From Bradyrhizobium sp. 195 (GTDB taxonomy: Bacteria; Pseudomonadota; Alphaproteobacteria; Rhizobiales; Xanthobacteraceae): a DNA stretch of 64,000 nucleotides. Positions 1 to 64,000 of this stretch are shown here, piece after piece (within the stretch, counting starts at the first letter, position 1; the number at the start of each line of letters is the position of its first letter). The stretch covers positions 7,254,001 through 7,318,000 of the forward strand of contig NZ_CP082161.1 in the NCBI RefSeq assembly GCF_023101665.1, given 5' to 3'. Below the pieces are notes generated by a model that saw only the letters and a program-made list of their open reading frames with translations, did no database searches and had not been told where the DNA came from. The position numbers and the translations under genes were made by a program.

Positions 1-1
1 C

Positions 2-1144
2 CTTGCGTTGTTCGCGTTGTCGGCGACCTTCGCGCCCGCGATCGGTCCGACCATCGGGGGCTATCTCACCGAGAATTTCGGCTGGGAGTACATCTTTTAC
101 GTCAACCTCGTTCCCGGCGCGATTATGGTCGGCATGCTCTGGTACGCGCTCGACGCAAAGCCCGTGAAGCTGTCGCTCCTGCGCGAGGGCGACTGGGCCG
201 GTATCATCACCATGGCCATCGGGCTCTCGGCGCTCCAGACCGTGCTGGAGGAAGGCAACAAGGACGACTGGTTCGGCTCACCCTTCATCGTCAAGCTGTC
301 AGTGATCGCAGCCGTTGCACTGACCGCCTTCCTGATCATCGAACTGACGGTGAAGCAGCCGCTGCTCAATCTGCGCCTGCTCGTCCGCCGCAACTTCGGC
401 TTCGGCATGCTCGCAAATTTCCTGCTCGGTATCGCACTCTACGGCTCCGTGTTCATCCTGCCGCAATATCTGGCTCGCATTCAGGGCTACAATGCCGAGC
501 AGATCGGCATGGTGCTGGCCTGGACCGGATTGCCGCAGCTCCTCCTGATCCCTCTCGTGCCGCGCCTGATGCAGCGGTTCGACGCGCGGATGATCATCGG
601 CGTGGGCTTCGTGCTGTTCGCTGCTTCCAACTTCATGAACATCTATATGACCAACGACTATGCCGCCGACCAGCTGCTGTGGCCAAATGTCGTTCGCGCC
701 ATCGGCCAAGCATTGGTGATGGCGCCGCTGTCGGCCGTCGCAACCGCAGGCATCGAGCCGGAGAACGCGGGTTCGGCCTCCGGCTTGTTCAACATGATGC
801 GCAATCTCGGCGGCGCCGTCGGCATCGCACTGCTCCAGACCGTGCTGACGAAGCGCGAGCAGTATCACTCCAACGTGCTGATGCAGTCGGTCTCGGTGTT
901 CGAGCAGGCCACCCGTACACGGCTGGAACAGCTCACTCAGTATTTCGTCAATCACGGCATCCTCGACCGTGCAGACGCCGCGCATCGTGCCTATGTCGCG
1001 ATTGGCCATATCGTGCAGAAGCAGGCTTATATCTTCGCGTTCAGCGACACATTCTACCTGCTCGGCATGGCGCTGATCGTGGCTTTGGCTGCCGTCCTTT
1101 TCCTGAAGAAGCCCGGCCAGACCTCGGCTGGCGGAGCCCACTGA
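2..1144 (+). CDS. DHA2-family MFS drug efflux permease, 5' truncated by window edge
   Basis: This is the C-terminal part (about 380 residues) of a 14-helix major facilitator proton antiporter of the EmrB/QacA (DHA2) group, which expels drugs or other toxic compounds across the inner membrane. The frame is already open at base 2 and contains the antiporter motif C region (APAIGPTIGGYL), which in full-length proteins lies about 150 residues in, so the first third lies outside the window. About nine hydrophobic segments follow, and the long periplasmic loop (residues around 285-345 of the visible part) before the last helix is usual for DHA2. An AhpD-like gene follows 30 bp downstream on the same strand, suggesting one transcript. 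Substrate cannot be told from sequence. The family call is firm. Confidence 0.93.
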   Translation, partial: LALFALSATFAPAIGPTIGGYLTENFGWEYIFYVNLVPGAIMVGMLWYALDAKPVKLSLLREGDWAGIITMAIGLSALQTVLEEGNKDDWFGSPFIVKLSVIAAVALTAFLIIELTVKQPLLNLRLLVRRNFGFGMLANFLLGIALYGSVFILPQYLARIQGYNAEQIGMVLAWTGLPQLLLIPLVPRLMQRFDARMIIGVGFVLFAASNFMNIYMTNDYAADQLLWPNVVRAIGQALVMAPLSAVATAGIEPENAGSASGLFNMMRNLGGAVGIALLQTVLTKREQYHSNVLMQSVSVFEQATRTRLEQLTQYFVNHGILDRADAAHRAYVAIGHIVQKQAYIFAFSDTFYLLGMALIVALAAVLFLKKPGQTSAGGAH

Positions 1145-1174
1145 CATCAACCGTAGGAAGCAAGGAGAACGACC

Positions 1175-1636
1175 ATGAAGCCCCGCATGAACTTCTACCA
1201 GGCCGCCCCTGATACGATGAAAGCACTGATGGCGCTGGAGGAGCAGATCCAGTCTACCGGACTGGAGAAATCACTGATCGAGCTCGTCAAGATCCGGGCG
1301 TCGCAGATCAACGGCTGCGCCTTCTGCATCAACATGCACACCGAAGACGCCCGCAAGCGCGGCGAGACCGAACAGCGCATCTATCTGCTCAACGCCTGGC
1401 GCGAGTCTCCGCTCTATTCCGACCGCGAGCGCGCGGCGCTGGCCTGGACCGAGTCGGTGACACTGATTTCGGAGACGCACGCGCCCGACGATGTCTATCA
1501 GCAGGTCCGCGCACAGTTCTCCGATGCCGAGACGGTGAACCTGACCATGCTGATCGGCGCGATAAACGCCTGGAACAGGATCGCGATCGCTTTCCGTGCG
1601 GTCCATCCAGTGAAGGTGAAAGCGTCGGTGGCGTGA
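1175..1636 (+). CDS. Carboxymuconolactone decarboxylase / AhpD-like protein
   Basis: A 153-residue protein of the carboxymuconolactone decarboxylase superfamily. It carries the AhpD-type redox motif with C48, C51 and H55 (CAFCINMH), preceded by the conserved acidic stretch at about residues 31-36, so it is more likely a thiol peroxidase-like or disulfide-reductase protein than a true decarboxylase. The ATG at 1175 is preceded by AAGGAGAA, a good ribosome binding site. It sits 30 bp after the efflux pump gene and probably shares its transcript; efflux pump plus AhpD-like enzyme is a common toxic-compound response pairing. The exact substrate is unknown. Confidence 0.9.
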   Translation: MKPRMNFYQAAPDTMKALMALEEQIQSTGLEKSLIELVKIRASQINGCAFCINMHTEDARKRGETEQRIYLLNAWRESPLYSDRERAALAWTESVTLISETHAPDDVYQQVRAQFSDAETVNLTMLIGAINAWNRIAIAFRAVHPVKVKASVA

Positions 1637-1691
1637 GCTGCGGCGCGCGCCTTGGGCGTGATGCGCACCGGACCGCGCCTCAATCTCAACT

Positions 1692-1794
1692 GTCATGCCC
1701 CGGCTTGACCGGGGCATCCAGTACGCTGAGGCGGATCCGTATACGACTTCCGTCTCTGGAATACTGGATCGCTCGGTCAAGCCGGGCGATGACC
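1692..1794. repeat. Palindromic intergenic repeat, type 1 (copy a)
   Basis: About 100 bp whose ends are mutually complementary: it begins GTCATGCCCCGGCTTGACC and ends with GGTCAAGCCGGGCGATGAC. The same element recurs at 9243-9347 with a different centre. It lies between the convergent ends of the AhpD-like and aminotransferase genes. Such elements are widespread between genes in Bradyrhizobium-type genomes; any role in transcript ends is inferred. Confidence 0.8.
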
Positions 1795-1807
1795 GCGGAG
1801 TGCGCGG

Positions 1808-2668
1808 CTAAACCGCCGTCGCCTTGGCGAACTCCACGTAGATCTCGCGCAGGCGCGTGGCCATCGGGCCGGGCTTGCCGTCGCCGATCTTCTTGCCGTC
1901 GATCGCAACCACCGGCTGGACGAACAGCGACGCCGAGGTCGCAAAGGCCTCCTTGGCAGCCAGCGCCTCAGCGACCGTGAACGAGCGCTCCTCGACGCGA
2001 AGCTGGCGCTCTTCGGCGAGCGCCACCACCGCCTTGCGGGTGCAGCCCGGCAGGATCGCGTTGGAGTTCTTGCGGGTCACGATGACGTCGTCCTTGGTGA
2101 GGATGAACGCCGAGGACGAACCGCCCTCAGTGACGTAGCCGTCTTCCAGCATCCAGGCCTCGCCCGCGCCGGCTTCGGCCGCGGCCTGCTTCGCCAGGAC
2201 CTGCGCCAGCAGGGCCACGCTTTTGATGTCGCGCCGCTCCCAGCGGATGTCCGGTACGGTGATGACGTTAATGCCGGCCTTCGCCGACGCGGCGTTGATG
2301 ATGTCCTTCTCCGAGGTGAACATCACCAGGCTCGACTTGACGTCGCCCTTGGGAAACGGAAAGTCGCGGCCCTTGTCGGCGCCGCGTGTCACCTGGAGGT
2401 AAACGAGGCCGTTCGTGAGCGTGTTGCGCGCGATCAGCTCCTTCTGCAGCTCGGTGATCCGCTCGACCGTCTCCGGAAGCCTCAAGCTGATCTCGCCGAC
2501 CGAGCGCTCAAGCCGCGCCAGATGCGAGGCGTTGTCGACCAACTTGCCGTCGAGCACGGCCGAGACCTCATAGATGCCGTCGGCGAACAGGAAGCCGCGA
2601 TCGAGGACCGAGATTTTGGCGTCCGAGAGCGGGACGAATGAGCCGTTGACGTAGGCGATCGGGTCCAA
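1808..2668 (-). CDS. D-amino-acid transaminase (class IV PLP aminotransferase)
   Basis: A 286-residue PLP-dependent class IV aminotransferase, closest in layout to D-alanine aminotransferases (usual length about 285), which interconvert D-amino acids and 2-oxo acids in the cytoplasm. Seen: the N-terminal strand with YVNGSFVPL, the DRGFLFADGIYEV motif, and the later TEGGSSSAF stretch that binds the cofactor phosphate in this fold. The start chosen is the TTG at 2668, because AGGAG lies about 8 bases upstream and the protein then begins where the family begins; the frame is open for another 63 codons upstream, but that part overlaps a palindromic repeat and has no family counterpart. A branched-chain aminotransferase-like specificity cannot be fully excluded. 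Confidence 0.9.
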   Translation of the reverse strand: MDPIAYVNGSFVPLSDAKISVLDRGFLFADGIYEVSAVLDGKLVDNASHLARLERSVGEISLRLPETVERITELQKELIARNTLTNGLVYLQVTRGADKGRDFPFPKGDVKSSLVMFTSEKDIINAASAKAGINVITVPDIRWERRDIKSVALLAQVLAKQAAAEAGAGEAWMLEDGYVTEGGSSSAFILTKDDVIVTRKNSNAILPGCTRKAVVALAEERQLRVEERSFTVAEALAAKEAFATSASLFVQPVVAIDGKKIGDGKPGPMATRLREIYVEFAKATAV

Positions 2669-2741
2669 GGCAGGTCTCCTGGGGAGGAAGGGGATTTGGC
2701 TCTCGGTATAGGAGATTTGGCGAGCGCGATAAACCCTCGAT

Positions 2742-2868
2742 CCGTCATTCCGGGGCATTCGCGAAGCGAATGAGCCCGGAATCCATCTCACCTCTCGCCT
2801 GCCGCCCAATCGATCCTCAGGTGCGCAATTGCGCACCATAGCTCGCGCTGCGCGCACCCCGGGATGAC
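2742..2868. repeat. Palindromic intergenic repeat, type 2
   Basis: An imperfect inverted repeat of about 125 bp: GTCATTCCGGGGCATTCGCG near one end and CGCACCCCGGGATGACG near the other, with a further palindrome GGTGCGCAATTGCGCACC at 2819-2836. It fills the space between gltL and the aminotransferase gene. It resembles other scattered palindromic elements in this window but is a separate family. Confidence 0.7.
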
Positions 2869-2875
2869 GCGGTGG

Positions 2876-3607
2876 TTAGTGGGAGAGAATCTTGGACAAG
2901 AACTTCTGCGCGCGGTCGCTGCGCGGCTTGCCGAAGAAATCGTCCTTTGCGGCGTCCTCGACGATCTCGCCGCGGTCCATGAAGATCACGCGATTGGCGA
3001 CCTTGCGGGCAAAGCCCATCTCGTGGGTGACGACCATCATGGTCATGCCCTCGCGGGCGAGATCAACCATGACGTCGAGCACTTCGCTGACCATTTCGGG
3101 GTCGAGCGCCGAGGTCGGCTCGTCGAACAACATGACGATCGGATCCATCGCGAGCGCACGTGCAATGGCGACGCGCTGCTGCTGGCCGCCGGAGAGCTGC
3201 GCCGGGAATTTCTGCGCCTGCTCCTTGAGACCGACACGCTCGAGCAGCTGCATGCCCTTGGTGACGGATTTGTCGTGCGGGCGACCCAGCACCTTCTCTT
3301 GCGCGAGGCAGAGATTGTCGATGATCTTCAGGTGCGGAAACAGTTCGAAGTGCTGGAACACCATGCCGACGCGCGAACGCAACTTCGGCAGATTGGTCTT
3401 GGGATCGTTGACCTTGGTGCCGTCGACGCTGATGTCGCCGCTCTGGAACGGCTCCAGCGCATTCACGCATTTGATCAGCGTCGACTTGCCCGAGCCCGAG
3501 GGGCCGCAGACCACCACGACCTCGCCCTTGGTGACGCTGGTGGTGCAATCGGTCAGCACCTGGAAGCTCGGCGTGTACCATTTGTTGACGTGGCTGATTT
3601 CGATCAT
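2876..3607 (-). CDS. gltL: Glutamate/aspartate ABC transporter ATP-binding protein
   Basis: A 243-residue ABC ATPase of the polar amino-acid type. Walker A is at residues 35-43 (GPSGSGKST), the Q-loop at about 85, the signature LSGGQQQRV at 138-146, Walker B with D162/E163, and the switch histidine in VVTHEMGFA. It energises uptake of glutamate or aspartate through the two permeases encoded just upstream. It is the last gene of a minus-strand operon in the order binding protein, permease, permease, ATPase, which is the gltIJKL order of E. coli. The gene starts 12 bp after the second permease ends. Specificity is inferred from the binding protein and gene order. Confidence 0.95.
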
Positions 3608-3619
3608 GAGCGGCTAGCC

Positions 3620-4312
3620 CTAGCGAATGATGGCGATGCGCGCCTGCAGGCGGCGGACGCCGAAGGACGCGATACAGGAAATGGTGAAGTAGACGACCGC
3701 TGCGAACAGATACATTTCGACCAGGCGCCCGTCGCGCTGCGCCACCTTGCTCGCCGCTCCCAGGAAATCCGTAATCGACAGGACGTAGACCAGCGAAGTG
3801 TCCTGGAACAGAACGATGGTCTGCGTGATCAGAACCGGCAGCATGTTGCGGAAGGCCTGCGGCAGCACGACGTAGCGCATGGTCTGGGCGTAGGTCAGCC
3901 CTAGCGCGCTGGCGGCGGCCGGCTGGCCGCGCGAGATCGACTGGATGCCGGCGCGCATGATTTCGGAGAAGTACGCCGCCTCGAACATGATGAAGGTGAT
4001 GAGTGAGGACGCGAACGCGCCGACGCTGATCGGGCGCGAGGCGCCGGTCAGCCACTGCCCGATATAGGGCACCAGAAAGTAGAACCAGAAGATCACCAGC
4101 ACCAGCGGCAGCGAGCGCATGAAGTCGACATAGACCCCGGCGATCCGGCCGAGCAGCTTGAGGCCGGACAGGCGCATCAGCGCGAGCGCGGTGCCGAAGA
4201 CAAGGCCACCGAGGGCCGCGAGGCCCGTCAGCGTCAGCGTGAACGTCATGCCCTCGAAGAACAGATAAGGCAGTGCGCGGCGGATGACGTCGAAATCGAG
4301 ATTGGCGAACAT
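3620..4312 (-). CDS. gltK: Glutamate/aspartate ABC transporter permease
   Basis: A 230-residue inner-membrane permease of the HisMQ type with about five membrane segments. The EAA loop that contacts the ATPase is seen around residues 120-150 (SRGQPAAASALGLTYAQT). It forms a heterodimeric channel with the preceding permease. The gene starts 3 bp after gltJ ends and ends 12 bp before gltL, so co-translation is likely. The ATG at 4312 opens on the usual short amphipathic N-terminus followed by the first helix. Confidence 0.93.
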   Translation of the reverse strand: MFANLDFDVIRRALPYLFFEGMTFTLTLTGLAALGGLVFGTALALMRLSGLKLLGRIAGVYVDFMRSLPLVLVIFWFYFLVPYIGQWLTGASRPISVGAFASSLITFIMFEAAYFSEIMRAGIQSISRGQPAAASALGLTYAQTMRYVVLPQAFRNMLPVLITQTIVLFQDTSLVYVLSITDFLGAASKVAQRDGRLVEMYLFAAVVYFTISCIASFGVRRLQARIAIIR

Positions 4313-4315
4313 CGC

Positions 4316-5047
4316 TTATTTCCCCGTGATGTAACCGGGGATCGCGACCCAGCGCTCGAGGAAGCGCATGGCGGTCACGACGACGGCGTTGACGAGAAGA
4401 TAAAGGATGGTTGCGGCGGTGAAGGCCTCGAACACCTGGAACGAGAATTCCTGCATCGAGCGCGCCTGCCCGGTCAGCTCGAGCAGGCCGATGGTGATCG
4501 CGACGGCGGTGTTCTTGATGGTGTTGAGGAACTCGGACGTCAGCGGCGGCAGGATGATGCGGAATGCCATCGGCAGCAGCACGTAGCGATAGCCCTGCGC
4601 GGTCGTCAGGCCCAGCGCGGTTGCGGCCATCTTCTGCCCGCGCGGCAGTGAGCCGATGCCGGCCTGCAGCTGCACGGCCACGCGCGCCGACATGAAGAAG
4701 CCGACGCCGATCGCCGCCGTCCAGAACGGCGCGTTCGGCAGCTGTTTCAGCCAGATGCCGGCGCCTTTTGGCAGCAGTTCCGGCAGCACGAAGAACCACA
4801 GGAAGAGCTGCACGAGCAGCGGCATATTGCGGAAGAATTCGACATAGGCAAAGCCGAACCAGTTCGCCCCCTTCGATGGCAGCGTACGCATCACGCCAAC
4901 CAACGAGCCGGTGACCAGCGCGATGACCCAGGCCAGCGCCGCGGTCTTGAGGGTCAGCACCAGACCCGACAGCAGCATGTCGAGATAGGTGCCGGTCCCC
5001 ATCGGGTTCGGCTGGAAAAAGATTCCCCAGTTCCAGTTATAGTTCAC
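4316..5047 (-). CDS. gltJ: Glutamate/aspartate ABC transporter permease
   Basis: A 243-residue HisMQ-type inner-membrane permease. The N-terminus (NYNWNWGIFFQPNP) is characteristic of GltJ-like proteins that precede a first periplasmic turn. About five membrane segments and an EAA loop (LPRGQKMAATALGLTTAQ, residues about 145-162) are visible. It pairs with the GltK-like permease. The gene is separated from the upstream binding-protein gene by 109 bp holding a strong hairpin, so its level is probably set below that of the binding protein. Confidence 0.93.
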   Translation of the reverse strand: MNYNWNWGIFFQPNPMGTGTYLDMLLSGLVLTLKTAALAWVIALVTGSLVGVMRTLPSKGANWFGFAYVEFFRNMPLLVQLFLWFFVLPELLPKGAGIWLKQLPNAPFWTAAIGVGFFMSARVAVQLQAGIGSLPRGQKMAATALGLTTAQGYRYVLLPMAFRIILPPLTSEFLNTIKNTAVAITIGLLELTGQARSMQEFSFQVFEAFTAATILYLLVNAVVVTAMRFLERWVAIPGYITGK

Positions 5048-5091
5048 GTGTCCCCCGCGCGAACGCGCCCTTTGTCCCGGCGCCTATGCAA

Positions 5092-5128
5092 ATGTCCGGC
5101 CACCCCAGTGTCAAGAGTGGCCGGACAT
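5092..5128 (-). promoter_or_regulatory. Intercistronic hairpin between gltI and gltJ
   Basis: A 12-bp perfect stem (ATGTCCGGCCAC pairing with GTGGCCGGACAT) around a 13-base loop, lying in the transcribed gap after gltI and before gltJ. No U-run follows it. In ABC operons such structures commonly protect the binding-protein message from 3' decay or partly terminate transcription, giving more binding protein than permease. That role is inferred here. Confidence 0.65.
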
Positions 5129-5156
5129 GATTTCGATCGAAAGATCGAGGTTTTGC

Positions 5157-6068
5157 TTACTTATAGTCGTCCGGGTTCGGTGAGTCCGTGGGCTTGGCGA
5201 ACTCGTTCTTCAGTTCGGCCGAGATCGGCGTGTTGAGATTGAGGCCCTTCGGCGGGATCTTGGCCGTGAACCACTTCTCGTAGATCTTCTGGGCTTCACC
5301 GGAGGTGTAGAGCGCGGCGGTCGCGGCATCGACCACCTTCTTGAAGGCGGCGTCGTCCTTGCGCAGCATGATGCCGTAGGGCTCGGGCTTGGAGAAAGCG
5401 TCCTTGGAGATGGCGTAGTCATCCGGCGACTTCGAGCCGGCGACGAGGCTCGCCAGCAGGATGTCGTCCATGACGAAGGCGACCGCACGGTCGGTCTCGA
5501 CCATCAGGAAGGCTTCGGCATGGTCCTTGGCCGGAATGATGTTGGCGCCGAGGCTCTTGGCGACGTTGGCTTCGGTAAGCTGCTTGATGTTGGTGGTTCC
5601 GGCGGTCGAGACCACCGTCTTGCCCTTGAGATCGTCGATCGACTTCAGGCCGCTCGACTTCTTGAAAACGTAGCGGCTGGCGGTCAGGTAGTGGGTGTTG
5701 GTGAAGGCGACCTGCTTCTGGCGCTCGGCATTGTTGGTGGTCGAGCCACATTCGAGGTCGATCGTGCCGTTCGCCATCAACGGGATGCGGGTCGCCGACG
5801 TCACCGGATTGAGCTTGACCTCGAGCTTGTCGAGCTTGAGCTCCTTCTTCACGGCGTCGACGATCTTGTAGCAGATGTCCATCGCGAACCCGACGGGCTT
5901 CTGGTTGTCGTCGAGATAGGAGAACGGGATCGAGGAGTCGCGGAAGCCCAGCGTGATCGCGCCGGTGTCCTTGATGTTCTTCAGCGTGCCGGTCAGCTCC
6001 TGGGCCCCGGCCTGGCTGACGGCGAAGGTCGCGGCGAGCGCGAGGCCGATGCTACGGAAGTGTTTCAC
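5157..6068 (-). CDS. gltI: Glutamate/aspartate ABC transporter periplasmic binding protein
   Basis: A 303-residue periplasmic binding protein of the polar amino-acid family (SBP family 3). A signal peptide is seen at residues 1-22 (MKHFRSIGLALAATFAVSQAGA), followed by the mature protein beginning QELTGTLKNIKDTG, very like GltI. The ligand fold includes GFRDSSIPFSYLDDNQKPVG, the usual family signature near the mature N-terminus. It is first in the gltIJKL operon, so it delivers glutamate or aspartate to the membrane complex. The product class is firm; the precise ligand is inferred from resemblance and gene order. Confidence 0.95.
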   Translation of the reverse strand: MKHFRSIGLALAATFAVSQAGAQELTGTLKNIKDTGAITLGFRDSSIPFSYLDDNQKPVGFAMDICYKIVDAVKKELKLDKLEVKLNPVTSATRIPLMANGTIDLECGSTTNNAERQKQVAFTNTHYLTASRYVFKKSSGLKSIDDLKGKTVVSTAGTTNIKQLTEANVAKSLGANIIPAKDHAEAFLMVETDRAVAFVMDDILLASLVAGSKSPDDYAISKDAFSKPEPYGIMLRKDDAAFKKVVDAATAALYTSGEAQKIYEKWFTAKIPPKGLNLNTPISAELKNEFAKPTDSPNPDDYK

Positions 6069-6168
6069 TTTTTTGGTCCCCTTTCAGGATGATGCGGCCC
6101 GGATGCAAGCACAGATTGGGCCGGATTAGAATGTGACTTTCGGCTGGATCGCGGCGCAGGTTAACGGC

Positions 6169-7554
6169 TCAGGTTAGCGGCTTGGGCAATTCCCCGAGAT
6201 CCCAGAACAGCCCGGCCATGACCGTCAAGGCCTCTTCGGTCAAAGGCAGCAGGATGTGCTCATTGGGCGCATGCTGGGAGCAGCCGGGATAGGAGTGCGG
6301 GACCCAGATCGTCGGCAGGCCCAGGATCTCGGAAAACACGTCGTTGGGCAGCGAGCCGCCGAAGTTCGGCAGCACCGCCGGCGGCTTGCCGGTGGTCTCT
6401 TGCACCGAATCCGCCGCCCATCTGATCCAGGGGCTGTCGAAATCGGTGCGCGATGCAGCAAAACTCTGGGCCGCCCGCACTTCGACCATGGGAAAACCGC
6501 GTCCGGCCAGATGCGCGCGGATGGCCTCGATCAGCCCATCAATTTTGGTGCCGACCACAAAACGCAGTTGCAGCACGGCATTGGCATGGCCCGGAATGGC
6601 GTTGGCCGGCTTCTCGATATTGCCCGAGGACATCGCCAGCACTTCCAGCGTATTCCAGGCGTAGAGCCGCTCGGCGGCCGAAAGCCCCTCCTCGCCCCAG
6701 TTCTCGGCCAGCGCCGGCTCGTCCTCGGTAGGGACCACCTGCACATCGGCCAGATAGCTGCGGATCTGGTTGGTGAGCCGCGGCGGCTTCAGCGCGTCAA
6801 GCTGGAGGCGGCCGTGGCCGTCGACCAGCGTGGAGATCGCGTTGACCAGAATGGTCGCGGGGTTGGCCAGCACGCCACCCCAATTGCCGGAATGGTGACC
6901 GCCATCGCGCAAGTTCACATCCAAATGGATGCGGATGCCACCGCGGCAGCCAAGGAAGAGCGTCGGACGGTCGGCGGACAGGCGCGGCCCGTCGGAGGCC
7001 ATGAACAGATCGGCCTTGAGCGCGTCGCGATTGAGATCGCAGACCTTGCCGAGATCGGGCGAGCCGATCTCCTCGCCCATCTCGACGATGAACTTGGCGT
7101 TGAAGCCGAGCTTGCCGCCACGGGCCTCGCGCACGGCGCGCAGCGCCGCCATGTTGATGCTGTGCTGGCCCTTGTTATCGGCGGTGCCGCGGCCGTAGAG
7201 TCGCGTGCCCGCAACCGTCGTGCGCCAGGGATCGCGGCCGTCGCGCCACTCGCCCTCCATGCCGTCGACGACATCACCATGGCCGTAGATCAGCACGGTC
7301 GGCGCTGACGCGCTCTCATGATGCTCGGCGAACAGGAACGGCGCCTTGCCGCTCGGGGACTCAACGATGCGGCTGGAAAAATCGAGCGCAGCAAACGAGG
7401 GCATCATCTCCTGTTCCAGATAGCCACGCAGCTCGGCCCCGCGCGACGGATTCTGGCTTTCGGTCCGATAGGCGACGCGGCGGTCGAGCTCGGTGAGGAA
7501 TGCGCCGGATTTGAAATCCTCACGGGCGCGGGAGATGGCGTCGGCTCTGGTCAT
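6169..7554 (-). CDS. M20-family metallopeptidase (dipeptidase-like)
   Basis: A 461-residue di-zinc hydrolase of the M20/ArgE/carboxypeptidase-like group. Metal and catalytic motifs are in order: GHGDVVDGME at 91-100 (metal His and catalytic Asp), GRGTADNKGQ at 121-130 (bridging Asp), GEEIGSPD at about 160-167 (catalytic and metal Glu), and a late PHSYPGCSQHAPNEH stretch supplying the last metal His. No signal peptide is seen, so it is probably cytoplasmic. It follows gltI by 100 bp on the same strand, so cleavage of small peptides feeding amino-acid use is plausible. It is divergent from the flavin monooxygenase gene. Substrate unknown. Confidence 0.9.
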   Translation of the reverse strand: MTRADAISRAREDFKSGAFLTELDRRVAYRTESQNPSRGAELRGYLEQEMMPSFAALDFSSRIVESPSGKAPFLFAEHHESASAPTVLIYGHGDVVDGMEGEWRDGRDPWRTTVAGTRLYGRGTADNKGQHSINMAALRAVREARGGKLGFNAKFIVEMGEEIGSPDLGKVCDLNRDALKADLFMASDGPRLSADRPTLFLGCRGGIRIHLDVNLRDGGHHSGNWGGVLANPATILVNAISTLVDGHGRLQLDALKPPRLTNQIRSYLADVQVVPTEDEPALAENWGEEGLSAAERLYAWNTLEVLAMSSGNIEKPANAIPGHANAVLQLRFVVGTKIDGLIEAIRAHLAGRGFPMVEVRAAQSFAASRTDFDSPWIRWAADSVQETTGKPPAVLPNFGGSLPNDVFSEILGLPTIWVPHSYPGCSQHAPNEHILLPLTEEALTVMAGLFWDLGELPKPLT

Positions 7555-7632
7555 GACTCACTTTTCGGACTTCGCGCGAAGGACCCTACCCGAGAAAGAG
7601 TGCCCTTCGAAAGTGGCGGGGAGTGGATTGTT

Positions 7633-7734
7633 CTTGTAGTTCGCTTGCAGTTCTCTTGTGTTCTCTTGCGATTTCGTTCTTGCTCGCTTGAGATTGGCTT
7701 GCCAAGGGCGGGCGTACCGCCAATTTTGGCCTTG
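7633..7734. promoter_or_regulatory. Helically spaced CTTG array in a divergent promoter region
   Basis: The 283-bp gap between the divergent M20 peptidase and monooxygenase genes contains CTTG at 7633, 7644, 7655, 7665, 7679, 7687, 7698 and 7731. Most steps are 10-11 bp and the last is 33 bp, close to whole helical turns. Two direct CAAGTTGGG copies follow at about 7768 and 7778. Such phasing could reflect a cooperative binding array or DNA curvature; nothing here proves function. Confidence 0.35.
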
Positions 7735-7837
7735 CCAAGCGCAAACCATATGCAAGAACGTCGCCAAGTTGGGCGTCAAGTTGGGGCGCACGTCTATCAT
7801 TCGAAGAGCGCTCAGTACAGGGCGCCGAGGGACCATC

Positions 7838-9217
7838 ATGGCCAAGCAGATTAGGCTCAACGCCTTCGCGATGAATTGCGTCGCACATCAGTCACCCGGC
7901 CTGTGGACCCATCCGCGCGACCGCACCGCCGAGTATAACCGCCTGCCCTACTGGATCGATCTCGCCAGGACGCTGGAGCGGGGCCGCTTCGACGGGCTGT
8001 TCCTGGCCGACGTGCTCGGGGTCTACGACGTCTATGGCAACAGCCCTGACGCGGCGTTGCGCAACGCAGCACAGACGCCGTCAAACGAGCCGCTGCTGTT
8101 GCTCTCGGCCATGGCCGCGGTGACGCAAAATCTCGGCTTCGGCGTGACCAGCAATTTGTCGTTCGAACCGCCCTATCCGTTCGCACGGCGAATGTCGACG
8201 CTCGATCATCTCACCGAGGGCCGGATCGGCTGGAATGTCGTCACCGGCTATCTCGACAGCGCCGCCCGCGGCGCCGGCAAGGACAAGCAGGCCGGACACG
8301 ACGACCGCTACGACATCGCCGACGAATATATGGAGGTGGTCTACAAGCTCTGGGAAGGAAGCTGGGAGGACGACGCCGTGCTGCGCGACCGCAAGCGCGG
8401 CATCTTCACCGATCCGACAAAAGTTCATCGCGTCAACCACGAGGGCGCGAACTACCGCATCAACAACACCATCCATCTCAGTGAGCCCTCGCCCCAGCGC
8501 ACGCCGGTGCTGTACCAGGCCGGCACCTCGCCGCGCGGCCGGCAGTTCGCGGCCAAGCACGCCGAATGCGTCTTCATGTCGGGACCATCGGCCAAGATCA
8601 TTGCGCCGCGCGTGTCGGCGATCCGCCAGGAAGCCGCCGCTCTTGGTCGCAATCCGGCGGAGATCCTGATGTTCTCGATGATGACGATCATCCTCGGCAA
8701 CACGGAGGCCGAAGCGGCTGCGAAATATGCCGACTACCGCTCGCACATCAATCCGGAAGGCGCGCTCGCGCTGATGTCGGGATGGACCGGCATCGACTTC
8801 TCCGGCTATGAGCTCGACCAGCAAGTGCGACACGTCCAGAACGATGCCGGCCGCAGTGCCCTCGACAACGTTACACGGGGTGATCCTGACCGTGTCTGGA
8901 CCGTGCGCGACGTCATCGAGCATGTCGGCATCGGCGGTGCCGGCCCCGTCGTCGTCGGCACGCCCGAAAGCGTCGCCGACAAGATCGAGGACTGGTTCGA
9001 GAAGACCGACGTCGACGGCCTCAATGTTGCGTTTGCGATCTCGCCAGGCGATTTCGAGGACATTTCGGACATGCTGGTGCCGGAGCTGACCAAGCGCGGG
9101 CGGTATAAGCCCGAGTATGCGAAGGGCACGCTGCGCGAGAAGCTGTTCGGCGGCGGCCGCGCAAGGCTCGATGCGCCGCATCCCGCGGCGGGATATCGGG
9201 TGGGAAATAAGGGATAG
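7838..9217 (+). CDS. LLM-class flavin monooxygenase (NtaA/SnaA/DszA type)
   Basis: A 459-residue flavin-dependent monooxygenase of the luciferase-like fold, in the NtaA/SnaA/DszA/SoxA subgroup that uses reduced FMN to attack chelators, sulfur heterocycles and related compounds. Typical features are the N-terminal MNCVAHQSPGLWTHP, FDGLFLADVLGVYDVY at about residues 50-65, the GRIGWNVVTGY stretch at about 129-139 and the HRVNHEG substrate-loop motif. The length matches the subgroup (about 440-460). The ATG at 7838 is chosen because the family begins there; the frame is open for 60 more codons upstream, through the putative regulatory array. A partner flavin reductase is not seen nearby. Substrate unknown. 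Confidence 0.92.
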   Translation: MAKQIRLNAFAMNCVAHQSPGLWTHPRDRTAEYNRLPYWIDLARTLERGRFDGLFLADVLGVYDVYGNSPDAALRNAAQTPSNEPLLLLSAMAAVTQNLGFGVTSNLSFEPPYPFARRMSTLDHLTEGRIGWNVVTGYLDSAARGAGKDKQAGHDDRYDIADEYMEVVYKLWEGSWEDDAVLRDRKRGIFTDPTKVHRVNHEGANYRINNTIHLSEPSPQRTPVLYQAGTSPRGRQFAAKHAECVFMSGPSAKIIAPRVSAIRQEAAALGRNPAEILMFSMMTIILGNTEAEAAAKYADYRSHINPEGALALMSGWTGIDFSGYELDQQVRHVQNDAGRSALDNVTRGDPDRVWTVRDVIEHVGIGGAGPVVVGTPESVADKIEDWFEKTDVDGLNVAFAISPGDFEDISDMLVPELTKRGRYKPEYAKGTLREKLFGGGRARLDAPHPAAGYRVGNKG

Positions 9218-9242
9218 ACGGAAAGTCGCGCCACCCCCTCGC

Positions 9243-9347
9243 TGTCATGCCCCGGCTTGACCGGGGCATCCAGTACGCCGCGGCCATTCGGCTCAATCAC
9301 CGCCGCCTCTGGAATACTGGATCGCCCGATCAAGTCGGGCGATGACA
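9243..9347. repeat. Palindromic intergenic repeat, type 1 (copy b)
   Basis: Second copy of the element at 1692-1794: it starts CTGTCATGCCCCGGCTTGAC and ends CAAGTCGGGCGATGACA, with the shared inner words GCATCCAGTACGC and CTCTGGAATACTGGATCG. It lies between the convergent monooxygenase and ThDP-enzyme genes, the same kind of position as copy a. Confidence 0.8.
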
Positions 9348-9390
9348 ACTGAGTATGTGGCGGCCTCGGCGCAATAGCTCTGCCACCGCC

Positions 9391-11052
9391 CTACACCTTC
9401 CCGTCCACCATCACCTCGATCAGCTTCGTGCCCGGCCGATTGAACGCCGACGCCAGCGTCGCTTTCAGCTCGCTGGGATCGCTGACCTTGATCGCCTCGC
9501 ACCCCAGCGCTTTCGCGACGCCGGCGAAATCCACGGGTGGATCGACGAAATCCATGCCGACATAATTGTCGTCGCCGTGGAAGGCGAGCAGGCGCTGCTT
9601 GATGATGCGGTAGCCGCCATTGTTGGCGATGACGACGTTGAGCGGCAGCTTGTGATGCGCCGCGGTCCACAGCGACTGGATCGAATACATCGCGCTGCCG
9701 TCGCCCGAGAAGCAAACGACGGGGCGATCCGGATTGGCGATGCTGGCGCCGACCGATGCCGGCAGGCCCCAGCCGATGCCGCCGGACGCGAGGCCGTGAT
9801 AGCCGTAGCGATCGCGATGCGGCCGCAGCGCCGTGATCTGGCGGCTCGAGGTGAGGCCTTCGTCGACCAGGATGGCATTTTCCGGCATGGCCTCGACCAT
9901 TTGCAGCACCAGGAAGTCCGGATCGATGGGGCTGCGGCCTGCGCTCTTGCCGATCTGCTCAACCAGCACGGCGCGGCGCGCGGTCCAGTTCTTCGGCGCC
10001 AGCTCGGCGAGGCGCTGCTTCGCCCGGCTCGCAAGTGCTGCACCGCCCATCTCCTTCAGCACCGGGATCAGCGCGCGCAGCGTTTCCTTCAAATCCGCCT
10101 TCAGCGCGATCTCGACGCCGTAGTTCTTGGCGATCTCCCAATCGACGAGACCGATCTGGACGATGCCGAGACCCTCCGGCAGCGCATCGACCTCACTGTA
10201 AACCGACATGCGCAAGGGATCGCCGCCGAGCGCGATCAGGAGGTCATATGACGCAAGCGTATCGCGCGCGACCTTCTGCACGCGCGCCAGGGTACCGACG
10301 AAGCTCGGACTCTCCGAGAGGAAGTGCGAGCCAAAGGGCGTCGAGGACTGGTAAGCGGCCGCGCCGAGCAGCTCCGCGAGTTCGGCCGCCTCCTTCAGGG
10401 CGTCACTCTTCACCACCTCGTCCATGGTAACGATGACGGGACGCTCCGCCCTAAGGAGCCGCGCCGCAAAGGCTTTCAACGCTTCGTCCGATGGTCTTGT
10501 CCGCGCGTCGATGCGGGTAGAGCGACCGAGGTCGATCCCGGCCTCGCTGTTCAGGATGTCGCCGGGCAGCGAGATGAACACCGGCCCGGTCGGCGGCGTG
10601 GTCGCGACCTTGGCGGCGCGGCGGACGATACGGGGCAAATCCTCCAGCCGCGTCACCTCCACCGCCCATTTCACCAGTGGTTCGGCCATCCGCACCAAGG
10701 GGCCATACAGAACCGGCTCCATCAGGCCGTGGCCCTGCTCCTGCTGTCCCGCGGTCAGGATCATCGGCGTGCCCGTGAACTGGGCGTTGTAGAGCGAGCC
10801 CATCGCGTTGCCGAGCCCCGGCGCGACATGGACGTTGCAGGCGACGAGCTTGCCGGAGGCGCGGCTATAGCCATCGGCGATCGCGACCACCAGGCTCTCC
10901 TGCATCGCCATCACATAGGTGAGGTCGGGATGGTCCTTCAGCGCATGCATGATCGGCAACTCGGTGGTGCCGGGGTTTCCGAACAGATGCGTGATGCCCT
11001 CGTCCTTGAGCAGCGCGAGAAAGGCGGAGCGGCCGGTGATGTTGTTCTTCAT
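9391..11052 (-). CDS. ThDP-dependent enzyme, benzoylformate decarboxylase / acetolactate synthase-like
   Basis: A 553-residue thiamine-diphosphate enzyme. The N-terminal PYR domain has the cofactor-activating glutamate E52 in MQESLVVAIADGYSRASG, and the C-terminal PP domain has the Mg/ThDP motif GDGSAMYSIQ, ending in IANNGG, at about 447-477. The short N-terminus, the FGNPGTTELP loop and the single-subunit layout are closer to benzoylformate decarboxylases (MdlC-like) than to biosynthetic acetolactate synthases. It therefore probably decarboxylates an aromatic or aliphatic 2-oxo acid. The ATG at 11052 has GGAGG five bases upstream; 28 upstream codons are open but lack family likeness. An aldehyde dehydrogenase and an enolase-superfamily gene in the window could act before or after it, which is inference. 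Confidence 0.88.
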   Translation of the reverse strand: MKNNITGRSAFLALLKDEGITHLFGNPGTTELPIMHALKDHPDLTYVMAMQESLVVAIADGYSRASGKLVACNVHVAPGLGNAMGSLYNAQFTGTPMILTAGQQEQGHGLMEPVLYGPLVRMAEPLVKWAVEVTRLEDLPRIVRRAAKVATTPPTGPVFISLPGDILNSEAGIDLGRSTRIDARTRPSDEALKAFAARLLRAERPVIVTMDEVVKSDALKEAAELAELLGAAAYQSSTPFGSHFLSESPSFVGTLARVQKVARDTLASYDLLIALGGDPLRMSVYSEVDALPEGLGIVQIGLVDWEIAKNYGVEIALKADLKETLRALIPVLKEMGGAALASRAKQRLAELAPKNWTARRAVLVEQIGKSAGRSPIDPDFLVLQMVEAMPENAILVDEGLTSSRQITALRPHRDRYGYHGLASGGIGWGLPASVGASIANPDRPVVCFSGDGSAMYSIQSLWTAAHHKLPLNVVIANNGGYRIIKQRLLAFHGDDNYVGMDFVDPPVDFAGVAKALGCEAIKVSDPSELKATLASAFNRPGTKLIEVMVDGKV

Positions 11053-11157
11053 GTTTCCTCCGAGAGCGGACGTTGCCGCAAGGACGAACGGCATGATGGC
11101 CGAAATCTTGCTAGACGCGCAAGGAAGTGCGGTCATGGCTGCGTTGCGCGTGACGGT

Positions 11158-11331
11158 CTCGTGTCCCGGACGCGGCGCAGCGCGTTAGCGGTGCGACGCA
11201 GAGCCGGGACCAGATTCGCGACGAGCTCGCCGATGCATGGGCCCCGGCTCAGCAGCGCATCACCGAACCGGACGATGCTGCGCATCGCCGGGGAGGTGCT
11301 GCGCTGCGTCCGGGGCACGAGAGCGGAGCTA
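11158..11331. repeat. Palindromic intergenic repeat, type 3
   Basis: The outer arms CTCGTGTCCCGGACGC and GCGTCCGGGGCACGAG are nearly perfectly complementary and enclose further GC-rich palindromes. The element fills the gap between the GFA-like gene and the ThDP-enzyme gene on the minus strand. It abuts the stop codon of the GFA-like gene. Confidence 0.6.
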
Positions 11332-11832
11332 CATCTCCTCCCGTCCCAATTCGAACGGATCCTCGCCACCTGCGCGCTTCTTCTTTTTCGAGCGTTGCCA
11401 GACCACGCCGGGAAAACCCTTCAGCGGCACCAGCGGCTCGCCGGTATAAGCCCATTCCTGCAGCTCTTCGATCGCGATGTGGTAGAGCGGTTGCCGACCG
11501 GTGCGCTCGTTGAAAAGCGCGCGGGGGATGTTGACCATGTGCGGGCCGCGCGGGCGCTCATAGGCGATCGGCGTGCCGCAATGCGAGCAGAAGCTGCGCG
11601 CGGTCCTGGTGGCCTTGTCCTCGTAGCGGGTGAGCGCGGTCTTGCCTGACATGATGCGAAACCGCTTCTTCCAGCTTCCGACGTAGGTCGCGTAGGCCGC
11701 GCCGTGAGCGCGGCGGCTGGCGACGGAGTGATCGTGCCAGGCCCAGCGCGCGGGGATGTCGATCTCGAAGGTGACCTTGCCGCAGAGGCATTGGCCGGTG
11801 GCTGTACCTGCGGCGGCTGCGGCTTTGGCCAT
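11329..11832 (-). CDS. GFA-like (glutathione-dependent formaldehyde-activating fold) protein lacking the catalytic Cys triad
   Basis: A 167-residue protein of the GFA/CENP-V fold. The structural zinc site looks intact: C15/C17 (GQCLCGKV) and C82/C85 (FCSHCGTP). The second site, which in GFA and relatives is CxCxxC and binds glutathione or zinc, is here HDHSVAS at residues 33-39, so all three cysteines are absent. The protein therefore either uses histidines or has no classical activity. The C-terminus (residues about 145-167) is Lys-rich, then acidic. It lies upstream of the ThDP-enzyme gene on the same strand with a palindromic repeat between them. Family call is firm, function is not. Confidence 0.85.
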   Translation of the reverse strand: MAKAAAAAGTATGQCLCGKVTFEIDIPARWAWHDHSVASRRAHGAAYATYVGSWKKRFRIMSGKTALTRYEDKATRTARSFCSHCGTPIAYERPRGPHMVNIPRALFNERTGRQPLYHIAIEELQEWAYTGEPLVPLKGFPGVVWQRSKKKKRAGGEDPFELGREEM

Positions 11833-11838
11833 AGTCTC

Positions 11839-11925
11839 TCCTCATCGTCATCGCGAGCGTAGCGAAGCGATCCAGAATGTTTCCGCGGAGGCAGTCTGGA
11901 TTGCTTCGCTGCGCTCGCAATGACG
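11839..11925. repeat. Palindromic intergenic repeat, type 4
   Basis: The arms CGTCATCGCGAGCGTAGCGA and CGCTGCGCTCGCAATGACG pair across a short centre with CCAGAATG and CAGTCTGGATTGC. It resembles the GCGAGCG-AGCGAAGC elements scattered in Bradyrhizobium-type genomes. It lies between the GFA-like and old-yellow-enzyme genes. Confidence 0.75.
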
Positions 11926-11955
11926 GAGTTTGTAGCGCGGTCGGAGCTACACGAG

Positions 11956-12046
11956 ATCCGTAGCCCGGATGGAGCGAAGCGCAATCCGGGGTCTTTGCCT
12001 CGCAGAACGAAAAACCCGGATTTCGCTGCGCTCCATCCGGGCTACG
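11956..12046. repeat. Palindromic intergenic repeat, type 5
   Basis: The arms CGTAGCCCGGATGGAGCGAA and CGCTCCATCCGGGCTACG pair to form a long stem. It is directly adjacent to the type 4 element and just downstream of the old-yellow-enzyme stop codon. Confidence 0.75.
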
Positions 12047-12053
12047 AAGGAAC

Positions 12054-13180
12054 CTACGCCGGCGTCAGCTCGTCGTACACCGGATAATCCGTATACCCCT
12101 TCTCCTCACCGCCGTAGAACGTCGCACGGTTGTACGGCGTGATCGGATAGTCGTGCTGCAGGCGGCGCGGCAGATCGGGATTGGAGATGAAGATGCGGCC
12201 GAAGGCGATGATATCGGCATGGCCCTCGGCGATCGCCGCGTTCGCTGTCTCGCCGACAAACCCGCCAGCGGTCATCAGCACGCCGCTGTAGTGCGGGCGG
12301 AACAGCACCATTGCGGAGGGCACATTCTGCCAGTTGACGTCGGCGCGGCCCGCACCGCTCGAGCGCGGCTCGATGAAATGCAGGTAAGCGAGGCCGAGCT
12401 TGTCGAGCGACTTCACAACATGCGTGTAGAGCGGCATCGGGTCGGGCTCGCCGGAATCATTGGCGATGCCGTGGGGTGACAGCCGCACGGCGACGCGGTT
12501 CGCACCCCAGACGTCGATCGCAGCGTGCGTGACTTCCAGCAGAAGTCGCGCGCGGTTCTCGATCGAACCGCCATATTGATCGGTGCGCTGATTGCTGCGC
12601 GATTGCAGGAATTGCTCGAGCAGGTAACCGTTGGCGCCGTGGATTTCGACACCGTCGAAACCGGCCGCGAGCGCGTTCTTGGCACCTTGCCGGAACGCCT
12701 CGACAATATCCTTGACCTCTTCGGTCTCCAGCGCGCGCGGCGTCTCATAGTCGGAGATCTTGCCGTCGGCCGTCATTGCCTTCATCCCTTCCGCCTTGAT
12801 CGGGATCGCCGAAGCGGAAACCGGCAACTCGCCGCCATGGAAGGAGGAGTGCGAGACGCGGCCGACATGCCAGAGCTGGAGGAAGATGATGCCGCCCTTG
12901 GCGTGCACCGCGTCGACCACCTTGCGCCAGCCGGCGATCTGCGCCTCCGAATAGATGCCGGGCGTTGCCGGGTTGCCGCGACCGTGCGAGAGCACCGGCG
13001 AGGCTTCGGCGATGATCAGGCCGCCCTTTGTGGCGCGTTGGCCATAATATTCGGCGTTGAGCGGGCGCGGCGAAAAGCTCTCGCGCGCGGCCCGCATACG
13101 CGTCAGCGGCGCCATCGCGACGCGATCGCGAGCTTGTACGGACCGACCTGTAACGGCTTGAACAACGCCTCGAATTTCAT
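12054..13180 (-). CDS. Old yellow enzyme family alkene reductase, apparent 1-bp frameshift near the 5' end
   Basis: An FMN-dependent NADH:flavin oxidoreductase (OYE/NemA type) that reduces activated alkenes or nitro compounds. The uninterrupted part runs from 13115 (MAPLTRMRA) to 12054, 353 residues, with the usual HxxN-type active-site region (VEIHGANGYLLEQFL) and the later FGRIFISNPDLP flavin-phosphate stretch. The first 18 family-typical residues, starting at the ATG at 13180 (MKFEALFKPLQVGPYKLA), are present in another frame. One missing base between 13126 and 13127 accounts exactly for the break: restoring it gives ...LAHRVAMAPLTR. Either the gene is broken, or the read lacks one base. 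Internal initiation at 13115 would lose the first beta strand. Confidence 0.85.
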
Positions 13181-13301
13181 GGGGGGCACCGACTGGCTAT
13201 GAAAGGATGCGGATCATATATCGAAGGGCGGCCACCGGAAAAGTCGCCGCCCCACAGAAAAGCAGATATTCCCTCTCGCGGAAGGCGGGAGAGAACAGAT
13301 G

Positions 13302-14798
13302 TTACGCCGTCTTGATCCAGACGGCCTTCACGTTGAGATATTCCTCGACGTGCTGCTTGCCGGACTCGCGGCCGTAGCCGCTCATCTTGTAACCGCCGAA
13401 AGGCACGGCCGGATCCATCGCCTGGTAGCAGTTCACCCACACCGAACCGGCGCGCAGCGACTTCGCAACCGCATGCGCCTTGCTGACGTCGCGCGTCCAC
13501 AGGCCGGAACCGAGGCCGAAGGTGGTGTTGTTGGCGCGTTTGACGAGCTCGTCCATGTCCTTGAACGCGATCGCGGAGATGACGGGACCGAAAATCTCCT
13601 CCTGCGCGATGCGCATGTTGTCCTGGACGCCTGCGAACACGGTCGGCGAGACGAAAAAGCCCTTCGACAGCGCGCCCTCGGTGACACGGCCGCCGCCGGC
13701 AAGCGCCCTCGCGCCTTCCTTCTGGCCGATGTCGAGATAACCGGTGACGCGCTCGAGCTGCTGCTCGGACACTAGCGGGCCGATCTGCACATTGGGATCG
13801 AGACCGTTGCCGACTTGCAGCTTCTTGCCGAACTCGGCGACGCGGCCAACGAATTCCTCGTAGATCGCCTGCTCGACGAACAGACGGGTGCCGGCGCTGC
13901 AGATCTGTCCGGAATTGGCGAACACCGCCATCGCGGCACCGGGCACGGCGGCATCGAGATCGGCATCCGCGAACACGATGTCCGGCGACTTGCCGCCGAG
14001 CTCGAGCGAAACGCGCTTGAGATTGCCGGCGGAGGCCCGGATGATCGACTGACCCGTGACATGCGAGCCGGTGAAGGCGACCTTGTCGACGTCGTGATGC
14101 GAGGCGAGCGCGGCGCCCGCGGTCTCGCCGTAGCCGGGCACGACGTTGATGACGCCGGGCGGAATACCCGCTTCCATTGCGAGCTCCGCGATGCGCAGCG
14201 AGGTCAGCGGCGCCTCCTCGGCGGGCTTGAGCACCACGGTGCAGCCGGTCGCGATTGCGGGACCGATCTTCCAGATCGTCGCGGTGAGCGGACCGTTCCA
14301 GGGAATGATCGCGCCGACGACGCCGATCGGCTCCTTCAGCGTATAGGAGAAGATTTCGCCAGGAAGCGAGTTCGCGATGGTCTCGCCATGGATCGCCGTG
14401 GTCTGGCCGGCGTAGTAACGCAGCATGCCGACGGCGCGCAGACGATAGGCGCGGGTGCGGCTGAGCGGCGCACCCATGTCGAGCGTGTCGAGCTGCGACA
14501 ATTCGTCGAAATTCTTCTCGACGAGATCGGCAAGCTTCAGAAGCAGGTTCTGCCGCTCGAACGGCTTGACCTTGCTCCAGGGTCCTTCGAAGGCGCGGCG
14601 GGCGGCGGCGACCGCACGATCGATGTCTTCCTTGTCACCCTCGGCGACCGTTGCGAGCAACTCGCCTGTCGCGGGATTGTGGGTCTCGAAGCGCTTGCCC
14701 GAGGCTGCATCGACCCACTTCCCGTCGATCAGCATCTGCTTGTAGGACCCGTTCGCGAACGGATGACGCGTGATCGGAATAGCCTGCGACACAGCCAT
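13302..14798 (-). CDS. NAD(P)-dependent aldehyde dehydrogenase
   Basis: A 498-residue aldehyde dehydrogenase of the standard soluble superfamily, oxidising an aldehyde to its acid. Catalytic residues are in place: N168 in IIPWNGP, E266 in SLELGGKSP, and the nucleophile C300 in SGQICSAG. The C-terminal oligomerisation part ends PFGGYKMSGYGRESG..., typical of betaine/vanillin/phenylacetaldehyde-type enzymes. The ATG at 14798 is preceded by AGGGAG. It lies 122 bp upstream of the old yellow enzyme on the same strand and within 3 kb of a decarboxylase that could make an aldehyde, so a role in aromatic or oxo-acid catabolism is plausible. Substrate unknown. Confidence 0.94.
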   Translation of the reverse strand: MAVSQAIPITRHPFANGSYKQMLIDGKWVDAASGKRFETHNPATGELLATVAEGDKEDIDRAVAAARRAFEGPWSKVKPFERQNLLLKLADLVEKNFDELSQLDTLDMGAPLSRTRAYRLRAVGMLRYYAGQTTAIHGETIANSLPGEIFSYTLKEPIGVVGAIIPWNGPLTATIWKIGPAIATGCTVVLKPAEEAPLTSLRIAELAMEAGIPPGVINVVPGYGETAGAALASHHDVDKVAFTGSHVTGQSIIRASAGNLKRVSLELGGKSPDIVFADADLDAAVPGAAMAVFANSGQICSAGTRLFVEQAIYEEFVGRVAEFGKKLQVGNGLDPNVQIGPLVSEQQLERVTGYLDIGQKEGARALAGGGRVTEGALSKGFFVSPTVFAGVQDNMRIAQEEIFGPVISAIAFKDMDELVKRANNTTFGLGSGLWTRDVSKAHAVAKSLRAGSVWVNCYQAMDPAVPFGGYKMSGYGRESGKQHVEEYLNVKAVWIKTA

Positions 14799-14977
14799 GG
14801 CTGCACTCCCTGTCAGGTGATTGATTGGTTCGATCTGGGCGGGATCGTTGCGTCAAAGGATACAGCGGTGCCGGATAGGCGTAAAGGCAGCGCGGAACGA
14901 AGACCTCCCATGCCGACTTGTGCGGGGTCGCGCACCGCCATGTTATAACTCGAGCAAGCCCCCTCCGGAGACATCCC

Positions 14978-15823
14978 ATGCCACATTCCGCCATCGTCAA
15001 AGACAATGTTGCCGTGATCACCGGTGGCGCGTCTGGTATCGGGTTGGCCGCGGCCATGGCCTTCGCGCGCGCTGGAATGAAGGTGTGTATCGCGGATGTC
15101 GACGGGGCTCGGCTGACCGAGGCCGCAACAAAACTGTCATCCGTCACCGATGCCACAAAGGTGATGACCTTCGCCGTCGATGTCAGCAGGGCCGACAGCG
15201 TGATGGAACTGGAGCGGGCCGTGGGCGCGCATTTCGGCGGAACCGACATCCTCATGAACAATGCCGGCATCCAGCCAGGCAGCACTCTGTTCGAGGAGCC
15301 CGACAATTGGCAGCGCATCATCGCCATCAACATGTGGGGCATCATCAACGGCTCGCGCACCTTCGCGCCCAACATGATCGCGCGCGGCAAAGACGGCCTC
15401 ATCATCAACACGGGCTCGAAGCAGGGCATCACCACGCCGCCGGGCGATCCCGCCTACAATGTCTCCAAGGCCGGGGTGAAAACATTTACCGAAGCGCTCC
15501 AGCACGAGCTGCGCAACACAAAGGATTGTCGCGTCACGGCACACCTGCTGATCCCCGGCTTCGTCTTCACCGGCCTCACCGCGAAGGGACGCACCGAAAA
15601 GCCGGCCGGCGCCTGGAGGCCGGAACAGACGATCGATTTCATGCTGGCACGGCTGGAGGTGGGCGACTTTTACATTCTCTGCCCGGACAATGACGTACCG
15701 CGCGCGCTCGACGAGAAGCGCATGGAATGGGCCGCCGGCGACATCATCGAGAACCGCCCGCCACTGTCGCGCTGGCACCCGGACTATGCGGATGCGTTCA
15801 AGAGGTTTGTGGAGGGGAAGTAG
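14978..15823 (+). CDS. Short-chain dehydrogenase/reductase
   Basis: A 281-residue classical SDR oxidoreductase. The cofactor motif GGASGIG is at residues 16-22, NNAGI at about 94-98, and the catalytic S147, Y160 and K164 (YNVSK) are present. It is somewhat longer than the usual 250 residues, with an extension at residues about 195-280 that includes a WAAGDIIENRPPLSRWHPDY segment. The ATG at 14978 has CGGAGA upstream; the frame is open a further 20 codons but those lack SDR likeness. It is divergent from the aldehyde dehydrogenase gene with a 180-bp shared promoter region. Confidence 0.92.
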   Translation: MPHSAIVKDNVAVITGGASGIGLAAAMAFARAGMKVCIADVDGARLTEAATKLSSVTDATKVMTFAVDVSRADSVMELERAVGAHFGGTDILMNNAGIQPGSTLFEEPDNWQRIIAINMWGIINGSRTFAPNMIARGKDGLIINTGSKQGITTPPGDPAYNVSKAGVKTFTEALQHELRNTKDCRVTAHLLIPGFVFTGLTAKGRTEKPAGAWRPEQTIDFMLARLEVGDFYILCPDNDVPRALDEKRMEWAAGDIIENRPPLSRWHPDYADAFKRFVEGK

Positions 15824-15853
15824 GGGCGAAAGAGGAGTGGCCGCCTTCCTTCT

Positions 15854-16001
15854 CCCCTTGCGGGAGAAGGTGGCGCGAAGCGCCGGATGAGGGGTATGCA
15901 TCCGCGAATTCAACTGCGTGAAGGTGCTCGCCGAGAGAGTCCCCTCACCCGTCTCGCCGCTTTGCGGCGAGCCACCCTCTCCCACAGGGGGAGAGGGGAA
16001 G
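15854..16001. repeat. Palindromic intergenic repeat, type 6 (two facing halves)
   Basis: The stretch contains CTCCCCTTGCGGGAG followed by GGCGCGAAGCGCCGGATGAGGGG, and then, in opposite sense, CCCCTCACCCGTCTCGCCGC with CTCTCCCACAGGGGGAGAG. The two halves are rough inverted copies separated by about 50 bp, between convergent genes. Confidence 0.65.
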
Positions 16002-16004
16002 AGC

Positions 16005-16211
16005 CTACAGCGTCTCTTGCTGATGCCCGCAATTCTTGCAAGCGAACTTGACCCGGGTTTGGCCTTTCTCCGCCTGGACCCGGTTCGGCGCGCCGCACTT
16101 GCCGCAGACGGCCTCGATGCGGGTCGCGCCCTGCTTGACGACGATGGTCTTCTTTTCCATCGATTCGCGGATCAGGCGCTCGGCCTCTTCACGCAGCGAT
16201 TGTTTCGACAA
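16005..16211 (-). CDS. Small four-cysteine zinc-ribbon-like protein
   Basis: A 68-residue protein with a C36-x2-C39 ... C58-x2-C61 arrangement (VCGKCG and ACKNCG), the pattern of a small zinc ribbon. The first 25 residues are helical and charged (REEAERLIRES). I chose the TTG at 16211, which has GGAGACGAG just upstream; an internal ATG at residue 18 (MEKKTIVVK) is an alternative, and the frame stays open upstream of 16211. Role unknown; such proteins may bind RNA or act as adaptors. Confidence 0.7.
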   Translation of the reverse strand: MSKQSLREEAERLIRESMEKKTIVVKQGATRIEAVCGKCGAPNRVQAEKGQTRVKFACKNCGHQQETL

Positions 16212-16323
16212 AGCTCGTCTCCGCCTCTGAAAAGCGCGAGAGCCATATCCCACCTGCAGCCGAAGCACAATGCGTGATGCGGATCACGACCATCAAGACG
16301 TCGTTCCGGATGGTTGCGGACGC

Positions 16324-16356
16324 GAGAGCCGCGGCGCGAGCTGCTCCGCGGCTCTC
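16324..16356. terminator. Strong hairpin, possible terminator
   Basis: A perfect 11-bp stem, GAGAGCCGCGG pairing with CCGCGGCTCTC, around an 11-base loop, followed on the plus strand by CTGCTTTTC. It lies just after the stop of the YiaA-like gene (minus strand). The T-run favours the plus strand, where no gene precedes, so its use is uncertain. Confidence 0.45.
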
Positions 16357-16393
16357 CTGCTTTTCGTCCGGATCGGCTCCAGGCATCTTTTTT

Positions 16394-16669
16394 TCAAGCG
16401 GCCTTGGAAACCTCCATCAGCAGCCGCTCGGCCTTCGCGTCCTCGATGCGGTTCACCAGCCGGCTGCTCTCGTGATTGTCACGCACGGTCTTGGTCAAGG
16501 TGATGCAGGTCTGGATCAGCATGACTATACCCATGGTGAGATAGCCCTTCATCCAGAAGTCGATCGGCAGGAAGAAGACGCCGATAGCGACGAGGAACGC
16601 GGAGGCTGCAAAGGACGCGTAAGTGAAGGTCACCCAGGCGCTGCTATGGGGCTGGCCGTTCTGGTTCAT
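16394..16669 (-). CDS. YiaA/YiaB-family small inner-membrane protein
   Basis: A 91-residue protein with two membrane helices at about residues 13-33 and 41-59, separated by the conserved PIDFWMKGYL turn, which is characteristic of the YiaA/YiaB domain. The C-terminus is a charged cytoplasmic helix. It lies 40 bp after the PspA-like gene on the same strand and is probably co-transcribed with it. In many alphaproteobacteria PspA-like, YiaA-like and TetR genes occur together, suggesting an envelope-stress function; this is inference. Confidence 0.85.
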   Translation of the reverse strand: MNQNGQPHSSAWVTFTYASFAASAFLVAIGVFFLPIDFWMKGYLTMGIVMLIQTCITLTKTVRDNHESSRLVNRIEDAKAERLLMEVSKAA

Positions 16670-16708
16670 GATGGTCTCCTGTTGGCTTGAATGATGATGG
16701 GTTGGGGA

Positions 16709-17404
16709 TCAGGCAGTCGGCGTGCGGTTGGACTTCAACCGCGCCAGCACGTCGTCCGCAGTCGTCTTCAGCCGCGGGCCAAAGCCCTGCTCGGCGAGTC
16801 TCTCGGCGGTAGCGAGGGGGCCCGTGGCCGCATCGAGTTCGACCAGCGCGTCGTCGGCAGCCTGGGCTTCCATCTGCCGATCGCGCAGACGCCTCAGGGT
16901 GCTCTCCGCCTCCGGCAGCGTGGATTCGTAAGGACGCGCGGCCTCGATGCCGCTGCGGCGAAGCGAGCGCACCGCCTCCGAGGCGCGGGCGACGCGACGG
17001 CCCCGATCGAGCTCGGTGATGCGGGCCTGCGCGGCTGCGACGTGCCGCTTCAGCCGGGCGATCTCGGTCGCGAACAGCGCACGAGCCGTCATCGCCGCAT
17101 CGCGGTCGGCCTCAAGGCCTGCGATGGCCTCGGCGGCGTCCCTGGCGAGATCCTCACGGCCGCCGTCGAGCGCCGCAACCGCGCGCGTTTCGAGATCGGC
17201 GATCCGCGCGACGGTTGCCTCGAGCTTGCGGCCCTCCTGCTGATCCTGCGCGATCGCCAAGGCCAGCGTCCGCTTGCTGCGCTCGACGGCCGCGGCCGCA
17301 TCGCGCATCTGCTGGTCGAGGATCAGAAGGGCCGTCCGGTCTTCCAGTTCTTCGCCCGCGGCGGCCACGCTGCCGCGGAAAAGTGTCACTACGGTCTTGA
17401 ACAT
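16709..17404 (-). CDS. PspA/IM30-family membrane-stress protein
   Basis: A 231-residue, almost wholly alpha-helical coiled-coil protein of the PspA/IM30 family, which coats damaged inner membrane. Seen: the amphipathic N-terminal helix (MFKTVVTLFRGSVAAAGEEL), then long heptad-like helices rich in Ala, Glu and Arg up to about residue 220, with no membrane segment. It heads a minus-strand transcript with the YiaA-like gene and is divergent from a TetR regulator; three palindromes in the 102-bp gap are likely operators for that regulator. Confidence 0.85.
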   Translation of the reverse strand: MFKTVVTLFRGSVAAAGEELEDRTALLILDQQMRDAAAAVERSKRTLALAIAQDQQEGRKLEATVARIADLETRAVAALDGGREDLARDAAEAIAGLEADRDAAMTARALFATEIARLKRHVAAAQARITELDRGRRVARASEAVRSLRRSGIEAARPYESTLPEAESTLRRLRDRQMEAQAADDALVELDAATGPLATAERLAEQGFGPRLKTTADDVLARLKSNRTPTA

Positions 17405-17420
17405 TGGCTACTCCCTGTTA

Positions 17421-17493
17421 TGAGCGCTGCTCACAAACTCTTTGTAGCAAAGAACTTGAACAATGTTCAAGAGAAATTTGAGCAACGCTCAAA
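17421..17493. promoter_or_regulatory. Three palindromic operators for the adjacent TetR regulator
   Basis: Three related dyads in the divergent promoter: TGAGCGCTGCTCA at 17421-17433, TTGAACAATGTTCAA at 17456-17470, and TTGAGCAACGCTCAA at 17478-17492 (extended by one more paired T/A). All follow TTGAxC-NNN-GxTCAA. The last two are centred 22 bp apart, two helical turns, as expected for paired repressor dimers. The last one ends 14 bp before the TetR start codon, implying autorepression. Confidence 0.7.
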
Positions 17494-17506
17494 ATTTGGC
17501 TGACTT

Positions 17507-18115
17507 ATGTCTAAAGCCTTGGAACGTCGAGAGAAACTTCGAACCGACCTCATCCTGGCGGCGGAGCGGATGATCGCCGACCGCGGATTGTCCGGCCTGA
17601 AAACCCGCGATCTCGCCCGCGAGATCGGCTGCGCCAATGGCGCGGTCTACAATCTCGTGGCCGACATGGACGAGCTGATCCTGCGCGTGGGCTCGCGCAC
17701 GCTGCTCCGGCTCGACGAGGCGCTCAGCGCAGCGGAAAGCGCGGGCGAACCGCCGCCGCAAGAGAGCCTGGTCCGCATCGCCATCGCCTATTGCGATTTC
17801 GCGGCGGAAAATCTCCAGCTCTGGCGCGCGCTGTTCGAGCACCGCATGCAGTCCGACAAGACCGTCCCCGACTGGTCCGTCGCAGACCAGATGCAACTGT
17901 TCCGCCACATCTACCAGCCGCTGGCCACGCTGTTTCCGAAGCGTAGCTCCGAGGAGCTTGGCATCACGGCGCGCAGCCTGTTCTCGGCGGTGCATGGCAT
18001 GGTGGCGCTGGGACTGGAGCAGAAGCTGGTTGCCGTGCCGCTGCCGGCGCTGCGCGAAGAAATCGCTCGCCTCGTGCGAGCGATGATTGACGGATTGATC
18101 GCGCAAGCGGGGTAG
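17507..18115 (+). CDS. TetR/AcrR-family transcriptional regulator
   Basis: A 202-residue TetR-type repressor. The N-terminal three-helix DNA-binding domain spans about residues 10-55 (LILAAERMIADRG ... LKTRDLAREIGCANGAVYNL), and the rest is the helical ligand-binding and dimerisation domain with a WHG-like C-terminal part. It starts at the ATG 17507, just after the last of three palindromes, so autoregulation and control of the divergent pspA-like/yiaA-like pair is likely. Ligand unknown. Confidence 0.93.
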   Translation: MSKALERREKLRTDLILAAERMIADRGLSGLKTRDLAREIGCANGAVYNLVADMDELILRVGSRTLLRLDEALSAAESAGEPPPQESLVRIAIAYCDFAAENLQLWRALFEHRMQSDKTVPDWSVADQMQLFRHIYQPLATLFPKRSSEELGITARSLFSAVHGMVALGLEQKLVAVPLPALREEIARLVRAMIDGLIAQAG

Positions 18116-18162
18116 AAGCGCGCGGCAGCAGGGGTCGTGGAAAGCTTGCCGCCACCCAGCGA

Positions 18163-19503
18163 CTAGCCCCGAATATTGCTTCGATTGAGTGACGCAGCTC
18201 CCGTCTTCTCCGACGGAAAGCCCCGATCCAGCCGCGCCGCGCTCGCGCCCAGCATCGCTGCGTCGAGCTTGCCCTGCCGCGCCCCGTCCAAGGCACAGGC
18301 GAAGACGCGATAGAACTGCGCACCGTCATAGGCGACCAGCAGCAGATCGATGCCGGCATTGATCGCCTCGACCACGGCCTTGCAGACGTCGTTCTGGTAG
18401 ATCGCGCCCATCACCAGGTCGTCGGTCATCACCACTCCCTGGTAACCCCATGTCTCGCGGATGATGCCCTCGACGACGCGTTTCGAATGCGATGCGGCGC
18501 GATCGGGATCGACGGCGGTGAGCGTGACATGGCCGACCATGAGCGCGCTGCGCGAATGCGATAGCACGTCGCGGAACGGGAGCCAGTCGGATGCCTCGAG
18601 CTCCCTCACCGGCGTGTCGAGATTGGCGCTGAAATGATGCGTGTCGGCACGCACCCGGCCGATGCCCGGAAAATGCTTGAGCGTGGCACCGACGCCGAAT
18701 TGCTCCAGCCCGCGCACATAGGCGCTCGCAATCGTGCTGACGACAGCCGGATCGGTCGCGATCGCGCGCTGGCCGATCAGCGTGTGGAAATCGAGCCGGT
18801 TACGCCGCGCCGGTGGCTTGAGGTCGAGCACTGGGGCGAGATTGAGGTTGACGCCGAGGTCCGCGAGCTCGCGGCCGTGGATGCGGCCGAACTCTTCGGC
18901 TTTGGCCTGCTGGTCGTCGGGAGCAAGCCCGGCGAGCGTCGCCAGCGCCGGCACTTTCGTCAGCGGCGGCGCGAGATGCCCAACGATGCCGCCCTCCTGA
19001 TCCGCAGCAACAACCAGCGGCGGCAGGCCCGCTGCGCGCCTGATATCCTGGAGCGCGGCGATCTCGGTCCGCAGCGCCTCGACGGTCCTGCCGCGGATGT
19101 TGTGCCGGGTGACATAGACGCCGCCGATCAATCCTTGCCCGGCAAGGCGCGCGACCTCGGGAAACGAGGAATAGCCGACCATGAAGTGCGGCCCGAGCTG
19201 ACGCGCTTCCGCCGCGCTGACGCCGAGGACATCGTTCTTGCGCAGCTCGAACTTCAGATGCGCGGCCGACATCAGGACCGGCGGCAGGCACCAGAGCATG
19301 ACGAGCAGCTTGCCCGCGATGCTGTGCCAACGCCCTCTGCGCAGCAGGAGGACGACAATCACGATGCTTGCGACGACAAGCGCGATGTTTCCGGCGCCGC
19401 GCAACGGCACCAGATAAGGATCGTTCTTGTTCGCGGCCGCGAACGCGACGACAGGCGCGGCAAGCCAGAGCAGGATGAGGCCGATACGGCGGAGCAATTG
19501 CAT
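18163..19503 (-). CDS. Membrane-anchored glycoside hydrolase family 3 (NagZ-like) protein
   Basis: A 446-residue GH3 protein resembling beta-N-acetylhexosaminidase NagZ, which trims GlcNAc from peptidoglycan fragments. The catalytic-domain markers are AADQEGGIVGHL, the KHFPG motif followed by DTHH, and the nucleophile Asp region VVMTDDLVMGAI. NagZ itself is a cytoplasmic protein of about 340 residues; this one has an extra N-terminal part with two hydrophobic segments (about 5-24 and 38-57), so its catalytic domain is tethered to the membrane, probably on the periplasmic side. It converges on the TetR gene with 47 bp between stops. True substrate not known. Confidence 0.88.
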   Translation of the reverse strand: MQLLRRIGLILLWLAAPVVAFAAANKNDPYLVPLRGAGNIALVVASIVIVVLLLRRGRWHSIAGKLLVMLWCLPPVLMSAAHLKFELRKNDVLGVSAAEARQLGPHFMVGYSSFPEVARLAGQGLIGGVYVTRHNIRGRTVEALRTEIAALQDIRRAAGLPPLVVAADQEGGIVGHLAPPLTKVPALATLAGLAPDDQQAKAEEFGRIHGRELADLGVNLNLAPVLDLKPPARRNRLDFHTLIGQRAIATDPAVVSTIASAYVRGLEQFGVGATLKHFPGIGRVRADTHHFSANLDTPVRELEASDWLPFRDVLSHSRSALMVGHVTLTAVDPDRAASHSKRVVEGIIRETWGYQGVVMTDDLVMGAIYQNDVCKAVVEAINAGIDLLLVAYDGAQFYRVFACALDGARQGKLDAAMLGASAARLDRGFPSEKTGAASLNRSNIRG

Positions 19504-19692
19504 GATGCATCACGTGCTGGGAGTGGCGAATGCTTCGCACCTATCAAAGCGATTTGCGCCGGGCGAGAGGCAAAAGGCCGCCTGCACGAAATCTGCAAAA
19601 GACTCCTGAAACCATGCAGACGTTGATCCCGCCTTCTGCACAAGCACCCTTCAGACTTCGTGATGCCAACCATCACGAAAGGTCCTCCGGAT

Positions 19693-21201
19693 ATGACAAG
19701 CCTGGCGTCGACGATCGTAGAAGAGATCAAGCCGATCGGTCATTCCTCGATTTCGGCCAAGGTCGGGCTCGCGCTGCTGCTGGCCGCACTCGCCGACTGG
19801 CTGTTCTACGGGCAGCGGATCGGACTGTCGTTGACGCTCTTTACGATCGCGCTCGCTGGCGTGTCGGCGCTCTTCAATCATGCCCCACTGGGCTTGCGCC
19901 GCGCCATGACAGGATCGGTCGTTCTCGCCGCCGGTCTCGTGCCTGTTATCGAGGAGCTCAACACGCTGTCGTTCCTGATCCTGGTCGCATCGCTGATGAT
20001 TGCGTTGCTGCTCGTGACCAATGCGGAAGCGACCGGGCTCGCCGACCGCGTCCGTGCGCTGCGCAACTTCGTCCTGCTCGGTCCCTTCAGGTTCTTCCTC
20101 GATGCACCCCAGGCCCTCAACGCGTCGGCGTTTACCCGCGGCATTGCGATGTGGCTGCTGCCTACTGCGCTCAGCGCCGTCTTCATCGCACTCTTCGCCG
20201 CGGCCAATCCGGTGATCGAGCAATGGCTGTCCCTGCTCAATCCCAAACTCATCCTCGAATATGTCAGCATCCCGCGCGTCCTGTTCTGGGCCTTGATGCT
20301 GGCGCTGGTCTGGCCGTTCATCCACGTGCGCTGGCGACGCAAGACGGTCGTCACCGCCGCCGTCGCCGACGTCCCGGTGCCACCGCCGCTCCCGTCCCTC
20401 GTCTCGGCTGAATTCCTGGGCCCCGCCACCATCCTGCGCTCGCTGATCCTGTTCAATCTGCTGTTCGCGGCGCAGTCGATTCTCGACGGCATCTATCTCT
20501 GGGGGCACGCGGCGCTGCCCGACAACTTGACCTATGCCGCCTACGCCCATCGCGGCGCCTATCCGCTGATCGTAACCGCGCTGCTGGCCGCCGCCTTCGT
20601 GCTGGTGGCGATGCGCCCGGGCGGACCGGCCGAGAAATCGAGGGTGATCCGGCCGCTGGTCTATCTCTGGGTGGGGCAGAACGTGCTTCTGGTGGCCTCG
20701 TCCATCCTCCGGCTCGACCTCTATGTCGACATCTACATGCTGACGTATTGGCGCATCGCCGCCTTCATCTGGATGGGGCTGGTCGCTCTCGGACTGATCC
20801 TGATCGTGACCCGCATCGCTCTCAACCGGTCCAACCAATGGCTGATCGGCGTCAATCTGATCGTGCTCGCGATCGTGCTCTACGGCTGCTCGCTCGTGAA
20901 CTTCGATGCCTTCATTGCCGACTACAATGTCGCCCACAGCCGGGAAGCATCGGGCAACGGCGCGCAGATCGACATGAACTATCTCCTGACGCTCGGACCG
21001 CAGGCATTGCCCGCCATCGATAAGGCGATCATGCTCCGGCCCGGCAACCCCGAGAGCTGCCTTGTGTCACGCCGCGACCGCCTTGTAGAACAGCAGCGTC
21101 AGGACTTGGCCTGGCGAAGCTGGGGCTTTCGAAGCTGGCGGCTGCAGCGCAAGCTGGACGCGCTGGCGAAAGATCAGTCCGGCAGCCGGCCGGCCGGGTG
21201 A
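19693..21201 (+). CDS. DUF4173/DUF4153-type polytopic membrane protein
   Basis: A 502-residue inner-membrane protein with roughly ten or more hydrophobic segments, a soluble C-terminal tail of about 100 residues, and internal LLVTNAEATGLADRV and LWVGQNVLLVASSILRLDLYVDIYML stretches as in the DUF4173 family. The ATG at 19693 (MTSLASTIVEEIKP) is preferred, with GAAAGG upstream; an in-frame GTG-ATG at 19660 is the alternative. It ends 12 bp before the response-regulator gene, so it is the first gene of a three-gene operon with a two-component pair and may be a target or membrane partner of that system. Biochemical role unknown. Confidence 0.8.
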   Translation: MTSLASTIVEEIKPIGHSSISAKVGLALLLAALADWLFYGQRIGLSLTLFTIALAGVSALFNHAPLGLRRAMTGSVVLAAGLVPVIEELNTLSFLILVASLMIALLLVTNAEATGLADRVRALRNFVLLGPFRFFLDAPQALNASAFTRGIAMWLLPTALSAVFIALFAAANPVIEQWLSLLNPKLILEYVSIPRVLFWALMLALVWPFIHVRWRRKTVVTAAVADVPVPPPLPSLVSAEFLGPATILRSLILFNLLFAAQSILDGIYLWGHAALPDNLTYAAYAHRGAYPLIVTALLAAAFVLVAMRPGGPAEKSRVIRPLVYLWVGQNVLLVASSILRLDLYVDIYMLTYWRIAAFIWMGLVALGLILIVTRIALNRSNQWLIGVNLIVLAIVLYGCSLVNFDAFIADYNVAHSREASGNGAQIDMNYLLTLGPQALPAIDKAIMLRPGNPESCLVSRRDRLVEQQRQDLAWRSWGFRSWRLQRKLDALAKDQSGSRPAG

Positions 21202-21213
21202 GCGGAGAGTTTC

Positions 21214-21918
21214 TTGGCGCATCGCATTCTCATCGTCGACGACGAAGGCCACATCCGCGAGGTCATCCGGGTCGCCCTGAAGAAGGCGGGCATGGACGTG
21301 ATCGAAGCGCGCGACGGCAGGGAGGCGCTCAGCCGCGCTGCCGCCGACAAGCCCGACCTGATCGTGCTCGACATCGGCATGCCTGAGTTCGATGGCCTCG
21401 ACGTCTGCCGCGAGATTCGCAAGACTTCCGACGTGCCGATCCTGTTCCTGTCGGCGCGTGACGAGGAAATCGACCGCATCCTCGGCCTCGAGATCGGCGG
21501 CGACGACTACGTGACAAAGCCGTTTAGCCCGCGCGAACTGGTGGCGCGGGTCAATGTCATCCTGCGCCGGCTCAGTCCGCGCAATGGCGAGATCAAGGCT
21601 GGTCCCACCGCGCTTGCCCAGGGCGGTCTCCTGATCGATCCCGAGCAACATGTCGCGTCCTTTGCCGGCACGCCGCTGAAACTGACCGCGATCGAGTTCG
21701 GCATTTTGCGCGCGTTCCTGACCCGGCCAACTTCGGTGTTCAACCGCGAACAGCTGATGCGGGCGGCCTATCAGCTCAACATCCAGGTCTCCGACCGCAC
21801 CATCGACAGCCACATCCGCAACATCCGCGCCAAGCTGGCGGCGCTGAATTGCGAGAATGTCATCGAGACCATCCACGGCGTCGGCTTCAAGCTTGGCCGC
21901 TGCGAGAAAGCGGCATGA
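21214..21918 (+). CDS. OmpR-family response regulator
   Basis: A 234-residue response regulator. The receiver domain has the acidic pair D9/D10, phospho-acceptor D53 (VLDIGMPE), S80 and K102 (VTKPFSPREL); the winged-helix output domain covers about residues 135-230 (LTAIEFGILRAFL, RTIDSHIRNIRAKL). It starts at a TTG at 21214, 12 bp after the DUF4173 gene, with GGAGAG upstream. Its stop codon overlaps the start of the kinase gene (ATGA), so the two are translationally coupled. The domain layout resembles CreB-type regulators; the regulon is unknown. Confidence 0.94.
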   Translation: MAHRILIVDDEGHIREVIRVALKKAGMDVIEARDGREALSRAAADKPDLIVLDIGMPEFDGLDVCREIRKTSDVPILFLSARDEEIDRILGLEIGGDDYVTKPFSPRELVARVNVILRRLSPRNGEIKAGPTALAQGGLLIDPEQHVASFAGTPLKLTAIEFGILRAFLTRPTSVFNREQLMRAAYQLNIQVSDRTIDSHIRNIRAKLAALNCENVIETIHGVGFKLGRCEKAA

Positions 21919-23501
21919 GCGCGGCGCCCGATAAATGGCGGCCATCCCTGGGGCTCGTGATCTTCACGGTGCTGGCGACCGTCGCCGTACTGCCGCTGGT
22001 CGGCCTGTTCTTCTTCCGCCTCTACGACAACCAGCTCATCCGCCAGACCCAGGCAGAGCTGATCGCGCAAAGCCGCGTGCTGGCGACGATCTATGCGCAG
22101 GAGGTCACGACGAGGCTCGACAGCGGGCTCACGCTCGGCGCCGAGGTGCCGCCGGGCGTGCTGCCCGACCCCGGGGACCAGGTCACCCCGATCCGGCCCG
22201 CGCTCGATCTCACCGCCAACGACCTGCTGAGGCGGCGTCCGGATGCGCAAGCCGCGCCCCGGCCCGCGCAGCCCGCCTATGTCGAGATCGGCGCAAAACT
22301 GACCCCGATCATCCGCGAGACCCAGAAGGTGACGCTGGCGGGCTTTCGTATCCTCGATCCGCAAGGCGTCGTCATCGCCGGCCGGCAGGAGGTCGGGCAG
22401 TCGCTCGCCCATATCGAGGAGGTGGCGGACGCGCTGCACGGGCAATACCGCGCCACCTTGCGCAACCGTGTACCGGACAAGCCGCCGCCGCCGATCTACT
22501 CCTTCAGCCGCGGCCTCGGCGTACACGTGTTCTCGGCGATGCCCGTCATCGTCAACAACCGCGTCGCGGGCGTGATCTATACCACGCGAACGCCTAGCAA
22601 CATTTTCGATCATCTCTACCAGGAGCGAGCCAAGTTCGTGCTGGCCGGCCTCGCCGTCATCCTCGGCACGATCGCGATCGGCCTCGTGTTCTCCCGCACC
22701 ATCACCCTGCCGATGCGCGAGCTGATCGACCGCGCCGCGCGAATCGGCCGCGGCGATCGCGAGGCATTTCAGCCGCTCCGGCATTACGGCACGCGCGAGT
22801 TCGCCCAGCTCTCGCACAGCTTCCTCGGCATGGCCGAGCAGCTGGCGCGGCGCTCCGACTATATCGCGACGTTCTCGGCCCACCTCACCCACGAGCTGAA
22901 ATCGCCGCTGACCTCGATCAAGGGCGCGGCCGAGCTGTTGCAGGACTCGGTTCAAGGTAAATCCGAGGGCCTGACGCCGGCCGAGCAGAACACGTTCATC
23001 GCCAACATCCTGTCCGACACGCAGCGGCTGGAGGCGATGGCGCAGCGGCTGCGCGAGCTGGCCCGTGCCGAAAGCCTGCCGCAGAACGAGCGCACCGAGC
23101 TCGCACCCGTGATCGCCGACCTGAGGAGCCTCTTTCCGGCAAGCGACATCTCGGCCAGCGGCAGCCTCGACCGCCCCATCGGCATGTCCGGCGAAAAGGC
23201 GCTGATCGTGCTGTCGCATCTCGCCGACAACGCGATGCGGCACAAGGCGAGGTCAATCAGGCTGGAGGCGGCCTTCGAGCGCACGACCGTGCGTCTGACG
23301 GTGAGCAATGACGGCGAGCCGATCTCGGCGCCGAACCGCGACAGAATTTTCGACGCGTTCTTCACCACCCGCCGCGACCAGGGCGGCACCGGGATGGGGC
23401 TTGCGATCGCGCGTGCGGTGATGGCGAGCCATGGCGGCTCGATCAAGCTGAAGCCGACCGAGGCGGGCGCCGCCTTCGAGCTCCAATTCCCTGTAGCCTA
23501 G
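21915..23501 (+). CDS. Membrane sensor histidine kinase (CreC-like)
   Basis: A 528-residue sensor kinase, partner of the preceding regulator. An N-terminal membrane helix at about 12-33 is followed by a periplasmic sensor domain of about 200 residues, a second helix at about 240-262, a HAMP linker, a HisKA dimerisation domain with the phospho-accepting His near residue 325 (THELKSPLTS), and a HATPase domain with N-box LSHLADNAMRH and the glycine box GTGMGLAIARAV. The start at 21915 overlaps the regulator stop by 4 bp; the open frame upstream lies inside the regulator. The gene ends tail-to-tail over a small minus-strand gene by 3 bp. Signal unknown. Confidence 0.93.
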   Translation: MSAAPDKWRPSLGLVIFTVLATVAVLPLVGLFFFRLYDNQLIRQTQAELIAQSRVLATIYAQEVTTRLDSGLTLGAEVPPGVLPDPGDQVTPIRPALDLTANDLLRRRPDAQAAPRPAQPAYVEIGAKLTPIIRETQKVTLAGFRILDPQGVVIAGRQEVGQSLAHIEEVADALHGQYRATLRNRVPDKPPPPIYSFSRGLGVHVFSAMPVIVNNRVAGVIYTTRTPSNIFDHLYQERAKFVLAGLAVILGTIAIGLVFSRTITLPMRELIDRAARIGRGDREAFQPLRHYGTREFAQLSHSFLGMAEQLARRSDYIATFSAHLTHELKSPLTSIKGAAELLQDSVQGKSEGLTPAEQNTFIANILSDTQRLEAMAQRLRELARAESLPQNERTELAPVIADLRSLFPASDISASGSLDRPIGMSGEKALIVLSHLADNAMRHKARSIRLEAAFERTTVRLTVSNDGEPISAPNRDRIFDAFFTTRRDQGGTGMGLAIARAVMASHGGSIKLKPTEAGAAFELQFPVA

Positions 23502-23638
23502 ATCGCGAACACCCAGGCGGCAACGATGGTGCCGATGGTGACCAATCCCGCGATGGTCCAGCCGGCGGCATATTCCAGCTCGGGATGACCGGTCGCCCGC
23601 ATGATCTCTGCCGGATCGGCGGTATGCTTCTCTGCCAT
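23498..23638 (-). CDS. Small single-helix membrane protein
   Basis: A 46-residue open frame with a soluble N-terminal half (MAEKHTADPAEIMRATGHPE) and one membrane helix (about residues 26-46, WTIAGLVTIGTIVAAWVFAI). GAGG lies 8 bases before the ATG at 23638. Its stop codon overlaps the stop of the histidine-kinase gene on the other strand. The amphipathic-then-hydrophobic layout and good ribosome binding site argue it is real; function unknown. Confidence 0.6.
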   Translation of the reverse strand: MAEKHTADPAEIMRATGHPELEYAAGWTIAGLVTIGTIVAAWVFAI

Positions 23639-23717
23639 GACAGCCTCGCACGTTTCTTCCCGCGTCATATGTAAGTCGCATCAGCCGCCATTAGGTTCCA
23701 TCACGGACACGCGAGGA

Positions 23718-24287
23718 ATGACGCAACTAGGTTTGTTCGCCGAACCGCAAGCCGGCCCTTCCGGGCTTTGCCATGCGGGCAATTTTATCGATGCCGCCCT
23801 CGAGCAGGCCTTGATCGGCCGCATCGCAGCATTGCCGCTCCAGCGCTTCCAGTTCGGCGCCTTCGAGGGCAATCGCCGGGTGGCCTCGTTCGGCTATCGC
23901 TACGACTATTCGCTGCAGCGGCTGGCCGAGGCGGAGCCGATCCCGGACTGGGTGGCGCCGGTCGCGCGCCAGGTCGAGCAATGGGCGGGGCTGCCGGAGG
24001 CTACCGTCCGCCAGGTGCTCTGCACCGAATATGAGGTCGGCGTCGGCATCGGCTGGCACCGCGACAAGCCTCATTTTGACAAAGTCCTCGGCCTCTCGCT
24101 CGGCGCGGCCTGCAAGTTCCGCTTCCGCCGCCGGAGCGGCGACAAATGGCAGCGCCACACGCTCGAGGCTCTGCCGCGCTCGCTTTACCTGATGGACGGC
24201 GAGGCGCGTTCGCAATGGGAGCACAGCATCCCGCCGGTCGAGGCACGCCGTTACTCCATCACGTTCCGGACGATGAAGCGGGCCTGA
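23718..24287 (+). CDS. AlkB-like 2-oxoglutarate/Fe(II) dioxygenase
   Basis: A 189-residue protein of the AlkB superfamily, which oxidatively removes alkyl groups from nucleic acids or acts on other substrates using Fe(II) and 2-oxoglutarate. The iron ligands H114 and D116 (GWHRDKP) and H169 (WEHSIPP) and the 2-oxoglutarate arginine R178 or R184 are visible, as is the family's YSITFR strand at 179-184. Length is near the minimal AlkB core. The ATG at 23718 is closely preceded by GAGGA. It is divergent from the small membrane-protein gene. DNA repair specificity is not shown by sequence alone. Confidence 0.87.
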   Translation: MTQLGLFAEPQAGPSGLCHAGNFIDAALEQALIGRIAALPLQRFQFGAFEGNRRVASFGYRYDYSLQRLAEAEPIPDWVAPVARQVEQWAGLPEATVRQVLCTEYEVGVGIGWHRDKPHFDKVLGLSLGAACKFRFRRRSGDKWQRHTLEALPRSLYLMDGEARSQWEHSIPPVEARRYSITFRTMKRA

Positions 24288-24596
24288 CCGGTCGTCCAAA
24301 CAAAAACCGCGAAAACAACCCCATGCACAGTAGAACGCCGTGTCGGGCTCAAGCCTTGGCGGCGCCGCACAACGGCTTGACGGATCGAGACAAAACGGCG
24401 GCGCCGCGCGGGTCGTCCCGGGACCCGCGAACGTGCGTTCAAACGCGGCCACATGCCAAGCCGGACGCCCGTTCCGCGGCGGCGTGCCGGCCAAGGGTGC
24501 CGCGAATTCGCCTCAAGGCCAGCTGAGTAATGAGGCGAATTGAAAAGACAGGCCATATCTGCGAGCCAATATGAGACCCGCAAAGCCGGCATCACC
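24288..24596. other. Non-coding gap, GC-rich palindromes
   Basis: 309 bp between the AlkB-like and alpha/beta-hydrolase-like genes. It contains GC-rich self-complementary words such as GTCCCGGGAC and GGCGCCGC, but I see no gene, tRNA or clear promoter in it. Confidence 0.4.
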
Positions 24597-25526
24597 ATGA
24601 AGAACTATCTGACATTTTTCCTGCTTCTGACCATGACCACGGCCTCCGCGCACGGACCTTTGCCGGCGCGGCTCTCGCCGTCGTCCGATCTCGTGCAAGT
24701 GGGCCTGACCGATTCCGACACCACGGCCGGCGGCACCGCGCGGCTGTGTGAGCAGGTTACCTTCTCGCGGGGCCTGCGCTACGGCGAGAGCGAAGCCAAC
24801 GTGCTTGATGTCGCCGTCAGCGCGACCAAGGCGGATACGCCGCGGCCGGTGCTGCTGTTCGTGGTCGGCGACACTTTTGCCGGCGACCGCGCCGCGCCGG
24901 AACTGTCGCGCCAGATCCAGGACCAGGCCATGTGCTTTGCCGCCCGCAACGACATGATCGGGGTGCGCGTCAATTATCGCCTGGCCCCTTCGGCGACCTG
25001 GCCGATGGGGGCGACCGACGTGGCGGCGGCGCTGTCCTGGGTTCACGGCAATATCGACCTGTTCAACGGCGACGCCCGCGAGATCGTCGCGGTCGGTTAC
25101 GGCGCCGGCGCCTTTCACGTTGCAACCCTGCTGGCGCATCCCGAGCTCCAGGCCGACCGCGCCGATGTCGCCGCCGTCGTGCTGGTGTCCGGCGTCTACC
25201 GCGCCGGCAAGGATGCCAGCGACAGCGAGAAGGCCTATCTCGGCAGCGACGCCAGCCAGTACAACAAGCGCTCGGTCTTCCCCGGCATCCTCAACGTCGA
25301 TGTGCCGATCGTGTTGGCATGGGCGGCGGACGATTCCCCTGCCCTCGTGACGCAGGGCGAGACCCTGAAGAAGACGCTTTGCGGTGCCGGTCATTGTCCG
25401 CGCAGCGCGCTGCTGCGCAGCCGCGACGGCATCGCCGCGGCGTTCGGCCTCGACGGCTCCGGCGACAGCCTCGCCGAGCCGACGCTGCTGCTGGTGCATC
25501 AGCTGGAAGCGCGGGGGCTGCCGTAG
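24597..25526 (+). CDS. Secreted alpha/beta-hydrolase-fold protein lacking the catalytic serine
   Basis: A 309-residue protein with an N-terminal signal sequence (MKNYLTFFLLLTMTTASAHG) and the alpha/beta-hydrolase core of the HSL/BD-FAE group (VNYRLAPSATWP at about 125-136 is the typical RLAP motif). The nucleophile elbow, normally GxSxG, reads GYGAG at 167-171, so residue 169 is Gly instead of Ser. The oxyanion HGG motif is also lost (VVGDTF at about 90-94). It is therefore probably a non-catalytic binding protein, or an enzyme that has lost function. The ATG at 24597 is chosen for the signal peptide. Palindromic repeats follow it. Confidence 0.75.
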   Translation: MKNYLTFFLLLTMTTASAHGPLPARLSPSSDLVQVGLTDSDTTAGGTARLCEQVTFSRGLRYGESEANVLDVAVSATKADTPRPVLLFVVGDTFAGDRAAPELSRQIQDQAMCFAARNDMIGVRVNYRLAPSATWPMGATDVAAALSWVHGNIDLFNGDAREIVAVGYGAGAFHVATLLAHPELQADRADVAAVVLVSGVYRAGKDASDSEKAYLGSDASQYNKRSVFPGILNVDVPIVLAWAADDSPALVTQGETLKKTLCGAGHCPRSALLRSRDGIAAAFGLDGSGDSLAEPTLLLVHQLEARGLP

Positions 25527-25564
25527 CGAGGCGCTGCTCCGTTGTCGACCACTCACACCATTTG

Positions 25565-25738
25565 CTGGGCAACCCCTCTCCCCCCGCCCTCCCTCACAAG
25601 GCCCCACAAGGGGGGAGGGAGCGCAGCGGAGTGCGCGGTTACACTGCGGCTCATCGAAAGCACCCTGGTGAATCGAGTCATCGGCCACGCGCAGGTGTGT
25701 TCCCTCCCCCTTATGGGCGAGGGTTTGGGAGGGAGTGC
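25565..25738. repeat. Palindromic intergenic repeat, type 7
   Basis: Two facing halves: CCCTCTCCCCCCGCCCTCCC with AAGGGGGGAGGGAGCG, and, about 80 bp on, TCCCTCCCCCTTATGGGCGAG with GGTTTGGGAGGGAG. This occupies most of the 385-bp gap before the binding-protein gene; no gene is seen in it. Confidence 0.6.
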
Positions 25739-25911
25739 CACACGAGGACTCTCTCGATCGGAAAATCTCAGCACTCCTGCCATTTCGTTCGAGCCTCGCT
25801 GCATTGAAAGCGAACCGCAAGCCACACGATCGCCAAACGCTTGACGTAGATCAACTCACCTAGGTGCGGAATGAGCCGACTTCGTTGGGGGCCAACGACA
25901 AGGTGTCGAGC

Positions 25912-27135
25912 ATGCGCGTCACCGGCAGAGTGCTGTTCGTTTTGATCGCCGCTATCGCGTCGCTCGGCGCGATGTCCGAGCAACGCCCAGACCAACCCAC
26001 GAGCGACAAGGAAATCCGCATCGGCAATGTCATGCCGTATTCGGGGCTGCTCTCTGAATTCGGCGCGATCGGACAGGCGGAAGCTGCTTATTTCGACATG
26101 ATCAACGCGCGTGGCGGCATCAACGGCCGCAAGGTCCGCTTCATCACGCGCGACGACAATTCCGATCCGGCTTCCGCGCTGGAGCTGACGCGCAACCTGG
26201 TCGAGAAGGACGACGTGCACCTGATGTTCGGATCGTTCGGCACCCCCGGCAATCTCGCCACGCGCGGGTATCTGAACGAGAAGAAGATTCCTCAGCTGTT
26301 CGTGGTCTCCGGCGACGAGGAGCTGAGCCGGGCAAGCGCATTTCCCTGGACCATGGGCTGGCAGCCATCATTCCGATCGGAGGGGCGGATCTACGCCAAC
26401 TACATCCAGGCCTATTACCCCAGGAAGAAAATCGTCGTGCTTTGGCAGAACGACCAGTTCGGACGCATGCTCTACAAGGGCATTCAGGAAGGGCTTGGCG
26501 ACCTGAACCGTCATGTCCTCGTCGACATCGCCTTCGACATCAACGACGAGCATCTCGACGGGCACGTCTCGATCCTCAAGCGCGCGGGCGCCGACATCTT
26601 CGTCTTTCTCGGCGTGCCCTCGACGGCAGCCAAGGTGATCAAGCTGGCGGCGTCAATGAATTGGCATCCGGTGTTCATCGTCAACGATGCCTCCGCCTCG
26701 ATCGCCAATGCGATGGCGCCGGCGGGCCTGGAGAACTCGGCCGGCGTGATCTCGGCAGCTTTTCTGAAGGATCCGAGCGATCCCGCCTGGAAGGACGATT
26801 CCGCCATGAAGGACTGGTTCGGCTTCATGGACAAGTACCATCAGGTCGAAAGCACGAACAACAGCGCCGCGCTCTATGGCTACGCGGCGGCCGAGGCGCT
26901 GACTCAGGTGCTGAAGCAATGCGGCGACGACGTCTCGCGCGAGAACATCATGCGGCAGGCGACGTCGCTCAGGTCTTATCAGCCCTCCGTTGCGTTGCCC
27001 GACATCAGGATGAACACCTCGCCCAGCAGCTATTTGCCGATCAAGCAGATGCGGCTGGTGCAATTTGACGGCCGGTCGTGGCAGCCGTTCGGCGAGGTGA
27101 TCGAAACCGCATTCACGGAAGGTGCGGCGCGGTGA
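25912..27135 (+). CDS. LivK-type ABC transporter substrate-binding protein (orphan)
   Basis: A 407-residue periplasmic binding protein of the branched-chain/amide family. A signal sequence (MRVTGRVLFVLIAAIASLGA) precedes the family start IRIGNVMPYSGLLSEFG, followed by the FDMINARGGINGRKV stretch and the GSFGTPGNLA ligand-loop region. No permease or ATPase gene is adjacent, so it either serves a transporter encoded elsewhere or a sensor. The start at 25912 is chosen for the signal peptide; 16 further upstream codons are open. It faces the TetR gene tail-to-tail with 61 bp between stops. It may take part in uptake of the acid handled by the neighbouring CoA-ligase operon. Confidence 0.88.
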   Translation: MRVTGRVLFVLIAAIASLGAMSEQRPDQPTSDKEIRIGNVMPYSGLLSEFGAIGQAEAAYFDMINARGGINGRKVRFITRDDNSDPASALELTRNLVEKDDVHLMFGSFGTPGNLATRGYLNEKKIPQLFVVSGDEELSRASAFPWTMGWQPSFRSEGRIYANYIQAYYPRKKIVVLWQNDQFGRMLYKGIQEGLGDLNRHVLVDIAFDINDEHLDGHVSILKRAGADIFVFLGVPSTAAKVIKLAASMNWHPVFIVNDASASIANAMAPAGLENSAGVISAAFLKDPSDPAWKDDSAMKDWFGFMDKYHQVESTNNSAALYGYAAAEALTQVLKQCGDDVSRENIMRQATSLRSYQPSVALPDIRMNTSPSSYLPIKQMRLVQFDGRSWQPFGEVIETAFTEGAAR

Positions 27136-27196
27136 CGGCGCTTCACGCTGGCTTGAGCGAAGCCGGTGCCGGAGGGGTGCAGGCGCCAGCCGGATT

Positions 27197-27823
27197 TTAA
27201 TCCATCTTCCCGCTCGTGCCCCGCAGGCAAAACGCGACGATTGCCTGTGCTTGCCGCTGGCGCTGCGCCGTGGACAGGCTGTCCAGGGCCAAGGGGCCGA
27301 CCAGACCTTCAAAAAGCGAACCGACGATGCACGCCGCAGAGGCTTGTACGTCCTGGGCAGGAAATTCCCCGTCGCGAATTCCCTGCTCGATGATCCCCTC
27401 GAACACACGCGCAAGCTTCCTGCGATATTTCAGCCGGGCCGATTCGATTTCCGGCTCGACCGGCTCGGCAACGAGGGCATGCGCGAGCTTGCGTCCCAAC
27501 AGGGCCCGGCTCGCAAACTGCCACGCGGACGCTGACAGGCGCTCGGCGGCCGTGCCGTCGCCAACGGCGACCTTCGCCACGACATCAACTTCGCGCTGAG
27601 CGACTTCCGCAACAACTTCCACCATGAGCTCGGCCTTGGATGGGAAGTTGCGATACAGCGTTCCCAAGGCAACACCGGCCGCCTCGGCAACGGCGTTCAT
27701 TTGGGTATCGCGGAAGCCGACGGCTGTGACCAACTCCCGCGCAGCGCGCAGAATGGATGCACGCTTACCTGGGGATGGAGTTCGAGGCCGCACGTTGCGC
27801 ACCGGCTTGCTTGCACCTGACAT
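27197..27823 (-). CDS. TetR/AcrR-family transcriptional regulator
   Basis: A 208-residue TetR-type repressor. The DNA-binding domain covers about residues 20-65 (SILRAARELVTAVGF ... MNAVAEAAGVALGTLYRNF), and the remaining helices form the effector domain. It is divergent from the CoA-ligase operon across 368 bp holding a 22-bp perfect palindrome at 28023-28044, the best candidate for its operator. Its ligand may be the operon's acid or CoA ester, by analogy with TetR-type regulators of acyl-CoA metabolism. Confidence 0.92.
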   Translation of the reverse strand: MSGASKPVRNVRPRTPSPGKRASILRAARELVTAVGFRDTQMNAVAEAAGVALGTLYRNFPSKAELMVEVVAEVAQREVDVVAKVAVGDGTAAERLSASAWQFASRALLGRKLAHALVAEPVEPEIESARLKYRRKLARVFEGIIEQGIRDGEFPAQDVQASAACIVGSLFEGLVGPLALDSLSTAQRQRQAQAIVAFCLRGTSGKMD

Positions 27824-28022
27824 GTGTCCCGTCCGAAATCGTTTCGCCGAGCGCGAAGACTCCGGCCCTCCCAGATAGAGCGCCGTTATCGTCGATCTGC
27901 AAGCGCCATTCTACTATCGCCATCCGCTCGCCGACCCTTCTCGCCTTGCACCGAATCGGCGCGACAAACCGCAATTAGACGACAAGACTGTCGCCAACCC
28001 GCCATTCAAAGCAGGCTTGACT

Positions 28023-28044
28023 AACTAGAATTAGAATTCTAGTT
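28023..28044. promoter_or_regulatory. Perfect 22-bp palindrome, probable TetR operator
   Basis: The ten-base arms AACTAGAATT and AATTCTAGTT are exact inverted repeats two bases apart. The site is AT-rich in otherwise GC-rich DNA, 148 bp upstream of the CoA-ligase start and 200 bp upstream of the TetR start. It could repress both directions. The remainder of this 368-bp gap shows no gene. Confidence 0.65.
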
Positions 28045-28191
28045 TCAATCTAATTTGATATCCAGATCAGCCGAAGAATGGCCGCAGCCGCCAACCGGTC
28101 ATTCCGGCTCTAGCTGCTTCAGAGCCGTCGCGGATGAGCGGGGCGGTTGCGGCCGTCACGCCAAAGCATGGAATCCATCGGAGGAAATCTC

Positions 28192-29865
28192 GTGTCGTCT
28201 CACCAGCATGCTGCCGCCATCGCACGTGTCCACGAACTGGTCGCACTCTACGCCGATCCAAAGGCCGGCGTGGCCGATCTCCTTTGCGACCGTCATCCGC
28301 CAGGCGCCTTGGCTTACAGAGTGGTCGGTGCAGACCTGGAAGCGACCGACATCACATATGGAGACTTGCGCCGAGAGTCGGAGAAATTCGCAGCCGCGCT
28401 CGCGGAGCTCGGCGTTGGTCCGGGTGATCGCGTCGCAACCCTGATGGGAAAGAGCTCCGAATACCTCGTTGCCGTCATGGGAATCTGGCGGCTGGGAGCT
28501 GTGCACGTACCGATCTTCACAGCCTTTGCCCCCGCAGGCATCGCGTTCCGACTGACCCGCAGCAACGCGCAAGTGGTCGTCTGCGATGAAACCCAGCAGG
28601 CGAAATTGCTGCCTGGCGACGACATGCCTTCTGACGCATCGTGGAGGATCATCACGACGGCAGCAGAAGGCGCAGGCATTCAAGGCGCTTTGCACTTCTC
28701 CACAATGATGAGTGCACAGACGCCGGGGTGGCCCGCAGCGCGGCTCGGAGGCGATGCTCCGATCATACAGATCTATACGTCCGGAACGACTGGGACGCCA
28801 AAGGGGGTCCTGGTCCCGACCAAGGCTCTCGCGGGCTTCCGAGCCTACGCAGAATTTGGCCTTGGCCTGGTTGCCGACGATCTCTACTGGTGCGCGGCAG
28901 ACCCTGGATGGGCTTACGGCCTCTACTTCGGCATCCTCGGATCATTCACCACCGGCGTGCCGAGCCTGCTCCTGACGGCCGGGTTCGATGCGGCCACCAC
29001 TTTCAAAGTTCTCTCACGGTACGACGTAACGAATTTCACTGCGGCGCCGACCATCTACCGCGCGATGCGCGCATTCGATGGCTCGCGACCAGAGATCACG
29101 AAGCTGCGCTGCGCTTCGAGCGCCGGCGAACCACTCACTCCGGAGGTCAATCTTTGGGCCGTCGATGCGTTGGGCGTTGCCGTACATGACCACTACGGCC
29201 AGACCGAGGCCGGCATGCTGATCAACAATCATCATCATCCCGATCTTGCGGGCCCCCTGAAGCCTGGCTCCATGGGCAAACCCCTGCCCGGCTGGTCAGC
29301 CCTGGTCTTGAAGGAAAAGGAAGATGTTCCTGCCGCCGACGGCGAACTCGGGCGGGTTGCGATCGAGCTGGAAGACAGTCCCCTCGCCTGGTTCACAGGA
29401 TACATCGACGATACGCAAAAGAGCGCCGAAAAGTTCGCCGGGAATGGCCGATGGTACCTGACCGGCGATGCGGGTCGTCGCGACGAGGATGGCTATTACC
29501 ATTTCTCCTCGCGTGATGACGACGTCATCATCATGGCGGGGTACCGGATCGGACCATTCGAAATCGAATCGATCATCGCAACCCATCCGGCCGTCAGCGA
29601 GTGCGCCGTCATCGCAGTGCCCGACAGCACGCGCGGCGAGGTGTTGGAAACCTACGTCGTGTTGCGGTCCGGCGAGAACCCGTCGCCGGACGTCGCGAAG
29701 AGCATCCAGGACTGGGTCAAGACACGATATGCGGCACATGCCTTTCCCCGACAGGTGCATTTCGCCGCCGCGCTGCCCAAGACGCCCAGCGGAAAGGTGC
29801 AAAGGTTCATCCTGCGTCAACGCCGACGGGACGAGTTGACCGCCGCGCCCGCCGGGATTCGCTGA
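28192..29865 (+). CDS. AMP-forming acyl/aryl-CoA ligase
   Basis: A 557-residue adenylate-forming enzyme that activates a carboxylic acid to its CoA thioester via an acyl-AMP. The ATP loop YTSGTTGTPKG is at about 194-204, the A5-type HDHYGQTE motif at about 335, the hinge motif GRRDEDGYYHFSSRDDD at about 427-443, and the catalytic lysine motif PKTPSGKVQRFIL at about 527-539. The GTG at 28192 is chosen because GGAGG lies 7 bases upstream; an ATG eight codons earlier is possible. It leads an operon with a nitroreductase (1 bp gap) and an MFS permease. Layout suggests a short-chain or benzoate-like acid; not resolved. Confidence 0.93.
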   Translation: MSSHQHAAAIARVHELVALYADPKAGVADLLCDRHPPGALAYRVVGADLEATDITYGDLRRESEKFAAALAELGVGPGDRVATLMGKSSEYLVAVMGIWRLGAVHVPIFTAFAPAGIAFRLTRSNAQVVVCDETQQAKLLPGDDMPSDASWRIITTAAEGAGIQGALHFSTMMSAQTPGWPAARLGGDAPIIQIYTSGTTGTPKGVLVPTKALAGFRAYAEFGLGLVADDLYWCAADPGWAYGLYFGILGSFTTGVPSLLLTAGFDAATTFKVLSRYDVTNFTAAPTIYRAMRAFDGSRPEITKLRCASSAGEPLTPEVNLWAVDALGVAVHDHYGQTEAGMLINNHHHPDLAGPLKPGSMGKPLPGWSALVLKEKEDVPAADGELGRVAIELEDSPLAWFTGYIDDTQKSAEKFAGNGRWYLTGDAGRRDEDGYYHFSSRDDDVIIMAGYRIGPFEIESIIATHPAVSECAVIAVPDSTRGEVLETYVVLRSGENPSPDVAKSIQDWVKTRYAAHAFPRQVHFAAALPKTPSGKVQRFILRQRRRDELTAAPAGIR

Positions 29866-29866
29866 C

Positions 29867-30598
29867 ATGAACCTCGATACGTCACGCTCGGAATTGTCCG
29901 GCTCGCCATGGGAGAAGCCGCACGGGCACGGCGCCACTCCCGTGATTGACGCCGTGGTGAACCGGCGCTCGGTGCGACAATTCCTGCCGACCGAGATTGA
30001 TCCGAGCGTGGTCAGGGCGATCCTGTCCGCTGCCTCGCGCGCTCCATCCGGCACGAATTTCCAGCCCTGGCACGTCCATGTCGTGACCGGCGAAACCCGC
30101 GCCGCGCTGACGCGCGCCGTGATCCAGGCAGCAGCGGCGGGAGAACGCTGCGATGAATATGCGTATGCCCCTGTGCCGGTCGGAGAGCCATATCTCTCGA
30201 GGCGCCGGAAGGTCGGCTACGATTTGTACAGACTGTACGGCATAGCCCGCGATGATTTCGCGGCACGCAAAACTGCCATGCTGCGCAACTTTGAATTCTT
30301 CGGCGCGCCGGTCGGCCTGTTCTTCACGATGGAGAAACACCTGCTGTTCGGCTCATGGCTCGACTGCGGGATGTTCATGCAAAACGTGATGATCCTCGCC
30401 CGAGCACATGAGCTCGAGACTTGCGCGCAGCAGGCCTGGTGCGAGTACGGGGGCATCGTGCACCAACAGCTCGGTATCCCCAACACCCACATCGTTCTAT
30501 CCGGGATGGCGCTTGGTCATCCCGATCCAAACGCGCCCGAAAACACCCTGATCAGCGATCGCGTCAACATCGACGAGTTCGCCGTCTTCCACCGATGA
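29867..30598 (+). CDS. Nitroreductase-family flavoprotein
   Basis: A 243-residue FMN-dependent oxidoreductase of the nitroreductase fold. The phosphate-binding RRSVRQFL motif is at 33-40, the GTNFQPWHVHVVTG stretch at about 63-76, and a C-terminal GMALGHPDPNAPEN loop is typical of the family. It starts 1 bp after the CoA ligase stop, so the two are co-expressed. Joined to a CoA ligase, it could reduce a nitro group or a ring/enoyl bond of an aromatic acid or its CoA ester; the sequence does not settle which. Confidence 0.92.
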   Translation: MNLDTSRSELSGSPWEKPHGHGATPVIDAVVNRRSVRQFLPTEIDPSVVRAILSAASRAPSGTNFQPWHVHVVTGETRAALTRAVIQAAAAGERCDEYAYAPVPVGEPYLSRRRKVGYDLYRLYGIARDDFAARKTAMLRNFEFFGAPVGLFFTMEKHLLFGSWLDCGMFMQNVMILARAHELETCAQQAWCEYGGIVHQQLGIPNTHIVLSGMALGHPDPNAPENTLISDRVNIDEFAVFHR

Positions 30599-30737
30599 GA
30601 CGCATCGCGGCAGCGCGTTGAGGGAGCGACACACCTAACCGTCCGACGGCCAGACGGACGGAAAGCCAGGGTCTGGAGAACGACGCATCCGAACGATGCG
30701 CCGACGGAAAAATGCTGTCTCAAAATGGGAGGGAAAC

Positions 30738-32396
30738 ATGACTTATGTCGATACCATGCCAAGCACGGCCGGAATGACGGACAAGGACAGGCGCGTCATC
30801 CTTGGCGCATCGCTCGGCACCATCTTCGAATTTTACGACTTTTTTCTGATCGGCCTTCTGGCGACGGAAATTGCAAAGACATTCTTCTCCGGCGTGAACC
30901 CCACAGCGGGCTTCATCTTCACGCTGCTCGGCTTCGCAGCCGGATTCATGCTCCGCCCCTTTGGCGCGATCATTTTTGGACGGTTGGGCGATCTCGTCGG
31001 CAGGAAGTACACGTTCCTGGTGACCATCATGCTGATGGGACTTTCAACCTTCGTGATCGGACTGCTGCCGGCCTATGCGACGATTGGCATTGCAGCTCCC
31101 GTGGGTTTCATCGGCATGCGCATGCTGCAGGGCCTCGCCCTCGGGGGCGAGTTCGGCGGCGCGATGATCTATGTGGCAGAACATGCTCCGCCAGGAAAGC
31201 GAGCGGCATGGACGGCCTGGGTCATCCTCACGGCTGCGCTCGGCTTTCTGCTTGCTGTCGCCGTCATCATCCCGCTGCGGCTCTCGATCGGCACTGACGC
31301 CTTTACGCTGTGGGGTTGGCGCATTCCCTTCGTGATCTCGATCGTTCTGCTCGGTATCTCACTTTGGATCCGGTTGCGCCTCGACGAGTCGCCCGAATTC
31401 AACCGCATGAAGGCCGAGGGGCGGGCCTCGAAAGCCCCGCTTTCGGAGACATTCAAGAACTGGAGCAACGTCAAGCTGATCCTCGTAGGAGCCCTTTGCA
31501 TCCTGCCGGCCCAGGCGGTGATCTGGTACACGGGGCAGTTCTATTCTCTGTTCTTTCTCACGAAGGTGCTAAGGGTCGAGAATCTTACAGCCAACTACAT
31601 GCTGATCGCGGCCACCATCATAACCACGCCGCTGTATGTCGTCTTCGGCAGCCTCTCCGACAAGATCGGCCGTCGTCGGGTGTATGTGACAGGATATTTG
31701 CTCGCGGCGCTGCTCACGATTCCGATCTTCAAAGGGATGACTCACTACGCAAATCCCGCGCTCGAACGAGCTCAGCTCGCCGCTCCAATCACCATCATCG
31801 CAGCACCCGAGGATTGCTCGGTGCAATTCAATCCACTTGGCACATCCAAATTCACCTCATCGTGCGACGTCGTGACCGACGCACTCGCCAAGCTCGGTCT
31901 CAACTACGGTACGCAGAATTCGGCAAGCGCGTCTGTCGCCCAGGTCAAAATCGGAGACCGATTGATCCGAGGCTACGCGGCAGGTGCTACGGATGCGGTG
32001 GCGGAGAAGGGACGCTTCGATGCTGAACTGAAAGCCGCATTGAACGACAACAAATATCCGCTCGGGGCAGCCGCCAGCGAAGACATCAACGCTCCCGTGA
32101 TCGTGCTTCTCCTATCCGTCCTGCTCAGCTTCGGGACCATCACGTTCGCCCCGACCACGACGTCGTTGCTGGAAATGTTCCCATCGCGGATTCGCTATAC
32201 CGCCATGTCGTTTCCCTACCACATGAGCGCCGCGTGGTTCGGCGGATTTTTGCCGGCGACGGCTTTCGCAATCGTGGCCGCGACCGGAAATATCTACTCG
32301 GGGCTATATTATCCTGTGTGCATTTCGGCCGGATGCATGGTTCTGAGCCTGATATTTGCCCGCGAGACAAAAGACATCGACATCTCACGAGGGTAA
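30738..32396 (+). CDS. MFS metabolite:H+ symporter with a large internal loop
   Basis: A 553-residue major facilitator of the metabolite:H+ symporter group (ShiA/ProP/KgtP-like). Motifs seen include FEFYDFFLIG in helix 1 and GRLGDLVGRKYTF (the MFS motif A) after helix 2. Usual members are 430-450 residues; this one has an extra 115-residue hydrophilic loop at about 335-450, between late helices, with two cysteines. The ATG at 30738 is preceded by GGGAGGGAAAC. It is third in the CoA-ligase/nitroreductase operon and is the likely importer of the acid those enzymes act on. The loop's role is unknown. Confidence 0.9.
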   Translation: MTYVDTMPSTAGMTDKDRRVILGASLGTIFEFYDFFLIGLLATEIAKTFFSGVNPTAGFIFTLLGFAAGFMLRPFGAIIFGRLGDLVGRKYTFLVTIMLMGLSTFVIGLLPAYATIGIAAPVGFIGMRMLQGLALGGEFGGAMIYVAEHAPPGKRAAWTAWVILTAALGFLLAVAVIIPLRLSIGTDAFTLWGWRIPFVISIVLLGISLWIRLRLDESPEFNRMKAEGRASKAPLSETFKNWSNVKLILVGALCILPAQAVIWYTGQFYSLFFLTKVLRVENLTANYMLIAATIITTPLYVVFGSLSDKIGRRRVYVTGYLLAALLTIPIFKGMTHYANPALERAQLAAPITIIAAPEDCSVQFNPLGTSKFTSSCDVVTDALAKLGLNYGTQNSASASVAQVKIGDRLIRGYAAGATDAVAEKGRFDAELKAALNDNKYPLGAAASEDINAPVIVLLLSVLLSFGTITFAPTTTSLLEMFPSRIRYTAMSFPYHMSAAWFGGFLPATAFAIVAATGNIYSGLYYPVCISAGCMVLSLIFARETKDIDISRG

Positions 32397-32566
32397 TATC
32401 CGCACGAGAGATGAAGCGCACGGCGGCGCCGCTCTCCGCCGCCGTGTTGTTGATGCGCGACATGCCCCGCCGGCGATGTGGAGGAGTGGCGGCGGGCATC
32501 TTTTCGTTTCATATCGAATGTTTAAGATCGGTATTGACCAGCATTCACCCGCCGGGAGAGCTTCAA

Positions 32567-33658
32567 ATGACCGAGACCATCCGCATCAAGCGCTTCCAGG
32601 TACGGCCCGTGATCGTGCCGATGAACCTGCCGCTCCAGACCTCGACCGGCGCGGTCGCCCGAGCGCCGCTGGTGCTGATCGACTGCGAGACCGACCAGGG
32701 CGTCATCGGGCATGCCTATCTGTTCTCGATCACGCCGTCGGCCTTGAAGCCGCTGACGGCGATGGTCACGGAAATGTCAGAGCTTATCGCCGGCGCCGAG
32801 CTGCTTCCGTTCGAGATCGAGCGCAAGCTGACCCAGCGCTTCACGCTGCTGGGCCTCGCCGGCTTGCAGCGGCTGGCGCAATCCGGCATCGACATGGCGG
32901 CCTGGGATGCGCTGGCCCGCACACGCGGCTTGCCGCTGGCCCGCCTGCTCGGCGGCGCGCCGAAGCCGGTCCGGGCCTACAATTCGAAGGGGCTCGGCAT
33001 CATGCCGGCGGGCGCCGCGGTCGACGAGGCGCACAAGCTGCTGGCCGAGGGGTTTCAAGCTGCCAAGATCCGCGTCGGCCGCCCCGATGCGCGGGAGGAT
33101 CTCGCCGTCGTCCGCGCAGTGCGCAAGGCCGTCGGCGATCAGGTGACGCTGATGTGCGACTACAATCAGGCGCTGACGGTGACCGAGGCCATCCGCCGCG
33201 GCGAAATGCTGGACGACGAGGGCTTGAGCTGGATCGAGGAGCCGATCCGCCACGACGACTATGCCGGCTGCGCCCGGATCGCCGACGCGCTGCATACACC
33301 CGTCCAGATCGGCGAGAATTTCGACAGCGCGTTCTCGATGCAGACGGCGCTGTCGGCGGAAGCCTGCGACTACGTGATGCCCGACGTGCAGCGCATCGGC
33401 GGCGTCACCGGCTGGCTCCGTGCCGCTTCGCTCGCGCATGCCGCCGGCATCGAGATGTCCTCGCATCTGTTCTCGGAAGTCAGCGCGCACCTGCTCTGCG
33501 TGACACCGACCGCGCATTGGCTGGAATATGTCGACTGGGCTGATGCCGTGCTGGCGACGCGGCTGACCGTCAAGGACGGCTTTGCGTTGCCGAGCGAGGA
33601 GCCCGGCAACGACATCGCGTGGGACGAGGCAGCGGTCGCCAAATATCTCGTCAAATAA
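32567..33658 (+). CDS. Enolase-superfamily enzyme, mandelate racemase subgroup
   Basis: A 363-residue member of the enolase superfamily that abstracts the alpha proton of a carboxylate. Its catalytic positions line up with mandelate racemase at a constant offset of +3: K167, R169 (Lys166 in mandelate racemase), metal ligands D198, E224, E250, then H300 and E320. Replacement of the second lysine by Arg makes simple mandelate racemisation doubtful; a dehydratase or a different racemase is possible. GGGAG precedes the ATG at 32567. It follows the MFS gene by 170 bp and precedes a convergent RidA gene. Substrate unknown. Confidence 0.9.
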   Translation: MTETIRIKRFQVRPVIVPMNLPLQTSTGAVARAPLVLIDCETDQGVIGHAYLFSITPSALKPLTAMVTEMSELIAGAELLPFEIERKLTQRFTLLGLAGLQRLAQSGIDMAAWDALARTRGLPLARLLGGAPKPVRAYNSKGLGIMPAGAAVDEAHKLLAEGFQAAKIRVGRPDAREDLAVVRAVRKAVGDQVTLMCDYNQALTVTEAIRRGEMLDDEGLSWIEEPIRHDDYAGCARIADALHTPVQIGENFDSAFSMQTALSAEACDYVMPDVQRIGGVTGWLRAASLAHAAGIEMSSHLFSEVSAHLLCVTPTAHWLEYVDWADAVLATRLTVKDGFALPSEEPGNDIAWDEAAVAKYLVK

Positions 33659-33667
33659 GACGACCTG

Positions 33668-34090
33668 CTACGACCGAACGGCGGCGATCATATTCAACTC
33701 GACCGGCGCCCCCCGCGGCAACTCGGCGACACCGACGGACGTACGCGTGTGACGGCCGCGATCACCGAGGCGCTCGATCAGCCGGTCGGAAGCCCCGTTC
33801 ATGACTTGCGACTGCTGGGTAAATCCTGGCACTGAAGCGACGTATCCCACGACCTGCAGGACCTGGACGATCCTGTCCTCTCCGCCCGTTGCGTGATTGA
33901 TGGCGGAGATGCAGAGATCGGCACAGAGGGCGGCAGCCTCTTGCGCAGCCGCCAGATCGACGCCAGCGCCGACCTTGCCCGCACACAGCAGGTCCTCGCC
34001 GCGACGCGGCAACTGGCCGCTGACATACGCAATTCCACCCTGGATGATAACCGGCAGGTAATTGCCGCCGGGCTTGTTCACGCTGCTCAT
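33668..34090 (-). CDS. RidA-family (YjgF/Rid) protein
   Basis: A 140-residue protein of the Rid superfamily, which hydrolyses reactive enamine/imine intermediates. The N-terminal VIIQGGIAYVSGQLP strand-loop and the late RTSVGVAELPRGAPVELNMIAAV motif with its conserved arginine are characteristic. It is the extended variant with a DLAAAQEAAALCADLC helix, as in the YjgF-like group found beside catabolic operons. It converges on the enolase-superfamily gene with 9 bp between stops. Substrate unassigned. Confidence 0.9.
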   Translation of the reverse strand: MSSVNKPGGNYLPVIIQGGIAYVSGQLPRRGEDLLCAGKVGAGVDLAAAQEAAALCADLCISAINHATGGEDRIVQVLQVVGYVASVPGFTQQSQVMNGASDRLIERLGDRGRHTRTSVGVAELPRGAPVELNMIAAVRS

Positions 34091-34290
34091 TTCGTTGGCC
34101 TGCCTTCTCTTTCACATCCGGCGAAACGATGCACCGGCATCGTCGCCGTGGGGACGACTGGACAATGGCAGGCGACAAATCATGGATCAAGGCGGCCAAG
34201 CTCTTGCATGCCGAAGCCGGTGCGGATCCGGCCCGAAAGGCTTCGCTTCCATGCATTGCGCAGCGGTGACGCGCGCGATAACGATGCCCC

Positions 34291-34761
34291 ATGACCACCT
34301 GGCGCCCTCATGCCCACATCCGCGTCGTCGCGATCGGCCTGCACTGGCGGGACGGTCGGCTGCTGGCGGCCGAGGTTCGCGATGATGCCGGGCGGATCAA
34401 GGGCGTGCGTCCGCTGGGCGGCGAGATCGAGTTCGGCGAGAGCTGGCGGGCGGCGCTGGTGCGTGAATTCAACGAAGAGCTCGGCATCGACGTCACGCTC
34501 AAGGGCGAGCCGTTCATGCTGGAGAACATTTTCGTGCATGAGGGCGCGACCGGGCACGAGGTGATGTTCATCTCCGAAGTCGAGTTTCCCGATGCCGCAT
34601 TCCGCGGTCAGGATCGCATCGACGTCAGGGAGGATAACGGGGAGCAGATCGTCGCGCGCTGGTTCGACCTGGCCGATCTCGATGCGGACGGCGCGCCGAG
34701 CCTGTTTCCGACCGGGCTGAAGGGTTTGCTGCAGGGAGCGGCAAAGGACAGCCCTGCGTAA
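34291..34761 (+). CDS. Nudix hydrolase
   Basis: A 156-residue Nudix pyrophosphohydrolase. The Nudix box is complete at residues about 43-65: GGEIEFGESW followed by REFNEELG, with R58, E59, E62 and E63 supplying the Mg-binding helix. The rest is a minimal Nudix fold with a C-terminal WFDLADLDADGAPSLFP. Start at ATG 34291; a 200-bp gap separates it from the divergent RidA gene. Substrate cannot be predicted. Confidence 0.92.
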   Translation: MTTWRPHAHIRVVAIGLHWRDGRLLAAEVRDDAGRIKGVRPLGGEIEFGESWRAALVREFNEELGIDVTLKGEPFMLENIFVHEGATGHEVMFISEVEFPDAAFRGQDRIDVREDNGEQIVARWFDLADLDADGAPSLFPTGLKGLLQGAAKDSPA

Positions 34762-34827
34762 GCGGCGCCTTGCATTGCCGGACGCGACACACGTCATGCG
34801 AAGGAATAGGTGCGGCCTGCTCTGCAG

Positions 34828-35979
34828 CTACTTCATCAGCCTGAAGCGGCCTCCTTCCACCTTGATCAAGAACGCCGAGCGCTCGTCGTATCCATTGTGA
34901 TCGGTTGCGCTCATCGTGGACAGGCCGTTGTTGAGATACACCTCCTTGACGCGCTCGAGCTCGTCACGAAGGGCGGTGCGAAACTCTGCCGTGCCGGGTT
35001 TCGCGGTCTTCAAGGCAGTTGGTATCGCCGTCTGGAGCAGCGCCATTGAATCCCACAGGTGTGCTGCGAAGATGTTCGGCTTCTGTCCATTCGCCTTCTC
35101 GTAGGCGGACAGCAATTGGTCTCGGATCTTGCGGAACGGATCCTCCGCCGGCAGATCGTCCGCGATCGTGAACGCCTCGCCGGTGAAGACGGCGCCTTCG
35201 ACGCTGGCGCCGCCGAGCTTGATGAATTCCTCAGTGGCCACACCGTGGGTCTGGTAGATCTTGCCGGAATAGCCTCGCTCGCGAAGCGCCTGTTGCGGCA
35301 GGACCGCCGGCGTGCCCGCCGAGGCGATGAAGACGGCGTCTGGATTTGTCGCCATCACCTTGAGAGCCTGGCCGGTCACGCTGCTGTCGGCGCGCGCATA
35401 GACTTCGTGCGTGGTCAGGGTCAGGCCGAGGGTGGGAGCAAGCCTGCTCACTTCCTTGTAATAACCCTCGCCATATCCATCGGAGACGCCGATGTAGCCG
35501 AGGGTCTTCGCGCCCGATTTGGCGATATGCTTGAGGATCGCGAATGCCATCAGGTCGTCGTTGGGAACGACCTTGAAGGCCCATTTGCGCCGTTCGTCCA
35601 TCGGTTGAACGATGGCTGTCGCCGCGGCGAGCGAGATGATCGGTGTCTTGGCCTCCCAGGCGACATCGAGCATCGGCATGGTCACCGGCGTCAGCGAGGA
35701 ACCGATGAGGACGTCCACACCGTCCTGAATGACGAGCCGCCGCGCGTTCTGAATGCCCTTGGTCGAATCCGATTCATCGTCGAGGGCGATATAGACGATC
35801 TTCTCGCCGCCGATCTCCTTGGGGAGGGCAGCAACCGTCCGCATCTGCGGCTGCCCGAGCGCCGAGCCTGGCCCCGAAGCAGAAACCACGATTCCCACCT
35901 TGATATCGGCATGTGCGCCGGGGATGGCGAGAGCCATCGCGGTGCAAACGCACAATGCGGCAAGACAGCGCCGGATCAT
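34828..35979 (-). CDS. LivK-type ABC transporter substrate-binding protein (orphan)
   Basis: A 383-residue periplasmic binding protein of the branched-chain/amide class. The signal sequence is MIRRCLAALCVCTAMALAIPGAHA, followed by DIKVGIVVSASGPGSALG. The ligand-domain motif VLIGSSLTPVTMPMLDVA is visible. GGAGG precedes the ATG at 35979. No permease or ATPase genes adjoin it. It is a second orphan of this class in the window and shares little beyond the fold with the one at 25912. Confidence 0.9.
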   Translation of the reverse strand: MIRRCLAALCVCTAMALAIPGAHADIKVGIVVSASGPGSALGQPQMRTVAALPKEIGGEKIVYIALDDESDSTKGIQNARRLVIQDGVDVLIGSSLTPVTMPMLDVAWEAKTPIISLAAATAIVQPMDERRKWAFKVVPNDDLMAFAILKHIAKSGAKTLGYIGVSDGYGEGYYKEVSRLAPTLGLTLTTHEVYARADSSVTGQALKVMATNPDAVFIASAGTPAVLPQQALRERGYSGKIYQTHGVATEEFIKLGGASVEGAVFTGEAFTIADDLPAEDPFRKIRDQLLSAYEKANGQKPNIFAAHLWDSMALLQTAIPTALKTAKPGTAEFRTALRDELERVKEVYLNNGLSTMSATDHNGYDERSAFLIKVEGGRFRLMK

Positions 35980-36090
35980 GATGTCCTCCGTTGTATTATA
36001 TTTCGCCGGCGCAATGTCGCTCCGGTCGCGGCGAAAGTCTGTCCCTACGGCTAGGGACAAGCCCGAGCTAAACTCGCCGACGACGGTTGG

Positions 36091-36627
36091 CTAACTCTCG
36101 GCCGGGTACGTCAGGCGGCCACCAACTACGGCCCGCGCCGCCGAATTCATTTCGGCCTGTTTGACCTGCCCCGGTCCGAGAATGTGAAACACCGTCTCGC
36201 CGGCCGCGAGCAAGTAATCGGTGATGATCCGCCGGTGGCATCGCCACCACAAGGTCTCTGCGCACATGATCGCGCAGCGCTGGACCTGCCCGAGAGCCCG
36301 CAGATGCGCGAGCCCTTCATGAAAGGCCGCGCTCATGGCGTGGTCGGCGTAATTGTGGAAGCTGCCGTTCTGCCAGAATGCGTTGGTCTCGCGCGGCACC
36401 TCGCGCTTGCGGCTGCGCAGGCCGCCGAGCGAGGCAATGTGCTCGTACCCGATCGAAACGGCCGCCAGCGACTGCGGCAGAGTCTCGCGATTGTACTGCG
36501 GATTGGTGCGGGAGCGGGGCACCGTACGAACGTCAGCCACGAAGGTGACCGAGCTGTCCTGCAACAATTCGACGAATTGCTCGATCGAACGCGTGGCATG
36601 GCCGATGGTGAAGAAGGGATGAGCCAT
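36091..36627 (-). CDS. DUF488 family protein
   Basis: A 178-residue protein of the DUF488 family. The family start FFTIGHATRSIEQFVELL, the DVRTVPRSRTNPQYN stretch and the later CAETLWWRCHRRIITDYL motif (Cys and paired His/Arg) are all present. These proteins are small, cytoplasmic and of unproven function; a nuclease or nucleic-acid-binding role has been suggested from the conserved residues. It lies 32 bp upstream of nothing similar; the next minus-strand gene is DUF2945, which ends 33 bp before its start. Confidence 0.9.
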   Translation of the reverse strand: MAHPFFTIGHATRSIEQFVELLQDSSVTFVADVRTVPRSRTNPQYNRETLPQSLAAVSIGYEHIASLGGLRSRKREVPRETNAFWQNGSFHNYADHAMSAAFHEGLAHLRALGQVQRCAIMCAETLWWRCHRRIITDYLLAAGETVFHILGPGQVKQAEMNSAARAVVGGRLTYPAES

Positions 36628-36659
36628 GGGGACGCCTCGTCAGCTCGGCCCGCAGGCCA

Positions 36660-36887
36660 TCAGTTCTTCAACAACCGCAATGCGCGGCCCTTGTGCAGAG
36701 CGACGTGGTCGGTCTTGTCGCTCTTGATCTCGTATTGCGGATCGTCCGGGCTGGCGTGGTGCGTGTAGCCCTTGTAGTCGACGTCCTCCGTGTGAACGCG
36801 CAGGATATGGCCGCGCACCCGGCCGGCCTCGGAATTCCAGCTGACGTGATCGCCGCGCTTGAAGGATTTTGTGGAGGGCTTCGGCAT
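36660..36887 (-). CDS. DUF2945 (HVA1/TUDOR-like) small protein
   Basis: A 75-residue protein with the DUF2945 pattern: FKRGDHVSWNSEAGRVRGHI at about 9-28, an HHASPDDPQYEIKSDKTDHV middle and a KGRALRLL end. This is a small beta-barrel (TUDOR-like) fold. The start at ATG 36887 fits the family; the upstream in-frame start at 36923 is less likely. It is transcribed with the DUF488 gene. Function unknown. Confidence 0.85.
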   Translation of the reverse strand: MPKPSTKSFKRGDHVSWNSEAGRVRGHILRVHTEDVDYKGYTHHASPDDPQYEIKSDKTDHVALHKGRALRLLKN

Positions 36888-37085
36888 GATGGAATAATGC
36901 CCGCTCGAGGGGGCGCGTTCCAAGAAGACCGAGCAAGATGCCCCAGTCCGTCTTCGCTCTGCGAGCTACGCCGGACAAGCTTCGCATTCAGATGAGTGGC
37001 TTGCCGAGCCGAAGCTCGCGGCGGCAGCCCGCCTTCGCCCTTTGGGCTTCGGCGTGGCATCTTCTCTCGCTTTGCGAGCGAAGGA

Positions 37086-37128
37086 TGGTGGGCACGACAG
37101 GGATCGAACCTGTGACCCCTACCATGTC
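37086..37128 (-). other. 3' fragment of tRNA-Val(GAC): probable integration-site (att) remnant
   Basis: Read on the minus strand, this 43-bp stretch is the 3' half of a tRNA: anticodon GAC, stem GGTAG, variable loop, T arm ACAGG-TTCGATC-CCTGT, acceptor CGTGCCC and encoded ACCA. Past the anticodon (higher coordinates) the sequence no longer matches a tRNA: no D arm or 5' acceptor is present. A copy broken in the anticodon loop is what tyrosine-recombinase integration leaves at one edge of an element. DNA to the right has island-like content. Confidence 0.7.
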
Positions 37129-37299
37129 GACGTGGGGGTCATCCGCGCATCTCATCGATTTCTATCCGCCTTCGATCAGGCCGGTGACGGCTCGTAAAGC
37201 CCCGTTTTCACGCTTTTTCGCGGTTTTGTGGAACTCTCGTGGAAACGGCGGTGGTCCGACCGGAGGCTCATCATGAGCGCCGGAAACGCCGCCCAAGGC

Positions 37300-37739
37300 C
37301 GGCATCCCCCTCATCGATCGCCTTCCCGCCCGACCGGCGAAACGAGCTGATCATGATCGGCCGGGAGGCCCCGTTCCCATTGGGGCGCTGACTGCCAAGC
37401 CCGCGTCCGGCAATTGTTTGCCACCCCCGAGGAACGAGAGCCGCCTGCGGTGCTGCATCGGGCGAACGAATTGAGCGCGTCGGCGGGTGTAGCAACCAAA
37501 CCCGCATTGGTGGAGCTGCGCGAGGACGCCGCGCTTTTAGCCTTCCACATCGCGCAGCTGCCGCCTGCTCGCGCCGCGCCGCGCGGCCCGACGCGATCGA
37601 CGCGAGCCTGGCCGTCGGACGCGCCAAGGTCGACGCGAGCGATACTTTCGAGGAGGCCGCCGCGCATCTGTCCTCTCGGGAGGTCTTTTCGATATTGAAC
37701 GACAGTTCGACACTGTCGGCGGTATTGCGGAAGCGATGA
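37300..37739 (+). pseudogene. Decayed gene remnant of unknown family
   Basis: Coding-like segments occur in shifted frames. One runs from about 37414 with LFATPEEREPPAVLHRANEL, continuing to FHIAQLPP; another, in a second frame, ends at the TGA 37737-37739 with AIDASLAVGRAKVDASDTFE and later SREVFSILNDSSTLSAVL. A short piece before them ends at about 37391. Together they look like an old protein gene with at least one frameshift. I do not recognise the family. It lies just inside the putative island edge. Confidence 0.35.
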
Positions 37740-37852
37740 ACACGATCGACTGGAGACCCGGCCTCGAACCAGGATAGAAAGTAGTCCACTACTTCTGCGT
37801 GGAATTCCGCTTCCGCCACCGGATCGATCGCTCGGCGGTCGGCCCGGGAACA

Positions 37853-39262
37853 TCAATATTCCCTTCGTGGTACCACCTGCGAGAGCGGCCTGACGGCCTG
37901 ATCTGCGAGCCCGCTCTGCAGCGTTGCTCGCCTTTCGGCGACGGCATGATCGAACAGTTCAAGGACGAGCCCGAATGCAGCCAAGTCCTCTTGTTCGATC
38001 GTTCCATCATCGTAGCACCTGAGGGTTTCACCGATAATTGCATCGACCTCGCGCTGCGATGTCAGCAGGTCCTGTTCGGACTCGACCTCTCGAACCTCCG
38101 TGACCAGGGCGAGAATGCGGGTGCGGTGGCTGGTGTTATCATCCCGTTCGTCCCGGTTCAGATAGCGACGCAGCCAGGCGGCGGCCGAACCGATACCGGA
38201 AAGAAGAAGCAAGGCGAACCAGAAGTAATCGCTGTACTTGTCCAGAAAGGTCCGCTCGGTCCCGTTGATGACCGCTGCGGCGCCTCGGTGCACTGAGGGC
38301 TCCGCTTCCTTCTCCGTCTCGGGCTTGGTGATGTGCGCAGCGCCGGCGACACGTTGCGTGATCGTATCTCGAACGGCGAAGAGCTGTCGGTAGAAGGCCG
38401 CCGCCTTGGCTTCGGAGAGTTCTTTTCTGGCCAGGATGAGATGGTTGACGCTGATGGTGTCGACCTTGTCCTCCGGCCAAGCCGGCTTCGTGTTGAACAC
38501 GCCGCCAGGAATCTCCTCCGCTTCGTAGCGGGCGTGCTTTAGGGCGATGGCCTCGGAAGTTTCGACCGGAAGAAACTTCGGAGCTCCACGCGCTCGCGAA
38601 GTCGCGGCGATCGCGTCGGCCGTGATCTTGCTGTCCAGCGGACCGACGGCGAGATACGCATCGAGAGTGGCGTCTTGCGCGAGCTTTTCGACGTCTTCGG
38701 TTCCGAATTGGGCCGTCGCTACCTTGTCCGGATCGAGGCCGGAGCCGGCGAGAATGATCCGCAGCAGCGCGAGGTTGGCCCCGGTCCTTCCGATGATGCC
38801 GACCTTGCGACCCGCCAGATCGGCGATCTCTCCGATTTTCCCGGTGGACTTTTTCTTGGAGTCCTTGCCCGCTCGCCCGGAGGTCGACCACAGCACGACG
38901 TAGTTCTTCCGAAGGACTGCCAGTGTCTGCGCGTCGACCGGCATCGCGAGGTCGCCACGACCGACCGCCAGGTCGCTTTTGCCGGCGCCCAGGAGGCCCA
39001 GGGATTCGGCCGCCCCTGCGGTCGTAATCGGGGAGAGCCTGACCGTCCTACTTTCCTCCTGGAAGGCTTCGGCTATCGCTTGGACCACTTGATGGTCGTC
39101 GCTGCCGGAGGGACCGACGGCGATCCGGAGCACCTCGGGCTGCAGCACGTAGAAGAGGGCGGCCGCAGCGGCACCAAAGACGGCACACCCCAACGCGAGC
39201 AGGATCAACAGCCTTCGTTGGCGTCGATCGGGAGCACTCCTGACTGGATCGGACCGTGGCAT
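37853..39262 (-). CDS. TAXI-family (TRAP-type) solute-binding protein with two membrane anchors
   Basis: A 469-residue protein of the TAXI/NMT1-like binding-protein class. An N-terminal membrane anchor (about 17-39) precedes the binding domain (IAVGPSGSDDHQVVQAIAEA, then GRKVGIIGRTGANLALLRII). A second membrane helix lies at about 347-367 (YFWFALLLLSGIGSAAAWL). The last 100 residues are hydrophilic and helical, presumably cytoplasmic. TAXI proteins are usually free periplasmic proteins of about 320 residues that feed a TRAP permease; no TRAP permease gene is nearby here. A sensing or signalling role is therefore as likely as transport. The same long form is known in related bacteria. Confidence 0.85.
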   Translation of the reverse strand: MPRSDPVRSAPDRRQRRLLILLALGCAVFGAAAAALFYVLQPEVLRIAVGPSGSDDHQVVQAIAEAFQEESRTVRLSPITTAGAAESLGLLGAGKSDLAVGRGDLAMPVDAQTLAVLRKNYVVLWSTSGRAGKDSKKKSTGKIGEIADLAGRKVGIIGRTGANLALLRIILAGSGLDPDKVATAQFGTEDVEKLAQDATLDAYLAVGPLDSKITADAIAATSRARGAPKFLPVETSEAIALKHARYEAEEIPGGVFNTKPAWPEDKVDTISVNHLILARKELSEAKAAAFYRQLFAVRDTITQRVAGAAHITKPETEKEAEPSVHRGAAAVINGTERTFLDKYSDYFWFALLLLSGIGSAAAWLRRYLNRDERDDNTSHRTRILALVTEVREVESEQDLLTSQREVDAIIGETLRCYDDGTIEQEDLAAFGLVLELFDHAVAERRATLQSGLADQAVRPLSQVVPRREY

Positions 39263-39481
39263 CAGCTGACCCCGCTAAACAAACAAACGCCTGCTTGGAC
39301 TGCAAGTGCGCGCCGCCACCGGGCGAACCGGTTGCCTGATGGGAATGTTCCCTCGCGCGCGATGCGGGTTGAAAGAGCGGCTGCATGCCGGGGGAAACAG
39401 GCAACCGCGAGGCCGTTGTTCCGAACCTTGCCACGAGTATCTTCGCTGTCACCGGAGTGCTGAGAGCCGGTCCAGTTCGAA

Positions 39482-39690
39482 CTTAGTAAATCCACTCGGC
39501 AAGCCATCCATGACTACCTGTGGGCGACCGGCAAGAAGCCGGGCGACCGCTCCTTCACCGACGGTCGAGGCCCCCGGTTGCAGCCTGGCACGCGGCAATT
39601 TGCGCGGCCGTTATCGGCGTGGCCTGCCGGTACGGCTTGGATCCTCGCCTGTTCGGCGTTCGCTGCGTTCGGGCCATGAACTTTTTAATA
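39482..39690 (+). pseudogene. Broken tyrosine recombinase (integrase) remnant
   Basis: In one frame from 39482 the sequence gives LSKSTRQAIHDYLWATGKKP, then FTDGRGP and TRQFARPLS, which matches the middle of short tyrosine recombinases of Rhizobiales. In a second frame from about 39628, YGLDPRLFG continues the same protein into the region that should read GTHSLRRTK. Here it degenerates (VRCVRAM) and the catalytic His-x-x-Arg and C-terminal Tyr parts are missing. So at least one frameshift and a 3' deletion are present. It supports mobile DNA to the right of the tRNA fragment. Confidence 0.6.
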
Positions 39691-39735
39691 ATTAAATAAA
39701 TTAAATGTAGAAAAACAAATTTAATGTGCGTTATA
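39684..39735. other. AT-rich patch in a non-coding gap
   Basis: About 50 bp made almost only of A and T, e.g. TTTTTAATAATTAAATAAAT, in a window otherwise about 60 percent GC or more. It directly follows the recombinase remnant. The surrounding gap to 40046 shows no gene I can support. Confidence 0.5.
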
Positions 39736-40046
39736 ATCGGCCAATTGTGCCGGACGGACGCACAAGGATCTCGAATGAGGCGGCTCCCGCATCTCCTGCC
39801 CGCCCCCCATGCAGGAGCCGTTTCTTCGAGTGCTGAGGTGAGGATATTGGAGGTGAGCTGCCCTCTGCTCGCTGGACAAGAGGCGAGGACGAGATTTTTC
39901 GAAAGCTGGTGAATTCTCGAGCATCACCGAGCTCTATCGCCCAGATTTTGAACAGAACCGAAGATGAGTTGAAAAAGCGAGGCTACCTCCTCAGATTGCC
40001 GTTGAAGTGGTTCAAAACAAGTTGTGGCTATTAGCTCATTGATTGA

Positions 40047-40220
40047 ATGGCCATGCAGAAGCAGGTCGCAATTGCGCTTTGGTCCTTGGCCGCTGCATGC
40101 GTGCTGGCGTTTATATTGGCGGCAATCGTCTCCGGCCGCGATTTTCGTAGCTTCCACAAGGGTGCGACTACGGGAACAACCCAAGTTTCACGAAGCTCAG
40201 TAGGGGCCGGTAACCGATAG
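40047..40220 (+). CDS. Possible small single-helix membrane protein
   Basis: A 57-residue frame starting MAMQKQVAIALWSLAAACVL and continuing through a hydrophobic helix (about residues 7-29) to a Ser/Thr/Gly-rich polar tail. No strong ribosome binding site is seen. It is small and sits in a decayed region, so it may be a chance frame. Function unknown. Confidence 0.35.
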   Translation: MAMQKQVAIALWSLAAACVLAFILAAIVSGRDFRSFHKGATTGTTQVSRSSVGAGNR

Positions 40221-40804
40221 GGAAGCATGCAGCAAAACGGAGATCATGGTTGGCAGGTTGCCGCTCATAGGTGGGCGATCGCCTGGCCAACCGATCCGAG
40301 GCTTCTACATGGCTTTGCTGCGCACCATTTTGGGCCATCGAAAAGGCCGGTGTTGAGCACATGCCGAGTTTTCGACCTACGTTTCGAAGTGCTTCTTCGC
40401 ACGCCTGCGAACGATAATGATGATCACGAGCCACTAGAACCCTTCCCGGACGGCTGGTGGGCTTCGTCGTGAGATCTCTCCGAAGGATGGGTGGGCCGAC
40501 GTGTCCCGTTATTCTCGACTTATGCACGGGGACAAAGAGGCTACGCACGGCAAGCTCATGACGCTGTCGCGTTTTTTTCGGATCGGGGTCGTCGCAGCAA
40601 CAGGGCTATAGAGAAGGCTTGTATACGCGAGTATAGTCGTCATGAGGCAAATTTAATCGAATATTGGCCGTGGCGAGGCCAGGTTCGCCCCTTCGCGCAT
40701 CGTTGGTGATCGCGGGCGCTATTTGCCACGCCGGGCGAGAAACTGGCCGCAATCTGGCAGAACAACGCCTCGATTGATCCATCGCGCGTGAGCAAGAGGT
40801 GATA
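40221..40804. other. Gap without a supported gene
   Basis: 584 bp between the possible small membrane protein and the PAS kinase. Several short open frames exist on both strands, but none has a convincing start, composition or family likeness. The promoter of the kinase gene should lie in its last part. Confidence 0.4.
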
Positions 40805-42340
40805 ATGCAACATCCGATTCAAGCGGCGTCGGTCGCGCTCGATTCGAATGAGCGCAAGGGTCCCGAGGAGGCACTGCGCGAGAGCGAGGAGCGCTTTCGC
40901 ACGCTGGTACAATTCTCCTTTGATGTGTACTGGGAAACGGACGCGCAGCATCGCTTCATCCGCCAGGAGTTCGCTGAGACACTTCCCGAGCCGCCGGTCT
41001 CCGAGATCGGCAGGACACGATGGGAGGTCCCGTATCTGGAGCCTGACGCAGAGGGCTGGCGCAAGCACAGGGAGACACTCGATTCTCACCTCCCGTTTCG
41101 CGATTTTGAGCTCGCTCGGCCGACGCCCGACGACGGCAAGCGCTATATTTCCGTCTCTGGGATGCCCATCTTTGACCAGACGGGGCGCTTCATGGGCTAC
41201 CGCGGTGTGGGGCGCCACATCACGGAGCGCAAGCGAGCCGAACAGGCGCTGATCGAGAGCGAGGCCCGTTTCCGTACCTTCGTGGATCACGCAACCGATA
41301 TGTTCATGCTCCACAATGAAGACGGTCGCGTTCGCGATGTGAATCGGAATGCCTGCGAAAGTCTCGGCTACAGCCGGGCCGAACTGGTGGGAGCAGCTGC
41401 GGCCTTGTTCGATCTGGAAATGGATGACGCCACTTGGCGTAGCAACCGCGAGCGCCTCAAGGCTGGCGGAATCGCTACGCTCGAGAGGCGGTATTGCCGA
41501 AAGGACGGCACTGTGTTTCCTGTCGAAGTCCGTATGCGGGAATTCTGCGAGGGCGGCCGGTCACGGATCATTTGTCTGAGCCGCGACATCACCGAACGCA
41601 AGCGAACTGCCGAGACGCTCCGCGAGATGCAGGCTGAACTTACACACGCCAATCGCGCGGCGGCGCTGGGCCAGGTCACCGCTTCGGTAACACACGAATT
41701 AAGCCAACCAATCACCGCGATGCTCTGCAACGCGGAGGCCGCACTGAACTGGCTAGGAACGCAATCTCCGAATTTCGAAAAGGCACGGCATGCGCTCGCA
41801 TCCATTGTCGCAGAAGCCGAGCGAGGCGGCGAGATCATCGGTTGGATCCGTTCCCTCATCAAGAAAACTCCGGCGCCGAAGGAGAACATCGACGTTAATG
41901 GTGCAATCCAGGACGTGATCACTATAGCCCGGAGCGAGCTGCTCAAACATGATGTCTTGATCCAGACCGACCTCGCTCCGGACTTGCCGCTCGTGAAGGG
42001 CTATCGCGTCCAGCTGCAACAGGTTGTTCTCAATTTGATCCTCAACGCGATCGAGGCAATGAACTGCCTCGACGTTGGCAGACGGGAGCTGCGGATCAGC
42101 ACGGCTGCAGATGCCCCAAATCTCGTTGTTGTCGCCGTACGGGATACCGGACCCGGACTTGACGTGGCAATCGTTGACCGCCTGTTCGAGCCCTTCTACA
42201 CCACCAAGCCGGACGGGACCGGCATGGGCTTGTCGATTTGCCAATCGATCATCGAGGCGCACGGAGGACGACTTTGGACCGGTGCGAATGAACCACGGGG
42301 GGCCGTGTTTCAGTTTAGTCTGCCTTCGGAACAGGGGTGA
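40805..42340 (+). CDS. Soluble PAS-PAS sensor histidine kinase
   Basis: A 511-residue cytoplasmic histidine kinase without membrane segments. Two PAS domains with PAC tails occupy about residues 17-140 and 140-268 (each ending in ITERKRA-type linkers). A HisKA domain follows with the phospho-His near 296 (VTHELSQPIT), and then a HATPase domain with N-box LQQVVLNLILNAIEAM and glycine box GTGMGLSICQSI. The ATG at 40805 is preceded by AAGAGGTG. No response regulator gene adjoins it, so its partner is elsewhere. Its first PAS domain is a near copy of one in the giant fusion protein at the right edge of the window. Confidence 0.92.
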   Translation: MQHPIQAASVALDSNERKGPEEALRESEERFRTLVQFSFDVYWETDAQHRFIRQEFAETLPEPPVSEIGRTRWEVPYLEPDAEGWRKHRETLDSHLPFRDFELARPTPDDGKRYISVSGMPIFDQTGRFMGYRGVGRHITERKRAEQALIESEARFRTFVDHATDMFMLHNEDGRVRDVNRNACESLGYSRAELVGAAAALFDLEMDDATWRSNRERLKAGGIATLERRYCRKDGTVFPVEVRMREFCEGGRSRIICLSRDITERKRTAETLREMQAELTHANRAAALGQVTASVTHELSQPITAMLCNAEAALNWLGTQSPNFEKARHALASIVAEAERGGEIIGWIRSLIKKTPAPKENIDVNGAIQDVITIARSELLKHDVLIQTDLAPDLPLVKGYRVQLQQVVLNLILNAIEAMNCLDVGRRELRISTAADAPNLVVVAVRDTGPGLDVAIVDRLFEPFYTTKPDGTGMGLSICQSIIEAHGGRLWTGANEPRGAVFQFSLPSEQG

Positions 42341-43029
42341 ACCACGTCGCTTTTCGAAGCGGGCGCTGCGCAGGCAGGAGTTCACGGCTTCAAACGCATC
42401 CTCGCTGCGGATGCGATAGTCCTTCGTCATACAGGTCGCAGCAGCGCAACGGATCGGCGGGTTGGTTTGCTTGCCAGCCCGGGGAGCGTCGCGAAGGGCG
42501 ACGTTCTGATAGCGGTTCGCTTCTCAAAGAGTGAAGAGCTGCCTAGAGGGGTCGCTAGACCAAGATCGGCTCATCGCTTGTAAGCGGACGTGCCTCTCCA
42601 CAAAGAATATCGGCTCCGTTAAAGCGAAGGCTTCAACGTCCTCACTCGTCACATGACCATTGGGTGGCAAGTCCGCTGCGGGTCAATCGCGTCGGTCTGC
42701 ACCTGAGTTCGGGACTTCCGGTCCACCTCCGGCTCCGGACATGTCGCAGCACTGCGCCAACTGACGCGATGGGCCAACAGGCGACATCGAGGGGCACCGG
42801 CGTTCTCGCGGAGGCGCGGTACTTCTGTCAGGCAGGCTGCGAGGCGACGGCAAGGGGCCGCTCAGTTATGCTGTTGGTGTTGATCTCGCTTTGATATTAT
42901 GCGCCGACAGCCGCACCCGATAGCGGGGGAAAATGAAAAGGCCCGCTACGATGAGGCGAATGGAAGCTGCAGACGCACAACCGTAATATTGCATAAGGTC
43001 ATTTGCCGTCCGGATAGAAGGCAAAGCGC
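42341..43029. other. Long gap without a supported gene
   Basis: 689 bp after the PAS kinase. It includes a sequence from about 42690 with GCGGGTCAATCGCG and ending GACGCGATGGGCC near 42776, loosely like the dispersed GGGTCAA...GATGGGCC repeats found further right. No open frame in it has credible coding character. It ends in the promoter region of the hydrolase-cyclase gene. Confidence 0.4.
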
Positions 43030-44366
43030 ATGAGTGATGTGGAACTTCCAACCACGCGTTATGTCCGCAGCGGAGATATCAGCATCGCCTATCAGACGAT
43101 GGGCCACGGTTCGGTCGATCTGATTATTATCCTTGGCGTTCTTTCCCACGTCGAGTTCATGCACGAGATTTTTCCGGGCTGGACGGATTTGTTGCGCCGC
43201 CTGGCAGCGTTTGCGCGTGTCGTAACGTTCGACAAGCGCGGACAGGGCCTCTCTGATCGCATGCCCGGCGTGCCATTGCTCGAAGAGCGGATGGATGACG
43301 TGAGCGCAATCATGGAGGCAATTGGGTCGAAGCGTGCCGTGCTGGTTGGGATTTCCGAAGGTGCGCCGATGAGCGCTCTGTTTGCAGCAACCTATCCCGA
43401 GCGTGTTTCTCATCTTGTGCTCTGGAGCGGGTTCGCGCGATTCACCAACACGAGCGATTTTTCATTGATGTTCCCCGAGGAAGCCATTTTTCGGTTGGTG
43501 AAGCATTATGGAACCGGCGCCTTCATCAAGGCCGTCATGCCGAGCGGGGCACATGATCCCGTACTCGTCAGCCAATTCGCCAAATTCGAACGCCTTAGCG
43601 CCAGTCCCGGAGCATTCAAGGCGCTGCTACAACAAAACGCGCTCATCGACGTGCGGCCAATTCTCGCGAACGTTCGTGTTCCAACCTTGGTGCTGCACAG
43701 TTTGAAGGACCGTCTGGTACCTGTAGAGAACGGCCGTTATCTGGCCTCGCAAATTCCCGGCGCGAAGTATATCGAGTACCCGGACGGGGCTCACGGCTTC
43801 TTCGAGTGCGATGTGCCCAAGCTGTGCGGGGAGATAGAGGAGTTCGTCACCGGCAAGCGGGAGAGTCAGCAGCACAACTTTGAGCGGGTCCTGGCAACCG
43901 TGCTGTTCACCGATATCGTCGATTCGACGAACCGCGCCGTCCAGATGGGCGACCATTCATGGCGTAGCCTGCTCGACGAGCACGACCGGATGGCGCGCCG
44001 GATCATCGAAAGGTATCGAGGGCAGCTGGTGAAGACGACTGGAGACGGTATCCTGGCCACGTTCGATGGTCCGGGGCGGGCCATCCACTGTGCGTTGGAT
44101 TTCGAAGCGGCGGCTGCGCAAATCGATTTGCCATTGCGCGCTGGCCTCCATGCGGGGGGGAAGTTGAAATCAGGCACCAGGATATCGGCGGCATCGCAGT
44201 TCACGCGGCAGCACGCGTCATGGCCCTTTCTCACCCGGGCGAAGTTCTGGTTTCGAGAGTAGTAATGGATTTGGTTGCGGGTGCAGGACTGAAGTTCACT
44301 CACCGGGGGGCACACAAGCTCAAGGGGTTGCCTGGGCGGTGGGACTTGTTCGCGGCGACCCCATGA
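43030..44366 (+). pseudogene. Alpha/beta hydrolase - class III cyclase fusion, frameshifted at a G7 run
   Basis: An N-terminal alpha/beta hydrolase domain (residues about 15-275, nucleophile S109 in GISEG, oxyanion region after strand 3) joined to a class III adenylate/guanylate cyclase domain (VLFTDIVDST at about 290, TTGDGILATFDGP at about 335). The frame shifts at seven Gs at 44154-44160. Read straight, the protein ends at 44262 after 25 odd residues. In another frame the sequence continues through HAAARVMALSHPGEVLVSRV to GRWDLFAATP and a stop at 44364-44366, the normal family C-terminus. Either a slippage mutation or a read error explains it. The intact protein would have about 444 residues. 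Confidence 0.8.
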
Positions 44367-44478
44367 CGATCTTCAGAATGTGCCGATCGCCTTGCAGGTG
44401 ACGGCAAACTCCTCATGATCGTCAACGCTTGAGCCTATCTTGGTCCAGACACCGGACAACGTCTCCAATGTCTGTTGT

Positions 44479-44575
44479 GGGTCAGAATGCGAAGAACTCA
44501 GCTTGAGGAAATCTCGTCCGCGGTGCCTCAGTGAGCGGACCTAATGGAGCGATCCCGCCACTTTGCCGATGGGCC
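44479..44575. repeat. Dispersed palindrome-bearing repeat, copy 1
   Basis: A 97-bp degenerate repeat running from GGGTCAGAATGCGAAG to TTGCCGATGGGCC, with an internal inverted repeat GTCCGC ... GCGGAC spaced 13 bases apart. Copies 2 and 3 are at 45471-45566 and 47557-47649. It lies just downstream of the methyltransferase stop. Confidence 0.7.
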
Positions 44576-44588
44576 GTATGCGAACATA

Positions 44589-45407
44589 TCAAACTGTGGC
44601 GGTGAGCAGGTGAGCTGCTATCGGGAACGACAACCCCCGACTATTCACGTATTTCTCCAAAGCCGACTTGGTATCGAGTGTGAGACGTTCGCGAGCCACA
44701 TCACTCGCTTGTGACACATGACCAGCTAGTGGCGAACCGGCGACATAACTCAACACAAATCGTTCGACCGATGGAAATTTGACGGTGCCGACCCTCCGTT
44801 GCACTGTGATATTCTGAAAACCGGCAGCAGTGACGAGTCCGCTCAGCTCATTGGCATCGGTTAATCCAAATGGCGCGCGCATGATTGTTGCTGCCGCCAG
44901 GCTGATGTTTCGCTCCAGTACTTCAGCGAACGATTGAAATCCGGGACTTTCATTTATGCCGCACCACACCATGAGCGCGAGCCGTCCCTTTGAAGACAGA
45001 ACCCTGCGCATCTCGCGCACAGCGGCCCCCCGGTCAGCGAAGAACTGGAGGCCGAGCTGGCAATACGCAATATCGAATGATCTGTCGGGGAACGGCAACC
45101 TGTCCGCAGTGGCTTCGTGCCACTGTATGGAGGCAGCGTCGTCGGTGGTCCCCAGGGCTCGTGCAACGGTCAACATGCCGGGATTGAGATCAACACCGGC
45201 GACGGTCCCGGTTGGACCTACCCTTGCGGCCGAAACGCGAGCGACTATACCGGTGCCACAGGCGATATCGAGTATGCGCTCGCCTACCTTTGGTTGAGCC
45301 ATATCAACCAGGATGGGAGCCCACAGCCCAAAAACAGCCGGCACCAGTTCCCGCTCGTAGACTTCGGGTGCGCTACCGCTGACTTGCCACTGTCCTTGCT
45401 GACCCAT
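44589..45407 (-). CDS. Class I SAM-dependent methyltransferase
   Basis: A 272-residue methyltransferase of the ubiquinone/menaquinone-biosynthesis-like group. Motif I is ILDIACGTGIVAR at about 43-55, the acidic end of strand 2 is VAGVDLNPGML at about 67-77, and the later RVLSSKGRLALMVW motif is typical. The start at ATG 45407 (MGQQGQWQVSG) fits family N-termini; a TTG at 45452 with GAGGGA upstream would add 15 residues. Substrate unknown. Repeats flank it on both sides. Confidence 0.88.
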   Translation of the reverse strand: MGQQGQWQVSGSAPEVYERELVPAVFGLWAPILVDMAQPKVGERILDIACGTGIVARVSAARVGPTGTVAGVDLNPGMLTVARALGTTDDAASIQWHEATADRLPFPDRSFDIAYCQLGLQFFADRGAAVREMRRVLSSKGRLALMVWCGINESPGFQSFAEVLERNISLAAATIMRAPFGLTDANELSGLVTAAGFQNITVQRRVGTVKFPSVERFVLSYVAGSPLAGHVSQASDVARERLTLDTKSALEKYVNSRGLSFPIAAHLLTATV

Positions 45408-45466
45408 CTGATGATGCCACAGGACGTTGGTTCCAGCGTTAGTGTAGATCAATCCCTCGAAGGCCG

Positions 45467-45805
45467 CTATGGGTCAAAATGCGAAGTACGCAGGTTGAGC
45501 AATCTTGTCCGCTCTGCCGCGATGAGCGGACCTCCGTCAGACGCGCTGCAACTTCGCAGATGAGCAACAGCAGACTTAGCAAAATGAAGGGGCTCAGCGA
45601 CTTCCTGCTCTAGCTCTTTGTGGATGTGGTCGAGGTGCGTGAGGTGAGTTATCTGTAACTCGCGATAGGTTTCCAATACCTGCGTTGCCAGTTCTGTAGG
45701 ATGACCGTGGCGCCCCAGCATGTCGATGATCTCGATTTGACGGGCAATATGTCTCTCACCGAGGGCGATATGCCGCTTGGCTTCCGCCAGATGTTCTAAG
45801 ATCAT
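45467..45805 (-). CDS. Short helical hypothetical protein whose C-terminus is supplied by a repeat
   Basis: A 112-residue frame. The first 85 residues are helical and coding-like, starting LEHLAEAKRHIALGERHIAR and continuing LATQVLETYRELQ, a type of small hypothetical protein seen in Bradyrhizobium. The last 30 or so residues are read through copy 2 of the dispersed repeat. This suggests the repeat entered the gene's 3' end and the original C-terminus has been lost. No function can be assigned. Confidence 0.55.
   Translation of the reverse strand: MILEHLAEAKRHIALGERHIARQIEIIDMLGRHGHPTELATQVLETYRELQITHLTHLDHIHKELEQEVAEPLHFAKSAVAHLRSCSASDGGPLIAAERTRLLNLRTSHFDP
45471..45566. repeat. Dispersed palindrome-bearing repeat, copy 2
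   Basis: Aligns with copy 1 from GGGTCAAAATGCGAAG to CGCAGATGAGCA, with the same inner GTCCGC ... GCGGAC inverted repeat 13 bases apart and the conserved GTCCGC-(13)-GCGGACCT block. It overlaps the end of a small hypothetical gene. Confidence 0.7.
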
Positions 45806-45810
45806 CCTAG

Positions 45811-46014
45811 CGCAATTGTACTCCCGAAGACCGCGCAGCCCGCGCGATCGAGCAGTCTCGCTTCCTCATTGCGGAGCGCAGGCAGGTTCTGGACGAGCTA
45901 GGGCTGATCTACGCGCGGAGATCCCAAGCTGCACGGAAAGCCTTACAAGGTGTTCAGAAATCCGAGGCCGAGCTTGTCGCCAACTCCCCACGATGGCTTT
46001 CCTTCACGGGCTAA
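45811..46014 (+). pseudogene. Coding-like remnant without a start
   Basis: A 67-codon open frame following a stop and containing AARAIEQSRFLIAERRQVLD, then ARKALQGVQKSEAEL, ending at the TAA 46012-46014. Composition is that of a helical protein, but there is no start codon near the front. It is probably the tail of a lost gene. Family not recognised. Confidence 0.3.
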
Positions 46015-46100
46015 GGTCGGCTTAGGACACAGGCACTGCTTCAATCCCTCCCAAGAGTCTGGAGGTTTGTCGGCGGCAAATTTCCTGTGCGGCCTCCGCC

Positions 46101-46280
46101 TCATGACCTTTTCTGCGTGGGAGACTGCTCGCTCCGGAGCGACTCTTCGCGCCTCCGGCTCATGGTCCGCAAGAGGTGCGCAGTCCAATAGCGAGCGAGC
46201 GCGATACTTCCTTCCACCTCGCGCCGGATCAACTCGTTATCCCGAATAGCTCTGTCGGCTCGTTTCAGTAGCTCGTTCAT
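46101..46280 (-). CDS. Possible small Arg/Glu-rich helical protein
   Basis: A 59-residue frame beginning MNELLKRADRAIRDNELIRR, strongly helical and charged. No clear ribosome binding site is seen (GGGTTG only). It is comparable in style to other short helical proteins found beside mobile DNA in rhizobia, but it may be a chance frame. Confidence 0.35.
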   Translation of the reverse strand: MNELLKRADRAIRDNELIRREVEGSIALARYWTAHLLRTMSRRREESLRSEQSPTQKRS

Positions 46281-46487
46281 TCAACCCAAAGTCGGGACGA
46301 GGCTAACCGTTCCTGCAAATGCGACTACTCGGGAGCCTACCGGAACCAGGTGCAGGTCACAGGCTGACGAACCGAAGCTAGATCAGCGACGTCTGTTCTC
46401 GCTTTGAAAGCGGCCTCCTTTCTCCGCGCCCGGCCGGCACCGCTTCGGGCCATAACCGGACTCATGCATCGCAGCAAAACACCATCT

Positions 46488-47447
46488 CTATTCGATCACT
46501 TCGTCGGCACGAACGAGTAACGAGGGCGGCACGGTGAGGCCGAGCGCTTTAGCCGTCTTCATGTTGATGACTAGGTCGAATTTGGTCGGCTGCTCTACCG
46601 GCAGATCGGCAGGCTTGGTGCCTTTGAGGATCTTATCGACGTAACCGCCCGCACGGCGGAACAAATCGGCTATATCGGGGCCGTAGACGACCAATCCGCC
46701 ATGGGCGAATTGTCGGAAGAAGTAAATCGCCGGCAAATGATACTCCGCCGCGAGCCCGACAACTCGCGGGGCTTGGCGAATGGTCAGAATGTCGCCAAAA
46801 ATAATTATTGCATCGACGCGCTGGGCGGCTGCCGAAGCAAAGGCGGTGTCGAGTTCCTCGGCCTTAGTCGCCTCGACCATAGACAGAGCCACGTCGTGCT
46901 TCCGGGCTGTGCTTGGTACCTCATCAGCTAACAACAGCCTGTGCATTGGGTTCTCGCGATTAACTAAAAGCGCAATTCTCGCGGCACCTGGTATCAGTTC
47001 CCGGAGAATTTCTATTTGTTTTCCAAACCAATCTCCCGGCACCCACGACGTAAGACCGGTCATGTTGCCGCCTGGACGCGAGAGGCTTTGGACGAGGCCT
47101 AGTCCGACGGGATCGGCAACAACCACGAAGACAATCGGAATAGTGGCGGATTTCAGGGCTAAGGCCGCTTGCGGCCCGGCGGCAACTATCAGATCGGGAG
47201 CTAGAGCCACCAACTCCGCAGCGAAGGTTGGCAAGCGATCCGAAGTTTCGGCATAACTACGGTATTCGATGAGCAGGTTCCTGCCCTCGATCCAACCCCT
47301 TTCGCGCAAGCCAGTGCTCCATGCTTCGCGAGATATCGGATCTAAGAAACCGAAGAAACCGATGCGGCGAGGCATCCCTTGCGCCCGCAAACGCCGGGGC
47401 GAAACGAGCAGCGCCGCAGCAGTCGCCATAAACTCCCGCCGCTTCAT
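46488..47447 (-). CDS. PF04392-type (TrpX-like) ABC substrate-binding protein, orphan 1
   Basis: A 319-residue binding protein of the family that includes TrpX-type ABC receptors. The N-terminus MKRREFMATAAALLVSPRRL is a Tat-like or lipoprotein-like export signal. The domain then has RIGFFGFLDP, GRNLLIEYR, RPGGNMTGLTSW and the family's late MKTAKALGLTVPPSLLVRAD motif. The protein ends RADEVIE, a tail shared by its relatives. No permease or ATPase is adjacent. Two similar genes lie within 4 kb. The start at 47447 is chosen for the signal; 27 more upstream codons are open. Confidence 0.88.
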   Translation of the reverse strand: MKRREFMATAAALLVSPRRLRAQGMPRRIGFFGFLDPISREAWSTGLRERGWIEGRNLLIEYRSYAETSDRLPTFAAELVALAPDLIVAAGPQAALALKSATIPIVFVVVADPVGLGLVQSLSRPGGNMTGLTSWVPGDWFGKQIEILRELIPGAARIALLVNRENPMHRLLLADEVPSTARKHDVALSMVEATKAEELDTAFASAAAQRVDAIIIFGDILTIRQAPRVVGLAAEYHLPAIYFFRQFAHGGLVVYGPDIADLFRRAGGYVDKILKGTKPADLPVEQPTKFDLVINMKTAKALGLTVPPSLLVRADEVIE

Positions 47448-47556
47448 TCGATCCTCATCGCAGCTTGGGGAGACAGGTGCAGAGTAGCAGTCTCCGCAGT
47501 CACTGCGGATGCAAATGCTGAGTCGCAAATGCGGCGAGATGGCGCATCCGCGCTTC

Positions 47557-47649
47557 GGGTCAAATGCGAAGAGCTCGGGATAAGCAAATCTAGTCCGCCA
47601 TCACGCAATGAGCGGACCACCGTCAACGCCGTTGCTTCGCTGATGGGCC
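47557..47649. repeat. Dispersed palindrome-bearing repeat, copy 3
   Basis: Third copy, from GGGTCAAATGCGAAG to GCTGATGGGCC, with GTCCGC ... GCGGAC again 13 bases apart. It lies between two binding-protein genes transcribed in the same direction. Confidence 0.7.
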
Positions 47650-47687
47650 ATATCAGGTCGTGAGCAGCCGCGGCGACTCTTGCGACG

Positions 47688-48677
47688 TTATTCAATTACA
47701 TCGTCGGCGCGGGCGAGCAGCATGTCGGGCACCGCAAGACCGAGTGCCTTTGCAGTTCTTACATTGATGACGAGGTCGAGCCGGGTGGGAAACTCAAAGG
47801 GTAAATCGGCCACGGGGGTGCCTTTGAGTATCTTATACACGTAGGTCGCAGCGCGATAATTGCATGCCCGAAGGTCAATTCCATAGCTAACGAGTCCGCC
47901 TGCATCCACGAGTTCGCGGTATCCGTAAAGGGTCGGGAGCCGAGTTGCCGCTGCGGCAGCGGTGATCTGAGCCCTATCCAAGAGTAAGAAGTTAGCCTGC
48001 AGAACGATGACGACATCAACACGCTCCGCCTTAAACCTTCTGAACGCGGGTTCAACATCCTCGGTTCTCTGAACATCCGCATCTACGATCTTGATTTCAA
48101 ATTTCGCGGCGGTGGCGTTGATTTCGTCCCACTGCGGTGCTGTTTTGATGTCGCTCGTGTCATTTACGATTCCAACTTTTTGCGCGCCGTGAACGATTTC
48201 CCGCGCGATCTCAAGCTGCTTTGCAGGCAACCCACGCACGTAGGGCATGATGCCGGTCAGGTTGCCAGTCGGGCGGCGAACTTCGTTTTCCGACAATCCA
48301 AGCGCGGTCAGGTTTCCCAACGCTGCAACAACGATCGGGATGGTTGATGTTGCCTGCTTGGCGGCAAGCGCATTGGCGCTGGCGGCGGCAAAAATGACAT
48401 CGGGGTTGAGCTGAACCACCTCCCTCGCCACCTCTGGTAACTTCTCGGTAGACGCGGCAAGTCGGAACGTTATGTCGAAATCGCGCCCCTCGATGTATCC
48501 GAGTTCTTGCAGCCCCTTCAAGAACGATGGCCAGGCTCCGTAACCTTTGCGCTGAGCTGGCGTACCCGATCCAAATGTGCCGATAACGGGCCGTTTCCTC
48601 GGGGCCTGGGCTCGTGCGACGGACGGCCACGCAATTGCTGCGCCGCCAAATAGAGTCAAGAACTCGCGTCGTCTCAT
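47688..48677 (-). CDS. PF04392-type (TrpX-like) ABC substrate-binding protein, orphan 2
   Basis: A 329-residue paralogue of orphan 1. The N-terminus MRRREFLTLFGGAAIAWPSV again has a twin-arginine-like export signal. The domain includes VIGTFGSGTP, EGRDFDITFR and NVRTAKALGLAVPDMLLARAD, ending RADDVIE. It is transcribed in the same direction as orphan 1 from a separate promoter, with a dispersed repeat between them. Ligand unknown. Start at ATG 48677 fits the signal peptide. Confidence 0.88.
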   Translation of the reverse strand: MRRREFLTLFGGAAIAWPSVARAQAPRKRPVIGTFGSGTPAQRKGYGAWPSFLKGLQELGYIEGRDFDITFRLAASTEKLPEVAREVVQLNPDVIFAAASANALAAKQATSTIPIVVAALGNLTALGLSENEVRRPTGNLTGIMPYVRGLPAKQLEIAREIVHGAQKVGIVNDTSDIKTAPQWDEINATAAKFEIKIVDADVQRTEDVEPAFRRFKAERVDVVIVLQANFLLLDRAQITAAAAATRLPTLYGYRELVDAGGLVSYGIDLRACNYRAATYVYKILKGTPVADLPFEFPTRLDLVINVRTAKALGLAVPDMLLARADDVIE

Positions 48678-48905
48678 GTGTCCACCCCCGGGCTCAGGAG
48701 AGGGAGACTTGTCGTCATAGATCATAGCACGTTGAGAGAAGCGGGGCTATTTTCGTTACGTCTGTTGGGTAGCCGTGGAGGTCTGTTTCGGGTCAAAAGC
48801 GGAATGTTGTGTTGCCCAAGCCTCGATCCGCTCTGTCTCCGAAAGCAGACATGCCACAGTTTCCGCTGCACGTCGGCTCAGGGCATCAGCGGAAGTGAGG
48901 TGTCC

Positions 48906-48950
48906 TCACTCGATCACTTCGTCGCTGCGGGCGAGAAGTGCTGACGTTAC
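48906..48950 (-). pseudogene. C-terminal tail fragment of a further PF04392-type binding protein
   Basis: In the minus strand, 15 codons read VTSALLARSDEVIE then stop, matching the shared tail (LLARADEVIE) of the neighbouring binding proteins. No other part of such a gene is present upstream of it. A preceding sequence near 48787 contains GGGTCAAAAGCGGA, related in style to the dispersed repeats. The rest of the 419-bp gap 48678-49096 shows no gene. Confidence 0.4.
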
Positions 48951-49096
48951 AGCCACGTCGACGAGCGCCCGAGTTCCTCTTGGGGTCGATCAGGAAAGTG
49001 ACAGCCAATCGGACCCTTTCCGCGGCATCCCCGGCCACGTATCAGCATCGAGATTCAGATGCTAGATTTCAGGCCCCTACCGAATAGGAGAACGAC

Positions 49097-49312
49097 ATGC
49101 CCGAGAGCGTCTACAAGGTCGTTGAATTGATCGGCACCAGCAAAGACTCCTGGGAGAGAGCGGCCGCCAATGCGGTCGAGCAAGCCGCTAAATCTCTCCG
49201 AGATCTTCGCATCGCAGAGGTCGTCAAGCTCGATATGCAACTAGATGACAAGGGAAAAGTCGAGGTCTATCGCGCCAAGCTCAACGTATCGTTCAAGTTC
49301 GAGGGCTCCTGA
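49097..49312 (+). CDS. Dodecin (flavin-storage protein)
   Basis: A 71-residue dodecin, which forms dodecameric shells that bind flavins. The family start VYKVVELIGTSKDSWERAA, with the tryptophan that stacks on the flavin, and the end VYRAKLNVSFKFE are clear. AGGAGAAC precedes the ATG at 49097. A hairpin follows its stop. It is one of few fully intact housekeeping-like genes in this decayed region. Confidence 0.92.
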   Translation: MPESVYKVVELIGTSKDSWERAAANAVEQAAKSLRDLRIAEVVKLDMQLDDKGKVEVYRAKLNVSFKFEGS

Positions 49313-49321
49313 GCCTCAGCA

Positions 49322-49343
49322 CCTCGCCCCTTTGCGGGCGAGG
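49322..49343 (+). terminator. Terminator-like hairpin after dodecin
   Basis: An 8-bp stem CCTCGCCC / GGGCGAGG around a 6-base loop, 10 bp after the dodecin stop codon. No T-run follows, so it may act as an RNA end-protecting structure instead of a classical terminator. Confidence 0.5.
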
Positions 49344-49454
49344 ATGGCTCATTGAAAAAGCGCGTTGCGCAGTCCAGCAACCGGACGCTGTTGCCCATCC
49401 CGGAAGTCGGCACTAGTCCGGCTGGGACCGATATGATCTGATGCGAGGGAGCGT

Positions 49455-49721
49455 ATGGCGCGTGGTGGCCCCATGTACATGGTCATTCGCAAGTACACGA
49501 AGGTCTGCCCTTGCTCGTGTAGTCGACATGATGTCACCATCGCATTTGCGATGATCGCGCCGTGGATTTACGCGGGCCGCCGGTCAGGGATTAAATCGCG
49601 GGTGCTTTACGAGGAACAGCAACGCCATGAAGCAAAACACCTTCGCAACATTTTCCATCGCAGCGATCTGCTCGACACCGCTTACGCTTATGGGCACTGC
49701 GATGCCGCCAAGAGATCCTGA
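49455..49721 (+). pseudogene. Possible N-terminal remnant of a small monooxygenase-like protein
   Basis: The first part reads MYMVIRKYTKV from 49473, the start seen in antibiotic-biosynthesis-monooxygenase-like proteins. After that the sequence loses likeness and becomes Cys/His/Arg-rich to a stop at 49721, overlapping the next small gene. I read it as a decayed start fused to unrelated sequence; it may not be expressed. Confidence 0.25.
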
Positions 49722-49818
49722 TGAAGAGGACGAGGAAGAAGATGAGGAGGACGAAGATGAGGAAAGGGAAGATGACACTGACGAACCGGCGGTCGTGCGC
49801 GAGCCGGACGAAGATTAG
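49627..49818 (+). CDS. Small exported protein with a highly acidic tail
   Basis: A 63-residue protein starting MKQNTFATFSIAAICSTPLT, a plausible signal sequence, with possible cleavage near residue 24. After residue 30 the sequence is almost all Glu and Asp. GAGGAA lies about 10 bases before the ATG at 49627. The acidic tail could bind divalent metals or a basic partner; this is inference. It precedes the GcrA-like gene by 39 bp. Confidence 0.55.
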   Translation: MKQNTFATFSIAAICSTPLTLMGTAMPPRDPDEEDEEEDEEDEDEEREDDTDEPAVVREPDED

Positions 49819-49857
49819 ACTAGTCCGTGTTCGGCAGTCGGCGCTATAATATCTCCC

Positions 49858-50187
49858 ATGGGTTGGGATGCGAAAGACATAGGGCTCCTCACTAGGCTCT
49901 GGTCCGCAGGACAGAGCGCGGCGCAGATAGCGCGTCGTCTCGGATGCAGTCGTAACGCGGTCTGCGGCATGCTGAGCCGTCAGGGCCTGAAGCGCGGCCA
50001 CAAGCCGCCTACGGCAAGGCCCAAGATACGACCGCCCCCGAAGCTGCGGCCGCCGTCGTCGGCAGCTTGCGCCCATCCAGTCGCAAAGAAGGTGTCGCGA
50101 AACACATCGGAGAGGCCGCAGCCCAAGGAGTTCAGCAGGCAGCAGCTTTACGACATGCTGGCTGATGCGGTCAGAAATACTGGCTAG
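49858..50187 (+). CDS. GcrA-like DNA-binding protein (short form)
   Basis: A 109-residue protein. Residues about 3-46 (DIGLLTRLWSAGQSAAQIAR, then RNAVCGMLSRQGL) match the N-terminal helix-turn-helix of GcrA, the alphaproteobacterial cell-cycle regulator that works with sigma-70 at methylated promoters. The middle is a basic, Pro-rich linker (KPPTARPKIRPPPKLRPP). The C-terminal sigma-binding domain of GcrA is not evident: the protein is much shorter than the usual 170 residues or so. It is therefore probably a mobile-element or paralogous GcrA-like regulator and not the housekeeping gene. Confidence 0.7.
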   Translation: MGWDAKDIGLLTRLWSAGQSAAQIARRLGCSRNAVCGMLSRQGLKRGHKPPTARPKIRPPPKLRPPSSAACAHPVAKKVSRNTSERPQPKEFSRQQLYDMLADAVRNTG

Positions 50188-50272
50188 GAATCACCGCGAA
50201 CGTCGTTGCGCTTCCGTCAGTGTCTAGCTCGGCTCGATGGGTTCGACCGTCGTGCACCCTCGGAAGCGTAGT

Positions 50273-51292
50273 TTACTCGAGCACCTCATCTGCGCCGGCA
50301 ACGATTACTGAGGAGAACGCAGAACCGAGCAGTTTGGCAGCCTTCAAGTTGATAACGAGCTCTACCTTTGTTACGAGCTGGACTGGAAGATCGGAAGGCT
50401 TCTCGCCCAACAGGATCCGTCCGGCATAGATCCCGGCGCGGCGGTGCGACTGCATGAAGTCTCCACCGTAGCTCATCAAACCTCCGGCAACGGGAAAGTC
50501 TCGGGTCTGTGTGATTGCGGGCACGCGATACTTTATTGCGAGAGCAGCCAACCGCGAACTGCGAAATGCAAAATAGGGATCCGAGGTAAAAACAAGCCCA
50601 CTTGCCCCGTCCTTGGCCGCGGCGGCGAATACAGATTCAAACTCATCCTCCTTACTTGCGGCTAAGACTTCCAGTTGAACCCGCAGGGTGTCTGCAGCTG
50701 CGTGAAGCTTCTGTAATTGTGATTGTGCGGTCGGACTTGTCGGGTTGGCGACAACCATCAACTTCGGCGCTGTGGGCATCAGGTCGCGCATAAACTCAAG
50801 CCTCTTTGGCGAAACGTCGACACTCAGGCTCGAAACTCCCGTGATGTTTCCGCCCGGCCGCGACAAGCTGTCGACCACGTGTAGCTGGACGGGGTCGCCG
50901 CCCATCTCAAAAACGATTGTCTTGGTCGTAGTCGCCGCTTTCGCGGCCAGTGCCACGGGGGCGCCCCCAGGCGCTACGAGCACATCCACGTTGCGGGCGA
51001 CCAGTTCGGTAGCCAAGGCAGGCAATTGAGAATATTGTCCGTTGGCCCATCGATACTCGATTGCCACATTGCGGCCCTCGACAAAGCCAGCTTCTCCTAG
51101 TCCCTGGTGGAAAGCCTCAAGTCGACTGGCAAAGAGTTCGGGCGACTCCGGACAAAGATAGCCAATGACTGGCATGGAGGACTTCTGCGCATACGAGGCG
51201 GTCGTGCACGTCGCAGCCCCTGCCATCAAAAGCAGAAAATCACGCCGCTTGGCGCTTCGTGGCGCTGCTGCTACTGAACGGGCGGACCTCAT
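50273..51292 (-). CDS. PF04392-type (TrpX-like) ABC substrate-binding protein, orphan 3
   Basis: A 339-residue third member of the orphan binding-protein group, more diverged from the other two. The export signal region reads SAKRRDFLLLMAGAATCTTA. Domain marks include VIGYLCPESPE, GRNVAIEYRWANGQ, RPGGNITGVSS and NLKAAKLLGSAFSSVIVAGAD, ending ADEVLE. Start at ATG 51292, upstream of the twin-arginine-like signal; 13 more codons are open upstream. It converges on the GcrA-like gene and is followed upstream by a cyclase gene on the same strand. Confidence 0.87.
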   Translation of the reverse strand: MRSARSVAAAPRSAKRRDFLLLMAGAATCTTASYAQKSSMPVIGYLCPESPELFASRLEAFHQGLGEAGFVEGRNVAIEYRWANGQYSQLPALATELVARNVDVLVAPGGAPVALAAKAATTTKTIVFEMGGDPVQLHVVDSLSRPGGNITGVSSLSVDVSPKRLEFMRDLMPTAPKLMVVANPTSPTAQSQLQKLHAAADTLRVQLEVLAASKEDEFESVFAAAAKDGASGLVFTSDPYFAFRSSRLAALAIKYRVPAITQTRDFPVAGGLMSYGGDFMQSHRRAGIYAGRILLGEKPSDLPVQLVTKVELVINLKAAKLLGSAFSSVIVAGADEVLE

Positions 51293-51393
51293 GCATACGC
51301 ATCCGCTACCGAAAACTAATTTGCGGAGCATAGCCCGGGATGCTCAAACAGTCTTCAACAGGGTTATGCCAGGCATCCGGCGGCCAGCCTCGG

Positions 51394-53121
51394 CTAGAGA
51401 GTATTGAAGTTTATCCCGAAGACAGGAATAGCTTCATCAAATCCCTTGATTTCTCGGCCCCCAAGATCCTCGACGGGCCGCTTGCCCTTGATGCCAACGG
51501 CGACTTTGGCGTCGATCAGGATTTCCCCGTCTGCGGCAGATGCGCACAGTCGGGCGGCGAGATTCACAACGCTGCCAATGGCGGTGTAGTCGAGCCGGTC
51601 CTTGTATCCGATCCGGCCGACAGTCGCGGGCCCGCTGGCTAGGCCGATTCCGAAACCAACGTGGTAGCCATTCGATCGCCAGCCAGCGATAAGGGCTTGC
51701 ACGTTCTTCTGCATGTCGATGGCGAGATCGATAGCTCTCAATGCAGGCTCTTCGACTGGGACAGGTGCGTTCACCAGAACCATCAGTCCGTCTCCGGAGA
51801 AATTGATCAGAGTTGCTTCGAATTCCGCGATGACCCTGCCAAGGCTCTCATAGTACTCGGACAGTACGCTCATGACGTCCTCAGGCGCAGCTCCTGCTGA
51901 AAACGCGGTGAAACCCCTCAAATCGCAGAAGACTACGACGACTTCCGTGCGGCGGCCGTCCAGCACGCTGTCGTCCCCGGCTCTATCGACGAGATCGGCG
52001 ACCTGGGGGGCAAGAAACCGCTTGAGCTTGGCTATGCGCTCCTGGTGCTGCTGCGCCAGCGCCAACTCGGAAGCCATTCTGTTGAAGCTTTCTGCAAGGC
52101 GCTGGAACTCGTCCCCGGTGTGGATTGAGATGCGGTGCTCAAAGAACCCGGCACCAATCCTCTCAGTGCCCTCCTCGAGCAGTTTAATTGGCTCCGTCAT
52201 CCGGTCCGCGAACGCGTAGGCCAGAACCCCTGCTAGTATGATGCTGATTGCGAGAAGCACTGCGGTCCGCCAAAGGGCGGCATAGATCGGCGCGTAAGCT
52301 TCAGATAGCGGCTGCGCGACCACGACTGTCCAATCGGGGCCCTGCACGGGAGCCGTGCTGGCAACAATATATTGTCCTTGTGCATCCCGGCTCGTTGCGA
52401 AACCCCGTTTAGTCCCTATCGCGTCCCGCACAGCCCGAAATGGTTCGGAGGTTGCTTCTTCTGCCCCGCGGAGAACGAGGCTGATGTCCGGATGGGCGAT
52501 AAGGCGACCCGATCGGTCCAGGACGAAGGCGTAGCCGGTCCTTCCGAACTTGATCGCCGAGATCACGTCCCAAATCAGCTTAAGGTTGATTTCGGCCACG
52601 ACTGCGCCGACAGCCTGTCGGTTGCCCACAGTCGCAACGGTCAGGTACGGTTCGGAGCCTCGATTGTAGCTGACTTCGCTGAACCAGATCTGAGCTGCCC
52701 GGGCACCGACCAGAGTGGGATCGGCTGATCGGTCCGCGCGGCTCTCGATCCGATTCAGGCCGATCCGCGAGATATAGAGACGCTCTAGACCGTTGCCGTC
52801 GAGGAGCGTGAGACTGGCGATGGCAGGCGCCTGTCGAAGGAGGCGCAACGCGTCGGTCCGCCGGCGGTCGTCGGGCTCCTCGGTCCACGGAAGCTGGACC
52901 AGCCAGCCAAGCTGAGTTGTGATACCGTGGATGAAATCGTGTATTTCGGCGGCCGCGGATGCTGATTGAAGACCAAGCGACTGATCAAGCCTCGCGCGCT
53001 GATCGCGATAGCCGAACCACCCTTCAATAACGCCGTTGAATGCCAGTGGGATTGCGACAGCTACGAAAAGTGCGAGCAAATATTTATGAAAGAGGCTGCG
53101 AAACCGATCTTGAGCAATCAT
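51394..53121 (-). CDS. Membrane-bound CACHE-HAMP class III adenylate/guanylate cyclase
   Basis: A 575-residue receptor cyclase. The first membrane helix (about 12-32) precedes a periplasmic CACHE-like sensor of about 240 residues (LQSASAAAEIHDFIHG, FVLDRSGRLIAHPD), then a second helix at about 285-307, a HAMP domain and a class III cyclase domain starting VVVVFCDLRGFTAFS with metal Asp, and a later FSGDGLMVLVNAPVP with the second metal Asp. It converts ATP or GTP to a cyclic nucleotide in response to a ligand outside the cytoplasm. The ATG at 53121 has AGGAGA upstream. The HD hydrolase gene is next, in the opposite direction. Confidence 0.92.
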   Translation of the reverse strand: MIAQDRFRSLFHKYLLALFVAVAIPLAFNGVIEGWFGYRDQRARLDQSLGLQSASAAAEIHDFIHGITTQLGWLVQLPWTEEPDDRRRTDALRLLRQAPAIASLTLLDGNGLERLYISRIGLNRIESRADRSADPTLVGARAAQIWFSEVSYNRGSEPYLTVATVGNRQAVGAVVAEINLKLIWDVISAIKFGRTGYAFVLDRSGRLIAHPDISLVLRGAEEATSEPFRAVRDAIGTKRGFATSRDAQGQYIVASTAPVQGPDWTVVVAQPLSEAYAPIYAALWRTAVLLAISIILAGVLAYAFADRMTEPIKLLEEGTERIGAGFFEHRISIHTGDEFQRLAESFNRMASELALAQQHQERIAKLKRFLAPQVADLVDRAGDDSVLDGRRTEVVVVFCDLRGFTAFSAGAAPEDVMSVLSEYYESLGRVIAEFEATLINFSGDGLMVLVNAPVPVEEPALRAIDLAIDMQKNVQALIAGWRSNGYHVGFGIGLASGPATVGRIGYKDRLDYTAIGSVVNLAARLCASAADGEILIDAKVAVGIKGKRPVEDLGGREIKGFDEAIPVFGINFNTL

Positions 53122-53640
53122 GATGCGGTCTCCTGTACAATTATAACAGGTACGATGGCCCAGAATAACATGTCGCTCCGCCGTCGAGCGGAGCTCATTC
53201 AAATTCCCCACGCGCACGGGTGCAACGTTTTGCGCTTTTAGAGCGGAATAGTCACGCGGTGGGAGTGTGGCTAAGTTGTCGACCGATGCCAGCCCCGACG
53301 GCACTGGTATTCGGCGACGTCAGTCTCCGGCTCACGTTCTGGCCCATCCAAGTCTCGAGTGGCGCCACTGCCGCGAACTGGCGTACGGCCTCTATCGTGC
53401 CATCCGATGTTGATCATCCGGGCCGAAGAGGCAAACCACAACTTTGTCTCCTTGTTGGCCCATTGCCGACCTGCCCTGTACATCCGGTCGAGGACCGTTT
53501 GTGCCCCTAAGCGGAAGTTGCTGCCGGGCACCGTGGCCCTGCGTCGTTGCTGTTGATCTAGGTCAAGCATCACCCATCATGTGGCTTCACACTTCTAGGA
53601 TGGTACTCTCCTCCCGATCCTGCAGAGTGCAGGTTTGGCG
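53122..53640. other. Divergent promoter gap
   Basis: 519 bp between the divergent CACHE cyclase and HD hydrolase genes. The long upstream frame of the cyclase enters it, but without cyclase-family likeness. It must hold both promoters; I see no clear palindromic operator, tRNA or gene in it. Confidence 0.4.
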
Positions 53641-54519
53641 ATGAAAAGTGAGAGCTTGCTCATGATAACTATTCCAGAACTGACGTCCCAGGCGCTCGGT
53701 GCGTTCCTGATCTCGGAGACCAGCGGCCGCTTCGGCTCTTCCCACGCCAGCTTGCCGGAATTGCTCCCCTATGCAGCAAAACTGGCCCTGGAATGTATCG
53801 GTAACAGCGGTGCACTCTACCACAACGTCGAGCACACATTGTTGGTGACACTGGTGGGGCACGACATCCTGATCGGGCGCTCTCTTCTGAGACCAACGAC
53901 TGCCAGCGACTATGCTCACTTTATCCTGGCGTGCCTGCTTCACGACATCGGCTACGTTCGGGGAATAGTTCAGGGAGACCAGGACGGAGCCTATGTTGTT
54001 GATGGTACCGGCCAAACGGTTGATTTACCGATCGGCTCCTCCGATGCCGCTCTTGCGCCCTATCATGTCGACCGCTCAAAATTGTTCGCCGTCGAGCGTC
54101 TTGACCCAATCGACGAAATCGACGCCGCTCGCGTTGCCCGAGCCATCGAATACACTCGTTTTCCTTATGCAGACGCATCAGCCAACGAACTCAAGGATGA
54201 TCTTGACGAAGAGGAAGGTTTGTTGCTTCGCGCCGCCGACCTGATTGGTCAGCTCGGCGATCCTAACTACATGAAAAAATCAAATGCGTTGTTCTATGAG
54301 TTCGAGGAGATAGGACTCAACAAATCGCTCGGGTACACCACGCCCGCGGACGTGGTGTACAAATATCCTCAATTCTACTGGACCAAGGTCGCACCGCACA
54401 TCCAAACTGCCATCCGCTTTTTGAATGTAACCTCGAGCGGAAGACAATGGATCAGCAGTCTCTATGGCAATGTCCTCCGCGCTGAACGAGAGGTCGGATT
54501 ATCTGGTCCGCAGCTATAG
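53641..54519 (+). CDS. HD-domain phosphohydrolase
   Basis: A 292-residue metal-dependent HD-superfamily protein. The metal ligands H61 and H65 (YHNVEH) and the H101-D102 pair (LLHDIGYVRG) are in place, with later conserved Asp (RAADLIGQLGDP). The domain resembles those that cleave nucleotides or phosphodiesters. The ATG at 53641 is preferred over a TTG two codons earlier; ATG 53662 is also possible. It lies between two class III cyclases, so cyclic-nucleotide breakdown is a fair guess but not shown: many such HD proteins have other substrates. Confidence 0.85.
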   Translation: MKSESLLMITIPELTSQALGAFLISETSGRFGSSHASLPELLPYAAKLALECIGNSGALYHNVEHTLLVTLVGHDILIGRSLLRPTTASDYAHFILACLLHDIGYVRGIVQGDQDGAYVVDGTGQTVDLPIGSSDAALAPYHVDRSKLFAVERLDPIDEIDAARVARAIEYTRFPYADASANELKDDLDEEEGLLLRAADLIGQLGDPNYMKKSNALFYEFEEIGLNKSLGYTTPADVVYKYPQFYWTKVAPHIQTAIRFLNVTSSGRQWISSLYGNVLRAEREVGLSGPQL

Positions 54520-54946
54520 GCGCTTCCAAAAATCATGATTTCGACTGACCGTTCAAGTTTCCAACACTATTGTATCCGCTCACGTGTGGCCCATACCGAT
54601 GAACCCGGCGTTCATCGGCCCGTCGGTTGATTAGGGTAAACCGGACCTCGGTGCGCATCGGCAATTTCGGTGCTGTTGACCCGACGCTTGCATCGGCCTC
54701 TTCCGCTGATCCGATTATGCGTTTGAATACATGCTCTGACCTGACGGCCGGCAATGACGCGGCGTGACTCTCATCACCTTGGCCGGAGCGGCTGCGACCA
54801 CTTGGCTGCCATCAACTGCCGTGCGTGGCGAAGAGCGAAGCGGACACTCGTGGTTCAGATGTCGCACTTTGACCCAAACCGGTCATTTCCCTGGACAGGC
54901 TGCCTCGCTGGGAGAAAGATGGGACTAGGCAAACTGGGGTGCCGTA
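54520..54946. other. Gap without a supported gene
   Basis: 427 bp between the HD hydrolase and the SAM-cyclase gene. It contains GTCGCACTTTGACCCAAA near 54860, faintly like the dispersed repeats in reverse, and GGGAGAAAG near 54910. No coding frame is credible. Confidence 0.4.
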
Positions 54947-57900
54947 ATGGACCTCGGAGATTGGCTGCAGAGGCTTGGCCTCGAACAATATGTGGCGGCG
55001 TTCCGCGATCATCAGATCGATGATGCCGTGCTGCCTACCTTAACGTCTGAAGATTTGAAGGACCTTGGTATCGGGCTGGTCGGGCATCGCCGTAAGTTGC
55101 TCGATGCTATCGCCGCCCTGCGCACTAAAGCTGGCACTCCGGAGCGCTTATCCGACACTCCCGAAGCAGCCTTCGAAGCCAACCTCATCGCCGAGCGCCG
55201 TCAGGTCACCGTGATGTTCTCGGACTTGGTCGGTTCAACGGCGCTCTCGGTGCGGATGGACCCAGAGGACTTGCGGGAGATCATTTCAGCATACCAGCGG
55301 TGCGTCGCCAATACCGTACGCCGCTTCGGCGGCTTCGTCGCGAAATACATGGGCGACGGGGTCCTGATCTATTTCGGCTACCCGGCCGCGCATGAGGATG
55401 ACGCCGAGCGGGCAGTTCGCGCCGGCCTCGCACTGATCTATGCGGTTTCTACGCTTCCCACGGCCGAGACCTTACAAGTGCGGATTGGGGTTGCCACCGG
55501 CCTGGTGGTGGTCGGAGATCTCGTTGGGACAGGCGAAGCGCAGGAGCGCGGTATTGTCGGTGAGACGCCAAACCTCGCCGCACGTCTTCAGGCCATTGCC
55601 GAGCCAAACACGGTCGTTATTGCTGACGCCACCCGCAAGCTACTCGGCAATCTCTACGAGCTCCGAGACATTGGAGCACAGAAGCTCAAGGGGATCGCCG
55701 GTACGGTGCGAGCTTTCGTGGCGCTGCGGGCCAGCTCTGTCGCCAGCCGCTTCGAGGCGATGCATCCCGGCGGCCTAACGGCACTAATCGGGCGAGAAGA
55801 AGAACTAGAACTGCTGTTGCGCCGTTGGGCGAGAGCAAAAAGCGGCGACGGGCAGGTGGTGCTGATATCCGGCGAGGCCGGAATCGGCAAATCTAGGCTC
55901 GTGACAGGGTTGACGGAGGCGATTGCAGCCGAACCACACACGCGCTTGCGGTATTTCTGCTCCCCACAGCACACGGATAGCGCGTTTTATCCAATCATTG
56001 GGCAGTTTGAACGCGCTGCCGGATTTGCGGTGGGCGACACCGAGGCAGCAAGACTCGACAAGCTCGATGGGCTGCTTGCGCACACGCGGACCTCCCAGCA
56101 AGACGCGGCCCTGATGGCCGAAATGCTGTCACTTCGAAACGACGGTCGCTTCCCCGCTCTGGAGCTTAGTCCCGAACAGCGGCGGCAGAAGACGTTGGAA
56201 GCGCTTGGCGCTCAGTTGCAGACTCTGGCATGCTCTAACCCCCTACTGGTGCACGTCGAGGATGCGCACTGGGGTGATCCCAGCAGCCTGGAAGCGTTCG
56301 GTCGCACTATAGACCTCGTCCCAAGTGTTCCCGTTCTCATGATCGTGACATATAGGCCCGAGTTCGAGGCCCCCTGGATCGGACAGCCGCACGTCACGGC
56401 TCTCGCGCTCAATCGTTTGGGTCATCGCGAGGTCGGCAGCATGATCGACTGCGTCGTCGGCAATAAAGCGCTACCCGCGGACGTCAGAAAAGACATCATC
56501 GAGCGCACCGACGGCATCCCCTTGTTCGTCGAAGAGATGACAAAGGCCGTGCTGGAGACTGGGGGCGAGCTGGAAGCAATGCGGACTGCAGCTGCGGTCC
56601 CCTCTCCAGCGCTCGTGGTGCCCGCCAGTTTGCATGCTTCTTTAATGGCCCGGCTCGATCGCCTCGGCTCCGCCAAGGAGCTTGCACAGATCGGCGCAGC
56701 AATAGGTCGAGTGTTTTCACACGCGCTGTTGAGTGCGGTAACCAGCAAGACCGACATGGAGCTGGGATCGGCATTAGATCGTCTCATTGCGGCTGGCTTG
56801 CTGTTCCGGCAGGGAATATCACCAAATGTGGCTTACCTGTTCAAGCATGCCCTGGTCCAGGATGCCGCGTATGGCACGCTGTTACGGGACCCGAGAAGAG
56901 CCCTTCATGCCCGCATAGCCGACGCTCTCGAGACGCAATTTGCGGAGGTGATAGCAAACCAACCGCAGTTGCTGGCCCACCACTGCACCGAAGCTGGGCT
57001 GATCCAGAAGGCCGCGGGGCTTTGGGGGGCCGCGGGACAACGGTCGCTTGCTCGATCAGCTCTGCTCGAAGCTGCGGCTCAGATCACGCGGGCTCTCAAC
57101 CAGCTCGCCAGTTTGCCGACGACAGCCGCGCTGCGCCGTGAACAAATCAAGTTCCAGGTCGCACTCGCCAACGTGATGATGCACACAAAAGGCTACGCCG
57201 CTCCTGAGACGAAGGCTTCTGTCGATCAAGCGCGCGTGTATATCGACCGAGCGGAGACGCTCGGAGAACCTGCCGAAGATCCGTTGCTGCTGTTCTCTGT
57301 CCTTTACGGCTCATGGGTCGCGAGTTTCGTGTCGTTCAAAGGCGATATTTGCTGTCGCCTGGCCAGAGACTTTCTATCGCTTGCTGAGAACAAAGACGAG
57401 AAAGCGATGCAAATGATTGGGCATCGGCTAACGGGTAGCGCTCTGCTGCTTACGGGGGAGATTGCGCAAGCCAGGATGCACTACGATTGGGCTATCGCGG
57501 CATATGTTCCTGATGAGCATCGTCCGCTAGCGATGCGGTTCGGCCAAGACACCGAAGTGGCATGCTTGTCATTTCGATCGTTGGCTCAGTGGTTGCAGGG
57601 CTATCCGGAGGCTGCTCTCGCAGACACAGAGCGTGCACTCAGGACTGCTCGCGCGATTGGACAAGCCACGACGCTGATGTTTGCGTTGAGGCACGTGTCG
57701 GTGACTTGTATTCAGTGTGGTGCCTACGAGGCAGCAAGCGCGCAAATCGATGAACTGATCGCTTTGGCCGATGAAAAAGGAGCCTCGCTCTGGAGGGCTC
57801 TGGCTACAATCGATAAAGGCTATGTGCTCGCGCTAACCGGCAGAGCCCGAGACGCCCTCCAGATGGTCACCGCCGGTGTCGGGGTTGCAAGATCGACCGG

Positions 57901-58321
57901 CTCAACGGTATTTATGCAAGTGGATCTATCGTATTTGGCGCTCGCACACGCTGCGCTTGGTCAGTTTGAAGAAGCCTGGGACTGTGTCGACGAGGCCTTC
58001 GCAGCGTCCGCGACGACAAGGTCATACTGGTGGCAGCCAGAAACCTGTCGAATTGCTGGTGAAATTGCACTTATGTCGCCGGTGCCGGATGTAGCTAAGT
58101 CAGAAGCCTACTTCGAGCGAGCGCTCGCCGTCGCGCGTACGCAGCAGGCGAAATCCTGGGAGTTGCGCGCTGCGACGAGCATGGCGCGCCTGTGGAGCGA
58201 GCAAGGCAAGCGGGATGAGGCGCGAAAGCTCCTCGCTTCAGTCTACGGCTGGTTCACCGAGGGGTTCGACACGCCGGACCTGAAGCGGGCGAAGGCCCTC
58301 CTCCACGAGCTGGCCGCATGA
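54947..58321 (+). CDS. SAM - class III cyclase - STAND ATPase - TPR-like regulator
   Basis: A 1124-residue multidomain protein. An N-terminal SAM domain (about 1-60, DLGDWLQRLGLEQYVAAF) is followed by a class III cyclase domain with D93 (FSDLVGST) and D137 (YMGDGVLIYFG) for metal binding, then a STAND-type AAA ATPase with Walker A GEAGIGKS at about 308-315 and a Walker B-like LLVHVEDAHWGDP at about 430-442, and a helical C-terminus of TPR-like repeats from about 650 to the end. This fits signal-dependent cyclases regulated by an ATP switch. The frame is uninterrupted. Start at ATG 54947; the SAM domain begins at once. Confidence 0.9.
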   Translation: MDLGDWLQRLGLEQYVAAFRDHQIDDAVLPTLTSEDLKDLGIGLVGHRRKLLDAIAALRTKAGTPERLSDTPEAAFEANLIAERRQVTVMFSDLVGSTALSVRMDPEDLREIISAYQRCVANTVRRFGGFVAKYMGDGVLIYFGYPAAHEDDAERAVRAGLALIYAVSTLPTAETLQVRIGVATGLVVVGDLVGTGEAQERGIVGETPNLAARLQAIAEPNTVVIADATRKLLGNLYELRDIGAQKLKGIAGTVRAFVALRASSVASRFEAMHPGGLTALIGREEELELLLRRWARAKSGDGQVVLISGEAGIGKSRLVTGLTEAIAAEPHTRLRYFCSPQHTDSAFYPIIGQFERAAGFAVGDTEAARLDKLDGLLAHTRTSQQDAALMAEMLSLRNDGRFPALELSPEQRRQKTLEALGAQLQTLACSNPLLVHVEDAHWGDPSSLEAFGRTIDLVPSVPVLMIVTYRPEFEAPWIGQPHVTALALNRLGHREVGSMIDCVVGNKALPADVRKDIIERTDGIPLFVEEMTKAVLETGGELEAMRTAAAVPSPALVVPASLHASLMARLDRLGSAKELAQIGAAIGRVFSHALLSAVTSKTDMELGSALDRLIAAGLLFRQGISPNVAYLFKHALVQDAAYGTLLRDPRRALHARIADALETQFAEVIANQPQLLAHHCTEAGLIQKAAGLWGAAGQRSLARSALLEAAAQITRALNQLASLPTTAALRREQIKFQVALANVMMHTKGYAAPETKASVDQARVYIDRAETLGEPAEDPLLLFSVLYGSWVASFVSFKGDICCRLARDFLSLAENKDEKAMQMIGHRLTGSALLLTGEIAQARMHYDWAIAAYVPDEHRPLAMRFGQDTEVACLSFRSLAQWLQGYPEAALADTERALRTARAIGQATTLMFALRHVSVTCIQCGAYEAASAQIDELIALADEKGASLWRALATIDKGYVLALTGRARDALQMVTAGVGVARSTGSTVFMQVDLSYLALAHAALGQFEEAWDCVDEAFAASATTRSYWWQPETCRIAGEIALMSPVPDVAKSEAYFERALAVARTQQAKSWELRAATSMARLWSEQGKRDEARKLLASVYGWFTEGFDTPDLKRAKALLHELAA

Positions 58322-58747
58322 TCGCTCTCATGCATGACGCCTCGTAGACATAATAACTGGATTCGCCGGGGTCCGCTCTCGCGGCTAAGGCGGCCAGCTA
58401 GGGCTTCCGCTTCTGACTCTCATGCATGTTCGGTTTCTAGGCCGGACACCAATCGGCCATTCGCAGATTTCTTCCATAACAATGGATATCCGAATGACGG
58501 CAGCTCCTGAAGAAAGCGGGCGCCCCATTGCGGCAACGCGTTCATTCCGGACGTAGGACCTCGCCGCACTTGATCGGCAGCCAGAATTCAGGACCGCTCC
58601 GTTGGTAGTCGAGCTTAACTCGGCTGGCCACGCCGCTCCATCTGTGGCAAGCTCGATTTTATCCAACGAGCTCAACAGGTATCTAGCCACCCGACATCGG
58701 GTGCCGTAGAGGCCAGCAGTTGAACCCAGTCTTTCGGTTCGGCGCGC
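58322..58747. other. Gap without a supported gene
   Basis: 426 bp between the two large STAND proteins. A minus-strand frame of about 100 codons (58385-58690) has no family likeness and an unusual composition. Promoter of the kinase fusion should lie here. Confidence 0.4.
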
Positions 58748-61700
58748 ATGGACAGCGACTTCCAGGTGTTATGGGAGGACGACGACCGCATCTTTTGCCG
58801 GGCATCGCGCCAGGGCTCCGATGGTGGCCGCAAAACTGTGCTAGCCGTGCTTCCCGCCGAGCACGCCCCATCAACGAGCCGGGATCGCCTGGCTCACGAA
58901 TATGCACTAAAGGACGAACTCGACGGCGCGTGGGCCTTGCGGCCGCTCGAACTTGTCAGTGAGGGCAGCCGGCCCGTGCTGCTGCTCGAGGATCCCGGCG
59001 GCGAGCCGCTGGAGCGCCAGCTCCAAGCGCCCATGCAAGTGGGAACATTCTTGCATCTCGCCCTCCACATCACGGCGGCTCTTGGCAAGGTCCATCAGCG
59101 TGGGCTCGTGCACAAAGACATTAAGCCGCACAACATCATCGTGAATCGCGCGACCGGCGGAGTCAAACTCACGGGTTTCGGCATTGCCTCGCGACTCCCG
59201 CGCGAGCGCCAATTACCCGAACCGCCTGAAACCATCGCCGGCACCCTCGCCTATATGGCACCCGAGCAGACCGGACGAATGAACCGCTCGATCGATGCGC
59301 GCAGTGATCTATACGCGCTGGGCGTCACCTTCTATCAGATGCTCGCCGGCGCGCCCCCGTTTACCGCAGCCGATCCGATGGAATGGGTGCACTGCCATAT
59401 CGCCAGGAGGCCTGTGCCGCCCGGCGAGCGTCGAAAGCAAGTGCCCAATTCCCTTTCGGCCATCATCATGAAGCTGCTCGCCAAGACCGCCGAGGAGCGC
59501 TATCAGACCGCGACCGGTCTGGAGAGCGATCTCCGGCGCTGCCTCGCCGCCTGGGAGGCTCGGCAGGGGATCGACGACTTCCCTCTGGGCGAGCGCGACA
59601 TCCCGGACCGGCTGCTCATCCCCGAGACGCTCTATGGGCGCGCGCGAGACATCGAAGTCTTGCTTGCGGCCTTCGACCGCATGGTCCAGAGCGGCACGCC
59701 TGAGCTGGTGTTGGTCTCGGGATACGCCGGCATCGGCAAGTCAGCTGTCGTCAACGAGCTGCACAAGGTGCTGGTGCCCTCGCGCGGCCTGTTCGCCGAC
59801 GGCAAATTCGACCAATACAAGCGCGACATTCCCTATGCCACACTGGCGCAGGCCTTCCGCAGCCTGCTCCGAGGCCTTCTGGCGAAGAGCGAGGTCGAGC
59901 TGGCGCCCTGGCGCGATGCCCTGCACAAGGCGTTAGGCCCGAACGGCGGGCTATTGGTCGACCTCGTCCCCGAGTTGAAGCTCATCATCGGCGAGCCGCC
60001 GCGGGTACCCGACCTGGCTCTGCAGGATGCGCAAAGACGCTTCCACCAAGTGGTGCGGCAGTTCATCGGCGTGTTCGCGCGACCGGAGCATCCGCTGGCG
60101 CTATTCCTCGACGACCTGCAATGGCTCGACTCAGCGACGCTGGACCTGCTCGAGGATCTGTTGACTCAGGCGGATGTGAGCCATCTGCTGATGATCGGCG
60201 CTTACCGCGATAACGAGGTCGACGCCGCGCATCCTCTCCGGCGCAAGATCGCCGCCATCAAGAACCGCAGCGGCATCGTTGAGGAGATCGCGCTGGCGCC
60301 GCTTGCCACCGAGCATGTCGGGCAGCTGATCGCCGACTCCTTGCGTTGCGAGCCGAGTTATGCCGCGTCCCTGGTGCAGTTAGTGCAGGAGAAAGCGGGC
60401 GGCAATCCGTTCTTCGCCATCCAGTTTCTTTACGAACTCGTCGAGGAGCGTTTGCTTGCGTTCGATCATACGTCGTCGTGCTGGACGTGGGATCTCGATC
60501 TCATTCGCGCCAAGGAGTATACCGATAATGTGGTGGACCTCATGGTCGGCAAACTCGCACGCCTTCCGGCCAACACGCAGGCAGCGTTGCAGCAGCTAGC
60601 CTGTCTCGGTAACACCGCCACGATCCCGCTGTTGGTCCTTGTTCTGGGGAGATCGGCGGCTGAAGTCGACGCGGCGCTGTGGGAAGCCGCGCACGAGGAG
60701 CTGGTCGAGCGACGGCAAGGCTCCTACAGATTCACCCACGACCGCGTGCAGGAAGCCGCCTATTCAAGCAAACCGGAAGCCGAGCGTGCGGAAGCCCATC
60801 TCGCCATCGGCCGGCTGCTCGCGGCGAATAGTCCCACAGAACAGCACGGGGACGTGATCTTCGACATTGTCAATCAGCTCAACCGCGGCGTTGCGTTGAT
60901 CACCTCACAAGACGAACAAGCGAAGCTGACCGAGCTCAACCTGCTCGCAGCCAAGCGCGCCAAAGCGTCCACCGCCTATGACTCGGCACTGACCTATCTC
61001 AATGCCGGCGCGGCCCTGTTGCCGGAGGATTGCTGGGAGAGCAGGTATGAACTTGCCTTCTCGCTGGAGATCAACCGGGCAGAATGCGAGTTTCTGACCG
61101 GCGCGCTGGCGGAAGCGGAACGACGCCTGATGGCTCTCTCAGCCTGTGCGGCCGGTCCTGTCGAGTTAGCCACAGTCTCATGCCTGCGCATCGACCTGTA
61201 CACCAGGCTCGATCGGAGTAGCGATGCAATTGCTGTTGCTCTCGATTACCTCCGCCACCTGACCATCGATTGGCCCCCCCATCCCACGGAGGAGGAGGCG
61301 CGAAGTGAATACGACCGCGTCCGGTCCCAACTTGGCGGGCGCCGTATCGAAGCTCTGATCGATCTGCCCATAATGAGTGATCCGGTGTCTCTCGCGACTC
61401 TGGGCGTGCTGACCAGGCTGCTGCCGCCTGCACTATTCACGGATTTAAACCTCTTTTCCTTGACCGTTTGTCGAGCGGTTAATCTCAGCCTTGAGCACGG
61501 AAACTGCGATGCCTCGTGCGTTGCCTATATGAGGCTTGGGATGATTGCCGGTCCTCGCTTCGGCGACTACGAGGCGGGATTTCAATTTGGTCTGCTCGGA
61601 TATGAATTGGTCGAACGGCGCGGATTGACGCGATTTCATGCGCAGACCTACATGCTCTTCGGAGCGCACCTCGCGCCATGGACGCGACATGTCCGGACTG

Positions 61701-64000
61701 CGCGTGATTCGCTGCTTCGGGCTTTCGATGTCGCAAAAAAAACCGGCGACCTCACGTTCGCCGCGTACGCCCGCGTCAATCTGAATTCGAATCTGCTCGC
61801 GGCTGGTGACCCGCTCGCCGAGGTGCAACGCGAAGTCGAGAGTGGCCTCGCGTTTGCGAAAACGGCACAGTTCGGGCTGGTCGTTGATGTTGTCGTCAGC
61901 CAACTGCAGCTCGTCCGAACCCTGCGGGGGCTGACGTCGAAATTCGGCTCTTTCGACGATGAGCAGTTTGAAGAGCTTCAGACGGAGCGCCGGTTCGCCG
62001 AGAATGCCAACCTCATGCGAGCGGATTGCTGGTATTGGATCCGAAAGCAGCAGGCGCGCTTTTTTGCAGGCGACTACGCGGCTGCGATTGAGGCGTCACA
62101 AAGGGCGCAGCGGCTGCTGTGGACGTCTATATCCCAGCTCGAAACCGCCGAATACGAATTCTATGGTGCATTGTCGCTCGCGATGGCCTGCGCTTCCGCC
62201 GCGCCTGCCCAGCACCGGGAGTATCTCGCGGCACTGGCGGCGCACCGGAGACAGATCCAAACCTGGGCAAAGAATTGTCCGGAGAATTTCGAGAATCGCG
62301 CTGCTCTTGTCGAGGCGGAGGTCGCCCGCTTGGAGGGCCGCGAGCTCGATGCCGAGCGCCTCTATGAACAAGCTATCCGCTCGGCCCGCGCCAATGGCTT
62401 TGTTCAAAACGACGCGCTTGCCAACGAACTCGCCGCACGCTTCTACGCGGCGCGCGGGTTTGAGAGAATCGCTCGTGCGTACTTGGCCGACGCTCGGCGT
62501 GCTTATTTGCGGTGGGGAGCTGATGGCAAGGTGCGGCAACTCGACCGCGTCTATGCCCACCTGGCAGAGGAAACACCGGCGCCCGGCCCGACGAGCACGA
62601 TCGGGGCCCCCCTGGAGCAGCTCGACCTCGCCACAGTCATCAAGTTGTCGCAAGCGGTCTCGGGCGCAATCGTCCGGGAGAAGCTGCTCAGCACCGTCAT
62701 GCGCACCGCTATCGAGCACGCGGGCGCCGAGCGCGGCCTGTTGATTCTGTCGCACGGTGCTGAGTTGCGAATTGCCGCCGAAGCGACCACCGACGGCGAC
62801 ACGGTTGTCGTGCAACTGCGCGACGAGCCCGTGACTGCAGCGCTCCTGCCGGAGGCGATCCTCAACTACATCTTGCGTACGCGGGAGAGCATCATCCTCG
62901 ATGATGCCGCAGCCCAGAAACCGTTTTCAGGGGATCCCTACATCATTCAGCGACAAGCGCGCTCTGTTCTCGGCCTGCCGGTGATCGCTCATGCCAATTT
63001 CATCGGCGTGCTGTACCTGGAAAACAATCTGGCTGCGCATGTCTTCGCGCCGGGTCGGATCGCGGTGCTAAAGCTGCTCGCCTCGCAGGCGGCAATCGCG
63101 CTGGAGAATGCTCACTTGTACCAGGATCTCGCAGATCGCGAGGCTAGGATTCGGCGTCTGGTCGAGGCCAACATCATCGGGATTATCATCTGGGAGCTTG
63201 GAGGTCGGATTCTGGAGGCGAATGATGCGTTTCTCCGCATCGTAGGATACGATCGCGCGGATCTCATTTCGGGCCGCCTGCGCTGGACTGACCTTACACC
63301 GCCGGAGTGGCTCGACCGCCACGTGCAATTGTGGATTCCGGAGCTAAAGATGATGGGGAGCGTGCAGCCGTTCGAGAAGGAATATTTCCGCAAGGACGGC
63401 AGCCGCGTGCCCGTATTGATCGGCATGGCTGCATTCGACGAACGACGAGATTACGGCGTCTCTTTTGTCGTCGACCTGACGGAGCGCAAGCGGTCGGAAG
63501 AAGCACTGCGGCAGAGCGAGGAGCGCTTTCGCACCCTTGTACAATTCTCCTTCGACGTCTACTGGGAATCCGATGCGCAGCATCGCTTCACCCGCCAGGA
63601 GTTCGGCCAAGGTCTTGCCGACGCGCCGGCGCCTGGCTCTGAAATTGGGCAGACGTGGTGGGAAGCGCCCTATTTGGAGCCTGACGCGGAGGCCTGGCGC
63701 AAGCACCGGGAGACGCTCGATGCCCACCTGCCGTTCCGTGATTTCGAGCTGGCGCGGCCTACGTCTGACGGCGGCAAACGCTACGTGTCCATCTCGGGAC
63801 TGCCGGTCCTCGACAATGCAGGGCGCTTCATCGGTTACCGCGGCGTCGGACGGGACACCACCGCGCGCAAGCAGGCCGAAGAGACCTTGCGGGAGGCGCA
63901 AGGGGAATTGGCGCATGCGAACCGCCTCGCCACCATGGGTGAGCTCACGGCCTCGATCGCCCATGAAGTAAGCCAGCCGATCGCTGGAGCATCGATGAAT
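58748..64000 (+). CDS. Giant fusion: Ser/Thr kinase-like - STAND ATPase - GAF - PAS - PAS - histidine kinase (3' truncated by window)
   Basis: At least 1751 residues, open from ATG 58748 to the window end. Order seen: a protein-kinase-like domain (about 1-270; HKDIKPHN at 122-129, APE-like YMAPEQTGR), a STAND/AAA ATPase (Walker A GYAGIGKS at about 325-332; LFLDDLQWLDSATLDLLEDL), a long helical region, a GAF domain (about 1290-1475, LIGVLYLENNL-like segment), two PAS domains, and the start of a HisKA domain with the phospho-His near 1738 (ASIAHEVSQPI). The kinase-like domain lacks the VAIK lysine, and DFG reads GFG, so it may be inactive. The rest of the kinase lies past the window. This architecture is typical of Rhizobiales. 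Confidence 0.9.
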   Translation, partial: MDSDFQVLWEDDDRIFCRASRQGSDGGRKTVLAVLPAEHAPSTSRDRLAHEYALKDELDGAWALRPLELVSEGSRPVLLLEDPGGEPLERQLQAPMQVGTFLHLALHITAALGKVHQRGLVHKDIKPHNIIVNRATGGVKLTGFGIASRLPRERQLPEPPETIAGTLAYMAPEQTGRMNRSIDARSDLYALGVTFYQMLAGAPPFTAADPMEWVHCHIARRPVPPGERRKQVPNSLSAIIMKLLAKTAEERYQTATGLESDLRRCLAAWEARQGIDDFPLGERDIPDRLLIPETLYGRARDIEVLLAAFDRMVQSGTPELVLVSGYAGIGKSAVVNELHKVLVPSRGLFADGKFDQYKRDIPYATLAQAFRSLLRGLLAKSEVELAPWRDALHKALGPNGGLLVDLVPELKLIIGEPPRVPDLALQDAQRRFHQVVRQFIGVFARPEHPLALFLDDLQWLDSATLDLLEDLLTQADVSHLLMIGAYRDNEVDAAHPLRRKIAAIKNRSGIVEEIALAPLATEHVGQLIADSLRCEPSYAASLVQLVQEKAGGNPFFAIQFLYELVEERLLAFDHTSSCWTWDLDLIRAKEYTDNVVDLMVGKLARLPANTQAALQQLACLGNTATIPLLVLVLGRSAAEVDAALWEAAHEELVERRQGSYRFTHDRVQEAAYSSKPEAERAEAHLAIGRLLAANSPTEQHGDVIFDIVNQLNRGVALITSQDEQAKLTELNLLAAKRAKASTAYDSALTYLNAGAALLPEDCWESRYELAFSLEINRAECEFLTGALAEAERRLMALSACAAGPVELATVSCLRIDLYTRLDRSSDAIAVALDYLRHLTIDWPPHPTEEEARSEYDRVRSQLGGRRIEALIDLPIMSDPVSLATLGVLTRLLPPALFTDLNLFSLTVCRAVNLSLEHGNCDASCVAYMRLGMIAGPRFGDYEAGFQFGLLGYELVERRGLTRFHAQTYMLFGAHLAPWTRHVRTARDSLLRAFDVAKKTGDLTFAAYARVNLNSNLLAAGDPLAEVQREVESGLAFAKTAQFGLVVDVVVSQLQLVRTLRGLTSKFGSFDDEQFEELQTERRFAENANLMRADCWYWIRKQQARFFAGDYAAAIEASQRAQRLLWTSISQLETAEYEFYGALSLAMACASAAPAQHREYLAALAAHRRQIQTWAKNCPENFENRAALVEAEVARLEGRELDAERLYEQAIRSARANGFVQNDALANELAARFYAARGFERIARAYLADARRAYLRWGADGKVRQLDRVYAHLAEETPAPGPTSTIGAPLEQLDLATVIKLSQAVSGAIVREKLLSTVMRTAIEHAGAERGLLILSHGAELRIAAEATTDGDTVVVQLRDEPVTAALLPEAILNYILRTRESIILDDAAAQKPFSGDPYIIQRQARSVLGLPVIAHANFIGVLYLENNLAAHVFAPGRIAVLKLLASQAAIALENAHLYQDLADREARIRRLVEANIIGIIIWELGGRILEANDAFLRIVGYDRADLISGRLRWTDLTPPEWLDRHVQLWIPELKMMGSVQPFEKEYFRKDGSRVPVLIGMAAFDERRDYGVSFVVDLTERKRSEEALRQSEERFRTLVQFSFDVYWESDAQHRFTRQEFGQGLADAPAPGSEIGQTWWEAPYLEPDAEAWRKHRETLDAHLPFRDFELARPTSDGGKRYVSISGLPVLDNAGRFIGYRGVGRDTTARKQAEETLREAQGELAHANRLATMGELTASIAHEVSQPIAGASMN

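Follow-up and report, generated by a model that had tools for sequence, protein, structure and literature searches.

Results and discussion

The repeat pair and the intact tRNA-Val(GAC) gene

The window, a stretch of 64,000 nucleotides from Bradyrhizobium sp. 195 (C1:7254001–7318000 in a genome of 9.14 Mb on three contigs), contains a short piece of a tRNA-Val gene. The question is whether this piece marks the edge of a genomic island, where the other edge lies and how the island arose. The minus strand at 37086–37128 corresponds to bases 33–75 of tRNA-Val(GAC), from the first anticodon base onward. The 5′ half does not follow the fragment, the near copy runs on into unrelated sequence, and a tRNA-Val call by ARAGORN is absent from the window. 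The first-pass annotation of a tRNA-Val(GAC) 3′ fragment with no 5′ half beside it is thus borne out. A tRNA-Ala(cgc) call by ARAGORN at 36381–36472 sits over the coding region of a DUF488 gene and is probably a false positive.

It had been proposed that an intact tRNA-Val(GAC) with a matching 43-bp repeat be sought elsewhere in the genome. The intact gene was found at C1:7324182–7324256 (L007 6182–6256) on the minus strand, 6.2 kb beyond the window, according to ARAGORN. The exact repeat is 45 bp (37084–37128), consisting of the 43 bases of the tRNA part and 2 further bases. The 124 kb of the chromosome that were read contain this string twice. The second copy has the same orientation, lies at a distance of 33,096 bp on the right, is identical at 45/45 bp, and completes the tRNA-Val(GAC) gene. 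When 111 bases around the fragment were used as a query against the own genome, six matches were obtained, namely the fragment itself, C1:7324180 (89% over 63 bp) and a further four that are weaker. A chance exact match of 45 bp is not expected in 9.1 Mb. The two core copies bound an island of 33.1 kb, and the fragment at 37084–37128 marks its tRNA-distal end. The features at this end are as follows.

36135–37083: chromosomal left flank, with the DUF488 gene (36091–36627, minus strand) and a short ORF (36640–36987); it adjoins the intact tRNA-Val in relatives with an empty site
37084–37128, minus strand: att core, the displaced 3′ end of tRNA-Val(GAC), a 45-bp exact direct repeat of C1:7324180–7324224
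37084–64000: the island as far as the window reaches; beyond this it goes on to the second att copy at window-equivalent 70180–70224 (C1:7324180–7324224)

Empty sites in relatives

Comparison of synteny with relatives showed that the region is absent from them and that the left flank is joined directly to the tRNA gene, as the island reading had anticipated. Bradyrhizobium sp. 141 (L150) has the left flank (91.9% over 1,021 columns) and the right flank (95.0% over 2,783 columns) joined at tRNA-Val. Among 14 fetched relatives, 0.95 kb of the left flank runs unbroken into the core and then into the right flank in three (G009, G034 and G018), and 76–409 bp run unbroken into the core in nine more. 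The last ~90 bp of the left flank (36996–37083) is a repeat dispersed across the genus, and five of the nine shorter matches rest only on this repeat (G013, G022, G011, G010 and G017). Four of these five have more flank blocks nearby, and G010 has none. In G002 the flank block stops 36 bp from the core match, and in G008 the left flank was not found at the core. A repeat in this position beside the att core can mimic synteny.

The scan of named genomes concerned the best 80 of 449 loci, all titled Bradyrhizobium save one "Bradyrhizobiaceae bacterium". The left flank is unbroken from window position 36700 or further left to the core in 11 of these best 80. Our unique flank, with the 36996–37083 repeat excluded, is found at most 6 kb from the tRNA in 62 of them. 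The remainder consists of five loci with the flank beyond 6 kb, nine class-A arms, two class-B neighbours, one class-C neighbour and one locus that is too short. At L197 and L201, which are class-A tRNA ends, our chromosomal flank is only 5.3–5.6 kb away; each of them may therefore be a very short remnant from the same group of elements.

The repeat pair, the intact tRNA gene and the empty sites support the earlier proposal that the fragment is the edge (att site) of an island running to the right and past the window. An island extending far past the window is ruled out, as it ends just 6.2 kb beyond, at the intact tRNA-Val(GAC).

Composition and cargo of the island

The lower GC content that had been reported for the right-hand DNA was confirmed. 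The GC content of the island is 0.600, against 0.637 for the left flank and 0.638 for the right flank, and that of 40799–58747 is 0.585. The cargo inside the window is as follows.

37853–39262, minus strand: NMT1/TAXI-like binding protein (Pfam NMT1_3; the TAXI label is our assumption)
40799–42340, plus strand: PAS histidine kinase
43030–44262, plus strand: alpha/beta hydrolase, in which a C-terminal cyclase match falls just short of the Pfam cut-off
44589–45452, minus strand: methyltransferase
46488–48725, minus strand: two ABC_sub_bind proteins (46488–47528 and 47688–48725)
50273–53304, minus strand: ABC_sub_bind protein (50273–51331) and Cache-HAMP-nucleotide cyclase (51394–53304)
54947–58321, plus strand: SAM-cyclase-AAA protein of 1124 aa
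58748–64000, plus strand: Ser/Thr kinase-AAA-GAF-PAS-histidine kinase of 1956 aa, ending at window coordinate 64618, outside the window

A TPR protein also belongs to the cargo. The pair of ABC_sub_bind protein and Cache-HAMP cyclase is kept together elsewhere in two relatives examined. The cargo as a whole is a mosaic, the pieces of which are found at separate places in relatives, and thus the 33 kb need not have come in one event. Among the matches listed for 265 genomes of the genus (at most two candidates per genome scored), only the own genome covers the whole 2.58-kb tRNA-proximal query, and only the own genome covers the whole 7-kb cyclase query. No match to a relaxase or T4SS component was obtained in the island ORFs that were scanned.

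The gene of the TPR protein (533 aa) and the stretch following it form a unit of 2.49 kb (L007 3460–5946, window-equivalent 67460–69946). This unit was observed at seven loci of the relatives examined, with nearly the same ends and 90–92% identity, at six sites (two loci share flanks). The two ORFs of the unit that were scanned gave no recombinase match.

Elements with a two-recombinase module at tRNA-Val(GAC)

Copies of the core with at most one mismatch were searched in 265 genomes; a backwards control pattern gave 0 among the matches listed. Two or more copies are present in 15 genomes. None was counted in 61 of the 265, a number that includes diverged cases, as G025 has two copies too diverged for the pattern. 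In two of the 15 genomes, copies are located at contig ends (both in G208, one in G030) and are possibly assembly effects.

The related elements carry a module at the tRNA-distal end, in which an HTH protein and three unknown proteins accompany two divergent tyrosine recombinases. Homologues of the 376-aa module integrase are present in 7 of the 265 genomes (E ≤ 1e-30). The five close homologues (57–100% identity; G078, G089, G170, G232 and G259) all belong to the 15 genomes with repeated cores, and in each of the five the integrase gene is located 2.0–2.3 kb inside the tRNA-less core copy. The weaker homologues (36–40%) of G034 and G111 occur in single-core genomes, with the gene on another contig than the core, and G034 has an empty site. 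The core copies are 584 kb apart in G232, and in G259 they are 296 kb apart; both elements have the intact tRNA-Val(GAC) at the end opposite the tRNA-less copy. Other lineages at tRNA-Val(GAC) have different arms and different integrase-like genes.

The module relic and the ends of the island

The tRNA-distal end of the present island was compared with these elements, and it matches that of G259 over 285 bp. The features around this end are as follows.

37129–37369: island end; core included, this stretch matches the G259 296-kb element at its tRNA-distal end with 88% identity (250/285)
37272–37370, plus strand: remnant of the beginning of the first module gene, spread over more than one frame and then truncated (two tblastn pieces of 15–16 aa in two frames, E 0.001 each)
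37371–37744, plus strand: 3′ fragment of a glucosyltransferase gene, which we take to be mdoH-like, abutting the break (375 bp align at 83% with the end of a 741-aa ORF of L126)
39467–39628, plus strand: remnant of a small-type (211–220 aa) tyrosine recombinase, matching a 211-aa PF00589 recombinase of the own genome at 57% over 54 aa (E 4e-13)

The match to G259 includes 241 bp beyond the core, and the homology then ends inside the first gene of the module. From 37370 on, directly beside the tRNA fragment, the module is missing. As only the start of its first gene is left, the island looks like a decayed relative of the two-recombinase elements and not like a working member. Repeats of GTGGAA are present at the 37129–37369 end and at the other island end. 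The tRNA-side arm resembles the class-A arms, with 66–67 island bases inside tRNA-spanning alignments of 83–89%, and it aligns with G259 at 69% over 542 columns. Judged from these alignments, the tRNA-side arm is a weaker link to the putative element group than the left end.

A search for an integrase between the repeats had also been suggested. The recombinase relic and the start of the module's first gene are present, and no intact integrase was recognised in the island. None of the 20 PF00589 matches of the own genome (E ≤ 1) falls inside it, and a useful match to the module integrase is absent from the own genome. A divergent integrase that escapes the Pfam profile may nevertheless be present.

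The same features could be read as two elements accreted at one site. The left end would then come from a large two-recombinase element that was mostly deleted, the right part would be another island, and the 33 kb would be a fusion. The mosaic cargo, with homologues at unrelated places, agrees with this reading. So do the mdoH-like fragment that abuts the break, the same fragment being located 3.6–4.1 kb from the tRNA at two class-A tRNA ends (L197 and L167), and the tandem core copies of G170. However, the region contains only two exact core copies, and both island ends resemble the same element group. We regard such a fusion as improbable.

The recombinase relic at 39467–39628 raises another possibility, that the island was brought by a small tyrosine recombinase and that the match of its end to the two-recombinase elements reflects only a shared att site. 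The relic, reported in the first-pass annotation, is real and is located 2.3 kb inside the fragment, but it belongs to another family than the recombinases of the related elements here. Against this possibility, the 88% match spans 241 bp past the core, the homology ends inside the module's first gene, and the other lineages at this site have their own arms and integrase-like genes. An origin by the small recombinase is very unlikely. tRNA fragments can have other origins, but a chance or duplication remnant (e.g. a local duplication) with no island edge is a negligible alternative, as the direct repeats 33 kb apart, the GC step and the matched element ends oppose it and the empty-site junctions joined at the repeat already refute it.

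Proposed origin of the island

The 33.1-kb island is very probably the remnant of an element that was inserted in tRNA-Val(GAC) and has since lost its module, keeping both att copies and no integrase of its own, in the manner of a CIME. From the arrangement of the repeats and ends, we infer the following course of events. A mobile element would have entered the chromosomal tRNA-Val(GAC) gene by site-specific integration into its 3′ half. With strand exchange taking place in the anticodon loop, the gene would have received the element's copy of the tRNA 3′ end and remained intact, and the original 3′ end would have been left at the far edge of the element, now 33.1 kb off (37084–37128). The element presumably came from the group with the recombinase module at the far edge. 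The module may have been lost later through a break at 37370, and the remainder would be an island with a patchwork of signalling and uptake genes that is probably immobile at present.

The kind of island is known, namely a tRNA-borne genomic island in decay, and as far as sequence can tell it appears to fit the definition of a CIME (cis-mobilizable element) in PMC5704250. As in that definition, attL and attR are kept with no recognised intact integrase between them. Among the ORFs scanned, a transfer gene was not recognised. A point of difference is that the module integrase finds no useful match in the own genome. The island itself is an ordinary case, and the related blocks at tRNA-Val(GAC) carry an unusual enzyme set.

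Comparison with published tRNA-Val elements

According to the cited papers, symICEs at tRNA-Val are the commonest type (PMC9174649, PMC9239051), and a 45-bp partial tRNA-Val, called tRNA-Val(CAC), is located beside a symbiosis-island border in Bradyrhizobium (PMC4036050). The present island is alike in having a 45-bp partial tRNA-Val at its border in the same genus. The IntV att query given in PMC9239051 is identical at 45/45 aligned bases to the tRNA-Val(CAC) of our genome, and aligns with the GAC gene only with mismatches and gaps; our site is therefore a different gene. A location at the att site published for the symICEs is thus ruled out, and one new point here is that the site differs from the published Bradyrhizobium symICE site, tRNA-Val(CAC). 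The anticodon GAC was not found in the part of the literature on Bradyrhizobium tRNA-Val integrative elements that the search covered. The island is also much smaller, 33 kb against ~0.50 Mb for a large tRNA-Val symICE (PMC9174649). It contains no nifH, the sole match in the own genome (E ≤ 1e-20) being far away at C1:1182435.

An exact 45-bp fragment of tRNA-Val(CAC) was observed in the own genome near C1:1842353 (L003), far from the intact CAC gene at 6890715–6890789 (L005). Such a fragment with a distant intact CAC gene is the pattern published for tRNA-Val symICEs.

The island was also compared with the symbiosis island published for Bradyrhizobium sp. CB1015 (Table 4 of PMC11837538), which we take to be that of G232. 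G232 shares the tRNA-Val(GAC) site and has a module integrase at the distal end. In G232, the distance from tRNA-Val(GAC) to a serine recombinase (1799760–1801403) is ~577.7 kb, which equals the island size given for CB1015 in PMC11837538. The tRNA-side alignment of G232 to ours is 88.9% over 287 bp, 66 bp of them on the island side. G232 has nifH between its att copies and 584 kb between the core copies with an intact module, whereas ours has 33 kb without the module. The symbiosis island of CB1015 probably uses the tRNA-Val(GAC) site and the two-recombinase module.

In G232:C1:1799760–1808028 (L248), the second att copy is located ~6.6 kb beyond the serine recombinase, after the two-recombinase module. 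If G232 is CB1015, the published border of the symbiosis island (the serine recombinase) does not reach the second att copy, which lies ~6.6 kb further out.

Implications

On balance, we lean towards the view that tRNA-Val(GAC) is a second tRNA-Val integration hotspot of Bradyrhizobium, separate from the IntV/tRNA-Val(CAC) site, with at least four kinds of integrase-like genes beside it. One kind would mark an undescribed element group with a module at the tRNA-far end, in which two divergent tyrosine recombinases are combined with an excisionase-like HTH protein and with three unknown proteins that are conserved. This group would include the CB1015 symbiosis island and leave integrase-less remnants like the present island. 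Within the partial coverage of the literature search, no title on such a two-recombinase module was found.

One clue of 43 bp fixed both ends of a 33-kb island. The term tRNA-Val in the literature on Bradyrhizobium islands can mean two genes, and a search that uses only the CAC att sequence as its query might overlook elements at GAC. For the movement of very large islands, probably including the symbiosis island of an inoculant strain, the two-recombinase module offers a candidate that can be tested.
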